Assembly (NCBI GenBank): GCA_016865015.1
Contig: CP018226.1
Coordinates: 2,821,001 to 2,885,000, forward strand
DNA length: 64,000 nt
Direction of reading: 5' to 3'
Source: Rhizobiales bacterium IMCC20636
GTDB lineage: Bacteria; Pseudomonadota; Alphaproteobacteria; Rhizobiales; GCA-2746425
Both the position numbers and the translations under genes were made by a program. The notes beneath the pieces were generated by a model that saw nothing but the letters and a program-made list of their open reading frames with translations, had not been told where the DNA came from and searched no databases. Numbering within the stretch: the first letter of the stretch is position 1; every line of letters starts with the position of its first letter. Positions 1 through 64,000 of the stretch are shown piece after piece.

Positions 1-106
1 CCACATGAGCGGCCGCATAGGCGATACGGTTCCAACCATCACTTTTCCTGGGTGAAGGTCCGGCGATCAAGTCCACGGCACCACCGGGAAGTTTAAGCTT
101 GGTCAT
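1..106 (-). CDS. N-terminal fragment, possible DUF993 (dihydrodipicolinate synthase-like) protein
   Basis: Only the first 35 codons are inside the window; the gene continues beyond position 1. The start ATG (104-106) is preceded by a good GGAGGTAT ribosome binding site that overlaps the end of the upstream oxidoreductase gene, so the two are translationally linked. The visible peptide begins MTKLKLPGG and contains an RIAYAAAH segment resembling, from memory, the N-terminus of DUF993 proteins, a class I aldolase-fold family often found next to Gfo/Idh/MocA oxidoreductases. The catalytic part is not visible, so the family call is tentative and no substrate can be given. Confidence 0.4.
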   Translation of the reverse strand, partial: MTKLKLPGGAVDLIAGPSPRKSDGWNRIAYAAAHV

Positions 107-108
107 CT

Positions 109-1260
109 CTATACCTCCAAATCCGGCAGGTCGATCCAGCGGCGTTCCTGCCAGCTCTGAACACCAGCCTCGGCAAGCTGAACGCCCTTTGCACCTTCAA
201 CCAGCGAGTAATTCCACGGGCCATCTTCAACAATGTGACGCAAAAACTGTTCCCACTGCACCTTGAAGCCATTGTCGAATACCTGATTGTCAGGCACCTC
301 TTCCCAATCCTCAAAGAAGTTCATCGTCTGTGGCTGATCCGGGTTCCAGACAGGTTTCGGGGTGTTGACGCGGTGCTGACTCCAGCATTTGTGCAGGCCA
401 GCCACAGCGGACCCATGGGTGCCATCAATCTGGAATGTCACCAGATCGTCACGGCGGACACGGGTGCACCAACTGGAATTGATGTGCGCCACAATACCGC
501 CTTCCAGCTGGAAAGTGGCATAGGCTGCATCATCTGCGGTTGCTTCATAGGCCTGGTCGTTTTCATCCCAGCGTTCGGGAATATGGGTTGCCCCCAGGCA
601 ACTCACCGATTTCACAGGAGCGACAACATTATCGAGCACATAGCGCCAGTGGCACAGCATATCGGAAATGATCCCGCCACCATCGGCCGCACGGTAGTTC
701 CATGATGGTCTTTGGGCAGGCATCCAGTCACCTTCGAAGACCCAATATCCGAAATCGCCCTTGACGCTGAGGATGCGTCCGAAGAAACCGCTGTCGCGCA
801 GGCGCTTCAGCTTTGCGAGCCCCGGCAGGTCAAGCTTGTCATGAACAATGCCGTTCTTGACGCCTTTTTCCTTGGCATATTTCGCGATCGCAACGGCCTC
901 TTCCAGACTTTCGGAAATCGGCTTTTCACAATACACATGCTTGCCGGCATCAATTGCCTTGCGCAGCAATGCAGGGCGCAATTTTGTCGACGCTGCATCG
1001 AAAAACAGAGTGTCATCAGGATTGGCCAGTGCCGCATCCAGATCATCTGTCCAGCGCTCTATGCCGTGGCGCTTCGCCAAGGCCTCAACCTTCTCGGCAT
1101 TCCGGCCGACAATGATGATATCAGGCATAAGATGGGATCCATCTTTCAAGGCCACGCCGCCCTGCTCCTGAATGGCCAGGACCGAGCGGATCAAATGCTG
1201 GTTCATGCCCATACGGCCGGTAACGCCGTGCATGATAATCCCGATTCGTGTTTGTCGCAT
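109..1260 (-). CDS. Gfo/Idh/MocA family oxidoreductase
   Basis: A 383-residue protein of normal length for this NAD(P)-dependent sugar or inositol dehydrogenase family. Near the N-terminus is a Rossmann start (IGIIMHGVTGRMG), then DAASTKLRPALLRKAIDAGKH, and the family hallmark EKPISESLEEA around residues 112-122, whose Lys is normally catalytic. The C-terminal half is the mixed-sheet substrate domain. The start ATG at 1260 has AAGGGG about nine bases upstream. It sits between a TetR regulator and a possible DUF993 gene and is co-directional with the TTT transporter, so it probably oxidises the imported polyol, sugar or sugar acid. The substrate cannot be read from sequence. D-apiose dehydrogenase belongs to the same superfamily but I cannot place this protein in that clade. 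Confidence 0.85.
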   Translation of the reverse strand: MRQTRIGIIMHGVTGRMGMNQHLIRSVLAIQEQGGVALKDGSHLMPDIIIVGRNAEKVEALAKRHGIERWTDDLDAALANPDDTLFFDAASTKLRPALLRKAIDAGKHVYCEKPISESLEEAVAIAKYAKEKGVKNGIVHDKLDLPGLAKLKRLRDSGFFGRILSVKGDFGYWVFEGDWMPAQRPSWNYRAADGGGIISDMLCHWRYVLDNVVAPVKSVSCLGATHIPERWDENDQAYEATADDAAYATFQLEGGIVAHINSSWCTRVRRDDLVTFQIDGTHGSAVAGLHKCWSQHRVNTPKPVWNPDQPQTMNFFEDWEEVPDNQVFDNGFKVQWEQFLRHIVEDGPWNYSLVEGAKGVQLAEAGVQSWQERRWIDLPDLEV

Positions 1261-1274
1261 GTTGGTGATCCCCT

Positions 1275-1955
1275 TCAGAGTTTTCTTGTTTGATCGGTTT
1301 TTAATGATGGTGATGATCTGAGATATTGCAGAACCATGTCAGAAATCATCTCGGCTCTCTGTGCCAGCCAAGGCGCGTCAATCGCAACTTTGAAGACAGA
1401 ACGCAGAGTGTGTTGGTTCGATACAGGAAAATAGCAAAGCGAAGCGATGGTGATGTAAAGTTCCACAGGATCGATGTCATCGCGGAACAGGCCGGTTTCA
1501 GCGCCTTTTTCAAGCAGCTTCCCGATCCCGTCTATCAGCGGAGATTGAATGGCATCAGCATCACCGATCTGACGGATGGCATCGCCACCCAGAAGGTTTT
1601 CAGTGTTCAACATCGATATGAACCAAGGCTTTGATACAAAGTGGTTCATTGTGAAGCTGACCAGTTTCCTGATTCCGGCTTCGGGCTCAAGATCGCCAAT
1701 CTGGAGCTCCTGTTCACCGCGTCGGATCTGAACATAACTCTCTCTAAGCGCCGCTTTGTAGAGCTCTTCCTTGTCGCCGAAATAGTTGTAGATCATCGGT
1801 TTCGACACATCGGCCGCCTCAGCGATGGAATCCATCCGTGCGCCAGCATGGCCATAGCGCGAAAATTCATTGAGGGCGGCATGCAGAATGCGGCGCTTGG
1901 AGGCCGTTGCGTCCCTCTTGGGCCCTTTCTTGATGATCTTCAGACTGTGGGTCAC
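1275..1955 (-). CDS. TetR family transcriptional regulator
   Basis: A 226-residue protein with a typical TetR N-terminal helix-turn-helix (ILHAALNEFSRYGHAGARM, then ADVSKPMIYNYFGDKEELY, residues about 22-70) and a helical ligand domain. The start is GTG at 1955, overlapping the tctA stop codon by four bases (GTGA), so it is co-translated with the transporter. Its likely target is the 20-bp imperfect palindrome at 5101-5120 covering the -10 region of the tctC promoter. That would make this an autoregulated repressor released by the transported compound or a metabolite of it. Operator assignment is inference from position and symmetry. Confidence 0.88.
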   Translation of the reverse strand: MTHSLKIIKKGPKRDATASKRRILHAALNEFSRYGHAGARMDSIAEAADVSKPMIYNYFGDKEELYKAALRESYVQIRRGEQELQIGDLEPEAGIRKLVSFTMNHFVSKPWFISMLNTENLLGGDAIRQIGDADAIQSPLIDGIGKLLEKGAETGLFRDDIDPVELYITIASLCYFPVSNQHTLRSVFKVAIDAPWLAQRAEMISDMVLQYLRSSPSLKTDQTRKL

Positions 1956-3490
1956 TGATCTTCCCCTGTTCGTTTCCCGGCAGGCATCAGACGGTCAATC
2001 CAGCGCGCTACAGCCTTCTGCACGGCAGGCAGGCTCAGAATGATACTCAGCACGATAACGACGACAAACATGGCTGAGATCGGGCGCATGAAAAACGGTT
2101 CCAGCGACCCGTTGGACAGTGTAAGGCCACGACGAAGTGACTTGTCGAGCAGACTTCCCAGAATGATACCAAGGACAAGCGGTGCCATCGGGTAGTTCAT
2201 TTTTCTCAGAACAAACCCAACCAGACCAAATCCGACCATGACCCAGATGTCGAAGACACGCTGTGTCAACGCATAGGGTCCAATCACGCAGAGCGTGAAG
2301 ACGACAGGCATGAGAAATTCTCTTGGAATGCGCAGGACCAGTATGAAGATCCGCGTCAATGACAGACCATAGATTGTGATCGCCAGAGTGGCAAAAAACA
2401 GCATGGCAGCGACAGAATAAATGAAGTCCGGCTGTTCGATCATGATCATCGGACCGGGTCTGACACCATGAATGAACAGGGCGGCAATCAGGACAGCGGC
2501 AGGCGCAGACCCTGGAACCGCAAGGGTCAATGCAGGAATGAGTGCACCTGGCACAACGGCACTGTTGCCGGTTTCTGCTGCGGTCAAGCCTTCCTTGGAG
2601 CCCTTGCCGAACTCGTCACGTTCCTTGCTGCTTCGTTTTGCCGCCGCGTAAGACGCCCAGGCACCAATATCTTCTCCAACACCTGGGATGATGCCCACCA
2701 GAGTTCCAATAATCCCGGACCTGGCAATTGTTCTTTTGTATTTCCACAGATCTGCCAGCTTTGGCAGAATACGATCTTCCGACAGTTCCTTTGCGCTGAG
2801 CACAGACTTTTTACGCCACATCACGCTCAACACTTCGGCAAAACCAAAGGCCCCGACCATGGCCGGTATCAATGCAATGCCGCCATTCAACTCGGAAAAA
2901 CCAAGATTGAAGCGAATATGGGCGTGAATGCCTTCGCTACCGATCATCGCCACCATCAGGCCGAGAATACCGGCAATATATCCCTTTAACGGGCTGACCC
3001 CACCTGTCAATTGTCCCGAAATGACAATTCCAAACACGGCAAGCCAGAAAAATTCAAACGATCCGAAATCCAGTGCGACGGCAGCCAGCGCAGGAGCCAG
3101 CAAAACCAGCAGTACGATGCCGACAAGGGTCCCCATCGCCGACCCGGCCGTTGCAAGCCCCATGGCGTAGCCCGCCTGCCCCTTTTGCGCCAGCGGGAAG
3201 CCATCCAGAGATGTGGCGGCTGATGCTGGCGTGCCGGGAATATTCAGAAGAATGGCAGATCTGGAGCCGCCGTAAATCGCACCGACATACATGCAGATCA
3301 GCACCAGAATGGCTGCATCCTTGTCCAATGTGTAAGTCAGTGTGGTGAGCAATGCGACTCCCATCGTTGCCGTGAGACCGGGCAGACTGCCGACCAGTAT
3401 TCCAAGCAAGGTAGACCAGGCTACGTGGAACAGCAGCAAGGGCGTTGTAAAGTGAACGATGGCGGCAAAAAATTGGGATAACGCTTCCAT
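1952..3490 (-). CDS. Tripartite tricarboxylate transporter large permease, TctA family
   Basis: A 512-residue polytopic membrane protein, the usual length of TctA. It has around a dozen hydrophobic segments and TctA-type motifs such as LVGSLPGLTATMGVALL near residue 30, YGGSRSAILLNIPGTPAS near 73-90, and a second related motif GIIGTLVGIIPGVGEDIG near 258. The two GxxPG-type repeats line the substrate pathway in the family. Its ATG overlaps the tctB stop by one base (TGATG) and its stop overlaps the TetR start. Together with TctB and the periplasmic TctC it forms a secondary active uptake system for a carboxylate or related solute. The substrate is unknown. Confidence 0.93.
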   Translation of the reverse strand: MEALSQFFAAIVHFTTPLLLFHVAWSTLLGILVGSLPGLTATMGVALLTTLTYTLDKDAAILVLICMYVGAIYGGSRSAILLNIPGTPASAATSLDGFPLAQKGQAGYAMGLATAGSAMGTLVGIVLLVLLAPALAAVALDFGSFEFFWLAVFGIVISGQLTGGVSPLKGYIAGILGLMVAMIGSEGIHAHIRFNLGFSELNGGIALIPAMVGAFGFAEVLSVMWRKKSVLSAKELSEDRILPKLADLWKYKRTIARSGIIGTLVGIIPGVGEDIGAWASYAAAKRSSKERDEFGKGSKEGLTAAETGNSAVVPGALIPALTLAVPGSAPAAVLIAALFIHGVRPGPMIMIEQPDFIYSVAAMLFFATLAITIYGLSLTRIFILVLRIPREFLMPVVFTLCVIGPYALTQRVFDIWVMVGFGLVGFVLRKMNYPMAPLVLGIILGSLLDKSLRRGLTLSNGSLEPFFMRPISAMFVVVIVLSIILSLPAVQKAVARWIDRLMPAGKRTGEDQ

Positions 3491-3984
3491 CAGGGAAGCC
3501 TCACAAGAAAGCCATAGCGGAACAGGACGGATATACCGATGGCAACCAGGACGGCATAAAGTGTAACCAGCAACATCATTCGAAGCCTTTTTCCATCCTC
3601 ACCGGATGGTTTCCAGAGGTACCACCCCGTGAAAACAAGGATATAAATCGCGGATGCAACAACGAAAGGAATTCGGCTCACCATCCCAACGGCAAACAGG
3701 CAGCTCCAGACAGCGGCAAATGCAAAGTCACTCCAATTGCCTGTCTCTTTTGGGGTGTCATCAGTTTCGGAACTGGTTTTGCCGCGTGTGCCGAGCGCCA
3801 GAAAGATCGCACAGATCATCAGGAAAAAACCAAGGAAAATGGGCAGCAGCCCCGGAATGCTGGCCGGATGGATTTGACGGATTTCAAGCCGATCCATCAC
3901 AAAGCCACCCCAACACATTGCGCCACCAAGCAGCAGCAGGACAGCGGCAGTTACGCGATCAGCCGTGGGAGATTCAGGTTGCAT
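3490..3984 (-). CDS. Tripartite tricarboxylate transporter small permease, TctB family
   Basis: A 164-residue protein with four predicted membrane helices (for example TAAVLLLLGGAMCWGGFVM, then GLLPIFLGFFLMICAIFLAL, and two more in the C-terminal half) separated by a charged linker, as in TctB. The family's small subunit stabilises the TctA permease. It lies between tctC and tctA. The 85-base gap to tctC holds a 13-bp perfect hairpin, whereas the junction with tctA has a one-base overlap, so TctB and TctA are coupled to each other but not to the binding protein. Confidence 0.9.
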   Translation of the reverse strand: MQPESPTADRVTAAVLLLLGGAMCWGGFVMDRLEIRQIHPASIPGLLPIFLGFFLMICAIFLALGTRGKTSSETDDTPKETGNWSDFAFAAVWSCLFAVGMVSRIPFVVASAIYILVFTGWYLWKPSGEDGKRLRMMLLVTLYAVLVAIGISVLFRYGFLVRLP

Positions 3985-4024
3985 GAGTTTGCCTGTTCAG
4001 AATTCGCAGGAACGGAGGCCCGGT

Positions 4025-4055
4025 TTGGCGCGCAGAGACTAGCTCTGCGCGCCAA
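4025..4055 (-). terminator. Intercistronic hairpin after tctC
   Basis: A perfect 13-bp inverted repeat (TTGGCGCGCAGAG, five-base loop ACTAG, then its complement) lies between the tctC stop and tctB. No long T run follows on the minus strand, so it is more likely a partial terminator or mRNA-stabilising hairpin than a full terminator. It would leave more tctC than tctBA message. Confidence 0.75.
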
Positions 4056-4069
4056 GGGGTTGAAAACCC

Positions 4070-5080
4070 TTATGGGCAATCAATTCCGATTTCGGACGGA
4101 TCCACAATTGCCTCGCCGCGGGTCACGCGGGCACAGGCCTCGGCGATGACAACCGGCATCGCACGTTTCATGGCAGCGTCGCCATAGCTAGGATCGAAAA
4201 CAGCACCGCGTTCCGTAGCATAGCTTTGCAACGCTTCTGAATTCATGACCTTCTCCTGCCAGATGCGATCCACAGTGTCATAGACTTCCTGAGGAGCGCC
4301 GACCGGGATGAATACACCAAAATAATCAGGTGCAACATGCATGTCCGGCAGGAAATCAGTGATTGGCGGGACCGGGTCAATGCCCTCAACAATCAATGGC
4401 TTATCAGACAGAACAGTCAGTGCACGCAGCTTACCTGCCTTGATCATTTCAGTCTGTTCAACAGCAAGCTGTGTCGTCGCGGTGACTTCACCGGATGCAG
4501 CAGCAAGAACAGCAGGATTACCGCCATCATAAGTGACCATGCGGGCACCCAGTTCACCACCAGCCGCTTCACCGATGGCAGCAAGAGCCATTCCACCAGA
4601 CGAGTTAACACCGGCTGTGCCAACTTTTACGGTCTCAGCTTCCCGCATTGCTTCAAGCAGCTCAGGAAAATTCTGATATGGCGCATCGGCATTGACGGAG
4701 ACAACTGGCACGTTCGCAACGTGCAGATAGACATGATAGTCATTGATCGAGGTGTTCTCGACGAGACCGGTCACAGAATATGTTGCGTTGTTTGCAATCG
4801 CATTTGCGGTCCAGGTGTAACCATCACGAGGCGCATCCAGTGCGGCCTTGGTTCCGATAGAGCCTGACGCTCCTGGCTGGTTCACCACGATAACGGGCGT
4901 ACCAAGAGCTTCCTCGAGTATCGGTGCCACGACCCGTGTCACCTGATCGGTAGACCCACCGGCCGACCATGGCACGATGATGTTGATGGGTTTGTCTGGC
5001 TTCCATTCGGCGTTAGCAGGCATGCTAAGCGCCATCATTGCCGCTGCTCCCAGCAGACCAATTGTTTTCAAAGTCGACAT
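4070..5080 (-). CDS. Tripartite tricarboxylate transporter substrate-binding protein, TctC/Bug family
   Basis: The 336-residue periplasmic receptor of the TTT system. A Sec signal peptide (MSTLKTIGLLGAAAMMALS, cleaved after ANA) precedes a Bug-fold mature protein with WKPDKPINIIVPWSAGGSTDQVTR, the typical first ligand loop. The upstream in-frame ATG at 5095 is part of the ribosome binding site itself (ATGGAGGAG), so the ATG at 5080 is the real start. It is the first gene of the tctCBA-tetR-oxidoreductase operon. Bug proteins bind carboxylates, nicotinate, amino acids and other small solutes; the ligand here is not inferable. Confidence 0.93.
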   Translation of the reverse strand: MSTLKTIGLLGAAAMMALSMPANAEWKPDKPINIIVPWSAGGSTDQVTRVVAPILEEALGTPVIVVNQPGASGSIGTKAALDAPRDGYTWTANAIANNATYSVTGLVENTSINDYHVYLHVANVPVVSVNADAPYQNFPELLEAMREAETVKVGTAGVNSSGGMALAAIGEAAGGELGARMVTYDGGNPAVLAAASGEVTATTQLAVEQTEMIKAGKLRALTVLSDKPLIVEGIDPVPPITDFLPDMHVAPDYFGVFIPVGAPQEVYDTVDRIWQEKVMNSEALQSYATERGAVFDPSYGDAAMKRAMPVVIAEACARVTRGEAIVDPSEIGIDCP

Positions 5081-5100
5081 ATTTTTCTCCTCCATTTTAT

Positions 5101-5142
5101 ATTACCAACTAGTAAGTAATATAGACATCTGTGAAATGTCAA
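5101..5142 (-). promoter_or_regulatory. tctC promoter with a 20-bp palindromic operator (probable TetR site)
   Basis: Reading the minus strand, TTGACA (5137-5142) is followed after 17 bases by TTACTT (5114-5119), a fair sigma-70 promoter for tctC. The -10 region is embedded in ATTACCAACTAGTAAGTAAT (5101-5120), in which 16 of 20 positions are symmetric around ACTAGT. Size, symmetry and overlap with the -10 are typical of TetR-family operators, and a TetR gene is in the operon. Binding itself is inferred. Confidence 0.65.
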
Positions 5143-5318
5143 CAGGTGGATTCAAGCTCAAAATTGTATCCCAGCTTACGCCTGAAACAGCGGCTTTACT
5201 GGCGTAACAGAGCAAATCCGACCCTTCTGGCCTGAAGTTTGGCATAAGATTTTTGTCATTGGACCAAAGCTGGCACCGGTTTTATCGGGAGATAATCCAT
5301 GCTTGAATGCAGCAACCT

Positions 5319-5347
5319 AGTCAAAAGACAACAATCCTTGACATTTG
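5319..5347 (+). promoter_or_regulatory. Third copy of the SorC-type two-part element at the transketolase/RLP promoter
   Basis: AGTCAAAAGACA, an eight-base spacer, then TGACATTTG. The architecture and spacing equal those of the elements at 12233-12261 and 15699-15727. Sixteen of the 21 defined positions match the mtnK element. A TTGACA (5338-5343) overlaps the second half exactly as at mtnK, with only a weak -10 (CATTTT, 17-base spacing). The match is degenerate, so its role is inferred. Confidence 0.5.
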
Positions 5348-5387
5348 TAAGGTGTCGCTTCATTTTCTAACAAAAGAGGAGATCTCC

Positions 5388-6323
5388 GTGCAAAACAGCA
5401 AGACAACTGAAGCCGTCGCGGCTGGCATACGGAAACGGGTTTTCGAGCATGCCATGCGGAACAATGGCGGCTATCTCAGCCAGGCCTGTTCGGCTGCCGA
5501 ACAATTGGCATTTCTGTACAATGAGGCCTTGACCCTCGGGGATCCCACCCTGCCCTCAATTCCAAAACCATTTGGCGGTGTGCCATCTGCTTCAAACCCC
5601 GACTATCATACCGGGGCGGGCTATAATGGGCCTTTTGAACCACAGAATGATCGGCTGTTCATTGCGCCAGCACATTATGCGCTGGTTGCCTACGCAACCC
5701 TGATTGAAGTCGGCCGCATGGATGCCAAGGGGTTGGAGATGTTCAATAAGGACGGCTCGTCGGTCGAGATGATCGGAGCGGAGCACTCTCCCGGTATGGA
5801 AGTTCACAATGGCACTTTGGGCATTGGATTTTCGACCGGGGCCGGACTGGCATATGGTCGCAAACGCCGTGGAGACACGGGCGATGTCTGCGTCTTCATG
5901 TCAGATGGCGAAGTTCAGGAAGGCCAGACCTGGGAAGCGGTACAGGCGGCAGCGCACCACCGGATCGACAATCTTTGGGCACTGATGGACGTTAATGACC
6001 AGCAATGTGATGGTGCCATGGATAGCGTTATGGAAGTGGGCGATATCGCCACAAAGTTCACCGATTTCGGCGCAGTCTGCGTTGAGGTGGATGCCCATGA
6101 TCTGTCGGCTTTGCGCGAAGCCAGACAAACGCCACATGAAGGCAGACCTCTCATCATTCTGGCACGCTCCTCCCCCACACAGGGGATGAAATTTCTGCAA
6201 AAAAGGTTCCCGCGCCTTCACTATGTGCGCTTCAAATCCGAGGAGGAACGCGCAGAGATGAATATTTCCATTGCCGCTGAATTGGGCATTGATCCGGTCG
6301 ATCTGACCGATGGAGGGCATTGA
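5388..6323 (+). CDS. Transketolase, N-terminal (TPP-pyrophosphate) subunit
   Basis: A 311-residue protein matching the N-terminal half of transketolase. It shows GAEHSPGMEVHNGTLGIGFSTGAGLAYG and the TPP/Mg signature SDGEVQEGQTWEA followed about 30 residues later by DVNDQQCDG. In canonical transketolase the two halves are one chain; split forms occur in bacteria and archaea, including apulose-4-phosphate transketolase AptAB. The start is GTG at 5388 with AGAGGAG seven bases upstream; the ATG at 5307 has no ribosome binding site. It is the first gene of a transketolase N, transketolase C, RLP operon. The donor substrate is unknown; the context suggests a modified pentulose phosphate. Confidence 0.9.
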   Translation: MQNSKTTEAVAAGIRKRVFEHAMRNNGGYLSQACSAAEQLAFLYNEALTLGDPTLPSIPKPFGGVPSASNPDYHTGAGYNGPFEPQNDRLFIAPAHYALVAYATLIEVGRMDAKGLEMFNKDGSSVEMIGAEHSPGMEVHNGTLGIGFSTGAGLAYGRKRRGDTGDVCVFMSDGEVQEGQTWEAVQAAAHHRIDNLWALMDVNDQQCDGAMDSVMEVGDIATKFTDFGAVCVEVDAHDLSALREARQTPHEGRPLIILARSSPTQGMKFLQKRFPRLHYVRFKSEEERAEMNISIAAELGIDPVDLTDGGH

Positions 6324-6324
6324 T

Positions 6325-7329
6325 ATGGTCGAGATGGTGACACGGCCCTATGCAAGCGCATTTGAAGCCTATGCAACGGCCAATCCCGATGTGCTCTGCC
6401 TGTCGGCAGACCTGACGTCTTCCTGTGAAATTGACGGGTTCCGCGACCGGCATCCAGAGCAGTTCATCTCGCTTGGCATGGCCGAGCAGAACATGATGAG
6501 TTTTGCTGGCGGACTTGGCCTCGCGGGTTACCGACCGTTCCTGCATTCCTTTGGCGTCTTTCTGTATCGTCGGCCCTATGATCAGCTCATTGCATCCGTT
6601 GCCTATCCACGGCGCAAAGTACGGCTGATGGGCTTCTTGCCCGGCATTACAACGCCCGGCGGCATGACGCATCAGTCGATTGAAGATATCTCGGTGATGC
6701 GGTCGATCCCAAACATGACCATCCTGGAAACCGGTGATGCAACAGAAGTGGAAAGCATTTGCGAGGCCGCGGATTCCATCGACGGGCCGGTCTATTGTCG
6801 AGTGTTGCGGGGCTCTGTCCCCCGCCTGTTCGACACGCCCATCAAGGTTGGACAGATGCGCGAACTGGCGCTGGGCGACGATATTCTTGTCATCACCTCG
6901 GGCATTGCCACAGAAGAAGCTTTGCGGGCACGCGCTGCGCTTCAATCCTCAGGGGTTTCAATTCGTCATTTACATATCAATACGATCAAACCGTTTGGCG
7001 AGGAAGCCCTGCTCGATCATATCGGTTCTGTCAGGAAAGGCGTCGTCGTGCTTGAAAATCATGTCACCGAAGGCGGTGTTGGATCTCTGGTAGCCGAAAT
7101 CATGGCAGACAATGGTGTCGGCAAGAAACTGGTACGTCTGGGCCTGCGCGATACATATGCGCATGGTGGATCACGCGCCTATCTGATGGCCTATTACGGA
7201 CTGGATGCCGCAGCCCTTGTTGGCGGCATTGAGAAGCTGTTGGGCCATTCAACCGGAATTACAGAAGACCAACTGACCAGCACGCGCATTGACGCCGTAC
7301 ACTCGGCGGTCAAAGCAGAGGCGCTTTGA
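6325..7329 (+). CDS. Transketolase, C-terminal (pyrimidine-binding) subunit
   Basis: A 334-residue partner of the preceding subunit. It carries the transketolase pyrimidine domain (SADLTSS, then FISLGMAEQNMMSFAGGLGLAGYRPF, whose Glu normally activates TPP) and the C-terminal transketolase domain. The ATG at 6310 lies inside the ribosome binding site GGAGGG, so the ATG at 6325 was chosen; this places the start one base beyond the upstream stop. The subunits are therefore made in a coupled 1:1 fashion. With the RLP downstream they form a three-gene operon. Confidence 0.9.
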   Translation: MVEMVTRPYASAFEAYATANPDVLCLSADLTSSCEIDGFRDRHPEQFISLGMAEQNMMSFAGGLGLAGYRPFLHSFGVFLYRRPYDQLIASVAYPRRKVRLMGFLPGITTPGGMTHQSIEDISVMRSIPNMTILETGDATEVESICEAADSIDGPVYCRVLRGSVPRLFDTPIKVGQMRELALGDDILVITSGIATEEALRARAALQSSGVSIRHLHINTIKPFGEEALLDHIGSVRKGVVVLENHVTEGGVGSLVAEIMADNGVGKKLVRLGLRDTYAHGGSRAYLMAYYGLDAAALVGGIEKLLGHSTGITEDQLTSTRIDAVHSAVKAEAL

Positions 7330-7332
7330 CAG

Positions 7333-8457
7333 ATGGGTAATGACAATCGGTTTCGGGTCACATACCGCATTTTCGCTCAGGACGAAGCTGAAGCGAATGC
7401 ACGTGCCAACGATATAGCGCTTGAGCAGACTGTTGAAATTCCTGACGATGTGGTTCCCGAGGGGTTCATTCGGGACGAAATCGTCGGACAGGTTGAATCT
7501 GTTCAACCAGAGAGCAATGGCGCGTTCGATGCTGTGCTTTCCTATTCACCGGACAGCGCCGGCTACGAAGTCGTTCAATTGATCAATGTCATCTTTGGCA
7601 ACACATCCATTCAGCAAAATGTGCGGGTGGTCGGTTTCAATCCAGGTTCCGAGATCGAGCGGCGGTTTTCAGGTGCCCGATTTGGCATCAAGGGGCTACG
7701 TAAGCTCACCGGCCGGAAAAGCGGTGGATTGATCTCGCCTGTCATCAAGCCGCAGGGGTCTTCCCCGGCTCAATTGGCGCAAATTGCGTCTCGCTGTGTG
7801 GCGGGTGGCGCGGATATCATCAAGGATGATCATGGATTAGCCAATCAGGCGATCGCTCCGTTTGAAGAGAGGCTGAAAGCGGTCAGTGATGCGGTTGCCG
7901 AGGCCAATGCGAAACACGGCCACAAAGCGCTCTATTTCTGTAACATCACAGGCCATACCGGCAATGTGGTGGAGGAAGCCTTTCGGGTAAAGGAAATGGG
8001 CGCGGGCGGCATACTTGTCATGCCTGGCCTCATTGGTTTTGGCGCCATGCAGCATCTGGCAAACAATGCTGAATTTGGTCTTCCGATCATGACGCATCCG
8101 TCATTTACGGGTCCGTTTGTTCTCACACCCACAACCGGCATCAGCCACGCCATCATGTATGGCACGCTGCAGCGTCTGGCTGGATCAGACATTTCGGTCT
8201 TCCCGAATGTCGGCGGTCGATTTGGGTTTACCCGCGAAGAGTGCCTCTCCATTGCCGATGCCTGCCGCAGCCCGAACGGCATTGGCGCCCCCATGATGCC
8301 CTCTCCCGGCGGTGGCATGAGTGTCGACCGTGCGCAGGAAATGGTGTCAATGTATGGCGAAGATGTTGTCTTCCTGCTTGGCGGCAGCCTGCTGCGTGAC
8401 CGTGAAAAGATCGGCGATACGATCAAAGCCATGCGCGAAGAAATTGATCGCCTTTAG
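7333..8457 (+). CDS. RuBisCO-like protein (form IV), non-carboxylating
   Basis: A 374-residue RuBisCO large-subunit homologue, shorter than the roughly 460 of true form I-III enzymes. The barrel shows SPVIKPQG (Lys139, equivalent of K175), GGADIIKDDHG (Lys164 equivalent to carbamylated K201, Asp166 to D203) and MTHPSF (His255, near H294). Two differences stand out. His167 replaces the metal-binding Glu204, and loop 6 reads MMPSPGGGMS with no Lys334. It should therefore be an enolase, isomerase or decarboxylase, not a carboxylase. Known RLP reactions include MtnW enolase, the R. rubrum 5-methylthioribulose-1-P 1,3-isomerase and 3-oxo-isoapionate-4-P enzymes. A neighbouring mtnK-mtnA pair and a shared promoter element favour a methylthio- or deoxy-ribulose-1-P substrate. 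It starts three bases after the transketolase stop. Confidence 0.9.
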   Translation: MGNDNRFRVTYRIFAQDEAEANARANDIALEQTVEIPDDVVPEGFIRDEIVGQVESVQPESNGAFDAVLSYSPDSAGYEVVQLINVIFGNTSIQQNVRVVGFNPGSEIERRFSGARFGIKGLRKLTGRKSGGLISPVIKPQGSSPAQLAQIASRCVAGGADIIKDDHGLANQAIAPFEERLKAVSDAVAEANAKHGHKALYFCNITGHTGNVVEEAFRVKEMGAGGILVMPGLIGFGAMQHLANNAEFGLPIMTHPSFTGPFVLTPTTGISHAIMYGTLQRLAGSDISVFPNVGGRFGFTREECLSIADACRSPNGIGAPMMPSPGGGMSVDRAQEMVSMYGEDVVFLLGGSLLRDREKIGDTIKAMREEIDRL

Positions 8458-8482
8458 CGCATTCCAACAATCTCATCTGACA

Positions 8483-8515
8483 AAAAAGCCGCCCGTGATC
8501 CACAGGCGGCTTTTT
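8483..8515. terminator. Bidirectional terminator between the RLP gene and the ABC binding protein gene
   Basis: AAAAAGCCGCC (8483-8493) and GGCGGCTTTTT (8505-8515) form a perfect 11-bp stem with an 11-base loop. The T tract on one strand and the A tract on the other make it a rho-independent terminator in both directions, fitting two convergent operons. Confidence 0.92.
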
Positions 8516-8536
8516 AGGTTTTGAGACTTGCCGGGT

Positions 8537-9586
8537 TTAGCGTGCAGGCAGCGGCATCCACTCGGTCATGGCGACATCAGCATGCGCAAATTGTGGCATG
8601 TTGGCAGACAGATCTTCCATATTCTTGATGTCGTTGGCGTTGAGGAATTCCTGGGTGATCAGGGTTGGTGGCACAATAACCTGCGCACCGGGGTTTTCGC
8701 CGGTCAGCATGATGGCCAGCGCACGCACGGACACTTCGCCGACAACAGCCGGGTTGGTGGCAACTGTTGCCTTCCAGGCGCTGTCTGGCTCACGCATCGC
8801 AGAAATATCCGCAGTTGATACATCGGCGGAATAGATGCTGACATCAGATGACAGGCCAGCCTCATCAACAGCGATTTTCACACCTTTGGCAAATTCATCA
8901 TACGGTGCAAAGAACACAGTGATATCCTGGTTCGCTTGCAGAACCGAACGTGCCTGATTGGCGTTTGAGTTTGCAATCGGGTTGTCGAGTGTGCCCATCT
9001 GAGCCTTTTCGATGATACCCGGATTGGCGGCTTTCACTTCTTCCCAGGCAACGTGGCGGCGGTCGAGTGGCGCGATGCCGGGAACATAGACATATCCGGC
9101 TTTCCATTCCGTGCCATTGTCCTTGATGGCCTGTTCCAAAGCGAGTTTGCCCAACAAATAGTCAGACTGTTCGATCTGGGGAATGGCGTCATTTTCAACA
9201 TTCACATCAAAGGCAACGACCTTGATCCCTGCATCCACAGCGCGCTGCGCTGCTTCCTGCATGGACTCTGTCAGACCATGCTGAATGATGATGCCGTCAA
9301 CGCCAAGAGCGATGGCCTGATCCACCATATCGGCCTGAAGGGCCGCGTCCTGACGGCTGTCAAAGATACGCAGATCCAAACCGACCGCCTCGGCCTGTTT
9401 TTCCACGCCGGACAGATAGGCCTGGAAAAAATCACCGGTCGACAGATAACGAACCAGAGCAATCTTGACGTCACCTGGGTTGTCCAGCGGTGCAGGCATG
9501 GACTGGGCGAACCCGGTGCCCAGTGTTGCTGCCCCGACTGCCGCACTGGCAAACAGTGCTAAAACAGATCTTCTTAGAATTTTCAT
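8537..9586 (-). CDS. Ribose-type sugar ABC transporter, substrate-binding protein
   Basis: A 349-residue periplasmic type I binding protein (RbsB class). Signal peptide MKILRRSVLALFASAAVGA to the cleavage region GFAQ, then the opening strand VKIALVRYLSTGDFFQAYLSG. QADMVDQAIALGVDGIIIQHG and VVAFDVN are the usual hinge and ligand strands. Start ATG at 9586 follows AGGGAG; the upstream in-frame start has none. It is the last gene of the ATPase-permease-binding protein operon, followed by a terminator. The operon is divergent from mtnK-mtnA and shares the SorC-type operator, so a methylthioribose, 5-deoxyribose or related pentose ligand is likely but unproven. Confidence 0.9.
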   Translation of the reverse strand: MKILRRSVLALFASAAVGAATLGTGFAQSMPAPLDNPGDVKIALVRYLSTGDFFQAYLSGVEKQAEAVGLDLRIFDSRQDAALQADMVDQAIALGVDGIIIQHGLTESMQEAAQRAVDAGIKVVAFDVNVENDAIPQIEQSDYLLGKLALEQAIKDNGTEWKAGYVYVPGIAPLDRRHVAWEEVKAANPGIIEKAQMGTLDNPIANSNANQARSVLQANQDITVFFAPYDEFAKGVKIAVDEAGLSSDVSIYSADVSTADISAMREPDSAWKATVATNPAVVGEVSVRALAIMLTGENPGAQVIVPPTLITQEFLNANDIKNMEDLSANMPQFAHADVAMTEWMPLPAR

Positions 9587-9614
9587 TTGGTTTTTCTCCC
9601 TGTTGAGTTGGTCG

Positions 9615-10682
9615 TCAATGGCCGCCCGCTTTGCGGGCCGACAATGAAAAGGTAAATACAAGAGCAATCACGAGAACCGCTCCCTTGATGAAATCCTGCG
9701 TATAATATGGCGCATTCATCATGGTCAGGCCTTGCAGCAAAATGCCGACAAACAGTGCGCCCATCGCCGTGCCAAATGCGTTGGGTTTGGCAGCGCCGAG
9801 CACGGCAAAGCCGATCAGGGATGCTGCAACAGCATCCAGAAGAAGGTTGGTGCCCGATGCAATATCGCCCCGTCCCAAACGCGCCGCGAGCAGCATTCCG
9901 GCAACGGACGCCAGAACGCCGGAAATCATGTAAGCCGTGATCTTGTAGCGTTTGACATTTGTGCCGGTTAACGCGGCTGCACGCTCATTGGAGCCGATGG
10001 CATACATCAAACGTCCATGGCGGGTGGTTTCCAGGAATATCCAGATCAGAATGGCAATGACGACCAGAAAAACCACCGGAATTGGCAGCAGCTTTTCAAG
10101 GAAGAAATCAAACCGGTGGCGTCCCATGGTCAGAAAGAACGGATCGAAAGTTCCGCCTGCTGTGGAGCCATCGGGCAAAACCATTCCGGTAGAAATAGAC
10201 CGCCCGGCGGTCGGGATGCGTTGCAGCCCGACCAGCAGAAACATCATCCCCAGTGTGGCCAATAGATCCGGGACCTTGAACCGGACAATCAAAATGCCAT
10301 TCACCAGTCCGATGAAGGCCCCCATCACCAGGCAGGCAACAATAGCCACGGCGGCCGGTTGCTCCAGCACGACCATCATGTAGGCCGCCAGCATCATGGC
10401 AGAGGTCGCAACGGAGCCGATGGACAGATCAAAGCCCCCGACAACCAGCGTGCAAGTGACACCCAGTGCCAGGATACCGGTCATGGCAACGGACTGGAAT
10501 ATGAAGACTGCCGAGCGTGGACCTGCAAACCCATTGGCAAAAATGGAGAAGAAGATCGCCAGTCCAACCAACAGCGCCAGAAATCCATAGCGGATCGCCA
10601 GATCAAGTGCGCTTGACGGTGCCCTTTCGGCAGGTGCCTTCGGCTTGGCGGCAACGCCATTGTTCTGCACATCAGTGCTCAT
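9615..10682 (-). CDS. Ribose-type sugar ABC transporter, permease
   Basis: A 355-residue inner-membrane permease of the RbsC/BPD_transp_2 family with about ten hydrophobic segments. It shows GILALGVTCTLVVGGFDLSIGSV, the conserved family motif near residue 95, and AIGSNERAAALTGTNVKRYKITAYMISG further on, which contacts the ATPase. A long polar N-terminal tail of about 25 residues precedes the first helix. The start ATG overlaps the ATPase stop (ATGA), so the two are translationally coupled. It works with the ATPase at 10679 and the binding protein at 8537. Confidence 0.92.
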   Translation of the reverse strand: MSTDVQNNGVAAKPKAPAERAPSSALDLAIRYGFLALLVGLAIFFSIFANGFAGPRSAVFIFQSVAMTGILALGVTCTLVVGGFDLSIGSVATSAMMLAAYMMVVLEQPAAVAIVACLVMGAFIGLVNGILIVRFKVPDLLATLGMMFLLVGLQRIPTAGRSISTGMVLPDGSTAGGTFDPFFLTMGRHRFDFFLEKLLPIPVVFLVVIAILIWIFLETTRHGRLMYAIGSNERAAALTGTNVKRYKITAYMISGVLASVAGMLLAARLGRGDIASGTNLLLDAVAASLIGFAVLGAAKPNAFGTAMGALFVGILLQGLTMMNAPYYTQDFIKGAVLVIALVFTFSLSARKAGGH

Positions 10683-12199
10683 GCTGCTTCATGCTCCAGC
10701 TGCTTTTGCGCTGTTCCTGTAACAGCGGTCAGTATTTCATTGAGATCGACATCCCGGTTTACAAACTCTGCGATGATCGAGTGTTCATGCATGACCACGA
10801 TGCGGTCAGCTATTTCCAGCGCTTCATCAAGTTCGGACACAAAGACAAGTGTTGCGCGGCCTTTTGCGGTCTGGCGCACCTTCTCGCCAATGTCGTGCCG
10901 AGAGCGGATGTCGACGCCCTGAAACGGTTCATCCAACAACAGCAGCCGACATTTATCGACCAGCCACCGCGCCAGCATGACCTTTTGCTGATTGCCGCCA
11001 GACAGAGTGTTGATCCCGTCTGATTCCGACTGACAGACAATTGACAGTGCTTCAATCATGTCACGCGCCGTGTCTCGTTCGGCACCGCGCGACAGGAAGG
11101 AGAAACTGGAGAATTGCGCCAGAAAGGGAACGGAAATATTGCGCGTAATGTTGAAGTCTGCGATCACCGCATTCGTGGCGCGGTCTTTCGTCGACATGAA
11201 CACACCATTGGCAATGGCTTTGCCCGGACTGGTTGGCGCATAGGCGGCGCCATCCAGACTTATGTCACCCGAATTGGGCGGCCGGAGCCCAAACAGCGCC
11301 TGTGCAAGATCGGTTTTGCCACTGCCCAGCAATCCGGTTACAGCGATGATTTCATTATCATGCAGTGTCAGGTCAATTGGTTTGGCATGCGGCTTCAGGC
11401 GCAATTGTTTCAATTCCACAATGGGCTCGCCCCGCTGTGGAATTTCAATATTCACATCGGTCATGCGGTGACCCAGCATGGCCTGCACTGCGCCCTCATA
11501 GTCCAGCGGAGTGTCTTCAAACAGGCCCGAAATCTCACCATCTCGCATCGAGACAATACGGTCTGCAATGCGGCGGATATCCGACATGCGGTGCGATATG
11601 TAGAGAACGGCAACACCGCGCGCCTTGAATGTTTCGATGAGGTCGAACAGACGTTCCGCCTCAACGGCAGACAGGGATGAGGTTGGCTCATCCAGAATCA
11701 ATAGCGACGGCTGATGCGACATGGCGCGGGCAATGGCAATGAGTTGCCGGTCTGCGACGCCCAGTTGCGCAACAGGCTGGCGCACATCCACATCGATTCC
11801 CATGCGATCCGCGATTTCCTGCGCATCTGCAAAGAGCTGTTTCCGTTTCAGGAAAAAGCCAAAACCCGGCTCTGCTAGCCGGTCGATCATCAGATTGGAT
11901 GCAACATCCAGATCAGGAATAACGCCATCATTGATGGCCTGATGCACGGTCACAACGCCTTTTCTGATGGCATCTGACGGGCTGGACGGGACAAAACTCT
12001 GACCTGCAAGACTCACATTGCCAGCATCGCTTGAATGAACACCTGAGAGGATTTTCACCAGCGTCGATTTGCCGGCGCCATTTGCCCCCATCAAAGCAGT
12101 CACGCTTCCTGCAGGCAATTCAAGGCTCAGCCCCCGTAAGACAAGGTTGTCGCCAAATGCTTTTCTCAATCCTGAAATCTGGCAAAGACAATCTGTCAT
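10679..12199 (-). CDS. Ribose-type sugar ABC transporter, tandem ATP-binding protein
   Basis: A 506-residue RbsA-type ATPase with two nucleotide-binding halves. The first has Walker A GANGAGKST and Walker B LLILDEPTSSL. The second has a typically degenerate Walker A GLLGSGKTD, signature LSGGNQQKVMLARWL and LLLLDEPFQGVD. The start ATG at 12199 has CGGAGGAACGA upstream; the ATG at 12223 does not. First gene of the minus-strand sugar uptake operon, divergent from mtnK across the SorC-type element at 12233-12261. Confidence 0.92.
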   Translation of the reverse strand: MTDCLCQISGLRKAFGDNLVLRGLSLELPAGSVTALMGANGAGKSTLVKILSGVHSSDAGNVSLAGQSFVPSSPSDAIRKGVVTVHQAINDGVIPDLDVASNLMIDRLAEPGFGFFLKRKQLFADAQEIADRMGIDVDVRQPVAQLGVADRQLIAIARAMSHQPSLLILDEPTSSLSAVEAERLFDLIETFKARGVAVLYISHRMSDIRRIADRIVSMRDGEISGLFEDTPLDYEGAVQAMLGHRMTDVNIEIPQRGEPIVELKQLRLKPHAKPIDLTLHDNEIIAVTGLLGSGKTDLAQALFGLRPPNSGDISLDGAAYAPTSPGKAIANGVFMSTKDRATNAVIADFNITRNISVPFLAQFSSFSFLSRGAERDTARDMIEALSIVCQSESDGINTLSGGNQQKVMLARWLVDKCRLLLLDEPFQGVDIRSRHDIGEKVRQTAKGRATLVFVSELDEALEIADRIVVMHEHSIIAEFVNRDVDLNEILTAVTGTAQKQLEHEAA

Positions 12200-12232
12200 T
12201 CGTTCCTCCGATGAATATTTCAACAGTCAACC

Positions 12233-12261
12233 TGACAAAAGTCAAGAGGTATTGACAAATG
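12233..12261 (+). promoter_or_regulatory. SorC-type operator in the divergent ABC transporter / mtnK promoter region
   Basis: Perfect 12-bp palindrome TGACAAAAGTCA (12233-12244), eight bases, then TGACAAATG (12253-12261). The same 12-mer recurs, inverted, before the sorC gene with the same spacing to a near-identical second half. A TTGACA at 12252-12257 lies in the second half and is followed, 18 bases on, by TACCAT (12276-12281), a plausible mtnK promoter. Binding by the nearby SorC protein is inferred from the recurrence. Confidence 0.72.
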
Positions 12262-12345
12262 CTTTTTGCGACCTCTACCATGAGGTTCAACCGCGTGTTA
12301 AGTACGGGTGGTGACAGGCCATTTTACCTTCTCGGGGAGAACGAT

Positions 12346-13614
12346 TTGAGCGATTACAAGGCATTGACGCCCGAAACACTTCAGGCTCGCTTGGGCACTC
12401 TGGATTCCATGACGGCTTCGCTCGGCGGCGGCAGTTCGGACTGGAACGTGCGCGAAGTTGGCGATGGTAATCTGAATCTGGTGTTCATTGTGGAAGGCAC
12501 TGCAGGTTCAGTCATTGTGAAGCAGGCCCTGCCCTATGTCCGGCTTGTCGGGGATTCATGGCCGCTCCCTCTGAAACGTGCCTATTTTGAATATCATGCG
12601 TTAATCCGCCAGGCAGAGCGTGATCCGGGCAGCGTGCCGGAAATTTTGCATTTCGACGAGACTCAGGCCTTGATCGTGATGGAGCGCCTGCAACCTCACA
12701 TCATATTGCGCCAACAGATGATTGCGGGCAAACAAGTGTCGGGTCTCGGGGAGACAATTGGCCGATTTTGTGCGCGCAATGCGTTTCGCGGGTCAGATCT
12801 GTCAATGGACACCGCCAAGAAGAAAGCCGATCTGGCGCTGTTCAGCGACAATGTCGAATTGTGCGATATCACTGAAAACCTGGTGTTTACCGATCCCTAT
12901 TTTGATGCCGAGATGAACCACTACACCACACCTCAATTGGATGGCATGGTGGCTGAATTGCGCAATGACCAGATGCTGAAGATAGAAGTGCAGCATATGA
13001 AGCGCGCATTTTCGGCCAAAGCGGAAACATTGTGTCACGGCGATCTGCATGCCGGTTCCATCATGGTGACGGATGATGAGTCTCGGGTGATCGATCCGGA
13101 ATTCGCATTCTATGGACCGATGGGCTTTGATATCGGCATGTTGATTGGCAATTATCTGATGGCCTATCATGCAACACCGGCGCATATCACCAACGCTGCT
13201 GCCTGTGCTTCCTATCAGGAGTGGATCTTGCAGACGATTGACGAAACATGGGCCGCCTTCTGCGATGAGTTTTCCAGGCTGTGGCGGACCGAGCGAACAG
13301 GCATCTTATATCCGCACTCTCTGTACGAGGATCAGGGCCACCTGATGGCCAGTGAGATGGCGCTGGAACAAGTGCTGGCGGAGATTTTCGAAGATCTTTT
13401 GGGATTTGCCGGAATTGAAATGCACCGCCGCATTCTCGGTCTGGCTCACATCGCGGAATTTGAAACCATTGAAGACCCGGACATACGCGCGCCGCTTGAG
13501 ACACGCTCACTGAAATTCGGACAGGCATTGGTCATGAACCGCGACAGGATTCAGGGCATCGACCGGGTCGTCGCAATGGTCAGACAATCACAGACAGGAA
13601 CCGCAGCATCATGA
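12346..13614 (+). CDS. mtnK: S-methyl-5-thioribose kinase
   Basis: A 422-residue sugar kinase of the aminoglycoside-phosphotransferase/choline-kinase fold. It shows [17 protein letters not shown], the nucleotide loop, [11 protein letters not shown] (His231 onward, catalytic loop) and [15 protein letters not shown] (metal-binding loop), all characteristic of MtnK. It phosphorylates 5-methylthioribose, or 5-deoxyribose in some strains, at C1. The start is TTG at 12346, preceded by GGGGAG; the protein then begins (M)[11 protein letters not shown], as MtnK proteins do. The ATG at 12259 falls inside the promoter and operator. It overlaps mtnA by four bases. Confidence 0.9.
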
Positions 13615-14714
13615 AAGTTGGCGACACCCATTACTGTTCAATTTGGCAGGACACTGCTACAGGTGACATCCGCATCATCGACCAGCGCTGGTTACCACAT
13701 GAATTCCGCATCGTAACGCTTGAGACGCTAGATGAATTTGCCATAGCCATTCGCGATATGTGGGTCAGAGGAGCGCCTCTTATCGGGGCAACTGCTGCTT
13801 ATGGCGTTGCGCTGCAAATGGCGCGCGATCCTTCCGATGCGGCGCTTGATGAAGCCTATGATACACTTCACGCCACGCGTCCGACAGCCATTAATCTGCG
13901 CTGGGCGCTGGATGAAATGCGGGCAACTCTGGCTGGTTTGCCACTTGATCAGCGCGGCGCTGCCGCTTTGACCAAAGCTGCCGAGATTTGTGATGATGAT
14001 GTGGAAACCAACCGCATGCTCGGTGTTCACGGTCTTGAAATCATCAAGAAAATCGCGGCAACCAAGAAACCCGGAGAAGTCGTCAACATCCTGACCCATT
14101 GCAATGCCGGCTGGTTGGCAACTGTGGATTGGGGCACTGCAACGTCTCCGATGTATCACGCCATGGAAGCTGGCATTCCGATCCATGTCTGGGTCGATGA
14201 AACCCGCCCGAGAAATCAGGGCGCGCAACTGACCGCATGGGAAATGGTGGGAAATTCGATTCCGCACCATCTGATCGTGGACAATGCGGGTGGGCATATG
14301 ATGCAACATGGTCAGGTTGATCTGGTGATTGTCGGAACCGACCGCACAACGGCGCAGGGTGATGTCTGCAACAAGATCGGCACCTATCTGAAAGCGCTGG
14401 CAGCTGCTGACAATAATGTTCCGTTCTATGTAGCCCTGCCCTCATCAACCATTGACTGGACCGTGCGCGACGGCGTCAAGGAAATTCCCATTGAGGAACG
14501 TGATGGAAGGGAAGTCACCCATATTTATGGCCGTCTTGAAGATGGCAGCACCGGATTTGTTCAAATTTCTCCAGATGGTACGCCGGGCGGCAATCCGGCA
14601 TTTGATGTGACCCCTGCCCGCATGATCACCGGTCTCATTACAGAGCGTGGTGTTGCAGAGGCCAGCGCTGAAGGATTGCTGGCACTGTTTCCTGAAAGAC
14701 GCTCAGCCGCCTGA
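13611..14714 (+). CDS. mtnA: S-methyl-5-thioribose-1-phosphate isomerase
   Basis: A 367-residue member of the eIF2B-related isomerases, converting 5-methylthioribose-1-P to 5-methylthioribulose-1-P. Family landmarks are [33 protein letters not shown] with the catalytic Cys at 164, and [21 protein letters not shown] with the acid Asp at 244; these match the Cys/Asp pair of characterised MtnA enzymes. It is coupled to mtnK by an ATGA overlap. No mtnB, mtnC, mtnD, class II aldolase or thiol-lyase cupin is in the window, so the product must be used by other enzymes. The co-regulated RLP and transketolase are the candidates. Its 3' end overlaps the convergent sorC gene by 12 bases. Confidence 0.93.
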
Positions 14715-15677
14715 CAACAGGATGGCTTCGGCGCTGGATTGATTGGTCACAATGTGGGTGGCATAGCCACCGCGCAGTGCCGCTATGGCTGCCGGAACAC
14801 GTTCGCTTCCAACCGAGACGAGAATTCCGGTCTCCGGTGCCCGCATACGGTTGAGCGCAATTCCCATCATGCGCTCATCGAGCGGCCCTTCGATTCCATC
14901 CCCATTTTCATCGATGAAGCGTCCGCACAGCACACCCACTGCGCCATGGTCGATATACCAGTTCAATTCTTCAATTGTGGCAACACCCGATGAGACGACA
15001 TGACTGTCTGGTGCACAGGAACCAACGGCAAACAATGTCTTGTTGAAGTGGCTTATTTCATCAAGCTGGTTTGCGATCAGTTCTTCTGCCCGCAACGCTC
15101 TGGCGACTTCCGGGCTGGACAGCATGGCTGGCACATGAAGATTGACACAGCGTGCTGAAAATTTGCGCGCCACATAGGATGAACAGACATCTGCAGAAAA
15201 CCCATAAGGTGTCGCCATGGAGCCAACCAGTTGCAACACGGTCAGATCATCGATGGCAATCGTCTCGAGAAACTCGGCAACATCGTAAATGGTTTTGCCC
15301 CAGGCAACACCGAGACGGTCTCCGGATGACAGCAGCCGCGGCAACCATTGCGCGGCCCCACGCGCCACGCGAATTTCTGTCACGCGCCGCTCACCATTCC
15401 CGTCGGGCACCACATAGGCTTCGCGCAGGCCATATTTTTCACGCAGCTGCAACGCCGCCTCGTGGCCTTTGAAGGCTTCCGGGGACAATGTGATCTGAAC
15501 ATATCCGCGCTCCCGCGCTTCTTGCAGATAGTTGACCACTGTCGCCCGTGAAACCTTGAACCGGGCAGCGATTTCGTTCTGGTTCAGCCCGTCCTGATAG
15601 TACAGCCACGCGGCTTCAACGACGATATCATGACCGCCATTCTGGCTTGCGGAGCGACGCGGCGATTGTGTCGACAT
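14703..15677 (-). CDS. SorC family sugar-responsive transcriptional regulator
   Basis: A 324-residue protein with an N-terminal winged helix-turn-helix ([21 protein letters not shown] then SRATVVNYL, residues about 22-52) and a SorC-type sugar-phosphate-binding domain ([19 protein letters not shown], later [16 protein letters not shown]). Family members respond to phosphorylated sugars. The element TGACTTTTGTCA with its second half lies just upstream of its own start and recurs at two other promoters here, implying autoregulation and control of the sugar ABC, mtnKA and transketolase/RLP operons. A phosphorylated (methylthio- or deoxy-)pentose is a reasonable effector guess. Confidence 0.9.
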
Positions 15678-15698
15678 AGATGTCCCCTATCAAATTAA

Positions 15699-15727
15699 CA
15701 TTTGACAGCAGCATGTGACTTTTGTCA
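15699..15727 (-). promoter_or_regulatory. SorC-type operator upstream of sorC
   Basis: On the minus strand: TGACAAAAGTCA, eight bases, TGTCAAATG. The 12-mer is identical to that at 12233-12244, and the second half differs at one of nine positions. A TTGACA overlapping the first half has a possible -10 (TCAAAT) 17 bases on. It lies 22 bases before the sorC start codon, consistent with negative autoregulation. Confidence 0.7.
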
Positions 15728-15804
15728 AATTCCGGCAATCCGGATCCGCAAATTACGTTTGTTATCCGTCAGGGAAATCTTTTGAAACTGGGGGAACAGG
15801 CCAG

Positions 15805-16617
15805 TTAAAACTTGAACGGAAAGGGACCCGCATATGGACCGATCGGGAGATAATGCGATGAAAAGATTTTGCTCGAACTGTCATAGGAGTGGAGCAAAAA
15901 TCCGCCGGGTTCCAGACAAAACTGAGATGCACCATCTTCTGTCAGATCAGGGCTCACAGCATGGGCGACGGATGGACCGATCATGACCGGCCCACAGACC
16001 TGATGGCTGGTGATATAACGATGAACATGACCGCATATTGTGATCTTTGCGCCAGCGTGCCGGGCGATCAGTTGCAATAATTCCTGTGCATTGTGCAGCG
16101 GTTGCGCGTCCATATGTCTGATCCCGGTGAGAAAGGGCGGATGGTGCAAGGCGATGATTGCTGGCTCACTGCCCAGCAATGCCAATTCTGTCTCCAGCCA
16201 ATCCAAGGTTTCCGGCGTAAGAAAACCATGCGCCTTACCGGACACCAGACAATCAAGAGCCAGGACATGGACGTCGCCATATTGGACATGGCTGTTCAGC
16301 CTGTCATGATCGGGAGACCAGGATTGGTCGGGGAAACTTGCGCGCATGACATCGCGATCATCGTGATTGCCGGGCAAGACGCATAAGGGAAGATCAAGCG
16401 GCGACAACAGCTCTTTCAGACGGGCATATTGTTGCTCGCGGCCATGATCTGTCAGATCACCGGTGATGACAACGCCATCAACCGGACCAATGTTTGGCAG
16501 CAAATCACCGATATAGGAAACTGCGCGTGCCAGATACTCGGCCGTATCCACCACATCATATGCAAGTGTCCCCTGGTCGACCATGTGAATGTCTGACAAT
16601 TGGATAATACGTGTCAT
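15805..16617 (-). CDS. Metallophosphoesterase, cyclic-nucleotide or glycerophosphodiester phosphodiesterase type
   Basis: A 270-residue class III phosphodiesterase with the complete dimetal motif set: QLSDIHM, TGDLTD, GNHDDRDV, HHPPF and GHVHRY. Length and motif spacing resemble GpdQ and CpdA enzymes, which hydrolyse phosphodiesters. It has no signal peptide, so it acts in the cytoplasm. Start ATG 16617 with GAGGA upstream was preferred to the TTG at 16629. It is the last gene of the LacI-ABC operon, suggesting the transporter brings in a phosphodiester such as a glycerophosphodiester that is cleaved inside. The substrate is inference. Confidence 0.87.
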   Translation of the reverse strand: MTRIIQLSDIHMVDQGTLAYDVVDTAEYLARAVSYIGDLLPNIGPVDGVVITGDLTDHGREQQYARLKELLSPLDLPLCVLPGNHDDRDVMRASFPDQSWSPDHDRLNSHVQYGDVHVLALDCLVSGKAHGFLTPETLDWLETELALLGSEPAIIALHHPPFLTGIRHMDAQPLHNAQELLQLIARHAGAKITICGHVHRYITSHQVCGPVMIGPSVAHAVSPDLTEDGASQFCLEPGGFLLHSYDSSSKIFSSHYLPIGPYAGPFPFKF

Positions 16618-16625
16618 AGGTGTCC

Positions 16626-17657
16626 TCAAAAATGGATCAGCGACGTGGCCGGAATATCAAGTCCAACAATTTCACCGATTTGCGGAGCCGTTGCCCCTTG
16701 CAGTGATACCACCAAAGGCGTTTCAGACACGCCGGCTATCGTGAGTTTGGTATGGGTTCCCAGATAGACCCGTCCAATGACCGTGCCGCGCAGCGCAGAC
16801 ACATCCGGGCTAGAAATCTGGATATCTTCCTGGCGAATGAAAATGTGATCTGGCTGATTGCCCTCAATGCCTGTTTTCAGTGTTCCGCCGTCAAGATGCA
16901 GTTCGCCATCTTCAAAACGTCCGGCGAGGCGGTTTGCGCCTCCGACAAAGCTTGCGACAAAATCTGTCTGCGGATCCCGGTACAGAACTTCCGGTGCCGC
17001 TCTTTGTTCAATCCGGCCTGCTTTCATCACAGCTATTGAATCTGCGATGGCCATGGCTTCTGATTGATCATGGGTGACAAAAACAGCCGTCATCGAGAGG
17101 CCGCGCAGGATCATCGCCAATTCATCACGCAATGTATCGCGCAACGCTGCATCCAGCGCTGATAATGGCTCATCCAACAGCAGAACCCGCGGCCTTGGTG
17201 CAACGGCCCGCGCCAGCGCAACCCTTTGGCGCTGCCCACCCGACAGCTGATCGATGGCGCGGTCTGCCAGGCCTTCCAGCCTGCAAAACGCCATGACCTC
17301 GTCCACCCGGCCATCGCGTTCCGGACCGTCGATGCCACGCACTTTCAGGCCATAGCCAACATTCTGCCGCACGCTCATATTGGGGAACAGAGCATAGGAT
17401 TGAAACACCATCCCGATGGAGCGGTGCTCAATGGGCACCTTGGTCACATCTTCATCATCAAACAGCACTTTGCCGCCAGCATCCGGAGTTTCCAACCCTG
17501 CCATGATGCGCAGCATGGTGGTCTTGCCGCAGCCAGAGGGGCCTAGCAGACCGAGTATTTCACCCGGTTTGACCACAAGGTCTGTCGGCAACAGGGCTTT
17601 GGTCTTTCCGCCAAAGGTTTTTGCGCATCCCAAAAGCTGAAGTTCGGTTCCGGTCAT
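16626..17657 (-). CDS. ABC transporter ATP-binding protein, PotA/FbpC type
   Basis: A 343-residue ATPase with Walker A GPSGCGKTT, Q-loop GMVFQSYALFP, signature [15 protein letters not shown], Walker B LLLDEPLSALD and H-loop VFVTHD, followed by a roughly 110-residue C-terminal TOBE-type domain. Start ATG at 17657 overlaps the permease stop (ATGA). It energises the two preceding permeases; the binding protein is encoded at 19329. Confidence 0.93.
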   Translation of the reverse strand: MTGTELQLLGCAKTFGGKTKALLPTDLVVKPGEILGLLGPSGCGKTTMLRIMAGLETPDAGGKVLFDDEDVTKVPIEHRSIGMVFQSYALFPNMSVRQNVGYGLKVRGIDGPERDGRVDEVMAFCRLEGLADRAIDQLSGGQRQRVALARAVAPRPRVLLLDEPLSALDAALRDTLRDELAMILRGLSMTAVFVTHDQSEAMAIADSIAVMKAGRIEQRAAPEVLYRDPQTDFVASFVGGANRLAGRFEDGELHLDGGTLKTGIEGNQPDHIFIRQEDIQISSPDVSALRGTVIGRVYLGTHTKLTIAGVSETPLVVSLQGATAPQIGEIVGLDIPATSLIHF

Positions 17658-18454
17658 GAAGGTTTTCCAATGGATTGCGCTTTGTTGGATGCCCAAAGCA
17701 TGGCGGCAAGAAGCGGGACGATCATGACGAAAAACACCAATGTATAGGCCGACGCGATTTCAAGACGCATCGAGGCATAACTGTCGGCAAGTCCGACCGG
17801 CAGTGTTTTGGTCAAGGGTGTGTGGAGCATCCAGGTCAGGTTGAACTCGCCAATCGAGAGGGTCACAACCGTCAATGCGCCAGCCAGAATACCGGGCCAG
17901 GCATTGGGCAGGGCAATATCCTTGAAGCGTTGCCAGGACGAGGCACCAAGCGATGCGGCCCCCTCCTCCAGTGACTGCAGATCAATGGTCGAGAAAACGG
18001 CCAGAACAGACCGGATCATGAAGGGCATGGTGTAGAGAACATGCCCCACCAGAATGAACCAGGACGACAAGCGAAATCCCTTGATCGTGCCATAGAGCTG
18101 CAACAAGGCCAGAGCCAGCGCCAGACCGGGGATGGACAGTGGCAAGGAGACAAATTCTTCGACGATGCGGGAAATCCGACCGGGAAACCGGTTCAGCCCA
18201 TAGGCCGCCGGAATGCCGATGATCGCGGTGATGATCAGGCAACCAAACGCAATGCCCATCGAGCGCCAAATGGTGTCGGAATAAAGCTCCCACACCTGGC
18301 CGACCCATTTCAGGGTCACACCACTGGCGACAATACCCTGAAAATAATTCACCGTCACACCTGCCAGTATGGACAGGATGGCGGGGACGAGCAGGAAGGC
18401 ACAGGCCAGCAGAGTTACTGAAAACTGGATCACAAAGGCTGAACGACGTGACAT
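17654..18454 (-). CDS. ABC transporter permease (second), PotC/FbpB type
   Basis: A 266-residue inner-membrane protein with six predicted helices. The EAA loop reads LEEGAASLGASSWQRFKDIALPNAWPG near residue 165-190, the surface that docks on the ATPase. It follows the first permease by three bases and overlaps the ATPase gene. Substrate belongs to the ferric/polyamine/phosphonate-type importer group, which also includes several organophosphate transporters. Confidence 0.9.
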   Translation of the reverse strand: MSRRSAFVIQFSVTLLACAFLLVPAILSILAGVTVNYFQGIVASGVTLKWVGQVWELYSDTIWRSMGIAFGCLIITAIIGIPAAYGLNRFPGRISRIVEEFVSLPLSIPGLALALALLQLYGTIKGFRLSSWFILVGHVLYTMPFMIRSVLAVFSTIDLQSLEEGAASLGASSWQRFKDIALPNAWPGILAGALTVVTLSIGEFNLTWMLHTPLTKTLPVGLADSYASMRLEIASAYTLVFFVMIVPLLAAMLWASNKAQSIGKPS

Positions 18455-18457
18455 AAT

Positions 18458-19261
18458 CTACCCCGATGCCGCGATACTGGTGCCGGTCAGAGACCGGGCG
18501 AACATTAATAATACCCAGGTGACAAGACCCAGAAGAACCGAGAGCGCGCAAGCCATTGCAATATTCGCGGACAGAGTGAATTCCGTATAGATGACCATTG
18601 GAAGCACATCGATGTCTGTGGCCAGCGTAAACGCAGTGCCGAACGCCCCCATGGCCGTTGCAAAGGCAATCGCACCTGAGGCAATCAGCGCAGGGGCAAG
18701 ACCTGGCAGCGTCACATCGCGCAGGACCTGAAGTGGGGCAGCCCCCAAAGAACGGGCCGCTTCAACCAGTGCGGGGTCCAGCTTTTCTGCTGTCGCCATC
18801 ACCGTCAGCAACACGCGCGGAATGGAAAAATAAAGATAACCGAAGAACAGACCGACCATGGAATAGGCAAACACAAGGCGCGTGTCGAAAACGTTGGAAC
18901 TGATATTGTTGACCAGCCCCTGTCGTCCGCCCAGCAAAATCATCAGGAAGCCGATGACGACACCGGGAAATGCCAGTGGAAAGGTCAGACTTGCAATCAA
19001 AAGACTTCTGCCACGGAAGCGATTATGCGTCAGAAACAATGCAGCGGTTGTTGCAACCAACAATGCGGCAATGGTCACAGCCAGTGACACCAGAACCGTA
19101 TCCAGCAGGCTTTGCATGTATCGCGGATTTGACAGAATCTCGCCATAGATCGACCAGCCCAGCTCCCCCTCAACGGAGGCTGAAAAGAGACGAACCAGAG
19201 GCAATGCCAAAAAAGCCAGACTGAAGACGATCAATGGCAAAAAGCAAAAGAAAATGAACAA
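18458..19261 (-). CDS. ABC transporter permease (first)
   Basis: A 267-residue permease with six helices and the EAA loop LVEAARSLGAAPLQVLRDVTLPGLAP around residue 155. The start is uncertain. The first usable codon is TTG at 19261 with only a weak GGGAAAT upstream. The frame remains open and plausible (NQRIREIKLFIF) for about ten codons further, but no ATG or GTG occurs before the hairpin at 19288-19321, so a short N-terminal extension from a rare start cannot be excluded. Confidence 0.87.
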   Translation of the reverse strand: MFIFFCFLPLIVFSLAFLALPLVRLFSASVEGELGWSIYGEILSNPRYMQSLLDTVLVSLAVTIAALLVATTAALFLTHNRFRGRSLLIASLTFPLAFPGVVIGFLMILLGGRQGLVNNISSNVFDTRLVFAYSMVGLFFGYLYFSIPRVLLTVMATAEKLDPALVEAARSLGAAPLQVLRDVTLPGLAPALIASGAIAFATAMGAFGTAFTLATDIDVLPMVIYTEFTLSANIAMACALSVLLGLVTWVLLMFARSLTGTSIAASG

Positions 19262-19287
19262 TTTGATTTCCCGAATACGCTGATTGG

Positions 19288-19321
19288 AAAAGGGCTGCGA
19301 AACCGGTCGGTCCCGCAGCCC
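19288..19321 (-). terminator. Intercistronic hairpin between the binding-protein and permease genes
   Basis: GGGCTGCG and its complement form a perfect 8-bp GC-rich stem with a 14-base loop, followed on the minus strand by TTTT. It sits just after the binding-protein stop codon, so it likely terminates or stabilises part of the message and lowers permease expression relative to the binding protein. Confidence 0.8.
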
Positions 19322-19328
19322 AATTGGA

Positions 19329-20327
19329 TTATTTTACTTCTGCAAGATAGCGATCACCAAATGCCTTCTGGACTTGCTCCATCTTGGCATAATCGACTGG
19401 TGTCGCACGCTCATAGTCGCTGTCCGGCAGGAATTTGGCAGCGACATCCGCTGGCAGTTCAACTGGACGCGCTGGCTTCAGGAACGCATTGGTCCAGATC
19501 GCCTGGCCTTTGTCGGACAGGATGAAATCAAGCACTTTCTTGCCAACTTCCGGCTTCGGGCCATTGGCAACAAGGCTCATCACATACGGTACAACAACCG
19601 ATCCTTCACATGGCAGAACGAATTCGAAATTGCCATCTTCGGTGTATTTGCCGCGATATGCGTTGAAATCATAATCAAACAGGATTGGAATTTCACCGGA
19701 GACGACGCGGGCATAAGAGGTCTGTTTTGGAACGATCGGATCGTTTTCTGCAAGCTCATTGAAGAAAGCAATTGCAGGATCGAAATTGTCCAGATCTCCG
19801 CCAAATGCCCGGTTCACCGCAACGGCACCTGCATAGCCGACAAACGCGCTGGATGGATCGAGATAGCCGACCATGCCTTCATATTCAGGTTTTTTCAGAT
19901 CAGCCCAACACGCAGGCACGGGTGCCCCGCCGAGCGCATCCTTGTTCACGAACAGGCCCAAAGTGCCATAATGGATGGTGAACCACCGGCCATCAGGGTC
20001 TTTCAAACCGTCCGCGATATCTTCAAAACCTTTTGGCTTGTATGCCGTCGCAACACCTTCATTGGCAGCCTTGATGCCGGTGGTCACGCCATAATAGGCG
20101 ACATCGGCAACCGGGGATGCCTTTTCAGCAATCAACTGGCTGATGGTCTGGCCGGAATTCTTGTTATCATGCGGCATCTTCACACCGATTTCGGCTTCAA
20201 TCGCCTTCAGCATGGAACCCCAGTCAGCCCATTGTGGCGGGCAATTGTAGCAAATGGAATCTTCTGCCTGAGCCGGAACGGCCGAGAGAAGGGTTGCTGA
20301 AAGAACAGCTCCAAGGATATATCTCAT
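19329..20327 (-). CDS. ABC transporter substrate-binding protein (ferric/polyamine/organophosphate class)
   Basis: A 332-residue periplasmic receptor. Signal peptide MRYILGAVLSATLLSAVPAQA, then mature EDSICYNCPPQWADW with a CxxC pair at the N-terminus. Later segments (KPKGFEDIADGLKDPDG, WADLKKPEYEGMVGYLDPSSAF, VPYVMSLVANGPKPEVGKKVLDFIL) are typical of type II binding proteins for iron, polyamines and organophosphates. Start ATG at 20327 was chosen over an in-frame GTG at 20339. Thirteen bases separate it from the LacI gene. The phosphodiesterase in the operon points to a phosphate ester ligand. Confidence 0.87.
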   Translation of the reverse strand: MRYILGAVLSATLLSAVPAQAEDSICYNCPPQWADWGSMLKAIEAEIGVKMPHDNKNSGQTISQLIAEKASPVADVAYYGVTTGIKAANEGVATAYKPKGFEDIADGLKDPDGRWFTIHYGTLGLFVNKDALGGAPVPACWADLKKPEYEGMVGYLDPSSAFVGYAGAVAVNRAFGGDLDNFDPAIAFFNELAENDPIVPKQTSYARVVSGEIPILFDYDFNAYRGKYTEDGNFEFVLPCEGSVVVPYVMSLVANGPKPEVGKKVLDFILSDKGQAIWTNAFLKPARPVELPADVAAKFLPDSDYERATPVDYAKMEQVQKAFGDRYLAEVK

Positions 20328-20340
20328 AAGTCTTCTCACT

Positions 20341-21429
20341 TCATTTGTTTGGTTGCATTTGGGTAGCTGGCGCAGCCGCCGGTCGAGTTACAGCTCGGCC
20401 GGCGACTTTTTTCTTTGCGGCAAGAGTCAGGCTTTCGCCACATCGAAATTCAAAGGGGAGAGAGATAACGCCTGTTGGCGGTTTTTCATTGTTCTGCAAT
20501 GCCTTGACCAGCAATTGCGCAGCCTTGGACCCCATGGCGTGGCAAGGTGTGGCAATCGTCGCCAGTTTGGGATGCACGAGATCGGCGACTGCGATGCCGT
20601 CGAAACCAACCACGCTGATGTCTTCAGGCACTGATTTGCCAAGGCTCCTGAGCGCCCGGATACAAGCCAAAGCCAGCATATCATTTGATGCAAACAGGGC
20701 TGTCGTCGATGGGGAGGTTTCAAACAGATTGACCAGAGCGATTTCAAGATCACCCGGAGCATAATCGACTTCAAGAAGCTCAGGCTCCCTCAGTCCGTGC
20801 TTCGCATAAATTTCTGCAAAGCCCCTGTAGCGATCTGCAGAGCGATCCGATTTGGCAAATTGGACGGCAACAAACGCTGCATCCCGATGGCCCAGTTCGA
20901 ACAGCTTTTGGCCAACGATCCGGGCGGCTTCCACATTGTCGACCCCGACGGCAGACACATCCGCATCTTTCGGCTGGTTGAAAATGAGGCAATGCGGAAC
21001 GTGTTTCTCTTTCAGCATCCGCAGCGCGATACTGTTTGTCGGCGACGATACGGTGAGAATGACACCGTCGACCTGCTTTGCCAGCAAGGTCTCCATGGCT
21101 GTCTTTTCAGTTTCCTGATCGTAATTTGCACTGGTCAGGATCACATCATATCCATGAACCGCAGCCGCCTGCTGAACACCCTGCACCGCGTCAGCAAAGA
21201 CAGGATTGCACAATGTGGGAACCAGAACGCCGATGGTTTTACTGCGCCGACTCTTCAGTGAGCGTCCAAATTCATTGAATTTGAAATCCAGTTCCTCAGC
21301 AGCCGCCAGCACCTTTTCCCGACTTGCCAGGCTGCTCGGACCAGAATTATTCAGCACCCGGCTGACGGTCGCGATGCCACAGCCTGCCAGTTCGGCAACG
21401 TCTTTTATGGTTGGCTTGCTGATCGACAC
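20341..21429 (-). CDS. LacI family transcriptional regulator
   Basis: A 362-residue repressor with the canonical LacI headpiece (TIKDVAELAGCGIATVSRVLN, residues 7-27), hinge helix region and a periplasmic-binding-protein-like effector domain (IGVLVPTLCNPVFADAVQG). It is the first gene of the LacI-binding protein-permease-permease-ATPase-phosphodiesterase operon. A perfect 16-bp palindrome 20 bases upstream is a textbook LacI-type site, indicating that it represses its own operon. An alanine/proline-rich tail of about 20 residues extends the C-terminus. Confidence 0.93.
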   Translation of the reverse strand: MSISKPTIKDVAELAGCGIATVSRVLNNSGPSSLASREKVLAAAEELDFKFNEFGRSLKSRRSKTIGVLVPTLCNPVFADAVQGVQQAAAVHGYDVILTSANYDQETEKTAMETLLAKQVDGVILTVSSPTNSIALRMLKEKHVPHCLIFNQPKDADVSAVGVDNVEAARIVGQKLFELGHRDAAFVAVQFAKSDRSADRYRGFAEIYAKHGLREPELLEVDYAPGDLEIALVNLFETSPSTTALFASNDMLALACIRALRSLGKSVPEDISVVGFDGIAVADLVHPKLATIATPCHAMGSKAAQLLVKALQNNEKPPTGVISLPFEFRCGESLTLAAKKKVAGRAVTRPAAAPATQMQPNK

Positions 21430-21448
21430 CTTCTGAAAATCCCCCGTC

Positions 21449-21464
21449 GTGGAAACGTTTCCAC
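21449..21464. promoter_or_regulatory. LacI-type operator GTGGAAACGTTTCCAC
   Basis: A perfect 16-bp palindrome with the central CG that LacI-family hinge helices recognise. It lies 20 bases before the lacI start and is the only such site noticed in the window, so local autoregulation of the ABC/phosphodiesterase operon is likely. Confidence 0.8.
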
Positions 21465-21760
21465 TTTCACCACGTTTACATTACAATCATGTGACAGTCT
21501 ACAAATTCTAACATTTTCGTAACCTGCTCCGGCAGTTTCAAGCCCCTCTTCTGAAGGGGACCATCACGTCGGCACGTGTGACTCTGCGTCTCCGTCCAGC
21601 AGCGTTTCAACCGGAAATCAGAGCTTTGACACCAGCCCATGACGCTGTTGTGAACGTTCATTTCAAGCGTTGCTAAATCCAATAGCCAGCGTGATAGAGT
21701 GGGATGAACCACTCGCGATCAAATGGGTGGCCCTGACTTGCATTTTAGGCACTCACACTC
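21465..21760. other. Intergenic region between lacI and the MFS gene
   Basis: About 300 bases (331 including the LacI operator) between divergent genes. Apart from the operator I see only a short CCCCT/AGGGG inverted pair and no convincing promoter, RNA gene or coding potential. Confidence 0.5.
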
Positions 21761-22993
21761 ATGCAAATACGCCAATCTGCTGGTTTTGAACGCGTATTCC
21801 GGGCACTTGGGAATCGGCAGTTCCGAATCTACATTTCAGGCAATTCGATTTCACTTATTGGCACCTGGATGCAACGCATTGCTGTTGGCTGGCTTGCCTG
21901 GGAATTGACCCATTCGGGTTTCTGGCTTGGTTTTGTTGCCTTCTGTGATCTGTTCCCTGCCGTCATCATCGCTCCCTTTGGCGGCGTCATTGCAGACCGG
22001 TTTAACAGAAGTCGCCTATTGATGATTTGTTCCTGCCTGGCTTTGACGCAATCATTCTTGCTGTTTGCATTGACGGCAGGTGGGATGATGTCGATCAGTC
22101 TTCTGGCAATGCTGACTGCGCTCAATGGCTTGATAGGCGGGTTTTATCATCCTGTGCGGCTCTCCATCATGCCCAGCCTGTTGCCTAGGTCGGATCTGGC
22201 CAACGGAATTGCCATCAATTCAGTCACATTCAACTTTGCACGCTTTCTCGGTCCTGCCATTGCCGGTCTCTTGATCTTCAAATTCGGCATAGCGTCGGTA
22301 TTTGCTGGAAATGTACTCAGCTATCTATGCTTCATTGTCGCCTTGCTGAAACTGGATATTGGCGAATCGAACACCAATGGCCGCGTCGCATCGACGCTGC
22401 TGGCAGAATTGAAAGAAGGTTTTCACTACACGATCAATCATCGCACCATCGGGCCAATGCTGCTGTTGATGTTTGCGGTATCCCTTTGTCTGCGCCCCTT
22501 CGTGGAAATGCTGCCGGCCCTTGCTGCCAAACAGTTTCTTGGTGGCGCAGAAACGCTTGCTTTGCTGACTTCAAGCGTCGGGATTGGCGCGATGATTACA
22601 GGCTTGATTTTAGCGGGGATGCAGCATACCCGCATGATTGAAACCATACTGGCGATGACCTTCGCACTCTCTCTGACCATCATCGGTTTCATGATGACAA
22701 CTTCGATCGTGGTCGGCCTGATCGCTGCCGCAATTGCCGGGGCCTGTATGGTGGCAAGCGGCGTAAGCATGCAGATACTGATGCAGATGTCGGTTACCGA
22801 CGCATTGCGCGGACGTGTGCTCAGCCTCTACAGCATTATTTTCTTTGGCGGCCCCGCCGCAGGCGCACTGATAATGGGATCTCTGTCAGAAGCATTCGGT
22901 TTTAAGGCACCGTTCATCACCACTGCACTTGGCATCCTTGCGCTGGTGGTTTTTGTCTGGAGCCAGAAAAGCAAGATGCACGAATCGAGTTAG
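21761..22993 (+). CDS. Major facilitator superfamily transporter, EntS-like (MFS_3)
   Basis: A 410-residue polytopic protein with about twelve helices. Family markers are RQFRIYISGNSISLIGTWMQRIAVGWLAWELT split over the first helix, then FGGVIADRFNRSRLLM, the conserved loop between helices 2 and 3, and TDALRGRVLSLY between helices 10 and 11. EntS-like MFS proteins are usually exporters of siderophores or drugs. No siderophore genes are nearby and the gene stands alone, so its substrate is unknown. The ATG at 21761 has only a weak ribosome binding site. Confidence 0.87.
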   Translation: MQIRQSAGFERVFRALGNRQFRIYISGNSISLIGTWMQRIAVGWLAWELTHSGFWLGFVAFCDLFPAVIIAPFGGVIADRFNRSRLLMICSCLALTQSFLLFALTAGGMMSISLLAMLTALNGLIGGFYHPVRLSIMPSLLPRSDLANGIAINSVTFNFARFLGPAIAGLLIFKFGIASVFAGNVLSYLCFIVALLKLDIGESNTNGRVASTLLAELKEGFHYTINHRTIGPMLLLMFAVSLCLRPFVEMLPALAAKQFLGGAETLALLTSSVGIGAMITGLILAGMQHTRMIETILAMTFALSLTIIGFMMTTSIVVGLIAAAIAGACMVASGVSMQILMQMSVTDALRGRVLSLYSIIFFGGPAAGALIMGSLSEAFGFKAPFITTALGILALVVFVWSQKSKMHESS

Positions 22994-23480
22994 GTTTAAT
23001 CTGTGTGAGTCGCAAACACCTGCGTGCGTTGCGCCCTAAGACATTTGCATTTCGCCCCTGTTTCGGCATCAGGCATGGTTCACCGGTTCTCTACCCGAAA
23101 GACGGCAAAAATGGCAGTCTAGCTGACCAGAGACTTGCGAAAATCCGCATTTCCATGAACATGTAAAGTCTGCACAACTGTAGCTTGCGCAATGCAAGAT
23201 TGTCGCAAAATTCTTTTACTTCAATCTTTTTTCTCAAAATTGAGAAAATTCTTGACAATCGACAGGCACCTTTTTAGCGTTGATCTTTCAGTCCCGTCGA
23301 CAGCCGGAGCGCTTACCTCAGTCATATATTCCAACGCAATTCCGTTCATTGCGTCAGTCCCGTCAACCAGCCACAAATCTGGTCGGCTCTCAACTGCCTA
23401 TGGTGAAAGTTGACATTGTCATCTTCAGCCAATTGTCCAGCCTGCCAACCATGATCCAAAACACTTTAAGGGGCCTAGAT
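22994..23480. other. Intergenic region upstream of the NitT/TauT-type ABC operon
   Basis: Nearly 490 bases. The first two thirds show nothing I can assign. The last part carries the XRE-type operator and promoter at 23229-23280, followed by a leader of about 200 bases. An open frame runs through the leader into the ATPase gene but has no ribosome binding site or ATPase-like sequence, so it is treated as untranslated. Confidence 0.5.
23229..23280 (+). promoter_or_regulatory. XRE-type operator and promoter of the ABC / nucleoside phosphorylase operon
   Basis: TTTTCTCAAAATTGAGAAAA (23229-23248) has perfect 8-bp arms around a 4-base centre. It is followed by TTGACA (23252-23257), a 17-base spacer and TAGCGT (23275-23280). 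Over 29 bases it differs at only two central positions from the site before dctP at 28561, next to the XRE regulator gene. The shared operator predicts co-regulation. Confidence 0.8.
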
Positions 23481-24224
23481 TTGATTACCATACGGGGTGT
23501 GACCAAGACATTTGAAATGGGCAAGGAGCGTGTAACCGCGCTCGCTCCGATCGACCAGCAAATCAACAAGGGTCAGTTTGTCAGCATCATCGGCCCATCA
23601 GGTTGCGGGAAATCAACTCTGTTGCGTCTTATTGCCGGATTGGACGATGTCACCGAAGGCGAGATCAAGCTTGATACGAAGGGCGTTAAACGGCCGGTCG
23701 GGTTCGTCTTTCAGGATGCGGTTCTGCTGCCCTGGAAAAGCGTCATAGACAATATCCGGTTTCCCCTCGATTGCGCTGGCGTGAAAAGGGCAGCCGGCGA
23801 CAAACGGGCTCAGGAACTGATTGAGCTGGTTGGGTTGAAGGGCTTTGAAACAGCGCTTCCAAAACAGCTCTCGGGCGGGATGCGGCAACGTGCAGCCATT
23901 GCACGGGCTCTGGCTGATGATCCCCCCATACTTTTGATGGATGAGCCGTTTTCAGCCGTTGATCTTTTGACGCGGGAAACCCTCAATGATGAATTGCTGC
24001 AGATTTGGCAGCGCACCGGCAAAACCATCCTGCTGGTCACCCATTCGGTCGAAGAAGCCGCCTATCTTGGCACCCAGGTGATGGTCATGACACCGCGACC
24101 GGGACGCCTGAAAAAAACCATCAGTGTTGATCTGCCGCATCCGCGTGGCGAGCAGACAAAACTCGACCCGAACTATCACAAGCTTGTCATGGAGTTGCGC
24201 CAGGACATGCGGGGCAAAACCTGA
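23481..24224 (+). CDS. ABC transporter ATP-binding protein, NitT/TauT (SsuB/ThiZ) type
   Basis: A 247-residue ATPase with Walker A GPSGCGKST, Q-loop VGFVFQDAVLLPW, signature LSGGMRQRAAIARAL, Walker B ILLMDEPFSAVD and H-loop LLVTHSVEEA. All are typical of nitrate/taurine/pyrimidine-precursor importers. The start chosen is TTG at 23481, seven bases after AAGGGG; the in-frame ATG at 23451 has no ribosome binding site. First gene of a five-gene operon (ATPase, permease, nucleoside phosphorylase, binding protein, permease). Confidence 0.9.
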   Translation: MITIRGVTKTFEMGKERVTALAPIDQQINKGQFVSIIGPSGCGKSTLLRLIAGLDDVTEGEIKLDTKGVKRPVGFVFQDAVLLPWKSVIDNIRFPLDCAGVKRAAGDKRAQELIELVGLKGFETALPKQLSGGMRQRAAIARALADDPPILLMDEPFSAVDLLTRETLNDELLQIWQRTGKTILLVTHSVEEAAYLGTQVMVMTPRPGRLKKTISVDLPHPRGEQTKLDPNYHKLVMELRQDMRGKT

Positions 24225-24991
24225 TGCTGGCCCGTATCAAACCGGTCTTCGAATACGGCATTGCCCTTGGCGTGCTGTACTTCGTCTGGTGGTACGCGAG
24301 CGTTCCAATGGCAATGCCCAAATATCTCCTGCCTTCGCCGGGAGATACACTGAATGCGCTGTGGACAATGGCTCTGGAAAATAAACTTCAGCCCCATTTG
24401 TACTACACATCCCAGAACATCATTCTTGGGCTGCTGATCGGATCGGTCGTAGGGATTGCTTTGGCCTATCTTCTTTACCGACTGCCCCGGCTTTCGGCGA
24501 TTCTGGATGGCCCTCTGGTGGTGTTTCAGACAGCACCAAAGATCGCTCTCGCGCCACTGTTTGTGGTGTGGTTCGGACTGGGCCTCGGGTCAAAACTCAT
24601 TCTCATATTCTCACTGGTTTTCTTCCCGGTCCTGTTAGGTGCACTCGCGGGCTTCCGCGGCATCGACAGCCGGATGAACGATCTGTCCAAACTGCTGGAA
24701 CTGAATATTTTTGAACAATTCTTCAAAATTGATTTCATGGCAGCCCTGCCGGGCATTTTTGTCGGCCTCAAGATTGGTGCCGTTCAGGCGCTGGTCGGTG
24801 CCATTCTCGCTGAATGGATATCTGGCCAGCAGGGTCTGGGCTTTCTGATGACGCTGGCAACTGCAACCTACAAAACCCCGCTTCTGTTCGGTGCCGTGCT
24901 TCTTACATCTTTGTTTGGCATCGCCCTGCATGTCGGCATTACCGCAATTGAACATTTTGCATTGTCGTGGAAGGCACAGGATGACCAGTAA
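24224..24991 (+). CDS. ABC transporter permease, NitT/TauT type (first)
   Basis: A 255-residue permease with six helices. FQTAPKIALAPLFVVWFGLG and the EAA-like loop around LSKLLELNIFEQFFKIDFMAALPG are standard for SsuC/TauC-type proteins. Its ATG overlaps the ATPase stop by one base, and its 3' end overlaps the nucleoside phosphorylase by 11 bases. A second, distinct permease closes the operon, so the membrane part may be a heterodimer. Confidence 0.9.
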   Translation: MLARIKPVFEYGIALGVLYFVWWYASVPMAMPKYLLPSPGDTLNALWTMALENKLQPHLYYTSQNIILGLLIGSVVGIALAYLLYRLPRLSAILDGPLVVFQTAPKIALAPLFVVWFGLGLGSKLILIFSLVFFPVLLGALAGFRGIDSRMNDLSKLLELNIFEQFFKIDFMAALPGIFVGLKIGAVQALVGAILAEWISGQQGLGFLMTLATATYKTPLLFGAVLLTSLFGIALHVGITAIEHFALSWKAQDDQ

Positions 24992-25799
24992 CGCCAATCC
25001 CACAGCCACAATGCCGTTTGTGAATGGTCGACCGCCTCACCTCCCCTGCGGTCCTGGCGATCTGGCGCAGACGGTTCTGATACCCGGCGATCCGGACCGC
25101 GTCGCAATGTTCGCTGACAGGCTGGAAGATGTTCAGAATTTCGGCCGTCGTCGCGAATTTGCAGCTGTCACCGGTACGTTCAATGGACAGCGCCTTTCGG
25201 TTTGTTCCGGGGGGATTGGCGGCCCGTCGACCGAAATTGCTCTGGTCGAAATCGCCATGCTGGGCGTTCGCAACGTGATCAGGGTTGGCGGCATGTCCGC
25301 TCTCGTTCCAGAAATTCCCACCGGCAGCTATATAGTTGCTGACCGTGCCATTGGACTGACAGGTGTCGCGCGCCTTTATGCTGACCTTGGCTATGAGGCA
25401 ATCGCTGATCCGATCCTGACAGCCGGTCTGCTGGCGTCCGCCAGAGACCTGGGCCATAGCGTTCGGTCCGGAACAGTGGCGTCTACGGACAGCTATTATC
25501 TGGGTCAGGATCGACCAATCCCCGCCTCCGAGGCGAGCAAATTTCAGTCTCGGAAATTTCTCGATGAATTCAAATCTCAGGGCGCCATCGGCGTTGAAAT
25601 GGAAACACAGGTGATCTTCAGCGTGAGTCAGGCACTCGGGCTGAAAGCTGCCTGCCTTCTTGGGGTACATGGCAACCGCGCCACTGATGACTGGCTGGTT
25701 GACTACAGTAGCACTCAAAACGGGTTGCTGGATATCGCAGCTCAAGCAATCGTAAACCTAACGAAGAAAATGGAGCAAGATAATGAAAATATTGAGTAA
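24981..25799 (+). CDS. Nucleoside phosphorylase, uridine phosphorylase-like
   Basis: A 272-residue PNP/UDP-family phosphorylase. It shows ipgDPDRV-type phosphate loop (IPGDPDRVAMFA near residue 30), GGIGGPSTEIALVE, VIRVGGMSALVPEIPTGSYIV and AIGVEMETQVIF (the ribose-binding MEXE motif near residue 205). It would cleave a nucleoside with phosphate to a base plus ribose-1-P in the cytoplasm. Start ATG 24981 overlaps the permease gene; an upstream in-frame ATG lies inside that gene. Its place inside a transporter operon suggests that the transporter imports a nucleoside or the released base. Uridine is the best guess. Confidence 0.88.
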   Translation: MTSNANPTATMPFVNGRPPHLPCGPGDLAQTVLIPGDPDRVAMFADRLEDVQNFGRRREFAAVTGTFNGQRLSVCSGGIGGPSTEIALVEIAMLGVRNVIRVGGMSALVPEIPTGSYIVADRAIGLTGVARLYADLGYEAIADPILTAGLLASARDLGHSVRSGTVASTDSYYLGQDRPIPASEASKFQSRKFLDEFKSQGAIGVEMETQVIFSVSQALGLKAACLLGVHGNRATDDWLVDYSSTQNGLLDIAAQAIVNLTKKMEQDNENIE

Positions 25800-26772
25800 A
25801 ATCAGCCTGGCGGCGCTCGCGCTGTCGACTTTTGCCAGCACAGGCTTTGCTGCTGACAAGGTGATCATGCAAATTGACGGTGCCGCAGTGCCGTTTTATT
25901 CACCGCTTTATGCAGGTGTTGAAAACGGCTTTTTTGCCGATCAGGATATCGAAGTTGAATTCATCTATGCAGGTGCGTCGGATATCCTGACGAACATTGC
26001 TGCAGGCAATGTAACGTTCGGTTTTCCAAATGGTGACGCAGTTGTTGCTGCGGCAGCCAGCGGCCTGCCAGTCAAAGTGGTTCACACAACTTATCAGCGC
26101 GGCATTGGTGCATTGCTGGCCAAAAAGGAAACCGGCATCGAGACCTATGCCGATCTGAAAGGCAAAACGGTTGCTGTTACATCCCTTGCCAGCCCGAACT
26201 ATCTGCAGTTGCAGGTTGGTTTGAAAAAAGCAGGCCTCAGCCTGGATGACATCAAGCTGGAAGTTGTTGCAACCGGTGCCATCGTACAGACCCTTCAATC
26301 AGGTCAGGTTGATGCAATCGTGTTTTCTGAATTGCGTAAATATGTGTTGGAAGGCGACGGTATTGACGTGACAATGATCCTGTCGAACGACTTCCTGCCC
26401 TCTTTCGGCAATGTCGTTGTGACATCATCTGCACTGCTCGAGAGCAATCCTGATCTTGTAAAACGCTTTGCTGATGCCGTCACAGCATCTTATGAGTGGG
26501 TCATAGACGGCAACGTCGAGAATGCTCTGGATATTTCTTTTGAGAAATACACGCCAACCTGGGCCGATCAGAAAGCACTGCTGACGACAGCATTTGAGCA
26601 GTCATTTGTTGCCTCTGTCTGGCAAAGCCCTCTGACCGCTACCGAAGGTCTGGGTGCGGCAGATCTCAATGCCTGGCAGGCCAACGCCGATATCCTTGCA
26701 GAATATGGTGTCATCGACAGCGCCCCAAATGCGGCAGACTTCGTTGTCAGCCCTAAAGACATTGTGAAATAA
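25783..26772 (+). CDS. ABC transporter substrate-binding protein, NMT1/ThiY-like
   Basis: A 329-residue receptor with signal peptide MKILSKISLAALALSTFAS ending at GFA. The mature protein begins ADKVIMQIDGAAVPFYSPLYAGVENGFFADQDI, the NMT1 family pattern in which an aromatic base-like ligand is held near the first helix. Members bind hydroxymethylpyrimidine-type compounds, riboflavin, sulfonates and pyrimidines. It starts 17 bases before the end of the phosphorylase gene, with GGAG upstream. Given the phosphorylase and the shared operator with orotate-type genes, a pyrimidine base or nucleoside is the favoured ligand. Confidence 0.88.
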   Translation: MKILSKISLAALALSTFASTGFAADKVIMQIDGAAVPFYSPLYAGVENGFFADQDIEVEFIYAGASDILTNIAAGNVTFGFPNGDAVVAAAASGLPVKVVHTTYQRGIGALLAKKETGIETYADLKGKTVAVTSLASPNYLQLQVGLKKAGLSLDDIKLEVVATGAIVQTLQSGQVDAIVFSELRKYVLEGDGIDVTMILSNDFLPSFGNVVVTSSALLESNPDLVKRFADAVTASYEWVIDGNVENALDISFEKYTPTWADQKALLTTAFEQSFVASVWQSPLTATEGLGAADLNAWQANADILAEYGVIDSAPNAADFVVSPKDIVK

Positions 26773-26775
26773 GCA

Positions 26776-27519
26776 ATGCTCAAGCGCGGGGCCACGGGCC
26801 TACTCCTGATCTTCACTTTGTGGGCCGGTGGCGTCTATCTTTTCCAGGTTCCGGGTTATCTTCTACCCGGACCTGGCGAAGTGCTGGAACGTTTGGTGTT
26901 CCTTTACAAGAATGCCCAATTGACCACCCATATCTTCGTCACGCTGACCGAGATTTTCTGGGGATTTTTCTATGGCAGCCTGATTGGCATAGGTGTAGCG
27001 TTGGTCTTTGCGCGCCTTCCCATTCTGGAGCGTATTGCGACCCCGTTTATTCTGCTGTTGCAGACCGCACCCAAAATCGCCATTGCGCCGCTTCTGCTGC
27101 TATGGCTTGGTCTGGGACCGGCACCCAAAATTGTGCTGGTTGCCGTTGTGACCTTTTTCCCGGTCATGACTGGAATGCTGACAGGACTGAAATATGTCCA
27201 CAAATCCTATCTCGATCTGGCGAAAGTTCTGAAACTCAATCGCTGGCAGCGTTTCCTGCATATCGAGTTGCCATCCGCCTTGCCGACCCTGTTCGCCGGA
27301 GCAAGCGTTGCCACAACTCTTGCCATTACGGCGGCCGTCATCGGTGAGTTGATGGGCGCAAACAAGGGCCTGGGCTATCTGCTGTCAGCGGGACAGGAAA
27401 ACGCCGATTCCGCCACAGTGATGGGCATGGTGTTGCTTTTGTCGCTGATCGGCTGGCTGTTTTATGAAATCTTTGAATTGATGCGTCGCCGCATGGAAGC
27501 CCGCTTCTCTGACGTCTGA
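26776..27519 (+). CDS. ABC transporter permease, NitT/TauT type (second)
   Basis: A 247-residue permease with six helices. LLQTAPKIAIAPLLLLWLGLG and LAKVLKLNRWQRFLHIELPSALPT match the first permease in layout but the sequence is clearly divergent, so the pair is a paralogous heterodimer and not a recent duplication. It starts three bases after the binding-protein stop. Its own stop codon falls in a heptamer repeat at 27510-27537. Confidence 0.88.
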   Translation: MLKRGATGLLLIFTLWAGGVYLFQVPGYLLPGPGEVLERLVFLYKNAQLTTHIFVTLTEIFWGFFYGSLIGIGVALVFARLPILERIATPFILLLQTAPKIAIAPLLLLWLGLGPAPKIVLVAVVTFFPVMTGMLTGLKYVHKSYLDLAKVLKLNRWQRFLHIELPSALPTLFAGASVATTLAITAAVIGELMGANKGLGYLLSAGQENADSATVMGMVLLLSLIGWLFYEIFELMRRRMEARFSDV

Positions 27520-27537
27520 CGTCTGACGTCTGACGTT
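27510..27537. repeat. Four tandem copies of the heptamer TGACGTC (last copy TGACGTT)
   Basis: Head-to-tail heptamers span the end of the second permease gene; the stop codon TGA is the start of the second unit. Every unit offers the same in-frame TGA once the first is passed, so unit-number changes would not alter the protein. Confidence 0.9.
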
Positions 27538-27554
27538 GATCGCAATACAGCGGC

Positions 27555-28436
27555 TTACCGCAAAACATTCTTCTCGATGAAGTCAGCGGCCTGCTCGCCC
27601 TTCAGAGCGCGGGTCCAAAGCTGAGTGGTGACAGACTGGTACAGCTCTGTCGCATCCGGTGCTGAACTGATGGTGGCAACACCGAGGCGGATATTTGCAA
27701 ATGCGCCCAGCCTGTAGGGGCTGACAGCAACCGATTTGCGTGTTGCCTGCTTGAAGATCTGCAGGCTTGAACCCGGCATGGAATCCACGACGACACCCAA
27801 CTGGACGCCAATCGGCTGTTTGCGCAGCAACTGGACGATATTCTCGATTTCAATCCGCGCAACTTCCCGCCGCTTCTCGACATCAACGCCTTGCGGATTA
27901 TACGATCCGATAAAGCCAAGTCTGAGAAACTGTGTCAGTTCTGCCGCAGATGTCAGGCTGATTATATTTGGCGTGCGCCTGCGATACGTTCGTTTCCGAT
28001 CCTGCAGAATTTCCAGAAGCGTATCCACTTCCATGAGTGACTGATCATAATTCTCGACATTGACCGGAATGCTTTCTCTCAGGATTTCGGGGAGATACTC
28101 ATCATACAAATCCGTTGTCAGCAGGTAGGAGACAGGACCAAACAAGACGGTGATCTGATCTACGTTCTCCTCCAATTGCCGCATGCGCTCAAAGAAGCTG
28201 ATGGCTGAGGCAATATACTCCACCCCTGCCCCCAGCAAGGTTGGCAAAGACACCTCCAGAAGATCAGCAATCTTGACCAGCGTATCTATCTTGGCCGGCT
28301 GTCCGGATTCATATCTGTAGATGGCAGCTCTGGACACGCCTGCCCGCTTGGCCAGTTGCTCCGGCGTCAAGCCCGCTCCCAGACGAAAGGCCTTCATCCG
28401 TTCGCCTATTTCCTCACCAGAAATCCCGTGATTCAC
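27555..28436 (-). CDS. XRE family regulator of pyrimidine uptake (HTH plus unknown effector domain)
   Basis: A 293-residue protein. The first 65 residues are an XRE/Cro helix-turn-helix (ERMKAFRLGAGLTPEQLAKRAGV then SRAAIYRYESG). The remaining roughly 220 residues are a conserved-looking but unnamed domain with YLLTTDLYDEYLPEIL and RRTPNIISL segments, possibly the ligand sensor. Start GTG at 28436 follows AAAGG; the ATG at 28472 lacks a ribosome binding site. It lies between the two operons that carry the TTTTCTCA-TGAGAAAA operator, one of which abuts its own promoter, making it the obvious binder. Confidence 0.82.
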   Translation of the reverse strand: MNHGISGEEIGERMKAFRLGAGLTPEQLAKRAGVSRAAIYRYESGQPAKIDTLVKIADLLEVSLPTLLGAGVEYIASAISFFERMRQLEENVDQITVLFGPVSYLLTTDLYDEYLPEILRESIPVNVENYDQSLMEVDTLLEILQDRKRTYRRRTPNIISLTSAAELTQFLRLGFIGSYNPQGVDVEKRREVARIEIENIVQLLRKQPIGVQLGVVVDSMPGSSLQIFKQATRKSVAVSPYRLGAFANIRLGVATISSAPDATELYQSVTTQLWTRALKGEQAADFIEKNVLR

Positions 28437-28550
28437 GCATTTGCCTTTATTATGTATTGTTTCTCCCGGCATTCAGAACGCGAAAACATCCTCCGTTTCC
28501 GCATCTCAGCCCAAGAGTTTACATTGCACAAAAGTCGCAAAAAGAAAAGC

Positions 28551-28612
28551 ATTCTGAGAATTTTCTCAATAATGAGAAAATTCTTGACACCGCAATAAGC
28601 CGCATTTACGCT
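28551..28612 (+). promoter_or_regulatory. XRE-type operator and promoter of the TRAP/pyr operon
   Basis: TTTTCTCAATAATGAGAAAA (28561-28580), perfect 8-bp arms, followed by TTGACA (28584-28589), 17 bases and TACGCT (28607-28612). An overlapping second palindrome TGAGAATTTTCTCA (28555-28568) may give a tandem site shared with the divergent regulator gene. 27 of 29 bases match the site at 23229. Confidence 0.8.
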
Positions 28613-28647
28613 TTCAAACTTCTGACATCTCGCAACAGGAGCTCCAC

Positions 28648-29676
28648 ATGAAAGCGTTAGCGAACCTTTCGAATTTTACTCTTCGAATCCTTCCAATCCT
28701 TGGCCTCACCATGGTCTCTGCCCCGGCTGCCTGGTCGGCTGATTTCACTGCTAAAATCGGGCATCTGGAATCCGACCAGCAATCACGGCATATCCATATT
28801 GTGAAAGTCGCTGATCTTGTCAAAGAGCGCACCAATGGCGCTGTCGAGTTCCAGATTTTTCCATCCGGCCAACTTGGCAATCAGCGCGAGATGACGGAAG
28901 GTGTGCAATTGGGCACTCTGGAAGCAACCGTCTCGCCAGCAGCGTTCATTGGCGGTTTCAACCCTGCCATTTCCATTCTGGATATCCCGTTCCTGCTCCC
29001 CGAAGATGCAGACAAGGCTCAGACACTTCGCGAAAGCGAATTTGGCCGCGCGCTGCTTGATTCCTTTTCTTCAAAAGGCGTTGTCGGAGTTGCGCTTTGG
29101 CCAAACGGGCTGAAGAATTTCACATCGAACAAGCCTCTGGATGATCTGGCCGCTTTCGGTGGACAAAAATTCCGCGTCATGGATTCAAACATTCTGATCG
29201 AGCAGTTTGATGCATTGGGCGCCTCGGCCATCGCATTGCCATTTGGCGAATTGTACACATCCCTTCAGACTGGCGTTGTCGATGGACAGGAAAATCCTCT
29301 CGATACAATCCAGCGCATGAAGTTCTACGAGGTGCAGAAATACCTCGTCGTCTCCGAACATGGTGCGATGGAAGATGTGGTTCTGTTCAATCCGACTTGG
29401 TGGAACAGCCTGCCTGAAGAATACCGCACCATCATCACAGATGCCTTCAATGAAGTTGTTCCCGAGCTTCGCGCCCATAAATCGGCTGCGGTTGACGCGG
29501 CTCTGGAAGCGATCAAACAGAGCGACATCAATGTGCGCGTGGCTTCAAGCGAAGAAAAGGCTGCATTGCGGGATGCGATGTATGACAAGGCTAAAGCGGC
29601 CTATATGGAGCGTGCAGGTGACACTGGAACCGCATTGATTGCGCTTTATGAAAAAGCCTATTCGGACCTCAACTGA
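28648..29676 (+). CDS. TRAP transporter substrate-binding protein, DctP family
   Basis: A 342-residue periplasmic receptor. A signal peptide of about 30 residues (MKALANLSNFTLRILPILG to APAAWSA) is followed by DFTAKIGHLESDQQSRHIH. It has GGQKFRVMDSNI, containing the conserved Arg that in DctP proteins salt-bridges a ligand carboxylate, and VVDGQENPLDTI. A carboxylate ligand is therefore expected. The operon's enzymes all act on orotate, dihydroorotate or carbamoyl-aspartate, which are carboxylates, so one of these is the probable ligand. Confidence 0.9.
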   Translation: MKALANLSNFTLRILPILGLTMVSAPAAWSADFTAKIGHLESDQQSRHIHIVKVADLVKERTNGAVEFQIFPSGQLGNQREMTEGVQLGTLEATVSPAAFIGGFNPAISILDIPFLLPEDADKAQTLRESEFGRALLDSFSSKGVVGVALWPNGLKNFTSNKPLDDLAAFGGQKFRVMDSNILIEQFDALGASAIALPFGELYTSLQTGVVDGQENPLDTIQRMKFYEVQKYLVVSEHGAMEDVVLFNPTWWNSLPEEYRTIITDAFNEVVPELRAHKSAAVDAALEAIKQSDINVRVASSEEKAALRDAMYDKAKAAYMERAGDTGTALIALYEKAYSDLN

Positions 29677-29699
29677 TCTCAATCAGTCCGAAAAACTCC

Positions 29700-29726
29700 G
29701 GAAGGCGGCCACATGCGCTGCCTTCC
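29700..29726 (+). terminator. Intercistronic hairpin after dctP
   Basis: GGAAGGCGGC and GCTGCCTTCC pair over ten positions with one G-U, around a seven-base loop. There is no T run. Like the hairpins after tctC and phnD it probably protects or partly terminates the dctP message. Confidence 0.65.
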
Positions 29727-29778
29727 TATCCACTGAGATAATCAGAGCCTTTCACCCCCTCAAAAACGGTTGAATATC

Positions 29779-30297
29779 ATGCATTATTTACGGCGTGTTG
29801 AGCGGGTTTTCCTGGTCACTCTGTTCCTTTCAATGGTTGCCCTGTTCTTTTTGAACGTGGTTGCGCGTGAATTTGGCGGCGCTATTGCCAGCCAGTTGGC
29901 CTGGGTTGAAGAAGCCGTTCGGCTGATGAATGTGTTCCTTGTTTTCGGTGCCCTGGGCCTTGCTCTGGAGCGCGGCAAACATGTGGGTATTGATACGCTG
30001 AGAGAAGCTCTGCCCAATACCGCCCGCAACACAATCCGCCGCATCATTGATGCCACAGGCTGCGTGTTCTCGCTTTATATGGCGTATCTTGCATGGCACC
30101 TGGTTGTCTTTGTGCTTGGCACGGGTCAAAGAAGCCCGACCCTGAATGTGCCGATTGGCTGGATTTACACAGCACCGATTGTCGGTTTTGGCCTGCTGGC
30201 CCTGCGCTACGCACTCAGCTTTTTCTCGATCATTGATCGCTTTACAAAACAAGATGACGATATGAATGACGCACAGCCTGCATCGGAGGCACGCTGA
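29779..30297 (+). CDS. TRAP transporter small permease, DctQ family
   Basis: A 172-residue protein with four hydrophobic helices and the DctQ pattern FLNVVAREFGG and WVEEAVRLMNVFLVFGALGLALERGKHVGID. It joins the large permease in the membrane. The ATG at 29779 was preferred to the in-frame TTG at 29770; neither has a strong ribosome binding site. It overlaps dctM by one base. Confidence 0.88.
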   Translation: MHYLRRVERVFLVTLFLSMVALFFLNVVAREFGGAIASQLAWVEEAVRLMNVFLVFGALGLALERGKHVGIDTLREALPNTARNTIRRIIDATGCVFSLYMAYLAWHLVVFVLGTGQRSPTLNVPIGWIYTAPIVGFGLLALRYALSFFSIIDRFTKQDDDMNDAQPASEAR

Positions 30298-31580
30298 TGT
30301 TGTTTCTCGTTATTCTTCTGGCAGTTATCCTGCTGATCGCCGGCTTTGAAATGCTGCTGGTGCTGGGCGTACCGGCGCTTGCGACCAAGATGATCTTTTA
30401 CGGATCGATGCCGGATCTGGCCTTTATCCAAAAAACCCTTGGCGGCATCAATCACACCACGTTGCTGGCCATTCCGTTTTTCATTTTTGCAGCGCATCTC
30501 ATGGGATCCGGGCAGATCGCCAGCCGCTTGACCGGGCTTGTCCGGGCGCTTGTTGGCCATGCCCGCGGCGGCATGGGTTATACGGTCATTGGCGGTTCCA
30601 TGGCGTTCGGCTCGGTCTCCGGGTCCGCACCTGCAACGGTCGCTGCCATGGGGCGGATGGTCTATCCGGAGATGCGCGCTGTTGGCTTTTCAGAAAAGTT
30701 CAGTCTCGGGCTGCTTGTGGCCAGTGCTGAAACTGCCATTTTGATACCGCCATCCATCACCTTCATCATTTATGGCTGGGTAACCGGGTCTTCCATTGGC
30801 CGTCTGTTTGCCGGTGGCCTTGCCGTTGGGTTGGTGTTGGGGCTCGCCTTCGCAATTCTTGTGAAGATCGAGGCCAAACGGACAGGCGTTGAATCATTCC
30901 AGAAAACCACCACTGCAGAAAAGCTGAAAGCCCTGAAAGACGCAGGCTGGTCACTTGGCATGCCAATCATCATTCTCGGCGGCATTTACGGCGGTGTTTT
31001 TACCCCCACAGAAGCCGCTGCCGTTAGTGTCGTCTATGCAATCCTGATTGAGGCGTTCATCTACAAGAATCTCGGCTTTGCGAAGCTGGTGGCGCTGACC
31101 GAACGAAGTGCCATCGCAACCGCCACAATTTTCATTCTCCTCGCCATGGGAAGCGTACTGTCTTTCTTCATCACCCTGGCGCAGGTCCCGACCCATATCA
31201 GCGATTTTCTGACTGCGATCGATGCCGGAGCCATTACCTTCCTGCTGGTGGTCAATGTCTGTTTCCTGATCGCAGGCATGTTCATTGACCCCAATTCAGC
31301 CTTGCTGGTTCTGGTGCCACCGCTGTTTCCGGTTGCCATGGCTCTGGGCATCGATCCAATTCATTTTGGCATGATCGTTACTTTGAACATTGGGATGGGC
31401 ATGATCACACCGCCCTTCGGGCTGGATATATTCGTCGCCTCTACCACACTCAACAAGCCAGTGATGAGCATCATAAAGGGCGTGTGGCCCTTTGTGATTG
31501 CCAACATCATTGTGTTGTTGATCATCACCTATGTGCCATCGATTTCATTGTTCATCCCAAATCTGATTTTCGGTCAATAG
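30297..31580 (+). CDS. TRAP transporter large permease, DctM family
   Basis: A 427-residue permease with about twelve helices, the usual DctM length. Landmarks are LLAIPFFIFAAHLMGSG, GGSMAFGSVSGSAPATVAAMGRM, LIPPSITFIIYG and GMITPPFGLDIFV. It carries Na+-coupled uptake with DctQ and DctP. The start overlaps dctQ (TGATG) and the stop is 11 bases before pyrK, so transport and metabolism genes share one transcript. Confidence 0.93.
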   Translation: MLFLVILLAVILLIAGFEMLLVLGVPALATKMIFYGSMPDLAFIQKTLGGINHTTLLAIPFFIFAAHLMGSGQIASRLTGLVRALVGHARGGMGYTVIGGSMAFGSVSGSAPATVAAMGRMVYPEMRAVGFSEKFSLGLLVASAETAILIPPSITFIIYGWVTGSSIGRLFAGGLAVGLVLGLAFAILVKIEAKRTGVESFQKTTTAEKLKALKDAGWSLGMPIIILGGIYGGVFTPTEAAAVSVVYAILIEAFIYKNLGFAKLVALTERSAIATATIFILLAMGSVLSFFITLAQVPTHISDFLTAIDAGAITFLLVVNVCFLIAGMFIDPNSALLVLVPPLFPVAMALGIDPIHFGMIVTLNIGMGMITPPFGLDIFVASTTLNKPVMSIIKGVWPFVIANIIVLLIITYVPSISLFIPNLIFGQ

Positions 31581-31591
31581 GAGGGCTGATC

Positions 31592-32434
31592 ATGAGCGTT
31601 GTCACATTCCCAAAATCACCCGTTCAGACTGAAATGACGCCTGTTTTCGAGGTCTCTTGCACCGTCAAACGCAACGACCCGGTCAATGGTGAATACCGGC
31701 AATTGGTATTGTATGCCCCGCAATCCATTCTCGACTGCGCGCCCGGGCAGTTTTTCCACCTGCTGTGTCCGATCACGGAGCAGTTGCAACCCTTTCTGCG
31801 TCGCCCGATGAGCATTTACGGCTTTTACCCCGAGAAGGGCGAATTGCATTTTCTCTACAAGGTCACTGGTGAAGGCACTTCCGCCTTGGCCACATTGACG
31901 GCTGGCCAGAGCCTGAACGTACTGGGCCCGCTTGGGCATGGGTTCGACATTCTGCCAGACTGGCAAAACCTGCTGCTGGTGGCGCGCGGTGTGGGACTGG
32001 CAACGCTTGCTCCCCTGGCCCTTCAGGCCCACAGGCTTGGCCGCAACCTGACTGCAATCTGCAGCGCACGATCTGAAGACATGCTGATGTCATTGGATTA
32101 TTTTCGCGACTTGGGCGCTGAGATCATCCCGATCACCGATGATAATGGTTCATCAGATATGGCCAATCTGCGCCACATCATTGAAGCGAAGATCGCTGAT
32201 ACCGGTATTGATGCGATGTATACATGCGGCTCCAATCGCATTTTGAAGCTGCTGCAAACTCTGGGCGAAATCCACAACATCCCCGGTCAGATTGCCCTTG
32301 AGCAGCAAATGGCTTGCGGGATCGGCATGTGCCAATGCTGTGTCCGTGCGTTCCGCCGCGATGGCAAAACCGTCAATGAACGTGTGTGCCGCGAAGGCCC
32401 TGTCTTCGATTTGCAGGAGGCCATCGGATGGTAG
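31592..32434 (+). CDS. pyrK: Dihydroorotate dehydrogenase electron-transfer subunit, PyrK-like
   Basis: A 280-residue FAD and [2Fe-2S] flavoprotein of the ferredoxin-reductase fold. RRPMSIYGF is the FAD-binding RxxS-type motif, GPLGHGFDI the usual PyrK loop, and the C-terminal MACGIGMCQCCV with a later VCREGPVF supplies the four cluster cysteines in PyrK spacing (C-x4-C-x2-C, then C). Start ATG at 31592 follows GGAGGG. It shuttles electrons between NAD(H) and the PyrD partner, with which it overlaps by seven bases. This subunit exists only in class 1B systems. Confidence 0.9.
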   Translation: MSVVTFPKSPVQTEMTPVFEVSCTVKRNDPVNGEYRQLVLYAPQSILDCAPGQFFHLLCPITEQLQPFLRRPMSIYGFYPEKGELHFLYKVTGEGTSALATLTAGQSLNVLGPLGHGFDILPDWQNLLLVARGVGLATLAPLALQAHRLGRNLTAICSARSEDMLMSLDYFRDLGAEIIPITDDNGSSDMANLRHIIEAKIADTGIDAMYTCGSNRILKLLQTLGEIHNIPGQIALEQQMACGIGMCQCCVRAFRRDGKTVNERVCREGPVFDLQEAIGW

Positions 32435-33372
32435 ACCTGACCACCCAAATCGGGTCTCTGACGCTGAAAAACCCGATCATGCCGGCATCGGGCACTTTCT
32501 CTGAAGAGCTTGCCCAATTGTTCGATCTGGAGTGTCTGGGTGCCCATGTCACCAAGACAATCACCCGCGAAAAACGCAGCGGAAACCCAACACCACGGGT
32601 CTGCGAAGTGCGCGGCTCGATGCTCAATTCCATCGGGATTCCGAGCAAGGGACTGGACGCTTTCAAGGCCAATGTGATCCCGTTTTACGAGCGCTATTCA
32701 GCGCCCCTGATCGTCAGCATATCTGCTGGTAGCGCCGATGAATTTGCGTCTCTGTGCGAAGATATCAGCGTTCCTGGCGTGGCTGCAATCGAGGTCAATA
32801 TTTCCTGCCCGAACATCGAAGAAGATGGCAAGGCCTTTGCCATGCGGCCTTCCACAACCTACGCGGTGATGCAAAAGCTGCGACAGGCGACGGATTTGCC
32901 GCTCTGGGCCAAACTAACACCCAATACGGGTGAAACCACCGAAGTTGCCAAGGCGGCGGAAGAAGCCGGTGCAGATGCGCTGGTGGTTTCAAACACATTG
33001 CTTGCCATGGCGATTGATATCCATACACGACGCCCGAAACTGGGTAATCTGATGGGTGGCTTGTCCGGCCCGGCCTTCAAACCCATTGCGTTGCGCATGG
33101 CCTATCAATGCGCCAAATCCGTCAATATTCCCGTGATTGGATGCGGCGGCATCTCTACCGTTGAGGATGTGATCGAGTATCTCATCGCCGGTGCCGTTGC
33201 GGTTCAAATCGGCACGGCCACATTTCTGGAACCCAAAATCATGGTCCGGATGATCGATGGGCTGGACGCTTATCTCAAGTCACAAGGGTTTCAGACTGTC
33301 GGGCAACTGGTCGGCTCGGTTGAAGATGAAGAGGCCTCTGACGGGTTGGTCTTCATGGAGGCTGCGCCATGA
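32428..33372 (+). CDS. pyrD: Dihydroorotate dehydrogenase, class 1B catalytic subunit
   Basis: A 314-residue FMN barrel. NISCPN supplies the class 1 catalytic Cys (residue 127; class 2 uses Ser). SMLNSIGIPSKG, AKLTPNTGET, NLMGGLSGPAFKPIALRM and IGCGGISTVED are class 1B signatures. With PyrK it interconverts dihydroorotate and orotate using NAD(H), in the cytosol. Proteobacteria normally make pyrimidines with the membrane-bound class 2 enzyme, so this copy probably has a specialised, perhaps reductive (catabolic), role. Start ATG 32428 follows AGGAGG. Confidence 0.93.
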   Translation: MVDLTTQIGSLTLKNPIMPASGTFSEELAQLFDLECLGAHVTKTITREKRSGNPTPRVCEVRGSMLNSIGIPSKGLDAFKANVIPFYERYSAPLIVSISAGSADEFASLCEDISVPGVAAIEVNISCPNIEEDGKAFAMRPSTTYAVMQKLRQATDLPLWAKLTPNTGETTEVAKAAEEAGADALVVSNTLLAMAIDIHTRRPKLGNLMGGLSGPAFKPIALRMAYQCAKSVNIPVIGCGGISTVEDVIEYLIAGAVAVQIGTATFLEPKIMVRMIDGLDAYLKSQGFQTVGQLVGSVEDEEASDGLVFMEAAP

Positions 33373-34649
33373 GCAATCGCACCCAGTCGCAACACTCATT
33401 TGATGCTGAAAACATCGCCGCCCGGTTGTTCCAGGAGGTCGCCGACTTTTCTGCAGATAGTGCCGGAGTCAGCCGCCCTGCATTTTCTCCCATAGAAACC
33501 AAAACGCTGAAATATCTGGAAGATTATGCAATCTCCCAGGGATTGGCCGTTCGCTATGATGCCGGGCAGAATGCCGTATTCTCGCTGCCAGATGACGCTG
33601 ATGCCCGCAAATATCTGCTGATCGGCTCCCATGTCGACAGTGTGCCCAATGGCGGCAATTTTGATGGTCTGGCTGGCGTCGTGGCCGGTTTGCTGTGTCT
33701 CGCGCGTGCCAGACATTCGGGCATTCGCTTTGCAAAACCCGTCAAGGTTATTGCCATGCGCGCAGAGGAAAGCGCCTGGTTCGGGCCATGCTACATTGCC
33801 TCAAAGGCTTTGCTTGGGAAGCTGGATGACGATGAATTGCAGTCGGTTCACAAAGGAGATGGACGCAGCCTCAGTGCTCATATGTCGGATATCGGCATCA
33901 ATATGAACCGGGTGCATCAGCACCTGCCGCTGATCGATCCATCCAGTGTTGAAGCCTATATCGAACTCCACATTGAGCAGGGACCGCTCCTGATCGAGAA
34001 AAACATGCCAGCCGCTGTCGTCTCCGGCATCAGGGGAAACATCAGGCACAAGAAAATCAGATGTGTTGGAGAAGCTGGCCATTCCGGCGCTGTCCCCCGG
34101 GCCTACCGGAAAGATCCGGTGCTGGCGATGGCAGACCTTTTGACGCGTCTGGACGAGAGCTGGCTGACCATTTTGCAAAAGGGGGAAGATCTGGTTCTGA
34201 CGGTCGGCATGGTGGCAACCGATCCGGTGCGACATGCTTTGACGCGCATACCTGATCTTGTGGATTTCAGCCTTGATCTTCGAAGCCAGAGCGCGGAAGC
34301 ACTTGATGATGTGCGCACATTGCTGATGCAGGAAATCAGATCAGTCGAGCGGGAGCGCGGCGTGACATTTGAACTGGATAAAGAGCTTCACACCGCACCG
34401 GCACTTTGCGATAAGCAGATGGTGGAAGGCCTGTCCGCGTCAATGGCGGATATAAGGCAAGAGCCTTTTACAATGCCGTCCGGTGGTGGGCATGACGCCG
34501 CTGTCTTCGCCAATGCGGGCATTCCGTCGGCTATGGTTTTTGTACGCAACAGAAATGGATCCCATAATCCGGATGAGGCCATGGAAATTCCTGACCTTGT
34601 TGCCGGAACGGATATCATCTTCAATTATCTCACAGAGGTGGTTCAGTGA
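33369..34649 (+). CDS. M20 family amidohydrolase: N-carbamoyl amino acid hydrolase, probable ureidosuccinase
   Basis: A 426-residue dizinc hydrolase of the AmaB/HyuC/AllC group. [21 protein letters not shown] gives His88 and Asp99, RAEESAWFG the acidic ligand and general base, ELHIEQGP His201, and NGSHNPDE the C-terminal His. The family removes the carbamoyl group from N-carbamoyl-L-amino acids, N-carbamoyl-beta-alanine or allantoate. Wedged between pyrD and pyrC by 4-bp overlaps, it most probably hydrolyses N-carbamoyl-L-aspartate to aspartate, CO2 and ammonia. That specificity is inference; no pyrimidine biosynthetic step needs it. Confidence 0.87.
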
Positions 34650-35710
34650 CGTCTTCTCAATTCACAATTCGGCAACCGGATGACTGGCATCTGCATTTGC
34701 GCGATGATTCCTTGCTCGAAGCCGTTATCGGTCATTCAAGCGCCTGGGCGGCACGCGCCATCATCATGCCCAATCTGGTCCCGCCGGTTGTCACAACAGC
34801 TCAGGCGCAAGCCTATAAGAGCCGGATTGAAGCCGCCCTCCCCTCTGGCGATAATTTCACGCCCTTGATGACACTCTATCTGACCGAGCAGACCGAGATT
34901 GATGATTTGCATGCAGGCGCTGAATCCGGACTGATACAGGCGGTAAAACTGTATCCGGCGGGTGCGACCACGAATTCCGACAGCGGCGTTCGCAGCTTTG
35001 AAAATGTCATGCCCATTCTGGAGCATATGGCGAAAATCAATCTTCCGCTCTTGGTCCATGGTGAAGTGACCGATGCCGATGTGGATATTTTTGACCGCGA
35101 AGCCATGTTCATCGAGCGCGTCCTTGATCCTATTCGCAAACGTATTCCCGAACTGCGCGTTGTCATGGAGCATGTCACCACATCTGACGGCATAGACTAC
35201 GTGTCTGCGGGCGGTGAGAACATCGCGGCCACAATCACAACGCACCATCTGATCATCAACCGGAATGCCTATTTGGCGGGTGGCATACGGCCGCATTATT
35301 ATTGCCTGCCTGTTGCCAAGCGGGAAAGTCACCGTCTGGCCCTGCGAACGGCAGCCACGTCCGGAAATCCGAAATTTTTCCTGGGCACCGATTCGGCACC
35401 ACATTTTGATGGTGCGAAGGAAACGGCCTGTGGCTGCGCCGGAATTTACACGTCAATCAACACATTGAACTGTCTGGCTCATGTTTTTGAAGATGACGGG
35501 GCACTGGACCAGATGGAGGCCTTCACATCGCTGAACGGCCCCGCCTTCTATGGTTTAAAGCCAAACGACAAAAAGCTGAAATTCACCAAAATGGATGAGC
35601 CAATTGCCTTTCCATCAAAGATTCCGGTTCAAAACGACCACATAACCGTTTTTGATCCGGGCTTTGCATTGTTTTGGAACCACGAAGCGATTAACGGTGG
35701 GGAGATTTGA
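34646..35710 (+). CDS. pyrC: Dihydroorotase, class II (PyrC)
   Basis: A 354-residue amidohydrolase like E. coli PyrC. WHLHLRD supplies His15 and His17, [13 protein letters not shown] the carbamylated Lys101, LLVHGEVTD and VMEHVTT two further metal His, and FLGTDSAPH the catalytic Asp. It interconverts N-carbamoyl-L-aspartate and dihydroorotate. Start is GTG at 34646, overlapping the M20 stop (GTGA), with AGAGG upstream. The reaction is reversible, so it can serve either biosynthesis or degradation. Confidence 0.95.
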
Positions 35711-35739
35711 CCTGATTTGATCTTCCAAAGGATAGCACG

Positions 35740-36450
35740 ATGAGCACCAGCATTTTCCCAGACCGTAAACTGATGGCAGAAATGACTGCCAGAATGCTGT
35801 TGGAGATTGATGCTGTCCATTTCCGGACAGACAAGCCCTTCATGTTCACATCCGGTCTTGCCAGCCCAGTCTATATCGATTGCCGGAAGCTGATTTCCTA
35901 TCCCCGCATTCGCAACACGCTGATGGATTTTGCTGCCGGTGTGGTGATGCGCGACATCGGGTTTGAACAGATTGACAGTGTGACTGGCGGTGAAACTGCT
36001 GGCATCCCCTTTGCAGCCTGGCTGGCTGAAAAACTGAATCTACCGATGCATTACGTCCGCAAGAAACCCAAGGGGTTTGGCCGCGATGCACAAATCGAAG
36101 GTAACTCGATTGACGGCAAGAGGGTTCTGCTGGTGGAAGACCTGACAACTGATGGCGGCAGCAAGATCAAATTCTGCGAGGCCATCCGGCATGCTGGCGG
36201 AGAAATTTCCGATACGGTCGTTGTGTTCTACTACGACATTTTTCCTGAAGCGCGGGAGAATCTCGAAAAGATTGGCTTGAAGCTGCACTACCTCGCCACC
36301 TGGCGCGATGTTCTGGATGTCTGCAAGACCCAAAAATATTTTGATCCGGAAACTTTGAAACAAGTTGAGAGTTTTCTGGACGATCCCCTGACTTGGTCTG
36401 GTGCCAATGGCGGTGCCACCGAAATTTCCGGCTTGAGTAAAAAGGAATGA
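35740..36450 (+). CDS. pyrE: Orotate phosphoribosyltransferase
   Basis: A 236-residue type I phosphoribosyltransferase. [18 protein letters not shown] is the orotate-binding region, [17 protein letters not shown] the flexible catalytic loop, and [14 protein letters not shown] the PRPP motif. It makes OMP from orotate and PRPP. Placed 29 bases after pyrC, it gives imported orotate a salvage route in parallel with the degradative enzymes upstream. Confidence 0.95.
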
Positions 36451-36454
36451 TTCC

Positions 36455-36793
36455 ATGCGTATGACTGAGCTTCTGAAAATCATTGAAGACAATGGCAAAG
36501 GTGTGCGTGCCTATTCGGAATGTGGCCAAGCAGCGCGCGAATGCATCAAAACCCAGCCGAACCAGGCTGTTTCCTACTATCTGCTCAGCATAGCGGCAGA
36601 CAGGTTTGTCGACACCTATGATGATCAGCCCCTGCTCAGCCAGGGTGCTGAAGATGTCTTCCAGAGTTTCAAGAGCTATGTGGACCAACTGGCTGCCACC
36701 GAGCAGGAAAGCGATGCTGCAAAAAAGCTTCAGGTCCTGAACCAGGTTGCCACTGAAATCGCAGAAGACAAATTTCTGCGACCCGCTGAGTAG
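36455..36793 (+). CDS. Conserved-looking small protein of unknown function, last gene of the pyr operon
   Basis: A 112-residue soluble, acidic, mainly helical protein (ELLKIIEDNGKGVRAYSECGQAARECIKTQ at the N-terminus, EQESDAAKKLQVLNQVATEIAEDKFL at the C-terminus). I do not recognise a domain. It starts five bases after pyrE with AAGGA upstream, and codon use resembles its neighbours, so it looks real. Two ATGs (36455, 36461) are possible starts. A regulatory or accessory role to PyrE is possible but unsupported. Confidence 0.72.
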   Translation: MRMTELLKIIEDNGKGVRAYSECGQAARECIKTQPNQAVSYYLLSIAADRFVDTYDDQPLLSQGAEDVFQSFKSYVDQLAATEQESDAAKKLQVLNQVATEIAEDKFLRPAE

Positions 36794-37411
36794 ATAAATT
36801 CGGTAACCGGCGGATTGTGTCCTGATCTGTCAGAAAAGGGCGCGGTCTGGAAAGCGCTCAACAGATGCCGGGTGAATATCCGGCAAGTCGGCTAACGCTG
36901 TGGGTGGCTTGTTCTAAATCACCGAAGGCCTGATTTTCCCGCTCGCTGGACATCGGTACAGCCCACTTGTGGTGTAAATACCACCACATGAACTGCGCCT
37001 TGCCTGTACACGTGCAAATTCGGTCAACCAATTCCGTATAAACAGGAATTGTTTCAGGACCTGTCTTCAGGCAGCAACCTGCCCCCCTTCAGATCAATCG
37101 TGCAGCAAGCGACGATGGTCGCATGCGAGCAACATTGCACCACTCCTCAAATCTGTTCTTCTGCTCCCTGACGAAGCTCATGGATCCGCTCGACGTGCCA
37201 TCTCGCCTCGCTCATTCCGGCCAGTTACGCGGGCGCTCTCTCCCTGTGGCAGTCGCAAATTTCACTGATCAGGTGGCAAAAGCACTAACCGCACGGTTTC
37301 CTTATCGACCACGGGATCCGATTGCAAAATCGATTTACAAGTGAAATCGTTTCATATATGAAACATTTAGAGCTTCAAAATTAATGAGGCCTTTGGGGAG
37401 GGACTGCAAAT
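36794..37411. other. Long intergenic region before the second sugar ABC operon
   Basis: About 620 bases. The only strong element is the palindrome at 37349-37364 near its end. A small inverted repeat GTGGT/ACCAC occurs at about 36970-36985. A 73-codon frame at 37123-37344 has no ribosome binding site or recognisable product and is not called. Confidence 0.5.
37349..37364. promoter_or_regulatory. Palindrome GTTTCATATATGAAAC, probable IclR operator
   Basis: A perfect 16-bp palindrome 48 bases before the ABC ATPase start. GAAAC/GTTTC arms are like those bound by KdgR and other IclR-family regulators, and an IclR gene follows this operon. The assignment is by motif resemblance and proximity. Confidence 0.6.
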
Positions 37412-38962
37412 ATGCAGATCCAGGAGGAACGGCTCAGCGACACTTCGTTGGGCAGCAGCAAAATTGCATTGGAACTGAAAGGCATCGGCAAGTCATTTGC
37501 CGATATCTCGGTTCTGCGCAACGTGGACCTGATGATCAATGGTGGAGAAATCCACACATTGATGGGCGAAAATGGCGCGGGGAAATCCACCCTGGTCAAA
37601 ATCATCAGCGGCGTGAATTCTCCCAGCACGGGTTCCATGACAATTGATGGCGTCCCTGTGCGTTTTGAAACACCCCGCGATGCTGAGCATCAGGGCATTG
37701 CCATCATGCATCAGGAACTCAGTCTCATTCCCGAAATGACAGTCGCGGAAAATGTCATGCTGGGGCATGAGCCTCTGATTGGTGGCCTGATCGTGAATCG
37801 TGCCCGCATGCGGGAAAAAGCCAGAGAAGCACTGGCGCGATTTGGATTCACCATCGACATCGACACGCCGGTCAAACAATTGCGGGTCGGAGAACAGCAA
37901 CTGATAGAAATTGCACGCGCCCTGTTGATGGATGCGCGTCTGCTAATCATGGATGAACCAACCTCTGCCCTCTCCCAGACCGAGGCTGACATCTTGATGG
38001 AAGTGATCCGCGATCTGGCCCTGAATGGTGTTGCGGTCTTGTATATTTCGCATCGCATGGATGAGGTGTTTGAAATTTCCGACCGAATTACAGTTCTGCG
38101 GGATGGCGATTTTTTAGGAACCGTACTGGCAAGCGATACAACGCCGACAGATGTCATTGAACTGATGGTTGGTCGCAGAATTGAAGTTGTGCGCATTGAG
38201 CGCAAGACAAAGCCGTCGCAAACCAAAATTCTGGAAGTCGAAAACCTGTGCGTTTCCGCTGCGGGGCGCCCTCTTTTGGATGACGTCTCCTTCACCTTGC
38301 ACAAGGGCGAAATACTGGGTGTGGGCGGTCTGTTGGGCGCAGGTCGCACAGAACTTCTGGAAACCTTGTTTGGTGCCAGAGACGGCAATCATTCCGGCAG
38401 GATGGTGCTGGAAGGTGAAGAAGTTGAGTTGCGCAGTCCGGTCGATGCCGTCGATCATGGCATTGCGCTCATCACCGAAGATCGCAAGGCAACCGGCCTG
38501 ATCCTCAACCACAGCATTGCAGACAATGTGATTTTGCCACTTCTACCCCGCACGACCAGATTTGGCCTGCGCTCAGAGCAGCGCAAGCAGGATGAAGCCT
38601 TGGCGGTGATTGAAAAACTCAGTGTGACGGCGCGCGGCCCTGACCACCCTGTCGGGCAATTGAGTGGTGGCAATCAGCAGAAAATCGTATTGGGAAAATG
38701 GCTCGCCACGTCGCCCAGAATCCTGCTTCTGGATGAACCGACCAGGGGTATCGACATTGGTGCCAAGGATGAAATCTATACCCTGATCGGCAAACTTGCT
38801 GACGATGGTATTTCGATCATTCTCGCCAGTTCGGAGATTCCAGAGTTTTTGGCGGTTTGTGACCGGGTCATGGTGCTTTGCGAGGGCCGGGTCACCGGAA
38901 CTCTGGAAGGTGACGAGATGAGCTATGACGGCATCAAGCATCTGGCGATGCAATTTTCATAA
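37412..38962 (+). CDS. Ribose-type sugar ABC transporter, tandem ATP-binding protein
   Basis: A 516-residue RbsA-type ATPase. First half: Walker A GENGAGKST, signature LRVGEQQLIEIARAL, Walker B LIMDEPTSAL. Second half: degenerate GLLGAGRTE, signature LSGGNQQKIVLGKWL and LLLDEPTRGID. A 25-residue N-terminal extension precedes the first domain. It is the first gene of the ATPase-permease-binding protein operon following an IclR-type palindrome, with GGGAGG upstream of its ATG. It is not closely similar to the ATPase at 10679. Confidence 0.92.
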   Translation: MQIQEERLSDTSLGSSKIALELKGIGKSFADISVLRNVDLMINGGEIHTLMGENGAGKSTLVKIISGVNSPSTGSMTIDGVPVRFETPRDAEHQGIAIMHQELSLIPEMTVAENVMLGHEPLIGGLIVNRARMREKAREALARFGFTIDIDTPVKQLRVGEQQLIEIARALLMDARLLIMDEPTSALSQTEADILMEVIRDLALNGVAVLYISHRMDEVFEISDRITVLRDGDFLGTVLASDTTPTDVIELMVGRRIEVVRIERKTKPSQTKILEVENLCVSAAGRPLLDDVSFTLHKGEILGVGGLLGAGRTELLETLFGARDGNHSGRMVLEGEEVELRSPVDAVDHGIALITEDRKATGLILNHSIADNVILPLLPRTTRFGLRSEQRKQDEALAVIEKLSVTARGPDHPVGQLSGGNQQKIVLGKWLATSPRILLLDEPTRGIDIGAKDEIYTLIGKLADDGISIILASSEIPEFLAVCDRVMVLCEGRVTGTLEGDEMSYDGIKHLAMQFS

Positions 38963-38974
38963 ACAGACAGACTT

Positions 38975-39008
38975 AGAGCCTTTCACCATTATACGGAAAC
39001 GGCTCTAG
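38975..39008. repeat. Intergenic inverted repeat AGAGCC-GGCTCT, shared 13-mer with 29744-29756
   Basis: AGAGCCTTTC and GAAA-C-GGCTCT form an imperfect stem in the gap between the ATPase and permease genes. The 13-mer AGAGCCTTTCACC also occurs exactly in the dctP-dctQ gap. It may be a fragment of a dispersed intergenic repeat; copy number elsewhere is unknown. Confidence 0.5.
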
Positions 39009-39031
39009 ATGGACCACACAGGAAAATTAAA

Positions 39032-40321
39032 ATGAAAGCGAAGTCCCTGGCAACGCCGCAAGGTATGACCGGAAAACCGGCTACTGCTATCCTGCTGTCT
39101 CTGGTCGCTAAGACAAAACTGTATTGGGGGCTGGCGGCGCTGATTGTGTTTGGCGTTCTGACGTCGCCTCTGTCCTCCAAAGGCAATAATATTTTCCTCT
39201 CGATCGGCAATCTCACCGATGTATTGAGGCAGGTTTCCGTCACCGGAATCGTCGCCGTTGGCATGACATTAGTGATCTTTATTGCCGGAATTGATCTGTC
39301 TGTCGGGTCGATCCTGGCATTGGGGACAGTCATTTGTGCGATGTTGCTGACTCAGGAAGGCTGGACCGCGGCGAGTTATTTTGGTGTTCCGGCCACAGGC
39401 GCGGTGCTGTTCATTATTGTATTCGGAACAGTCGCCTTCATTCGCAACAATCTTTCCGCTCGGAAGACCGCCACCAACCCGCAAAAAGGCTTCCAGAAAC
39501 ATATTGTACCACTCGTTTTTGCCACCATTGTCGCAATGGCTGCGATGGTTTGGCTTGGCAGTCAGGTTCATGGCAAATTTGGTGTGCTGGCGGTGCTTCT
39601 GGCAGTTCCCTGTATTGGCGCCGTCATGGGTGGATTGAATGGTTCATTGATCGTACATGGCCGTTTACAGCCCTTTATCGTAACACTGGCCATGATGGTC
39701 GGCGCACTCGGGCTTGCCCGCGTGATCGCGGGGCAAGACACTGCCGTTTATCCTGTCTATACCGGCAGCAATGCAGCTGAATCATTCGAGGTGTTGCGCA
39801 GCCTGTTTCTCGGTGTGATTCCGGTACCGGGGCTGTTTTTTCTCGGCGTCTTCGTGATTGCCTATCTGACCGCCCGATTTACTACCTATGGCAGTTATCT
39901 ACTGGCCATTGGCGGCAATGAAGAGGCCGCCCGCCTTGCGGGCATCAATGTCAATCGCGCCAAGATCACGACCTATGCGATCGCCGGTGCTTTATCGGCA
40001 TTTGCGGGCATTCTCTATGTGGCTCAATTCCGTCAGGGCAAGCCGGATGCCGGTATGGGTCTGGAACTGGACGCGATTGCGGCGGTTGTCATTGGCGGCA
40101 CCAGTCTTATGGGCGGCCGTGGTTCCATTATCGGCACACTTGTGGGGGTGCTGATATTCGGCTTCCTCAGCAATATTTTGCAGCTCAACAATATCGACAG
40201 CAATTCCCAGCTCATCCTGAAAGGCATGATCATCATCGTTGCGGTGCTCATTCAGGAGGGTCGGCTGGAACAGGTCTCTTTGGTCGTCAGGCAAATGCTC
40301 AGACCAAAAAGAAATCTCTAA
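39032..40321 (+). CDS. Ribose-type sugar ABC transporter, permease
   Basis: A 429-residue RbsC-family permease, longer than the usual 320-350. Extra length comes from an N-terminal tail and an inserted cytoplasmic loop (NNLSARKTATNPQKGFQKH, near residue 140-160), as seen in XylH-like permeases. Conserved motifs are GIVAVGMTLVIFIAGIDLSVGS and AIGGNEEAARLAGINVNRAKI. It lies 69 bases after the ATPase, across a short inverted repeat. Confidence 0.9.
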   Translation: MKAKSLATPQGMTGKPATAILLSLVAKTKLYWGLAALIVFGVLTSPLSSKGNNIFLSIGNLTDVLRQVSVTGIVAVGMTLVIFIAGIDLSVGSILALGTVICAMLLTQEGWTAASYFGVPATGAVLFIIVFGTVAFIRNNLSARKTATNPQKGFQKHIVPLVFATIVAMAAMVWLGSQVHGKFGVLAVLLAVPCIGAVMGGLNGSLIVHGRLQPFIVTLAMMVGALGLARVIAGQDTAVYPVYTGSNAAESFEVLRSLFLGVIPVPGLFFLGVFVIAYLTARFTTYGSYLLAIGGNEEAARLAGINVNRAKITTYAIAGALSAFAGILYVAQFRQGKPDAGMGLELDAIAAVVIGGTSLMGGRGSIIGTLVGVLIFGFLSNILQLNNIDSNSQLILKGMIIIVAVLIQEGRLEQVSLVVRQMLRPKRNL

Positions 40322-40404
40322 CCCCGAAAATCTTGGAGGATCACAGGGTTAGAGATATCGCAAAGGGGCACATTGGGTGCCTCCTCAGGACAAGGGAGAA
40401 TATT

Positions 40405-41373
40405 ATGAACAGAAGGTCTTTTAGCAAGTGGCTTTTGGCTTTCACCTCAACCACCCTTCTGGTTACCGCCGGGGGAACAGGTGCTCTACAGGCAGCGGAC
40501 AAATATGTCATCGGCTTTTCACAGGTTACCACAGTCGAACCTTGGCGGGTTCAGTTCAACAAGGATTTGCGGGCAGAAGCTGCTCTGCATGACAATGTTG
40601 AATTGATCATTTCTGATGCCAACGACCGCACCGAAAAGCAGGTTGCGGATGTTGAAAACTTTATCCGCCAGGAAGTGGATGCGCTTCTGATTTCACCAAA
40701 GGAAGCAGCGGGCCTCACAGGCGTCGTCGAGCAAGCCACAGATGCCGGTATTCCGGTCTTTGTTCTTGACCGTAACGTCGAGACCGACAAATTCGTTCAG
40801 TGGGTTGGCGGAAACAACGCCCTGATCGGTGTTGCTGCTGGCAAGTTTGCCCTCGAAGCGTTGGGCGGCAAAGGCAATGCAAAAGGAAAAATTGTCGAGA
40901 TCTGGGGTGGTCTTGGCATCACAGCAACGTTTGAACGTTCCGAAGGCTTCCATGATGCCTTTGAAGGTGAAGATGGTGTTGAATTCCTGCTGGACCAACA
41001 ATCCGGCGACTGGAAGCAGGATCAGGCATATGACATCATGTCGACTGCCCTGCGCAATTTCGAAGACATCACCATGGTCTATGGGCACAATGATCCAATG
41101 GCCTATGGGGCATATCTGGCCGCCAAGGATGCCGGACGTGAAAAGGATATCATCTTCATCGGCGTGGATGGTCTTCCTGATGAAGGCGTGATGTGGGTTC
41201 ATAAAGGTGAATTGTCTGCTACCTTCCTGTATCCAACACCTGGTGCGGAAGGCCTGCGTCAGGCTTTGAAATATCTTGCTGGCGAAAAAGTTGAAAAATC
41301 CATTGTTCTGGATACAGAGGCAATAACCTCTGAAAACGCTGAAGAAATCCTCAAACGCAATGGATTGCTTTAA
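40405..41373 (+). CDS. Ribose-type sugar ABC transporter, substrate-binding protein
   Basis: A 322-residue type I binding protein. Twin-Arg-like start MNRRSFSKWLLAFTSTTLL leads to a cleavage region ALQAAD. The mature protein has YVIGFSQVTTVEPWRVQFNKDL, EVDALLISPKEAAGLTGVV and VFVLDRNVETDKF, the standard RbsB pattern. The Arg in EPWRVQ and Arg in DRN usually hold sugar hydroxyls. The ATG at 40405 follows AAGGGAG; an upstream ATG at 40333 does not. Followed by a strong terminator. The ligand may be a sugar acid precursor given the enzymes downstream. Confidence 0.9.
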   Translation: MNRRSFSKWLLAFTSTTLLVTAGGTGALQAADKYVIGFSQVTTVEPWRVQFNKDLRAEAALHDNVELIISDANDRTEKQVADVENFIRQEVDALLISPKEAAGLTGVVEQATDAGIPVFVLDRNVETDKFVQWVGGNNALIGVAAGKFALEALGGKGNAKGKIVEIWGGLGITATFERSEGFHDAFEGEDGVEFLLDQQSGDWKQDQAYDIMSTALRNFEDITMVYGHNDPMAYGAYLAAKDAGREKDIIFIGVDGLPDEGVMWVHKGELSATFLYPTPGAEGLRQALKYLAGEKVEKSIVLDTEAITSENAEEILKRNGLL

Positions 41374-41424
41374 GAAGTAACCGGATAAAAACAGAATTGT
41401 GACTATTCTGTTTAATCACGATGT

Positions 41425-41457
41425 GCGGAGGCAGCATTGCTGCCCCCGCCTTTTTTT
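41425..41457 (+). terminator. Rho-independent terminator after the sugar ABC operon
   Basis: GCGG-A-GGCAGC, loop ATT, then GCTGCC-C-CCGC followed by seven T. It ends the ABC operon and lies upstream of iclR, showing that the frame open from 41421 is not the iclR start. Confidence 0.93.
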
Positions 41458-41519
41458 CAAGGCCTGTACGGGCTGCCCCCGAACAGGCATTCTGTTCAAG
41501 CAAAAGAGCAACTCTCACT

Positions 41520-42326
41520 GTGTCTGACCAGCAATCCAAATTGCAGAAATACTCGGCCCCGGCGCTGGAAAAGGGTCTGGATATCATCGAGTTTCTTTCG
41601 CTCACGGATTCGGCCCCTTCCCTGTCTCAACTGGCAGCTGGCATTGGGCGCTCCAAGAGTGAAATCTTCCGCATGATGATTGTGCTGGAGGAACGCGGTT
41701 ACATACGCCGCGCGCAGGGTGATCAATTCGTTCTATCCGATCGTCTCAGCATTCTGGGCGCTGAACGCCCGCTCAACAACAAGCTTGCAGATCTCGCGAC
41801 GCCCGTCCTGCTGGAGCTATCAGACAAGACCCGCTATTCGTGCCACCTTTCTGTTCTGAAAGGGAAGAATTCCATTGTTGTGGCCCATGCCACTCTTGCA
41901 ACCAGCTACGGATTATCTGTTCAAATCGGCCACACGTCCCCGGTCATGAATACTTCGGCAGGTGCCTGTTTTCTTGCATTTCTGCCAATGAAAGACCGTC
42001 TCAAATTCATATCCTATTTCGGCGACCCGGATTATCGCAACCGTACGGAGTTTGCTGAAGAAATCGACAGATGCCAGTCAGACCATCTGGCTTCCATGGC
42101 AAGTCTGGAATCCGATTCAATCTGTGAATTGTCGTCCCCTGTGCTGCATGCATCGCAAAGAGGCACGGTCGCAGTGATGACGATCCCCTATATGAACACC
42201 GGCAAGTCGGAAGAAATTCGAGAGAATATTAGCCAGGAGCTTGTAGCTGCAACCCGTCTGTTGCGGGACAAGATCAGCATTACGATGCCAAATCTTGTTC
42301 TCCCACTCCCAGATCCTGCCGATTGA
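41520..42326 (+). CDS. IclR family transcriptional regulator
   Basis: A 268-residue protein with an N-terminal winged helix (ALEKGLDIIEFLSLTDSAPSLSQLAAGIG then RSKSEIFRMMIVLEERGYI) and a C-terminal GAF-like effector domain (CHLSVLKGKNSIVVAHA). The chosen start is GTG 41520; the ATG at 41421 overlaps the terminator stem. The ribosome binding site is weak, so the exact start is uncertain. It probably binds the palindrome at 37349 and controls the sugar ABC operon and maybe the sugar-acid genes that follow. Confidence 0.87.
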   Translation: MSDQQSKLQKYSAPALEKGLDIIEFLSLTDSAPSLSQLAAGIGRSKSEIFRMMIVLEERGYIRRAQGDQFVLSDRLSILGAERPLNNKLADLATPVLLELSDKTRYSCHLSVLKGKNSIVVAHATLATSYGLSVQIGHTSPVMNTSAGACFLAFLPMKDRLKFISYFGDPDYRNRTEFAEEIDRCQSDHLASMASLESDSICELSSPVLHASQRGTVAVMTIPYMNTGKSEEIRENISQELVAATRLLRDKISITMPNLVLPLPDPAD

Positions 42327-42442
42327 TAGCCTTCCGGCTTGATTACGTAGGACATTTTTCAGAAAGGCATATTAGACTGTGCGGAACAGGTGTGTTTCCA
42401 AAATACACTGGTCTTTTGATGTGACTGCACTGGGGTAAGAAA

Positions 42443-42904
42443 TTGTCGACGATCTTTATCTTGAACGGACCGAACCTGAATCTGCTGGGAAAACGCCAGC
42501 CTGAAATCTATGGCGATCAAATGCTTGCGGATGTCGAAGCTGATTGCCGGTCTGTCGCCTTAGAATTTGGGGTCGACATTCGGTTTCACCAGTCCAACCG
42601 TGAATATGAATTGATTGACTGGATCCACGAAGCGCGAGAGAGCGGCGCGGCGATTCTCATCAATGCAGGCGCGTTTACCCATACCAGCATCGCCATTCTG
42701 GACGCATTGAATACGTTTGATGGTCCGGTCATGGAGGTGCATATAAGCAATGTGTACAAGCGTGAAGCGTTTCGCCACCATTCCTACATTTCACAGCGAG
42801 CAGATGGTGTGATTGCCGGCATGGGCGTGCAAGGCTATCAATTGGCTTTGCGTCGAGCCATTGCCCTGCTGCAGGATGGCTCTATAGATGTGCGGGTCGG
42901 CTGA
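42443..42904 (+). CDS. aroQ: Type II 3-dehydroquinate dehydratase
   Basis: A 153-residue flavodoxin-fold dehydratase. [21 protein letters not shown] carries the catalytic Arg and the lid Tyr, [17 protein letters not shown] the active-site Asn, and VEVHISN-type segment ([21 protein letters not shown]) the catalytic His. It converts 3-dehydroquinate to 3-dehydroshikimate. Start is TTG at 42443. Its location behind an IclR regulator in a sugar cluster, away from other aromatic-pathway genes, suggests a catabolic (quinate-like) or duplicate copy. Confidence 0.92.
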
Positions 42905-43787
42905 CCTGTTTTTCGCGGAACCAGATTATCAGGCCAGCCAAAATAATGATTATCCCACCCGATAGCGTCCATTGGTCGGGCAGATGATCAAACAGCAGAA
43001 AACTGGCTGCTGTCAGATACAGAATGAACGTATAGCCAAACGGAGTCAGGGTGCTTGCAGGCGCAAAACGATGCGCAATTGTCAGCATCTGATGGCCGAG
43101 CCAGCCGAATATACCAATCACAAGCATGATGGCCCAATCCACTGAATTTGAAGGATTCTGCCAGACAAAAACAGCGAATGGCAGCAACGCGACAGTTCCC
43201 ACAAATCCTGAATAGAATTGCAGCGTATCAACCGCCACAACGCCCGCCAGCTTTCGCGTCAAAATCGAATAGAGCGCGAAACAGAAAGCTGAAGACAGCG
43301 ACAGGAATACGGCCCAGTGAAAACTGGCATCAAATGGGCGAATGGCGATCAAAATGCCAATGAACCCGATCATGATTGCGCTCCAGCGCCAGATCCCTAC
43401 GCGCTCACCCAGTAACGGCCAGGATAGGGCACAGATAATGATCGGTGCAGAAAACAATATTGTCGATGTGAGAGTCAGCGGCAGATAGGCAACCGCGCTA
43501 AAATTCAAAATGGTCGAGCCCATCAATAAAAAGGCACGTAACAAGACCAGCAGCATCCGATCGCTTGAAAAACGACTGACACTGATACCGCCCTTTCCAA
43601 TCATGAACAGCGAGATCAGGAAGTGGCCCAAATAACGCATGAATGACAATTGCAGGGCAGAAAGCCCTGCAAGAGCCAACCATTTGGCACTGACATCAAT
43701 AAAAGCGAAAAACAGATAGGCGCCCAGCATCAACAAGATGCCATTCATCACCCGGTCTTCATTTGCCTTTATGGTCAGGCCCGGCAT
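42882..43787 (-). CDS. EamA/DMT family transporter
   Basis: A 301-residue permease with ten predicted helices in two EamA repeats ([17 protein letters not shown] in the first; [16 protein letters not shown] in the second). DMT proteins usually export amino acids or metabolites, or import sugars and nucleotide sugars. The start ATG 43787 has AGGGG upstream; the ATG at 43748 is an alternative. It overlaps the convergent aroQ gene end by 23 bases and is co-directional with the dehydrogenase before it. Confidence 0.87.
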
Positions 43788-43804
43788 CGCGCGCCCCTGA
43801 CTGT

Positions 43805-44704
43805 CTAACTTGAGCCATTCTCAGAATATTTCTGGGTCAGGAAATCCACCATCTCGCTGACCATCTTTTCGCCAAAGCCCGCTTCTACAGCACCCGACAG
43901 TGCCTCGCGAACAGATTTGGACATGATGGAATCCACATTCGCGTCAGATGCCATCTGACCGTAATAGCCGACATCCTTGTTGGCGTTCTTGATCGCAAAC
44001 TCCAATGCATGCGGGTTACCATCAACCGCGTAGGCTTTGACAAAATCCATCATGCCGGAATGATTGGGGCCCGCTGACATGACGGCATAGACCTGTTCAC
44101 GCGCAACGCCAGCCTTGTCAGCCATGGCAAAAGCTTCTGCCATCGCATTTGCAGTTGTCATGGCAAAGAAGTTGTTGATCAACTTGATCGTGTGACCGGA
44201 CCCCAATGCGCCGAGATGGAAAACATTCTCGCCAAGATCTTTCAGAACGGTTTCGACGCTGTCATAGGCTGCCTTGTCGCCGGAGCACATGATGTTCAGC
44301 GCTCCATCAAATGCATGAGCGGGTGTACGTCCCAAAGGTGCATCCAGATAGAAACCGCCCTTGGCTGCAACAGCTTCGCCAATCGCGCGCGTTGAGCTTG
44401 GCAAGGATGTTCCAAAATCAATCACGATGTCCTTGGGACTCAAGCCGGCTATGACCCCGTCATCACCATACATGCGCGATTCCACCGATGCTGATGTGTC
44501 CATGCACAGCATGATGATGTCACTGCGCTCGGCAACTTCGCGTGCGGTTTTGACTTCAACTGCGCCGCGCGCAACGGCTTTTTCCACATTCTCGCGAGAC
44601 CGGTTGGCAATGATCGTCAGCGGATAGGACAAATCAAGAAGGCGTTGGCACATGGCGGATCCCATAAGGCCAAGGCCAAGAAATCCGATGGTTGGTTTTG
44701 ACAT
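43805..44704 (-). CDS. NAD(P)-dependent beta-hydroxyacid dehydrogenase (LtnD/3-hydroxyisobutyrate dehydrogenase family)
   Basis: A 299-residue enzyme with Rossmann start IGFLGLGLMGSAMCQRL, the substrate-binding region DAPLGRTPAHAFDG (the family usually reads DAPVSGG, so this loop is unusual) and GSGHTIKLINNF with the catalytic Lys. Known members oxidise 3-hydroxyisobutyrate, tartronate semialdehyde, L-threonate or D-threonate. It sits between an EamA permease and a UxaA/GarD dehydratase, which favours a sugar acid. An 18-bp palindrome lies just upstream. Confidence 0.88.
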   Translation of the reverse strand: MSKPTIGFLGLGLMGSAMCQRLLDLSYPLTIIANRSRENVEKAVARGAVEVKTAREVAERSDIIMLCMDTSASVESRMYGDDGVIAGLSPKDIVIDFGTSLPSSTRAIGEAVAAKGGFYLDAPLGRTPAHAFDGALNIMCSGDKAAYDSVETVLKDLGENVFHLGALGSGHTIKLINNFFAMTTANAMAEAFAMADKAGVAREQVYAVMSAGPNHSGMMDFVKAYAVDGNPHALEFAIKNANKDVGYYGQMASDANVDSIMSKSVREALSGAVEAGFGEKMVSEMVDFLTQKYSENGSS

Positions 44705-44716
44705 TTTGTTCCTCTT

Positions 44717-44734
44717 ATCAAATACTTATTTGAT
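44717..44734. promoter_or_regulatory. Palindrome ATCAAATACTTATTTGAT upstream of the dehydrogenase gene
   Basis: Perfect 7-bp arms around ACTT, 13 bases before the start codon on the minus strand. The position suits a repressor site, but no cognate regulator is obvious and the motif was not found elsewhere in the window. Confidence 0.45.
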
Positions 44735-44862
44735 TGCGTTGATAGAATGAGTCTACACAAATCTTGCCGAAGGCTGCCAATCACTTGTCATCGAACAGCT
44801 GCTGCGAGACGCCAGGTCTGTGTTGGCGGAGTAGCTTTCAGCCGATTGATGTTGCAGCTGTT

Positions 44863-46374
44863 CTACATGGTGGCACCGATTTGCCATGGTACGAATTCGT
44901 AGTCACCCAGACCTTGCGCTTCGGATTTCGATTGCTCTCCTGAAGCTACACGGAGCAGAAGTTCGTAAATCTCACGGCCCTTCTCTTCCAGAGAAACCCC
45001 ATTCAGCAACATTTCACCGGCATTGACGTCCATATCCCCGAGCATGCGATCATACATTTGCGTGTTGGTCGCAACCTTGATGCAGGGAGATGGTTTTGAC
45101 CCAAAGGCAGACCCCCTGCCCGTAGTGAACGCCACCAGATTGCAACCAGAGGCAATCTGACCGGTCACGGAGGCCGGGTCATAGCCAGGCGAATCCATGA
45201 AGGTGAAGCCTTTGGCCGTCACCGGTTCGGCATAGCGATACACGCCCATCAAAGGTGTTGTACCGCCCTTTGCTGCTGCACCCAGTGATTTTTCAAGAAT
45301 GGTGGTCAGGCCGCCCTTCTTGTTTCCGGGGCTTGGATTGTTGTCCATGGAGCCCTTGTTGCGTTTGGTATAATCTTCCCACCAGCGCACAAGATTGATC
45401 AGTTTCTTGCCGGTCTTTTCATCAATGGCCCGGCGGGTCAAAAGATGTTCCGCACCATAAATTTCCGGTGTTTCAGCAAGAACGCCCGTTCCGCCCTGCG
45501 CGACCAGAAGATCGCAGGCATAGCCCAAAGCAGGGTTTGCGGTGATGCCTGACCAGGCATCCGATCCTCCGCATTGCAAGGCGACACACAATTCGGATGC
45601 AGGACAGGGTTCGCGCTGGAATTTATTGGCTTCCGGCAACATGGCACGCACTTTTTCAATGCCAATTTCGACGGTTTTCTGAAGACCGGCCACATCCTGA
45701 ATGTTCATGGCATGGAACAAGGGGCCGCTTTGGATGCCCATGGCTTCCAACAGCCAGTCGATCTGGTTTATCTCGCAACCAAGACCAACCATCAGCACCC
45801 CGGCGTGGTTGGGATGGCGCGCGTAACCCCACATGACCCGCTGCAGGGCATCAAAGCCTTCGCCGTCACCTGCCATGCCACATCCGGTTCCATGGACGAA
45901 GGCCACAACGCCATCAACATTCGGATAAGCTGACAATTCTTCCGGTCCAAAGGCCTGCGCGATCCGACGCGCTGCGGTTGCGGAGCAATTTACTGATGTC
46001 AGAATGGCGATATAGTTTCTGGTGCCGACTTTACCATTGGCCCGCTTATAGCCCATGAAAGTATCCCGCGCGCTTCCAGGCACTGGCTCCACTGGCCGAA
46101 GATCAGTCGAGAATTCATACTCGGTCTGGGTGTTGCGGAACTCTACATTCTGAGTGTGCACATGGGCACCTGCCGGAATGTCCTGTGACGCGTAGCCAAT
46201 GATCTGATTGTATTTGCGAACCGCTTCACCGACCTTGATCGGAACCACAGCAACCTTGTGGCCACGCGGCACAAGCGACAGGGTTTGTGTATTTTCGATC
46301 TGGTGACCAACTTCAGTCGGTTTGGTAACCGTGACCACATTATCTGCAACGTCGAGGCGGATGAAATCCGACAT
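44863..46374 (-). CDS. Altronate/galactarate dehydratase family (UxaA/GarD)
   Basis: A 503-residue fusion-type enzyme. Residues 1-90 form a SAF domain (GHKVAVVPIKVGEAVRKYNQIIG), and the remainder is the dehydratase domain with VGTRNYIAILTSVNCS, HGTGCGM, ALQCGGSDAWSGITANPALG and FTTGRGSAFGSKPSPCIKV, which carry the conserved Cys ligands for iron. It dehydrates an aldonic or aldaric acid to a 2-keto-3-deoxy acid. Start ATG 46374 follows AAAGGAA; the upstream ATG at 46416 does not. Substrate undetermined. Confidence 0.9.
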   Translation of the reverse strand: MSDFIRLDVADNVVTVTKPTEVGHQIENTQTLSLVPRGHKVAVVPIKVGEAVRKYNQIIGYASQDIPAGAHVHTQNVEFRNTQTEYEFSTDLRPVEPVPGSARDTFMGYKRANGKVGTRNYIAILTSVNCSATAARRIAQAFGPEELSAYPNVDGVVAFVHGTGCGMAGDGEGFDALQRVMWGYARHPNHAGVLMVGLGCEINQIDWLLEAMGIQSGPLFHAMNIQDVAGLQKTVEIGIEKVRAMLPEANKFQREPCPASELCVALQCGGSDAWSGITANPALGYACDLLVAQGGTGVLAETPEIYGAEHLLTRRAIDEKTGKKLINLVRWWEDYTKRNKGSMDNNPSPGNKKGGLTTILEKSLGAAAKGGTTPLMGVYRYAEPVTAKGFTFMDSPGYDPASVTGQIASGCNLVAFTTGRGSAFGSKPSPCIKVATNTQMYDRMLGDMDVNAGEMLLNGVSLEEKGREIYELLLRVASGEQSKSEAQGLGDYEFVPWQIGATM

Positions 46375-46678
46375 AGTAGAGGTTCCTTTAGGCACGATGG
46401 AGCGCGTCAGGCGCACCGAGTTTCATTTTATTCTGGATTTGCTGCGCTGACGAAGCGCGAGCAGGTTCCCTGGTTTGGACTTTTCTGCCGGTGCCGGGTC
46501 CAGTTTCAGGCGGGCCGTGATGGCGGGCATTGAAAACAGATCAGCTTGGCCAGCAGACTGGCATACCAGTTTTATTCCACTGAACCGCAAAAGGCTATCG
46601 CAAAGATTTGTCTTGATCGCAAGAAAGGCGTGAACGCAGTCAATGGCGCAACCAGCCTCCAAAAGCCTTCGGTGCGCG

Positions 46679-47659
46679 CTAGGCCTGAGGTTGTTCCTCT
46701 TCGATATATATTTTGATGATTTGATCAAAACTGGTTTCTGCAGTGAACCCAAGTGCCAGAGCACGTTCCGGCGCAAAATCCCGGGCCCAGTTTGCCACGA
46801 TGCTCATGATCAATTCATTCGGTTCCCGCCGGATCAGTTTGATGACATCTGAACCAGCCACCGCGCGCAATGCCTCGATTTGCTCCGCCACGGTGCAGGA
46901 AACACCTGGCATGTTCAACGCGCGCCGCGCGCCCAGAGTGGTCAAATCCATATTGGCAGCATGGATCAGAAATCCGACCGCAGAACGTGGCGATGCATGC
47001 CAATGACGCACGCTGTCCGGCACCGGCAGAATTGCTTCCTGCCCGTTCAGTGGTTCGCGAATGATTCCAGAGAAGAAAGACGAGGCTGCAAGATTCGGCT
47101 TGCCCGGGCGCACACAGATGGTTGGCAGACGAATGGACATGCCGTCGATATAGCCCTTTCGGCTGTAATCATTTATCAGCAATTCCGTCATGGCTTTCTG
47201 AGCACCATAAGAGGTTTGGGGAGCCGTCAGAAAATCATCAGTGATCTTGTCCGGAAAAGGAGCACCGAAAACAGCAATGGACGAAGTGAAAACAAGTTTT
47301 GGGCAATAGGTTTGCGCGCTCTTCTCATATTCGTCGCGCAGCGCCTCCAGCAACCACCAGGTGCCACGGGCATTGATATCCCATCCCTTATTGAAATTCT
47401 GCTCTGCTTCACCGGAGACGATGGCCGCAAGATGGAAAATGACATCCGGCTTCAAGCCAGCCAGTTTTTTGGCCTCAGCAGGGTCCGCAAGATTGCCGAC
47501 CAGTCCTGTTACAGGAAAGTCCGCCTGGGGTTTTGCAGCCGTGACAACATCATGGAGAATCAGTTCGCTGATCGAACCGGCGGTCAAACCATCTGCAACC
47601 AGATTTCTAACGAGTCTTTGGCCAACCATTCCGGCGCCACCCAATATCAAAACTTTCAA
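46679..47659 (-). CDS. NAD-dependent epimerase/dehydratase family protein, DenD-like
   Basis: A 326-residue extended short-chain dehydrogenase. VLILGGAGMVGQRLVRNL is the nucleotide loop, FTSSIAVFGAPFPDKI contains the catalytic Ser region, and SYGAQKAMTELLI gives the YxxxK pair. The overall pattern recalls DenD, a D-erythronate dehydrogenase, but family members with other substrates exist. No DUF1537 kinase, the usual partner in erythronate and threonate pathways, is in the window. A 304-base gap to the dehydratase gene contains no supported gene. Confidence 0.85.
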   Translation of the reverse strand: MKVLILGGAGMVGQRLVRNLVADGLTAGSISELILHDVVTAAKPQADFPVTGLVGNLADPAEAKKLAGLKPDVIFHLAAIVSGEAEQNFNKGWDINARGTWWLLEALRDEYEKSAQTYCPKLVFTSSIAVFGAPFPDKITDDFLTAPQTSYGAQKAMTELLINDYSRKGYIDGMSIRLPTICVRPGKPNLAASSFFSGIIREPLNGQEAILPVPDSVRHWHASPRSAVGFLIHAANMDLTTLGARRALNMPGVSCTVAEQIEALRAVAGSDVIKLIRREPNELIMSIVANWARDFAPERALALGFTAETSFDQIIKIYIEEEQPQA

Positions 47660-47699
47660 ACTATCGCTCCACTGTTGTTTTTCGATGCCACAGGTTCAT

Positions 47700-48125
47700 T
47701 TACTGAGGCTTTGCGGAAGTCGCCGCACAATCCCCGCAAGTGCCACGCAGCTCCACGATGGACTGCTTCAGGGAAAACCGGTAATCAACAGCCACCTCTT
47801 TCAGATTTGAGGCAAGCCGTTCATCGGCGACTTCGTTGACAAGACCACAATCATCACAGATTGCAAACGCCACTGTTGAATGATCCGAGCAACTGGGATG
47901 GCTGCACGCCACAAATGCATTGAGCGATTCCAGCCGGTGGACCAGGCCAAGATCAATCAATTTCTCCAGAGCCCTGTATATCTGCAATGGCGCGCGCAAC
48001 CCGTCTGCACGCAACCTGTCCAATAGCGTATAGGCGCTTTGGGGTCCCTCAGTTCCAGTGAGAGCTCCAAACACCAGTTCCTGATTCTTGGTCAGGCGCT
48101 TGTCCATTGATCTGATCTGATTCAT
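47700..48125 (-). CDS. zur: Zinc uptake regulator, Fur family
   Basis: A 141-residue Fur-family protein. Winged helix (LTGTEGPQSAYTLLDRLRADGLRAPLQIYRALEKLIDLGLVHR) and a dimerisation domain whose metal ligands are CSHPSCSDHS, CDDC and a C-terminal CGDC. The two Cys pairs form the structural zinc site. Association with znuB and znuC identifies it as Zur. It overlaps znuB by four bases and is expected to repress the znuCB-zur operon via the box at 49849-49861 when zinc is plentiful. Confidence 0.92.
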   Translation of the reverse strand: MNQIRSMDKRLTKNQELVFGALTGTEGPQSAYTLLDRLRADGLRAPLQIYRALEKLIDLGLVHRLESLNAFVACSHPSCSDHSTVAFAICDDCGLVNEVADERLASNLKEVAVDYRFSLKQSIVELRGTCGDCAATSAKPQ

Positions 48126-48949
48126 TTCGGCAACCCTTCCTTTGTTTTAGAGCGATTTGTGAACCGGCCCGCAGCTGATGACAGGCTGACCAAAAACAAA
48201 ACCAGTGCAGCGACCACAATCGAGGGCCCGGATGGGGTATCCCACTTCAACGAGCCGGACAGACCACCAATCACGGCGATTGCACCGACTAGGGCAGACA
48301 GAACTGCCATCTGTTCAGGACCTGACGAAAACCTGCGCGCCGTTGCCGCCGGGACAATCAACAAGGCCGTAATTAATAACACACCGACAATTTTCATGGC
48401 TATCGCGATGACCATGGCCATCAGGAGCATGAAGATGACATTTGCAGAGTCAGGGCGCATCCCTTCTGCTTCTGCCAGTTCCGGACTGACAGTTGCAGCG
48501 AACAGGCGACGCCATATCAAGAACAGGACCAACAGCACCGCCGCGCCACCGCCATAAATGGTCGCGATGTCGACCTTGGAAACAGAAAGAATATCTCCAA
48601 ACAACAGGCCCATCAAATCAAAGCGCACCGACCCCATAAAGGCGAGAACGACAAGTCCAAGCGCCAGTGCCGAATGCGACAGAAGTCCCAGCAATGCGTC
48701 TGATGACAGGCTGGCTCTTTTTTGAAGCAACAACAACAGTACCGCTACGGTGGCTGATACGAGGAACACGGTTACAGTGACATTGACCTCCAGCAAAAAT
48801 GCCAAAGCCACGCCCAGCAGAGCGGCATGTGCCAGCGTGTCGCCGAAATAGGACAAACGCCGCCACACAATGAAGCAGCCCAAGGGCCCTGCGATCAGAG
48901 CCACACCAACACCAGCGATCAGGGCGCGCACGAAAAAATCATCTAACAT
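48122..48949 (-). CDS. znuB: Zinc ABC transporter permease
   Basis: A 275-residue ABC-3 permease with about seven to eight helices. The start MLDDFFVRALIAG and GCFIVWRRLSYFGDTLAHAALLGVAL are near-diagnostic for ZnuB. GLLFGDILSV and VGVLLITALLIVPAATAR are the helix motifs facing the metal path. ATG 48949 follows GGAGG; the longer frame from 49006 adds an unlikely basic tail. It overlaps znuC by 11 bases. Confidence 0.93.
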   Translation of the reverse strand: MLDDFFVRALIAGVGVALIAGPLGCFIVWRRLSYFGDTLAHAALLGVALAFLLEVNVTVTVFLVSATVAVLLLLLQKRASLSSDALLGLLSHSALALGLVVLAFMGSVRFDLMGLLFGDILSVSKVDIATIYGGGAAVLLVLFLIWRRLFAATVSPELAEAEGMRPDSANVIFMLLMAMVIAIAMKIVGVLLITALLIVPAATARRFSSGPEQMAVLSALVGAIAVIGGLSGSLKWDTPSGPSIVVAALVLFLVSLSSAAGRFTNRSKTKEGLPK

Positions 48950-49784
48950 GTGACGCAGCCTCCGATGTCTTGTGCTGATCCGCCTGTTGGCTGTGATCAC
49001 CATCATCAGAATGACAATTCTCCGTCACCGTCCCGTCAGCATGTCTGACAGTGCCATCCGGCAGATGGGTGTGATCATGGTGATGCTGATAGACAGCCAG
49101 ACCGGATGAGGCGCGGGCGCCAAACAGCTTCAAATATTCTGGGCTTTCCGCGACGGCGCTGGGTGTGCCCTTGCAACAGACATGACCGTTCAGACAGATG
49201 ACCTGATCTGTCGCTGCCATCACCACATGCAAATCATGGGAAATCAGCAAGATGCCACAACCCAATTCATCGCGAATATCGGAGATCAGTTCATAGAGCG
49301 CCAGTTCGCCGGAAAAATCGACTCCCTGGACCGGTTCGTCCAACACCAGCAAATCCGGCTTGCGGGCAATTGCGCGGGCAAGCATTGCCCGTTGGAATTC
49401 CCCCCCGGACAGATGACGCACTACTGAAGCGGCCAGATGGGCGATACCGGTGCGGTCCAGAGCCTGCACGAGGTCAACTTCAGTGAGACGCGTTGTCAAT
49501 GTCATCATCCGGTGCACAGTGAGCGGCAACGTCCAGTCGATTGAGAGCTTCTGCGGCACATACCCGACACATAGCTTTTCCAGCCGGGTTACCTTGCCCT
49601 CATCCGGTTTCTGCAGGCCGAGAACCATTTTGGCAGTCGTTGACTTGCCCGAGCCGTTTGGCCCGATCAAGGTCACGATTTCGCCGCGTTGAATGTCAAA
49701 TTCAATGCCACGTACCAACCATTTGCCATCACGATACACGCCGGCATTGCTGAGAGAAACGATCGGATTTTGCAAGGTTGTCAT
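48939..49784 (-). CDS. znuC: Zinc ABC transporter ATP-binding protein with His-rich tail
   Basis: A 281-residue ATPase with Walker A GPNGSGKST, signature LSGGEFQRAMLARAI, Walker B LLVLDEPVQGVD and H-loop LLISHDLHVV. The last 55 residues form a His/Asp-rich tail (QHHHDHTHLPDG, later CHSDDGDHSQQADQH) that could buffer or sense cytosolic zinc; such tails are known in ZnuC of several proteobacteria. znuA is not adjacent. The gene lies behind a Zur-like box. Confidence 0.93.
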   Translation of the reverse strand: MTTLQNPIVSLSNAGVYRDGKWLVRGIEFDIQRGEIVTLIGPNGSGKSTTAKMVLGLQKPDEGKVTRLEKLCVGYVPQKLSIDWTLPLTVHRMMTLTTRLTEVDLVQALDRTGIAHLAASVVRHLSGGEFQRAMLARAIARKPDLLVLDEPVQGVDFSGELALYELISDIRDELGCGILLISHDLHVVMAATDQVICLNGHVCCKGTPSAVAESPEYLKLFGARASSGLAVYQHHHDHTHLPDGTVRHADGTVTENCHSDDGDHSQQADQHKTSEAASHVR

Positions 49785-49839
49785 CAGGATGGGGACTCAA
49801 TTGACAGGACACCGGAGAAGCGCAGCCGGTTCTCCTCAC

Positions 49840-49880
49840 ACCATATGTGTAATAACATTACGCACGCAAGTGCATATGGT
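49840..49880 (-). promoter_or_regulatory. Zur-like box nested in a larger inverted repeat
   Basis: GTAATAACATTAC (49849-49861, arms GTAAT/ATTAC) is a typical AT-rich Zur/Fur-type dyad 65 bases before the znuC start. It lies within an outer perfect inverted repeat ACCATATG (49840-49847) and CATATGGT (49873-49880). The outer repeat may be a second operator or hairpin in the leader. Confidence 0.68.
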
Positions 49881-49902
49881 GCCCTGTCAGCAAATGAGTT
49901 TC

Positions 49903-51327
49903 CTAGACTTGTTTCCACGGCCCGTGGAAACTGCCTTCTGAATCCAGCCGCTCAAAGGAATGAGCACCGAAGAAATCACGCTGGCCCTGGATCATGTTGG
50001 CGGTTGAGCGACCTGTGCGCATCATGTCGAAATAGGATAATGCGTTGCTGAGCGCGGGAACCGGCAAGCCATGCAGGGCGGCCGCTGAAACGACTCGCCT
50101 CAAGCTGCCTTCAGTCTCAGCCAGTTTCTGTGAGAAGTAAGGCGCAAACATCAGGTTCTGATCTGCATTTTCCGTCAGAGCGTCGGCCATATCATTCAGC
50201 ATGGTAGAGCGGATGATGCAGCCTTCACGCCAGACACGAGCGACATCCGGCAATGGCAGTGACCAGTCAAAATTTTCTGACGCAGTGCGCAGCAACTGAA
50301 AGCCCTGCGCATAGCAGACGATCTTGCCGGCGATCAGCGCCATTTCCAGAGATTCGGTGGACAGTGCTTCGGTGCTCAGGCTTTTTGGCGCTGCGCCAAA
50401 GATGGCTTCACCGGCTTTGCGCTCTTCCAGTCTTGACGACAGGTTACGTGCGGCGACCGCAGCATCAATGGCCGTGATGGGGGCGCCCAGATGCTGCGCC
50501 TCAATAACTGTCCAGCGTCCGGTGCCTTTTTGTCCGGCCTTGTCGAGGATGATATCCAGAAGTGGCCCGCCTGATTTGTCATCATGTGATTTGGCAACGG
50601 CAGCAGATATCTCGATCAGGTAGGATTTCAGTGTGCCTGCATTCCAGGTGTCAAACACACCGCCAATTTTCGCGGCGTCCATTCCGAAACCATCGCGCAT
50701 GATGCCATAGACCTCGGCAATCATCTGCATGTCGGCATATTCAATGCCGTTGTGAACTGCCTTCACGAAATGACCGGCACCGCCTTCGCCCATCCAGGTG
50801 GCGCAGGGTATGCCTTCATATTTTGCAGAAATCGCTTCCAGAATATGCGCAACGCGATCCCAGGCCGGTTTTGGTCCACCGCCCATAATAGAGGGGCCGT
50901 GGCGCGCACCTTCTTCTCCGCCGGACACGCCAATTCCAATAAAGGGTACGCCCGCCTTCTTGGCATCTGCAGCGCGTCGGTTGGTGTCATGGAAATTGGC
51001 ATTGCCTGCATCAATGATCAGATCATTGCTGTCCAGCAAGGGGCGCAAAGCTGCAATTTGCTGGTCTACGGCATCACCAGCTGGAACCATCAGGATGATG
51101 GCGCGCGGTACCTTTATGGCTGCAACGAATTGCTCAAGTGTTTCAGTGGGTACAACGCGTGCTGCGAGATCACCCGCATTGGCATAGAATTCATCGGTCT
51201 TTGACGTGGTGCGATTGAATACGGCGATCGGGAAACCCTTCTCGGCGATGTTCAGGGCAAGACTGGCCCCCATTGTTCCCAAGCCAATCAGGCCGATTTC
51301 TGCGCTATTTGAATCACTTGTGGTCAT
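49903..51327 (-). CDS. gnd: 6-phosphogluconate dehydrogenase, decarboxylating
   Basis: A 474-residue enzyme of normal length. Rossmann start IGLIGLGTMGASLALNIAEKGF, NRTTSKTDEF, the catalytic signature IGIGVSGGEEGARHGPSIMGGG, GAGHFVKAVHNGIEYADMQ with catalytic Lys and Asn, and a C-terminal GQRDFFGAHSFERLD lid tail are all present. It oxidises 6-phosphogluconate to ribulose-5-P with NADP+. The gene is alone, co-directional with znuC, and its ribosome binding site is weak (AGAG). Confidence 0.95.
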   Translation of the reverse strand: MTTSDSNSAEIGLIGLGTMGASLALNIAEKGFPIAVFNRTTSKTDEFYANAGDLAARVVPTETLEQFVAAIKVPRAIILMVPAGDAVDQQIAALRPLLDSNDLIIDAGNANFHDTNRRAADAKKAGVPFIGIGVSGGEEGARHGPSIMGGGPKPAWDRVAHILEAISAKYEGIPCATWMGEGGAGHFVKAVHNGIEYADMQMIAEVYGIMRDGFGMDAAKIGGVFDTWNAGTLKSYLIEISAAVAKSHDDKSGGPLLDIILDKAGQKGTGRWTVIEAQHLGAPITAIDAAVAARNLSSRLEERKAGEAIFGAAPKSLSTEALSTESLEMALIAGKIVCYAQGFQLLRTASENFDWSLPLPDVARVWREGCIIRSTMLNDMADALTENADQNLMFAPYFSQKLAETEGSLRRVVSAAALHGLPVPALSNALSYFDMMRTGRSTANMIQGQRDFFGAHSFERLDSEGSFHGPWKQV

Positions 51328-51533
51328 ATGTGTCTCTAACTGGTTTAACTACGAACTCGATCAGGCTGGAGCAGTCTTGTATATCAGTTCCGGTGATTGC
51401 TCAATCGGGCTGACTTCAATTCATATGCCAACGACCATTGTGGCAAAAACCACAGAAGCTATCCTGCATTGGCATCAGATATTTCTGCTTCCACACAGTC
51501 GATAATTTCAAATTGATGAGTTGAAAACAGTTT

Positions 51534-51971
51534 CTAAAAACCCAGTTTTTTCGGATTCTCACTGACGGAAACCAGAAGGTCTTTCAGATCGTCCTCCATG
51601 ACCCGCTTCGCAGCGCCCTTGGCGGAAAACCATTTCCGTTTGCGCTCATTGCGCTCCGGCCAACGGCGCAGCAGCTTTGTTACTTTCATAGGGTAAAGAA
51701 CCACTTCGCAAGGAATATCTGCACCATCTTCAATGCGCTTCAGATAGTGGTAGACACCAATCGGTTGCTTCGAGATTTTCCCGAGGACGCCCGCCTCTTC
51801 CAAAGCTTCCTGTTCAGCAGCCTGACGTAGATTTTTGCCCTTCATCGGCCAGCCTTTCGGCAGCACCCAGCGCCCCGTATCGCGTGAGGTGATCATGAGA
51901 ACGCGCCAGTCTCCACTGTCTGATAATCGAACCGGGAGGGCGGCCATCTGTGTCTGGGTGCCATCAGGCAT
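51534..51971 (-). CDS. Nudix hydrolase
   Basis: A 145-residue Nudix protein. RWVLPKGWPMKGKN leads into the Nudix helix AAEQEALEEAGVLG. Compared with the consensus GX5EX7REUXEEXGU, the Arg is replaced by Gln and the first Glu is missing, as in a group of alphaproteobacterial and diphosphoinositol-polyphosphate-type members that read PKGWPMKGK. The metal-binding EE pair is intact. The substrate, a nucleoside diphosphate derivative or polyphosphate, cannot be given. Single gene, divergent from phnD. Confidence 0.85.
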   Translation of the reverse strand: MPDGTQTQMAALPVRLSDSGDWRVLMITSRDTGRWVLPKGWPMKGKNLRQAAEQEALEEAGVLGKISKQPIGVYHYLKRIEDGADIPCEVVLYPMKVTKLLRRWPERNERKRKWFSAKGAAKRVMEDDLKDLLVSVSENPKKLGF

Positions 51972-52182
51972 TTTCTTTGAATTCCTTTGGTTATTAGGGT
52001 GTACAGCGATTCTGTGACAAAATAAATTCCACCGTCATCAGACTGACGTGGTCTGTTGATACGGCTGAAAAATGCTTCGCGTGAAATGTATTTTGGCATC
52101 GCCAAAGACGACTCGCTGATTGCAAAGAATTACTTATCCGACTAATGAACTATTAGCAAAAAAGAAAACGAAGGAGAACGGG

Positions 52183-53184
52183 ATGAATTTAAGTAAGCGA
52201 CTGATGGGTAGCTGTGCTGCTCTGGTAGGAACTGTTGCTCTGATGTTGGGTGGAGTTCCAACATCCTTTGCAGCTTCTCATGTGGAAGACTGCCCGCGCG
52301 GCACGCTGGATGAGCGTTATTGCGACCGTGACGGAGATCTTCTGGCCGACACACCAACAGATGAGTCACAACTTGCAGATCCGGATACTCTGATTTTTGC
52401 CTATACTCCGGTAGAAGACCCTGCGGTTTATAAAGAGGCATGGGCAGATTTTCTGACGCATCTTGAAGCTGTTACAGGAAAGAAAACACTCTTCTTCCCA
52501 GTCCAGTCCAATGCTGCACAAATCGAAGCCATGCGCTCCGGACGTCTGCACATCGCTGGTTTCAATACGGGTTCAAACCCACTTGCGGTCAATTGTGCCG
52601 GTTTCAATCCTTTCACCATCATGGCGTCTCTGGACGGCAATTTTGGCTATGAAATGGAAATCATCACCTATCCAGGGTCCGGCATCGAAAAAGTCGAGGA
52701 CATCAAGGGCAAGCAGCTTGCCTTCACTGCGCCGACTTCAAATTCCGGTTTCAAAGCGCCGAGTGCGATTCTGAAAGCGGATTTCAACCTGGAAGCCGAT
52801 CGCGATTTTGAACCGGCCTTTTCCGGCAAGCACGATAATTCCATCCTTGGTGTGGCCAATAAGGATTATCCGGCTGCTTCCATTGCAAATTCGGTTCTGA
52901 AACGGATGATCAGCCGTGATGTTGTGAAACCCGAGCAGATCATTTCGATCTACAAATCTCAGACGTTCCCGACAACCGGTTTTGGTGTTGCACACAATCT
53001 GAAACCTGAGTTGAGCGCTAAAATTCGGGAAGCATTTTTCACCTTTGACTGGGAAGGTTCCAGCCTCCAGAAAGAGTTCGAAAAATCCAATGAAGGCCAG
53101 TTCCTGGAAATGACCTACAAGGAATTCTGGGATGTTATTCGCAAGATCGACACAGCGAATGGCGTTTCCTACTCCTGCCAGTAG
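52183..53184 (+). CDS. phnD: Phosphonate/phosphite/phosphate ABC transporter binding protein, PhnD family
   Basis: A 333-residue periplasmic receptor with signal peptide MNLSKRLMGSCAALVGTVA to FAAS. The core has FAYTPVEDPAVYKEAWADF, FFPVQSNAAQIEAMRSGRLHIAGF and AFTAPTSNSGFKAPSAIL, the PhnD oxyanion-binding pattern. Unusually, the mature N-terminus has a Cys-bracketed, Asp-rich segment DCPRGTLDERYCDRDGDLLAD resembling a calcium-binding DxDxDG loop. Start ATG 52183 follows AAGGAG. It is the first gene of phnDCEE; C-P lyase genes are absent, so the ligand may be phosphite, phosphate or a phosphonate handled elsewhere. Confidence 0.9.
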   Translation: MNLSKRLMGSCAALVGTVALMLGGVPTSFAASHVEDCPRGTLDERYCDRDGDLLADTPTDESQLADPDTLIFAYTPVEDPAVYKEAWADFLTHLEAVTGKKTLFFPVQSNAAQIEAMRSGRLHIAGFNTGSNPLAVNCAGFNPFTIMASLDGNFGYEMEIITYPGSGIEKVEDIKGKQLAFTAPTSNSGFKAPSAILKADFNLEADRDFEPAFSGKHDNSILGVANKDYPAASIANSVLKRMISRDVVKPEQIISIYKSQTFPTTGFGVAHNLKPELSAKIREAFFTFDWEGSSLQKEFEKSNEGQFLEMTYKEFWDVIRKIDTANGVSYSCQ

Positions 53185-53211
53185 TTTTCAGAAGTAATCT
53201 GAACTGATAGG

Positions 53212-53245
53212 ACGGGTGCGTGTTTGGAACCAAATACGCACCCGT
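53212..53245 (+). terminator. Intercistronic hairpin between phnD and phnC
   Basis: ACGGGTGCGT and its complement ACGCACCCGT form a perfect 10-bp stem; the loop contains a further TTTGG/CCAAA pairing, giving about 16 paired positions. TTCATTTT follows. Likely a partial terminator or stabiliser that lowers phnCEE relative to phnD. Confidence 0.83.
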
Positions 53246-53271
53246 TCATTTTGCCACAACGTGAGATTTTA

Positions 53272-54066
53272 ATGCTCAAATTAGAAAAGCTGACCAAAGT
53301 CTACCCCACCGGCGACAAGGCGTTGACCGATGTGACTTTGGAAATTCCCAGTGGCCAGGTGGTTGCACTGATCGGCCCATCCGGCGCGGGTAAATCAACC
53401 CTGATCCGCTGCATAAACCGGCTGGTGTCGCCGACTTCCGGCAAGGCAATTCTGGATGGTACGGACCTGACTGCTCTTGGTGCAGGCGGCTTGCGCCGTG
53501 AGCGCCGCAGGATGGGCATGATTTTCCAGGAATACGCGCTGGTTGAGCGGTTGACCGTCATGGAAAATGTCCTCTCCGGCCGCCTCGGCTATGTCGGATT
53601 CTGGCGCAGCTATTTTCGCAAATTCCCGCAAAAGGATGTGGATGAAGCCTTTCGCCTACTGGACCGGGTAGGCCTTTTGGCAATGGCCGACAAGCGCGCC
53701 GACGAATTATCCGGTGGCCAGCGACAACGCGTCGGCATTGCCCGGGCCTTGATACAGGACCCTGCCCTGTTGTTGGTGGACGAGCCTACCGCTTCGCTTG
53801 ATCCAAAAACCTCGCGTCAGATCATGCGTTTGATTTGCGAGTTGTGTCAGGAACGCGACCTGGCGGCGATCATCAACATTCATGATGTCGCTTTGGCACA
53901 GATGTTTGTTCAACGTGTCATCGGTCTGCGTTTCGGTGTTGTTCAATTTGACGGGCCTCCTGAGGGTCTGACCCCTGAGGTGTTGACCACCATTTATGGT
54001 GAGGAAGACTGGAAGGAAACCATCCAGAAAGTGGATGAAGAAGACTTGCAAGACGACGCCTCATGA
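53272..54066 (+). CDS. phnC: Phosphonate-type ABC transporter ATP-binding protein
   Basis: A 264-residue ATPase with Walker [11 protein letters not shown]-loop [25 protein letters not shown] (the [18 protein letters not shown] stretch is PhnC-specific), signature [15 protein letters not shown], Walker [13 protein letters not shown] and H-loop [13 protein letters not shown] 53272 was preferred to the upstream ATG at 53224, which lies within the hairpin. Overlaps the first permease by four bases. Confidence 0.93.
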
Positions 54067-54899
54067 GCCGCTCATCCACCCTTCATGCAGATGCGCGACT
54101 GGAAGATCTGGTCGGCAGCAAATGGCAGAAACCGCCCTTCATCACATCGAGCTTACTGCGCTGGAGCCTGACCATTGGGGCCCTGGTTTACTTCGTGGTG
54201 GCGATCAGCTCACTGGATGTGAACTGGTCGCGTGTCAGCGAAGGCCTTGATCGCGGGCTTCAATTCTTTCTCGGTTTTGTCAATCCTGATTTCACTTCCC
54301 GTGCGGTGGATATCAAGGAAGGTCTCATTGAAAGCGTCGAGATGACGATCGCGTCCACAGTGGTCGGTATTTTCATTTCGATACCCATTGGCCTTGGAGC
54401 TGCCAGAAACATTGCCCCATTGCCAGTCTATCTGGTGTGCCGCAGCATAGTTGCTGTCTCGCGTGCGCTGAATGAGATCATTGTCGCGATTCTTCTGGTG
54501 GCCATTTTCGGTTTCGGCCCGCTCGCCGGGTTCCTGACTTTGAGCTTTGCAACGATTGGCTTTCTGGCCAAGCTGCTGGCAGAAGAAATTGAAGATATGG
54601 ACAAGGTTCAGGCGGAAGCCGTGCGTGCGACTGGCTCAAGGTGGACGCAATGGATCAATTATGGCGTTCAACCCCAGATCATGCCGCGCCTCATCGGATT
54701 GTCGATCTATCGACTCGATATCAACTTTCGCGAATCTGCTGTCCTGGGACTGGTAGGTGCTGGCGGTATCGGAGCGACGCTCAACACCGCGTTTGACCGT
54801 TATGAGTTTGATACGGCTGCAGCCATCCTGTTAATCATCATCATCGTTGTCATGATGCTGGAATATCTATCCGGCATCATTCGCGCAAAGGTTCAATAA
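54063..54899 (+). CDS. phnE: Phosphonate-type ABC transporter permease PhnE (first)
   Basis: A 278-residue permease with six helices. [48 protein letters not shown] and the EAA loop [27 protein letters not shown], then [20 protein letters not shown], are PhnE signatures. It starts ATG overlapping phnC (ATGA) and ends one base into the second permease (TAATG). Confidence 0.92.
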
Positions 54900-55717
54900 T
54901 GCCAATTTCCTCCGATAAAAGCGGTTTGAAAGTCTGGCAACGGCGCGACCGCAACACCCAATTGCTGGTCTGGGCAGGCTGGCTGCTTGGGACCATGGTG
55001 TTCCTCTATTGCTGGCGTCAGATTTCCGATGCTACCGAATGGTTTTTTGTGTGGGATGCGCCACGTATCGCCGCCGATATCGGCGATCGCGCACTGCCCC
55101 CCCGCTGGGCCTATATCAATTCCCTGTGGGAGCCCATCTGGGACACATTGAACATTGCGACACTGGGAACGTTGTTTGCGCTTGTCCTGGCGGTGCCGGT
55201 TGCTTTTCTGGCGGCGCGTAACACGACACCCAATCGATATATCATCCGGCCAATCGCCTTGCTGATCATCGTCTCGTCACGGTCGATCAATTCCCTGATC
55301 TGGGCATTGCTGCTGGTGGCTGTTGTTGGGCCGGGTGTGTTTGCTGGCATGTTGGCAATCACCATCCGATCCATCGGATTTTGCGCCAAGTTGCTCTATG
55401 AAGCGATTGAAGAAATCGACCAGAGCCAGGTGGAAGCCATTACGGCCACCGGTGCCAGCCGCTGGCAGATCATGGCCTATGGCATTGTTCCACAAATAAT
55501 GCCTGCCTTTGCCGGCATCTCGGTGTTCCGGTGGGACATCAATATTCGCGAATCGACCGTTCTTGGGCTGGTTGGCGCAGGTGGCATCGGCCTGCAATTG
55601 CAGGGGTCACTGAATACGCTGGCATGGCCGCAAGTCAGCCTCATCCTGCTGGTCATCCTGTTTGCAGTTCTCATCAGTGAATGGGTGTCTGCCAAGGTTC
55701 GCGGCGCAATTATCTGA
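54899..55717 (+). CDS. phnE: Phosphonate-type ABC transporter permease PhnE (second)
   Basis: A 272-residue permease, paralogue of the preceding gene. SSRSINSLIWALLLVAVVGPG, the EAA loop VEAITATGASRWQIMAYGIVPQIMP and [20 protein letters not shown] are aligned equivalents. Two PhnE genes give a heterodimeric channel, common in marine bacteria. It is the last gene of the operon, followed 20 bases on by a strong terminator. Confidence 0.92.
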   Translation: MPISSDKSGLKVWQRRDRNTQLLVWAGWLLGTMVFLYCWRQISDATEWFFVWDAPRIAADIGDRALPPRWAYINSLWEPIWDTLNIATLGTLFALVLAVPVAFLAARNTTPNRYIIRPIALLIIVSSRSINSLIWALLLVAVVGPGVFAGMLAITIRSIGFCAKLLYEAIEEIDQSQVEAITATGASRWQIMAYGIVPQIMPAFAGISVFRWDINIRESTVLGLVGAGGIGLQLQGSLNTLAWPQVSLILLVILFAVLISEWVSAKVRGAII

Positions 55718-55737
55718 TATCAACATTTACACTCCTG

Positions 55738-55775
55738 AAGCACGCGCTTTAAAAGCGCGTGCTTGTTGTATTTTT
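55738..55775 (+). terminator. Rho-independent terminator after phnDCEE
   Basis: AAGCACGCGCTT, loop TAA, AAGCGCGTGCTT: a perfect 12-bp stem, followed by GTTGTATTTTT. It separates the phn operon from tupBCA. Confidence 0.93.
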
Positions 55776-55809
55776 CCGTAATTCCGGTAAATTACAGCAA
55801 ATAATACAT

Positions 55810-55833
55810 AAAAATGCATATGAATGCATTTTT
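55810..55833. promoter_or_regulatory. 24-bp palindrome upstream of tupB, probable operator
   Basis: AAAAATGCAT, spacer ATGA, ATGCATTTTT: perfect 10-bp arms ending 12 bases before the tupB start codon. The position would block transcription or translation initiation when bound. The HTH-PBP regulator at 58190 is the natural candidate binder, with tungstate or molybdate as ligand, but this is inference. Confidence 0.6.
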
Positions 55834-55845
55834 TGGGAGAGACAA

Positions 55846-56553
55846 ATGCAGGATATCCAGGCGGCGTTTTTGGCTGCCTTCAATCTGATCGTCAGTCTGG
55901 ATGCCGATCTGTTTGATATCGTGGGATTGTCTCTGACCGTGACACTCAGCGCGGTGGGTATCTCCTGCCTGTTGGGTTTTCCCTTGGGGGCTTTGCTGGC
56001 CATTTCCCGGTTTCCCGGCCGGGGTATGATTGTGGTCTTCATCAGTTCACTGATGGGCTTGCCCCCCGTTGTGGTTGGACTGACGGTCTATCTGTTTCTG
56101 TCCAGTGCCGGGCCGCTTGGCAGCTGGCAATTGCTCTACACCCCCACTGCGATGATCATTGCCCAAAGCGTGCTTGTGACGCCCATCATCGCCGCCCTCA
56201 CCCGGCAAATCATTGAAGATCTGAATGGCGAGTACAGTGAATTGCTGCGCTCCATGAGCGCCCGCCGACGTGACGTCCTGTCCACCTTGTTATGGGACGC
56301 GCGCTATTCACTCATTACTGCTGCACTGGCGGGCATGGGCCGGGCGCTGGCTGAAGTTGGCGCGGTGATGATCGTTGGCGGCAATATCAATCATGTGACC
56401 CGCGTCATGACCACCGCCATTGCACTTGAAACCTCCAAGGGCGAATTGGCGCTTGCTCTGGGTCTGGGTATCATTCTGGTTCTGCTGTCCATCTCCATAA
56501 ATGCTGCGCTGATGTCGCTGCGCACAAGCATGGAGCGGTTTGCCTATGCCTGA
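55846..56553 (+). CDS. tupB: Tungstate ABC transporter permease
   Basis: A 235-residue permease with about five to six helices. LSLTVTLSAVGISCLLGFPLGALLAI, FISSLMGLPPVVVGLTVYLFLS and ALAEVGAVMIVGGNINHVTRVMTTAIALET are TupB/WtpB-type motifs. ATG 55846 follows GGGAGAG; the longer frame from 55759 runs through the terminator and operator. It overlaps tupC by eight bases. The gene order B-C-A is unusual, since tupA generally comes first. Confidence 0.92.
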   Translation: MQDIQAAFLAAFNLIVSLDADLFDIVGLSLTVTLSAVGISCLLGFPLGALLAISRFPGRGMIVVFISSLMGLPPVVVGLTVYLFLSSAGPLGSWQLLYTPTAMIIAQSVLVTPIIAALTRQIIEDLNGEYSELLRSMSARRRDVLSTLLWDARYSLITAALAGMGRALAEVGAVMIVGGNINHVTRVMTTAIALETSKGELALALGLGIILVLLSISINAALMSLRTSMERFAYA

Positions 56554-57295
56554 AGCAGATATCGTCCAATTGCATGAAAGCGCTGAGCACAATCCAGCCA
56601 GGCTGATCGCCAAACTGGAAAATGTGGTGTTTGCACCGGGAGCCAGAAAGCTTGTTGATGGGCTGTCATTTACCCTGCGCAACAATGGCATCACCACATT
56701 GATGGGACCCAACGGCGCTGGCAAATCCCTTGCCATGCGCCTGCTGGCCAGGCTGTTGCTGCCGACCACCGGACATGTGCACGACTGCGGGATAGCCGCC
56801 CGTGATATTGCGCTTGTCTTCCAAAAACCGGTGATGTTGCGACGCTCTGTAACGGGAAATTTGACCCACGCGCTCAAATTGCATGGCGTCAGCCGCGCAG
56901 AGCGACCTGCGCGCCTGGGTGAATTGTTGCAGATGGCTGATTTGGAGCACCTTGCCAATTCGCCCGCCAGATTGCTGTCTGGTGGCGAGCAGCAACGCCT
57001 TGCTTTGGTGCGAGCGCTCGCTGCCGAGCCGAAATTGCTGCTGCTGGACGAGCCGACGGCGAGCCTCGACCCTCAGGCAACGCAAGCGATTGAAACGCTG
57101 ATCCTGCAAGCCAGCAACCATGGAACGAAAATCGTGCTGGTAACCCATGATATCGGACAGGCCAAACGACTGGCTTGCGACGTTGTGTTTCTGCATCAGG
57201 GGTTTGCCCATGAGCATGCGCCTGCCGAGACCTTCTTTACAGAGCCGCAATCGCTGGAAGCGATGGCGTATCTGAAAGGTGAATTACTGATTTGA
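56546..57295 (+). CDS. tupC: Tungstate ABC transporter ATP-binding protein
   Basis: A 249-residue ATPase. Walker A GPNGAGKSL (Leu in place of the usual Ser/Thr after GKS), Q-loop LVFQKPVMLRRSV, signature LSGGEQQRLALVRAL, Walker [12 protein letters not shown] and H-loop VLVTHDIGQA. FQKPVMLRRSV is a TupC-typical stretch. Start ATG 56546 with GGAGCGG upstream, in place of the TTG at 56540. Confidence 0.92.
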   Translation: MPEADIVQLHESAEHNPARLIAKLENVVFAPGARKLVDGLSFTLRNNGITTLMGPNGAGKSLAMRLLARLLLPTTGHVHDCGIAARDIALVFQKPVMLRRSVTGNLTHALKLHGVSRAERPARLGELLQMADLEHLANSPARLLSGGEQQRLALVRALAAEPKLLLLDEPTASLDPQATQAIETLILQASNHGTKIVLVTHDIGQAKRLACDVVFLHQGFAHEHAPAETFFTEPQSLEAMAYLKGELLI

Positions 57296-57316
57296 ACACT
57301 TATCGGGAGACCTGAA

Positions 57317-58138
57317 ATGAAAAGATATCTTTGTAAACTGACCGGGCTTTGCCTGCTAGCACAGACTGCATTGGTGGGACCAACACTGGCAGATGATTTC
57401 ATCATCGTTCAGTCGACGACTTCGACCCAGAACTCCGGTCTTTACGAGGCGCTTCTACCCCAGTTTACCGAGATGTCCGGAATTGAAGTCCGCGTTGTCG
57501 CTGTTGGCACAGGACAGGCCATCAAGAATGCAACAAACTGCGATGGCGATGTGCTGCTGGTGCATGCAAAGCCATCTGAGGAAAAATTCATTGCTGCAGG
57601 ATATGGCCTTACCCGCTCCGACGTCATGTATAATGATTTCGTGATTGTTGGTCCGAAATCTGACCCAGCCGGGATTGCAGGCAGCAATGATGTGGCGGCA
57701 GCGCTGCAAAAGATTGCTGACAGCGAAGCGGCTTTCGCCTCACGCGGTGATGACAGTGGCACCCACAAGAAAGAACTCAGCCTGTGGAGCAGTGCCGGTA
57801 TTGACGGACCTGCGTCCAGTGGAAGCTGGTATCGTGAAACAGGTTCCGGCATGGGCGCTACGCTGAATGTCGGTGTGGGTATGGATGCCTATGTGATGAC
57901 AGACCGCGCAACTTGGATCGCATTTGGCAACAAGGCAGACCACACAATCGTTGTGGAAGGCGATTCAGCGATGTTCAATCAATATGGCATCATCGATATC
58001 AATCCTGAGCATTGCCCGAATGTGAAAACCGATCTGGCCGGTCAGTTTATCGACTGGATCCTGTCCTCTGACGGCCAAACCGCCATTGCTGGCTACAAGC
58101 GCGACGGGCAGCAATTGTTTTTCCCGAACGCGAAGTAG
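57317..58138 (+). CDS. tupA: Tungstate ABC transporter substrate-binding protein
   Basis: A 273-residue periplasmic receptor. Signal peptide MKRYLCKLTGLCLLAQTAL to LADD, then FIIVQSTTSTQNSGLYEALLP, where the TTSTxNSGL motif holds the tungstate oxyanion in TupA. VGTGQAIKNATNCDGDVLLVH and SRGDDSGTHKKEL complete the ligand site. TupA proteins discriminate tungstate from molybdate strongly. It is the last gene in the tup operon, next to formate dehydrogenase genes that need W or Mo. Confidence 0.93.
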   Translation: MKRYLCKLTGLCLLAQTALVGPTLADDFIIVQSTTSTQNSGLYEALLPQFTEMSGIEVRVVAVGTGQAIKNATNCDGDVLLVHAKPSEEKFIAAGYGLTRSDVMYNDFVIVGPKSDPAGIAGSNDVAAALQKIADSEAAFASRGDDSGTHKKELSLWSSAGIDGPASSGSWYRETGSGMGATLNVGVGMDAYVMTDRATWIAFGNKADHTIVVEGDSAMFNQYGIIDINPEHCPNVKTDLAGQFIDWILSSDGQTAIAGYKRDGQQLFFPNAK

Positions 58139-58153
58139 AAACTCGATTTGGGG

Positions 58154-58187
58154 TGCGGAGCTTTCTTGAGCGATCAGAAGCTCCGCA
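58154..58187. terminator. Hairpin between convergent tupA and the regulator gene
   Basis: TGCGGAGCTT and AAGCTCCGCA form a perfect 10-bp stem with a 14-base loop exactly between the two convergent stop codons. No T run on either side, so it may act as a bidirectional stabiliser or a weak terminator. Confidence 0.65.
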
Positions 58188-58189
58188 AA

Positions 58190-59068
58190 CTAAGCACCAT
58201 TCCAGTGAATTTTGCCGTGGCCGGTCAAATCATACCCGCCAATTTCGGCGGCCTGCTGCTGAAAGTCAGCAGAGCGACAGAATTGCAGCAAGGCCTGCAT
58301 GGGCGGTTCAAACCATGAGCGGCGATCAATCAGAAGATCGTAGCGTTCTGTTGCTATTGGCAAAAAACCCAAGTCAAATTGTCGGGCCAGGCCGGCGAGT
58401 CCGGGCGCAGCGTCAGCCTTGCCGGACACAACGGTCAGAGCTGCATCGGTTTCCGTGCGGGCGAAATCGGCGAGCAGATCGAAATCTGCTGGCTTGAGGC
58501 CTTTGGCGTTCAGCTCGTGCAGGAACAGACGACCTGCGCCTGATGCTGGTTGGCGTTGCGCAATGCGCTTGCCGTTCAATTCTGCCAGAGAGCCAATCGA
58601 GGCAAATTTTGCTGACAGAATGAGCCCCTGCTCGCGCTTTGCCCACTCCATCAAAACCATAGGCTCCTGAGAAAACCCCTCCCGTACGAAGGACAGGTTC
58701 CACTCTTGTCCGCTGTCTTCAATCAGATGAACACCGGCGGCCATGGCCTGGCCGGACTTCAGTTGATCCAGCCCATCCATACTGCCATCAAAGAATGTTG
58801 CAAGACCACACCGACTCTCACGGATTGCCCAATCGAGCAATGGATCATGACTGCCTGCAATGATATGCGGCAGGGTTTTGGTCTGTATCGGGCCAGCAGG
58901 TTTGGCACCACGCAGCCATGCATCGACCTCAGACTTGGGGAAGAGCAGTTTGCCGGTAATACGGCGGCAGGGAATTTCTCCGGCGCTGGCAAGATCATAG
59001 ACCTTGCGCTCCTTCACGCGCAGAATATCGGCAAGTTCTTTGGTCGTGAGGAATTGAGGTTCAGTCAT
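58190..59068 (-). CDS. Helix-turn-helix regulator with PBP-like oxyanion-sensing domain
   Basis: A 292-residue one-component regulator. Residues 6-55 are an excisionase/MerR-like HTH (LTTKELADILRVKERKVYDLASAGEIPCRRI then KLLFPKSEVDAWL). Residues 85-290 are a type II periplasmic-binding-protein-like domain without a signal peptide (IIAGSHDPLLDWAI, QRQPASGAGRLFLHELN). Such proteins typically lie beside molybdate or tungstate transport and Mo/W-enzyme genes. It is convergent with tupBCA and co-directional, though downstream, with the fdh operon. It could bind the palindrome at 55810 or fdh control regions. Confidence 0.82.
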   Translation of the reverse strand: MTEPQFLTTKELADILRVKERKVYDLASAGEIPCRRITGKLLFPKSEVDAWLRGAKPAGPIQTKTLPHIIAGSHDPLLDWAIRESRCGLATFFDGSMDGLDQLKSGQAMAAGVHLIEDSGQEWNLSFVREGFSQEPMVLMEWAKREQGLILSAKFASIGSLAELNGKRIAQRQPASGAGRLFLHELNAKGLKPADFDLLADFARTETDAALTVVSGKADAAPGLAGLARQFDLGFLPIATERYDLLIDRRSWFEPPMQALLQFCRSADFQQQAAEIGGYDLTGHGKIHWNGA

Positions 59069-59122
59069 GCTGTATTCCGGGCAGAGGATGATGGCCTGTT
59101 GTGTTCAGCTGAATCTGTCCAA

Positions 59123-59251
59123 TTAATCATCCAGCCGCACAGAATCACTGACGCCACTTGCTACGCCGGGAATTTCAACCCTTGGCAGCCCGTAATTGAA
59201 CAGGATTGCAATTCCGGCAACCGCTACAATTGCACAAAGAAACGCACGCAT
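59123..59251 (-). CDS. 42-residue single-pass membrane protein, fdh operon
   Basis: Translating 59251 to 59123 on the minus strand gives ATG, 41 further codons and TAA. It starts MRAFLCAIVAVAGIAILFNYG and ends SDSVRLDD. One N-terminal hydrophobic helix of about 18 residues and a short polar tail are evident. A good ribosome binding site (GAGAGGAA, ten bases from ATG) is present and the start lies 26 bases after the WD40-cytochrome gene. Size and position suggest an accessory subunit or assembly factor for the formate dehydrogenase, but I do not recognise it. Confidence 0.68.
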   Translation of the reverse strand: MRAFLCAIVAVAGIAILFNYGLPRVEIPGVASGVSDSVRLDD

Positions 59252-59276
59252 GTTTCAAATTCCTCTCATCTATGGA

Positions 59277-60635
59277 CTAGTCAGCCTCGACCTGATCGGT
59301 CTGGCTATTTGTATCGGCACCCAAGGCATCCGGATCAGTCGCTCTTTTCAGATACTCTATCAGATCGATCCGGTCCTGCGCATCGGTTATTCTCTGCATC
59401 GGCATTTTCGAGCCTGGGGTCAATGCGTCAGGTCCCACGTCAAATAACGCATTGATGGTGTCGTCGTTCCAGATGAGATCATTGCCGGTCAATGCGGGGG
59501 AATAAGTGTAACCATTTACGGTTCCGGCAGGACGGCCGAATACGCCACCAAGAGGCGGACCGGCCTGTCGGGTCACTTCAGATCCAAGACTGTGGCATAT
59601 GGAGCATTTGCGTACGAATTGCCGTTCGCCGTTGTCCATTTCACCCGGTGGGCGGTGAAACGGCTGCTGTTCAGCGCCTTGGGCGGGCACGCGGCCCTCT
59701 TCCGGCCAGATGACCACAGCTTCATCCAGTCCTCCGGACAGCAAACGGCCATCCTCTGCATAAGCCAAAGCCCAGACCGGACCCGATTTCGTGGCGCGAA
59801 AGTCTCGGGCGACAGACCAGCTCTGTGTATCGAGTACCATTATGTAACCATCCCCGTCACCCACAGCGAGCCGGTTTTCGTCGGCGCTGAGCGCGAGTGA
59901 CAGAATTGGGCGGCGCTCAAGGGTAATGTCTGCAATCACGGCACCGCTTGCGGTATCGATCACCCGGGTGCCGCCATCCAGACTCCCATAGGCGAACCAC
60001 CCCTGACTATCATTGACAACCACCCGGTTCACCCCGAAGCCGTGCTTTACTTCGATCCGTCTTGGTGTGCCATCAGAAACGTTCCAGCTTCTGACAGTCC
60101 CATCCATGGACGCGGTATACAGAACACTGCCGTCACTGTTGAAGGCAACATCATTGACGCCGCTCTTGTGGCCAGTCAGCCATGTTTGCAACCCGCCTGT
60201 GCTTGCATCCCAAAGACCCGCGCGGCCATCCCAGCTTGCCGAGGCAATGAGCGACTGATCCGGAGAGACTGCTACTGACAGGATTTTCCCCTGGTGGCCT
60301 TCCAGTTGCTGCAGCTTCTTTGCAGATTGCAGGTCCCAAATGATCAGTGCGTAATCATCACCACCTGAAATCGCCCGTTGCGGCCCCAGAAAGGCAACGC
60401 TGTTGACCGCTGCCTGATGGCCTTCAAGCCATTGAGGGCCAGCTCCTGTCCAATAGCCGACAGAATAGTCAAAACTGGCGCTTAACCTGGCATTTCGCTC
60501 ACCGGCGGCCACTCCCATGATCGGGCCACCATGACCGTCGAGGCGTTCATAACCGTCATTGGCATCGGCCGGTATGGCTGTCAGCAGGCAACAGGCTGCA
60601 AACAAAGCTTTCACTTTATTTGCAGCCGTCTCCAT
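59277..60635 (-). CDS. Seven-bladed WD40 propeller fused to a c-type cytochrome
   Basis: A 452-residue exported protein. A signal peptide (about residues 1-25, ending ADAN) is followed by seven WD40-like repeats (LDGHGGPIMGV, LEGHQAAVNSV, LEGHQGKILSV, LTGHKSGVNDV, and three less regular) to about residue 320. A class I cytochrome c domain follows, with CSICH for heme attachment, GPPLGGVFGRPAG and PGSKMPMQRI carrying the axial Met. It lies two bases from the fdh gamma gene in the same direction, so it is probably a periplasmic electron acceptor for, or docking partner of, the formate dehydrogenase. Confidence 0.87.
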   Translation of the reverse strand: METAANKVKALFAACCLLTAIPADANDGYERLDGHGGPIMGVAAGERNARLSASFDYSVGYWTGAGPQWLEGHQAAVNSVAFLGPQRAISGGDDYALIIWDLQSAKKLQQLEGHQGKILSVAVSPDQSLIASASWDGRAGLWDASTGGLQTWLTGHKSGVNDVAFNSDGSVLYTASMDGTVRSWNVSDGTPRRIEVKHGFGVNRVVVNDSQGWFAYGSLDGGTRVIDTASGAVIADITLERRPILSLALSADENRLAVGDGDGYIMVLDTQSWSVARDFRATKSGPVWALAYAEDGRLLSGGLDEAVVIWPEEGRVPAQGAEQQPFHRPPGEMDNGERQFVRKCSICHSLGSEVTRQAGPPLGGVFGRPAGTVNGYTYSPALTGNDLIWNDDTINALFDVGPDALTPGSKMPMQRITDAQDRIDLIEYLKRATDPDALGADTNSQTDQVEAD

Positions 60636-60637
60636 GA

Positions 60638-61945
60638 TTATTCGGCAGGTTGTGCGGACTGGTCGGCATCATCGGTCTTTTTGGCCGACCGGGCTTTTTT
60701 GGCCTCTTCCGCTTCAACCTTGGCGACCCAAAGATCGTGATGTTCCATGGCCCAGTTCTTGTCCACCTTGCCTGAGCCCATGGCAGAAAAAGCCCCCTGC
60801 ATACCAATGGAACCAATATAGATATGGGCAAGAATAATGACCATCATCCCGAACGCAACAATGGTGTGCCAGAGCTGCGCGTATTGCATTTCCTGATGAA
60901 GCTGCAATTCGGTGGGAAGGTTGGTTTCCTGTCCAATCAGCGGCGCAAGCTCGTTGATCTTGGCGAATGTTGGGCCGAACATCGAAAATTCAAATGGGAA
61001 CAGCAGCGATATGCCAGTCATTGAAACGGACGCGCCGAGCAATATGACGCTCCAGAAAATGATCTTCTGTCCTGCATTGAACTTCTTGGACGGTGGATGA
61101 ACACCCTTTACGAAGATTCCGCCACCTTTGAGCAACCAGACAAGATCGTAGCGGTTGGGAATATTCTGGAGGACCCATTGGAAGAAAATCAGGATAAGTC
61201 CGGCAATGAAGGCCCAGGCCACATTGTTGTGCACCCACTTGCCGGCGCTCGCGACCTGCGCATAAAGATCTGCTCCGACCCACTCTATCAGGACTGTTCG
61301 ACCAAACAAAAGCCACAGTCCGGTCAAGGCCAGCAAAACAAAGGAAATGGCGAGCAGCCAATGGCCGAACCGCTCAATCCCGGAAAAACGCTGAATCAGG
61401 ATACCCGACAGGCCGTGTTCGACCTTGATGCGGCCGCGAATGAGATAAAACAGGGCCAACAGGACCAACATGCCACCAAGCGCATAGAGTCCATATGTGG
61501 CTACTGGTCCCTTACGCCACTCAATCCAACGCATGCCCCCATCCTGAATGAGGATCTTGTCGACTGGCTTTCCGGTAGAAACCTTAATATCCCCTGTTCC
61601 GTACCTCAATTGTCGAAAAATGTCGGAATCAGAGGCAGCTCCTCTGATGCCAAGCTGTGAAGACAACGCATCTGGATCGGCGACACCACCGGTTTGGTTG
61701 CGACGGAAAGTATCATCGACCGGCTCTCCCCGCTGACGGCGTAGTATGTCTTCCAGGGTCTGGGCACCGCCTGTACTTGGCCTTGCCTCCAGGGGATTGA
61801 CGCTTTCGGGCTGGGCTACGGTCGTATCGCCATCCTGTGCAACTCCGGGAGCCGCAGCAAACAGCGCTGCGATGACCAGAAAAACGGCGAGTGCCAGACT
61901 CGTTGAAATTGCCCGTGTCACTCTTGCCAAATCTGATGCGAACAT
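60638..61945 (-). CDS. Formate dehydrogenase gamma subunit (cytochrome b556)
   Basis: A 435-residue membrane cytochrome. A signal-like helix (SLALAVFLVIAALFAAAPG) is followed by a periplasmic segment of about 120 residues and then at least five helices. Heme-ligand His candidates are ERFGHWLLAISF, KWVHNNVAWAF and LWHTIVAFGMM with ILAHIYIGSIG. It passes electrons from the FeS subunit to quinone or to the cytochrome c protein. The N-terminal extension is long relative to E. coli FdoI (211 residues) but resembles alphaproteobacterial forms. The C-terminus is highly charged. ATG 61945 was chosen because the longer frame from 62041 runs into the upstream hairpin. Confidence 0.9.
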   Translation of the reverse strand: MFASDLARVTRAISTSLALAVFLVIAALFAAAPGVAQDGDTTVAQPESVNPLEARPSTGGAQTLEDILRRQRGEPVDDTFRRNQTGGVADPDALSSQLGIRGAASDSDIFRQLRYGTGDIKVSTGKPVDKILIQDGGMRWIEWRKGPVATYGLYALGGMLVLLALFYLIRGRIKVEHGLSGILIQRFSGIERFGHWLLAISFVLLALTGLWLLFGRTVLIEWVGADLYAQVASAGKWVHNNVAWAFIAGLILIFFQWVLQNIPNRYDLVWLLKGGGIFVKGVHPPSKKFNAGQKIIFWSVILLGASVSMTGISLLFPFEFSMFGPTFAKINELAPLIGQETNLPTELQLHQEMQYAQLWHTIVAFGMMVIILAHIYIGSIGMQGAFSAMGSGKVDKNWAMEHHDLWVAKVEAEEAKKARSAKKTDDADQSAQPAE

Positions 61946-62030
61946 GATGGCTTTGTCCTTCTCAACGACTGCTCGAAATTTTATAAAATAGCCCTTGGGC
62001 ACAATATTACAGTTGCCACTGCAGACGAAA

Positions 62031-62053
62031 ACGGGCCGCATCTCGCGGCCCGT
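62031..62053 (-). terminator. Intercistronic hairpin between fdh beta and gamma genes
   Basis: ACGGGCCGC and GCGGCCCGT, five-base loop, perfect 9-bp stem, followed on the minus strand by TTTTCG. It may attenuate transcription into the gamma and cytochrome genes. A second inverted pair GATCAA/TTGATC lies just upstream (about 62073-62091). Confidence 0.75.
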
Positions 62054-62123
62054 CTCCTATAATTGCCGTGATCAATGAACTCTTGATCGACGACCGGCGT
62101 TTCAGAAGCCGGGCAATCTGCCC

Positions 62124-62732
62124 TTAGTTACTCGTCTGGCCATAAGCTGAACCCCAGCCCCAGGCACCAGACCCGAAACCGCGGGCTACAACACGCTCGC
62201 GATAGATCGCGGACACATCGTCGCCATCGCCGGCGAGCAAAGCCTTGGTCGAGCACATTTCCGCACAGATCGGCAGCTTGCCCTCTGCAATACGGTTACG
62301 ACCATATTTCTGGAACTCAGCCGGTGAGTTGGTTTCTTCCGGGCCACCGGCGCAGAAGGTACATTTGTCCATCTTGCCACGTGAGCCAAAATTGCCAGCC
62401 TGTGGGAATTGCGGCGCGCCAAACGGACACGCATAGAAGCAATAACCACAACCGATGCACAGATCCTTTGAGTGCAGCACGATGCCGTCTTCTGTCTGGT
62501 AGAAACAATCCACCGGACAAACCGCCATGCACGGAGCATCAGAACAATGCATACAGGCCACGGAGATCGACCGTTCGCCGGGACTGCCATCATTGATGGT
62601 TACCACCCGGCGGCGGTTGATGCCCCAGGGCACCTCATGCTCGTTCTTACATGCGGTGACGCAAGCGTTGCATTCGATGCAGCGTTCCGCGTCGCAAAGG
62701 AACTTGGCTCTAGCCTGTCCTCCAAGTGCCAT
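62124..62732 (-). CDS. Formate dehydrogenase beta subunit, four-cluster ferredoxin
   Basis: A 202-residue iron-sulfur protein. Four Cys clusters are visible: CIECNACVTACKN, CMHCSDAPCMAVCPVDC, CIGCGYCFYACPFG and CTFC with later ICAEMCSTKAL. Pattern and length match FdhB/FdsB-type HybA-like subunits, which relay electrons from the catalytic subunit to the cytochrome. No C-terminal membrane anchor is present, unlike E. coli FdnH/FdoH. A Gly/Trp-rich tail (GFGSGAWGWGSAYG) ends it. It starts 12 bases after the alpha subunit stop. Confidence 0.93.
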   Translation of the reverse strand: MALGGQARAKFLCDAERCIECNACVTACKNEHEVPWGINRRRVVTINDGSPGERSISVACMHCSDAPCMAVCPVDCFYQTEDGIVLHSKDLCIGCGYCFYACPFGAPQFPQAGNFGSRGKMDKCTFCAGGPEETNSPAEFQKYGRNRIAEGKLPICAEMCSTKALLAGDGDDVSAIYRERVVARGFGSGAWGWGSAYGQTSN

Positions 62733-62744
62733 AATATATCCTCC

Positions 62745-64000
62745 CTATGCCGACCAGATCTTACAGAGCGTTGCCTTGGTCTCTTGCATTTGCGTGACCG
62801 AGTCATAGCCGTAAGTCTGAGCTGTGTTTGTGGATTCGCCGAGTACATAAGGATCGGCACCCTTTGGATATTTGCTGCGTTGGTCCTCTCCCTGGAAGTG
62901 ACCGCCAAAGTGGAATGGCATGAAAGCGACCCCGGAACCAACACGTTCCGTAATCATGGCCATAACCTTCACCTTGCCGCCTTCAGGGCCTTCGACCCAG
63001 ACCTGTTCGCCATCCCTGATACCCAGATTATTGGCATCACGCGGATTGATTTCCACGAACATGTCCTGTTGCAGTTCAGCCAGCCAAGGATTGGAGCGGG
63101 TTTCATCACCGCCACCTTCATATTCAACCAGACGACCAGAAGTCAGAATCATTGGATAATCCTTGGAGAAGTCCTGCTTCTGGATCGACGCATACAGCGT
63201 CGGCAGACGATAGAACTTGCGATCTTCATAGGTTGGATAGTCTTCAACCAGATCGCGACGATTGGTATAGAGCGGCTCACGATGAACCGGCACCGGATCC
63301 GGGAAGGTCCAGACCACAGCGCGGGCCTTGGCATTCCCGAATGGCGCACATTCGTGCTTGATCGCCACACGCTGAATACCGCCGGACAAATCGGTTTTCC
63401 AATTCACCTTGGCAACCTTGTCGTCATAGTCAGACGGGAATGGACTCATGCCAGCCTCGCCGACTTCCGGCTTGCCCTTCTGGAACTCCGGAATTCCGGA
63501 AGCGTGTGCGATTGAGACCCGTTCTGCATCGGTCAGTTCGGTATGCCAGCCAAGCTCCTTCAGCATTGCGTAGGTGAATTCCGGATAGCCATCCTGAATC
63601 TCGGAATCCAGCGAGTAAACGCCTTCTGCCAACAAATTGTCACCGTCACGTTCAACACCGAAGCGTGCCCGGAACGTCAGGCCGCCTTCGCTGACGCGCT
63701 TGGACATATCGTATAGATTTGGCGTGCCCGGATGGCCCATTTCCGGAGTTCCCCAACAAGGCCAGGGCAATCCGTAATAGTCACCATCTGCCGGTCCACC
63801 AACCGCTTGCAATGTTGTGCGGTGGAAGGTGTGCTGATTGGCCATATGAAGCTTGAGACGCTCCGGAGACTGACCGGTATAACCAACAGTCCACATGCCA
63901 CGGTTGAATTCACGCGTGACATCTTCGATCACGGGCTCATCGCCTTCCAGGGCAATGTTCCGGAAGAAGCGATCCGCCCATCCAAACTTTTTGGCAAATT
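62745..64000 (-). CDS. Formate dehydrogenase major (alpha) subunit, C-terminal part
   Basis: The frame is open from the stop at 62745 to the window edge, giving about 418 C-terminal residues of a molybdopterin oxidoreductase. It shows GPADGDYYGLPWPCWGTPEMGHPGTP, LYTNRRDLVEDYPTYEDRKFYRLPT, MILTSGRLVEYEGGGDETRSNPWLAEL and VEINPRDANNLGIRDGEQVWVEGPEG, characteristic of the guanine-dinucleotide-binding domain of FdnG/FdoG-type enzymes. The catalytic Cys/Sec and FeS site lie outside the window. The nearby tungstate importer raises the possibility that the cofactor metal is tungsten. Confidence 0.92.
   Translation of the reverse strand, partial: FAKKFGWADRFFRNIALEGDEPVIEDVTREFNRGMWTVGYTGQSPERLKLHMANQHTFHRTTLQAVGGPADGDYYGLPWPCWGTPEMGHPGTPNLYDMSKRVSEGGLTFRARFGVERDGDNLLAEGVYSLDSEIQDGYPEFTYAMLKELGWHTELTDAERVSIAHASGIPEFQKGKPEVGEAGMSPFPSDYDDKVAKVNWKTDLSGGIQRVAIKHECAPFGNAKARAVVWTFPDPVPVHREPLYTNRRDLVEDYPTYEDRKFYRLPTLYASIQKQDFSKDYPMILTSGRLVEYEGGGDETRSNPWLAELQQDMFVEINPRDANNLGIRDGEQVWVEGPEGGKVKVMAMITERVGSGVAFMPFHFGGHFQGEDQRSKYPKGADPYVLGESTNTAQTYGYDSVTQMQETKATLCKIWSA

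Follow-up and report, generated by a model that had tools for sequence, protein, structure and literature searches.

A TRAP-linked pyrimidine operon of Rhizobiales bacterium IMCC20636 with a probable role in orotate acquisition and degradation

The operon considered here, located in a 64,000-nucleotide stretch of the genome of Rhizobiales bacterium IMCC20636 (the window), most probably serves the acquisition of orotate, a pyrimidine building block, and its degradation to aspartate as a food source. In the route that we propose, DctPQM would import orotate, PyrKD, presumably working in the reductive direction, would convert it with NADH into dihydroorotate, PyrC would open the ring to give N-carbamoyl-L-aspartate, and the M20 hydrolase, acting on this predicted substrate, would release aspartate, CO2 and ammonia, with PyrE providing a branch from orotate to OMP and UMP. 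TRAP-linked orotate utilisation had been proposed for this locus in an earlier, sequence-only reading, and is upheld by an orotate-bound relative of DctP (PDB 4NN3), a second dihydroorotate dehydrogenase, and conserved linkage and operator; gene identities, conservation, the shared operator sequence and the surplus dehydrogenase are all observed. The same reading had invoked the route of anaerobic fermenters, of which the orotate utilisation stands, while nothing in the data says that this organism ferments.

All genes named in that reading are present where it had placed them, and curated models confirm their family identities (Table 1). The order is dctP-dctQ-dctM-pyrK-pyrD(1B)-M20-pyrC-pyrE-orf112, with a divergent XRE regulator adjoining. 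From dctQ onward neighbouring genes overlap or sit at most 29 bp apart, with gaps of 93 bp (dctP-dctQ), −1 (dctQ-dctM), 11 (dctM-pyrK), −7 (pyrK-pyrD), −4 (pyrD-M20), −4 (M20-pyrC), 29 (pyrC-pyrE) and 4 bp (pyrE-orf112); the tight packing noted earlier for dctQ to pyrC (−7 to 11 bp, several overlaps) is thus real. A scan for promoter-like sites (13 versus 6.5 in shuffles) and terminator-like sites (7 versus 10.1) gave nothing decisive on an internal promoter before pyrC or pyrE. For the terminal orf112 neither Pfam nor NCBIfam gave a match at E ≤ 0.001.

Table 1. Features of the operon, its regulator and the upstream ABC operon (window coordinates)
Feature	Position	Strand	Basis or remark
Palindromic operator TCTCAAAATTGAGA, then AAATTCTTGACA	23232..23245	.	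Upstream of ABC operon; exact match
ABC ATPase	23280..24224	+	Pfam ABC_tran; start codon uncertain, true start probably further in
ABC permease	24224..24991	+	Named by context: ORF, position
Uridine-phosphorylase-like nucleoside phosphorylase	24891..25799	+	PF01048, GQDR motif; start uncertain
NMT1-type ABC substrate-binding protein	25783..26772	+	PF09084
ABC permease	26776..27519	+	Named by context: ORF, position, homologues with same gene neighbours
XRE-type regulator	27555..28472	-	HTH_3; divergent from operon
Palindromic operator TCTCAATAATGAGA, then AAATTCTTGACA	28564..28577	.	Before dctP operon
dctP, orotate-type TRAP receptor (predicted)	28648..29676	+	65% identity to 4NN3
dctQ, TRAP small permease	29770..30297	+	PF04290; start may be ATG at 29779
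dctM, TRAP large permease	30297..31580	+	TIGR00786
pyrK, FAD/[2Fe-2S] electron-transfer subunit, class 1B dihydroorotate dehydrogenase	31592..32434	+	PF10418; PDB 1ep3 chain B
pyrD, class 1B catalytic subunit	32428..33372	+	PRK07259 above cut-off; PDB 5ue9, 1ep1
M20 carbamoylase, predicted N-carbamoyl-L-aspartate amidohydrolase (ureidosuccinase)	33369..34649	+	TIGR01879 above cut-off
pyrC, dimeric dihydroorotase	34646..35710	+	TIGR00856 above cut-off
pyrE, orotate phosphoribosyltransferase	35740..36450	+	PRK00455 above cut-off
orf112, conserved protein, no assigned function	36455..36793	+	26 of the 43 linked loci have a homologue

Conservation and regulation of the locus

A search with the M20 protein gave 80 loci that were kept, each containing M20 by construction, and pyrD is present in 43 of them. 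On the same stretch these 43 pyrD-M20 loci hold pyrK (43), an XRE homologue (42), pyrE (37), dctP (35) and pyrC (16), and the gene set is found in many genera; Celeribacter halophilus (L033) and Pseudooceanicola marinus (L024) are culturable environmental relatives that carry it. In 30 of the 43 the end of pyrD and the start of M20 share exactly 4 bases, with start codons chosen by us, and the junction lies between −46 and +17 in 41. Given these co-occurrence counts and the recurring 4-base overlap, the association exceeds chance, and M20 is translationally coupled to pyrD. Three loci (L011, L022 and L023) keep XRE-pyrK-pyrD-M20 with neither pyrE nor pyrC in the stretch. Approached from the PyrD side the linkage is weaker, which counts against the orotate-utilisation reading: across 385 genomes of the class, M20 lies nearby in only 3 of the 12 PyrD-1B places outside the own locus, namely in both places at 61–62% identity versus 1 of the 10 at ≤54%. 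Two of the nine M20-less places, L144 and L152, lie on stretches truncated at a contig end; L144 nevertheless retains pyrE and pyrC next to pyrKD. An XRE homologue at 45–48% is present at five of the nine (L144–L147 and L149), and the selected other neighbours at these places include a Mo-hydroxylase, TauD, a TPR protein, an FAD-binding protein and a PspF-like regulator, with no M20 or TRAP gene among those named. The rarity of the locus is a further point against the reading: of the 385 genomes, 12 have a PyrD-1B at E ≤ 1e-60 and 2 (the own genome and G057) a close DctP match, in both cases adjoining pyrKD-M20.

In 35 of the 43 linked loci the palindrome TCTCA-N4-TGAGA, with at most one mismatch (22 exact), lies no more than 300 bp before the operon, where 0.011 (0.0045) occurrences per 320-bp stretch are expected by chance. 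The case for an operator rests on this conservation, because its frequency within the window is at chance level (3 matches with one mismatch allowed, against an expectation of 1.69; 3 or more in 21 of 100 shuffles). The operon is probably controlled by the XRE regulator, which would act on the palindrome in response to an inducer. At only two of the eight palindrome sites in the genome is the palindrome followed by AAATTCTTGACA, these being the sites before the dctP operon and before a second operon, which encodes an NMT1-type ABC transporter and a uridine-phosphorylase-like enzyme (158 bits to TIGR01718, where the curated cut-off is 280). Homologues of the ABC permease at 24224..24991 have the same gene neighbours in L011, L022, L023, L027 and L039. 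The regulon thus seems to extend upstream, beyond 28561..36793, to this ABC-transporter/nucleoside-phosphorylase operon, and with the same operator before both it is therefore probably a wider pyrimidine-uptake programme.

TRAP receptor and dihydroorotate dehydrogenases

The DctP of the window matches the TRAP_S1/DctP model with 244 bits (cut-off 50), and DctM its curated model with 380 bits (cut-off 268). DctP is close kin, in sequence and in fold, to the orotate-bound receptor 4NN3, which is its best PDB match by sequence (450 bits; the next match has 172) and also by fold (65% identity over 310 columns, E 5e-38; DctP model built from 21 of the 38 DctP sequences). PMC11668362 gives orotic acid as the bound ligand of 4NN3 and sets this receptor apart from the others in its comparison by two exchanges, Lys for Arg at 152, where the residue faces away from the ligand, and Asn instead of an acidic residue at 76; orotic acid also figures in the ligand list of the review PMC5812351. 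Since 4NN3 is 65% identical to DctP, an orotate TRAP receptor was already known, and the earlier statement that no TRAP system for orotate had been described has to be withdrawn. DctP has the corresponding Lys156 and Asn78, matched to positions 152 and 76 by motif rather than by a printed alignment to that protein, as well as R176 of the binding-site region; K156 is kept in 36 of 37 aligned DctP rows and N78 in 32.

The assignment of PyrKD to class 1B is likewise confirmed. PyrD matches the dihydroorotate dehydrogenase model PRK07259 with 357 bits (cut-off 269), and the Cys of its NISCPN motif is present in 44 of 44 aligned rows, with equally invariant active-site residues that we take to be the orotate and catalytic contacts. 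PyrK matches several NCBIfam models of dihydroorotate-dehydrogenase electron-transfer subunits, all below their cut-offs (best 136 bits), and has the Fe-S domain PF10418 above the Pfam cut-off and the four Cys of the [2Fe-2S] site, again in 44 of 44 rows. Copy-number searches for class 2 PyrD, PyrE and PyrC covered the own genome and those of 44 of the 80 loci (the 43 pyrD-linked loci and L040), minus L015 and L026. A class 2 PyrD scores over its curated cut-off in 42 of these 43 genomes, including the own genome (G000 C1:4553561-4554598) and 41 of the 42 whose locus holds pyrKD-M20, and PyrKD is therefore surplus to biosynthesis rather than the only dihydroorotate dehydrogenase of the cell. 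The idea that the operon is the only pyr gene set of the cell, named in the sequence-only reading, together with an M20 inactive on carbamoyl-aspartate, as a finding that would speak against it, is ruled out, as class 2 PyrD and pyrB are encoded elsewhere in the genome.

The M20 hydrolase, PyrC and PyrE

M20 matches the hydantoinase/carbamoylase model TIGR01879 with 283 bits (cut-off 204), and its structure model (pLDDT 92.6, built from 34 of the 83 sequences) has the L-N-carbamoylase 3n5f as best fold match. Its metal ligands, the roles of which, like that of the dimer His, we presume, occur in 83 of 83 aligned rows. The M20s of the locus fall in one tree group of 46 rows (43 linked, 3 beside pyrE; SH-aLRT 91, below the starred level). 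Arg293 is found in 43 of 44 linked M20s versus 2 of 39 others, both of which lie beside pyrE, and is lacking in L045 (beside pyrE) and L052 (pyrD-linked). The M20 clade nearly coincides with this locus and has Arg293 as a diagnostic residue, though Arg293 could be a mere clade marker without functional meaning. Genomic context and the Arg293 signature make M20 a good candidate gene for ureidosuccinase (EC 3.5.1.7), an enzyme that to our knowledge has no assigned gene. A literature search on ureidosuccinase and its synonyms found nothing, and PMC1940265 contains EC 3.5.1.71 and 3.5.1.79, with 3.5.1.7 not found there. A point against the proposed route is that M20 would also destroy the carbamoyl-aspartate of de novo synthesis, and pyrC and pyrE share its operon.

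A salvage module, in which the TRAP transporter imports dihydroorotate or orotate, PyrKD works oxidatively with NAD+, PyrE leads on to UMP and M20 only clears excess carbamoyl-aspartate, would agree with the presence of PyrE on the stretches of 37 of the 43 loci and as the sole PyrE found here, and with the uridine-phosphorylase-like enzyme under the same operator. We consider it improbable: an M20 coupled to pyrD has no use in it, dihydroorotate is already oxidised by class 2 PyrD, salvage of orotate requires neither PyrKD nor PyrC, and L011, L022 and L023 keep XRE-pyrK-pyrD-M20 with no pyrE or pyrC in the stretch.

PyrC is the sole match in the genome to the dimeric PyrC model TIGR00856 (427 bits, cut-off 293), and PyrE (PRK00455, 387 bits, cut-off 245) was likewise found as a single copy. 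With no further copies found, and with the pyrB-linked PyrC elsewhere in the genome lacking the HxH metal motif, the operon pair probably also serves de novo UMP synthesis in this lineage; the earlier assignment of PyrE to salvage is thus too narrow. A second dihydroorotase-like protein, in L104, may be a further candidate. In trees of 24 of the 43 operon loci and 20 stretches with the other copies, the own PyrC, and less firmly the own PyrE, grouped with the copies in the operons of those relatives that have retained a separate pyrC-pyrE pair as well, a possible case of catabolic copies of two pyrimidine enzymes having seemingly taken over the biosynthetic role. The only-copy status would also suit a rearranged biosynthetic pyr operon, with PyrKD as its working dihydroorotate dehydrogenase and TRAP and M20 as chance neighbours, but the class 2 PyrD in 42 of 43 genomes, the recurrence of the gene set in many genera and this tree grouping leave that account very little credence. 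Equally hard to sustain is the idea that transporter and M20 handle some other ureido or cyclic acid, such as a hydantoin or a different N-carbamoyl amino acid, while PyrKD-PyrC work on an analogue: the nearest family models do name M20 an allantoate or N-carbamoyl amino acid hydrolase, and its substrate in the orotate route is a prediction, but 4NN3 was orotate-bound and the presumed orotate contacts of PyrD are unchanged.

Comparison with known systems

The breakdown of orotate was described biochemically in anaerobes in the 1950s, and Clostridium (Zymobacterium) oroticum ferments orotate. We lean slightly towards a wider reading of the orotate-utilisation operon, in which the M20 clade would be the missing ureidosuccinase gene and the locus an orotate-catabolic regulon complete in its genes, from regulator and operator through TRAP importer, PyrKD and PyrC to ureidosuccinase and PyrE. 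It would occur in some Betaproteobacteria and in several orders of Alphaproteobacteria, its transporters (TRAP, NMT1-type ABC, MFS, BMP-type ABC) would be interchangeable, and in some lineages catabolic PyrC-PyrE would have replaced the biosynthetic pair. If true, genes, transporter and regulator would be assigned to the orotate route, a range of Alphaproteobacteria from sea and soil would seem to use orotate as a nutrient, and a sequence signature would be at hand for annotating the M20 clade. One of the papers found for orotate with TRAP transporters has orotate only in the name of pyrE, no title found on orotate catabolism concerned the subject, and among the titles listed in further literature searches none dealt with this locus. 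The TRAP type and the chemistry are known separately; the genes, regulator and shared DNA site as one conserved package are the new part.

Desal_2161 of Desulfovibrio (Maridesulfovibrio) salexigens, the protein of 4NN3, shares with DctP the Lys and Asn peculiarities and had orotic acid in the crystal, but is known here as a single receptor without its gene surroundings, whereas dctP sits with pathway genes. For M20, 3n5f and the allantoate amidohydrolase 1z2l have the same fold, metal ligands and dimer His at only 32% and 29% identity, respectively; in the printed alignment with 3n5f, the window M20 has Thr (relatives Ser or Ala) in place of the Asn of the INVIP motif, and the next residue is Arg in operon M20s. 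In C. oroticum orotate likewise passes through dihydroorotate and carbamoyl-aspartate to become aspartate, the dehydrogenase being NAD-linked and of class 1B, but this organism is an anaerobe and is compared by chemistry, not genes, while the locus described here is alphaproteobacterial and has a TRAP importer and an XRE regulator. A reference title in PMC9326563 names the class 1B dehydrogenase of C. oroticum. The reductive uracil pathway (dihydropyrimidine dehydrogenase, dihydropyrimidinase and beta-ureidopropionase) runs through the same three chemical steps and also ends in an M20 hydrolase, but has a substrate without the carboxylate and a different dehydrogenase and cyclic amidohydrolase. 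The own genome holds a separate cluster for uracil with PreA, dihydropyrimidinase and another M20, 29% identical to that of the orotate operon, and the proposed orotate route is the carboxylated twin of this reductive uracil pathway.

The operon and its conservation

ORF calling and family models bear out the open reading frames and gene families that the sequence-only reading had assigned to a candidate operon for orotate import and breakdown. From dctQ onward its genes are separated by short or negative gaps (-1, 11, -7, -4, -4, 29 and 4 bases), so that this part is likely one transcript. Inverted repeats like that between dctP and dctQ are common 3' of highly expressed receptor genes. The small protein encoded after pyrE (orf112) gave no match in Pfam and NCBIfam at E ≤ 0.001.

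Coordinates of features in the window and in stretches fetched from other loci (L numbers)
Feature	Position	Remarks
Methionine-salvage-type locus	12259-14714	separate; S-methylthioribose kinase and methylthioribose-1-phosphate isomerase genes
Second operon	23232-27519	same operator; NMT1-type ABC transporter, uridine-phosphorylase-like enzyme embedded
XRE-type regulator	27555-28472	divergent from operon
Palindrome	28564-28577	
dctP-dctQ-dctM-pyrK-pyrD(1B)-M20-pyrC-pyrE-orf112	28648-36793	
dctP-dctQ gap	29677-29769	inverted repeat GGAAGGC...GCCTTCC
orf112	36455-36793	
Type I pyrC with pyrB	L103:2647-3990	source genome
NMT1-type receptor, CobW-like GTPase, dihydroorotase/hydantoinase-like protein	L104:1109-4592	genes adjacent
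XRE-pyrE-M20-pyrD-pyrK	L143:3133-11774	class genome G415; divergent from NMT1-type ABC system
pyrKD, more distant M20	L052:650-8813	adjoining genes, with BMP-type ABC system

With the M20 protein as query, a search restricted to a single genome per species gave 144 confirmed relatives. The best 80 were kept, and in 43 of these 80 loci the same stretch also contains a pyrD homologue of the window type. In these 43 linked loci, where M20 is present by construction, tblastn (E ≤ 1e-8, any position in the stretch) finds pyrK in 43, an XRE homologue in 42, pyrE in 37, dctP in 35, orf112 in 26 and pyrC in 16; the TRAP genes of L039 and L041 are on the opposite strand, and the pyrE match of L013 is weak and located apart. 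With start codons as chosen in our analysis, the pyrD-M20 junction is a 4-base overlap in 30 of the 43 loci, and in 41 the spacing falls between -46 and +17 bases. By record titles, the hosts include Rhizobiaceae, Cohaesibacter, Mesorhizobium, Celeribacter, Pacificibacter and Pseudooceanicola, as well as Chelatococcus, Devosia and Polaromonas. Among the eight linked loci from which dctP is absent, L011, L022 and L023 have an NMT1-type ABC operon in its place, in L036 an MFS carrier is encoded upstream of M20, and L052, which comes from an actinomycete bin, has a BMP-type ABC system; an MFS carrier is also present in L040, a stretch without pyrD.

To escape the bias of the M20 query, PyrD served as query against 385 genomes of the class; at E ≤ 1e-60 it was found at 13 places in 12 genomes, the source genome among them. 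In stretches fetched around the 12 other places M20 lies near PyrD in three (L142, L143 and L151), that is, at both places with 61-62% identity versus one of ten at ≤54%, and M20 linkage thus belongs to one PyrKD subgroup and not to all PyrKD. One of the nine places without M20, L144, has pyrE and pyrC beside pyrKD. DctP at E ≤ 1e-75 is found in two of the 385 genomes (the source genome and G057), each time beside pyrKD-M20. The NMT1-type ABC receptor of L143 is only 25% identical to that of the window.

Operator and second operon

The sequence-only reading had begun the operon at 28561, three bases ahead of a conserved palindrome, TCTCA-N4-TGAGA, which alignment of the upstream stretches of divergently arranged loci places just 5' of a TTGAC box. 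Of the 43 loci, 35 carry it in the 300 bp preceding the first gene of the operon if one mismatch is allowed and 22 carry an exact copy there, counts that are conservative for L011, where the site lies further upstream; the rest of these loci (847 kb) contains 30 matches with at most one mismatch, 12 of them exact, from which 0.011 and 0.0045, respectively, are expected per stretch. The window alone, with three matches (≤1 mismatch; two exact), has no excess over shuffles (1.69 expected). Exact copies number eight in the source genome, and only two of these continue with AAATTCTTGACA: one precedes dctP and the other the ABC operon at 23280. From its adjacency we infer that the XRE regulator binds the palindrome. 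The ABC/uridine-phosphorylase-like unit recurs in five of the 43 linked loci, with the exact palindrome upstream in four (L011, L022, L023 and L039; the exception is L027), and could supply uracil, or orotate from orotidine.

Receptor, carbamoylase and dihydroorotate dehydrogenases

Among solved structures DctP is closest to 4NN3 (Desal_2161 from Desulfovibrio salexigens), which scores 450 bits versus 172 for the next; the fold comparison aligns the two over 310 columns at 65% identity, and they have the local motifs WPNG-x-K and LGNQR in common. Of 37 DctP rows, 36 have K156 and 32 have N78; the count includes L074 (29% identity, outside the locus) and was made after the short fragment L072 had been dropped. 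In the DctP model (mean pLDDT 79) core segments 74-88 and 200-216 fall below 50, and because N78 lies in the former the modelled pocket is unreliable. According to PMC11668362, 4NN3 carried bound orotic acid, its second conserved Arg being changed to a Lys that faces away from the ligand and an acidic residue to Asn; a TRAP receptor for orotate, of which the sequence-only reading knew none, is thus already described. A review (PMC5812351) names orotic acid among new TRAP ligands.

The M20 model (pLDDT 92.6) has L-N-carbamoylase 3n5f and allantoate amidohydrolase 1z2l as nearest folds, and the metal ligands are unchanged in 83/83 rows. Arg occupies position 293 in 43 of 44 pyrD-linked M20s (window counted; exception L052) versus 2 of 39 others; these two, L040 and L044, both lie beside pyrE, and L045, likewise beside pyrE, has Val. 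Aligned to 3n5f, Arg293 is the residue after the place of the INVIP-motif Asn, which we take to contact the substrate carboxylate, and thus might bind the second carboxylate of carbamoyl-aspartate. A quick tree places the linked M20s except L052 in a single group of 46 that also takes in L040, L044 and L045 (SH-aLRT 91, no bootstrap, under the starred level).

Four Cys of PyrK and the PyrD residues that presumably make the orotate and catalytic contacts are kept in 44/44 rows each. Class 2 PyrD exceeds the curated cut-off in 42 of 43 genomes searched (the source genome and 42 reached via loci, G035 via L040; L015 and L026 excluded), the exception being the actinomycete genome of L052 (G041); the G032 match contains one stop codon. 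The cut-off alone was used because 14/14 known control genomes gave some match and seven exceeded it. The operon is not the cell's only pyr set: the source genome has pyrB and a class 2 PyrD (376 bits versus a cut-off of 200) elsewhere. With this enzyme in nearly all genomes searched, PyrKD is dispensable for de novo synthesis.

Pyrimidine gene inventory and proposed pathway

The type I PyrC encoded with pyrB in the source genome has its HxH metal motif replaced by QVN, and loss of HxH usually marks a pseudo-dihydroorotase without activity. Dimeric PyrC and PyrE have one match each in this genome, both in the operon; relatives such as G002, G004 and G011 have two pairs. In the PyrC tree a starred branch unites the own copy with the operon copies of G001, G002, G004 and G011, and the non-operon copies of G002, G004 and G011 fall apart from it. 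The corresponding PyrE group of ten (support 98/65, not starred) takes in the single pair of G008, located outside that genome's pyrKD-M20 locus; sequence identities agree with this grouping, the own PyrE being 89% identical to the G002 operon copy versus 68% to the other. In neither tree do all operon copies form a single clade (three changes), and some PyrE rows (G010, G003, G021) have very long branches. Most simply, the biosynthetic pair would have been displaced by that of the operon. The dihydroorotase-like protein of L104 (257 bits, below cut-off), adjoining a CobW-type GTPase, could be a substitute PyrC. The source genome also has an apparent reductive uracil cluster, in which PreA (735 bits) and dihydropyrimidinase (604 bits) are accompanied by a flavoprotein taken for PreT and by another M20 from this superfamily.

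In the proposed pathway DctP would capture orotate for import by the TRAP system, PyrKD would reduce it with NADH, PyrC would open the ring and M20 would irreversibly hydrolyse the product to aspartate, CO2 and ammonia, while PyrE would pull orotate toward UMP. The orotate/dihydroorotate equilibrium favours reduction. When the operon PyrC and PyrE serve growth without orotate, M20 would have to spare carbamoyl-aspartate, a difficulty of this scheme. Among the matches listed from 5.39 million open papers, judged by title, none is on the locus, which is weak evidence of its novelty. The chemistry of orotate breakdown is already known. So is an orotate TRAP receptor.
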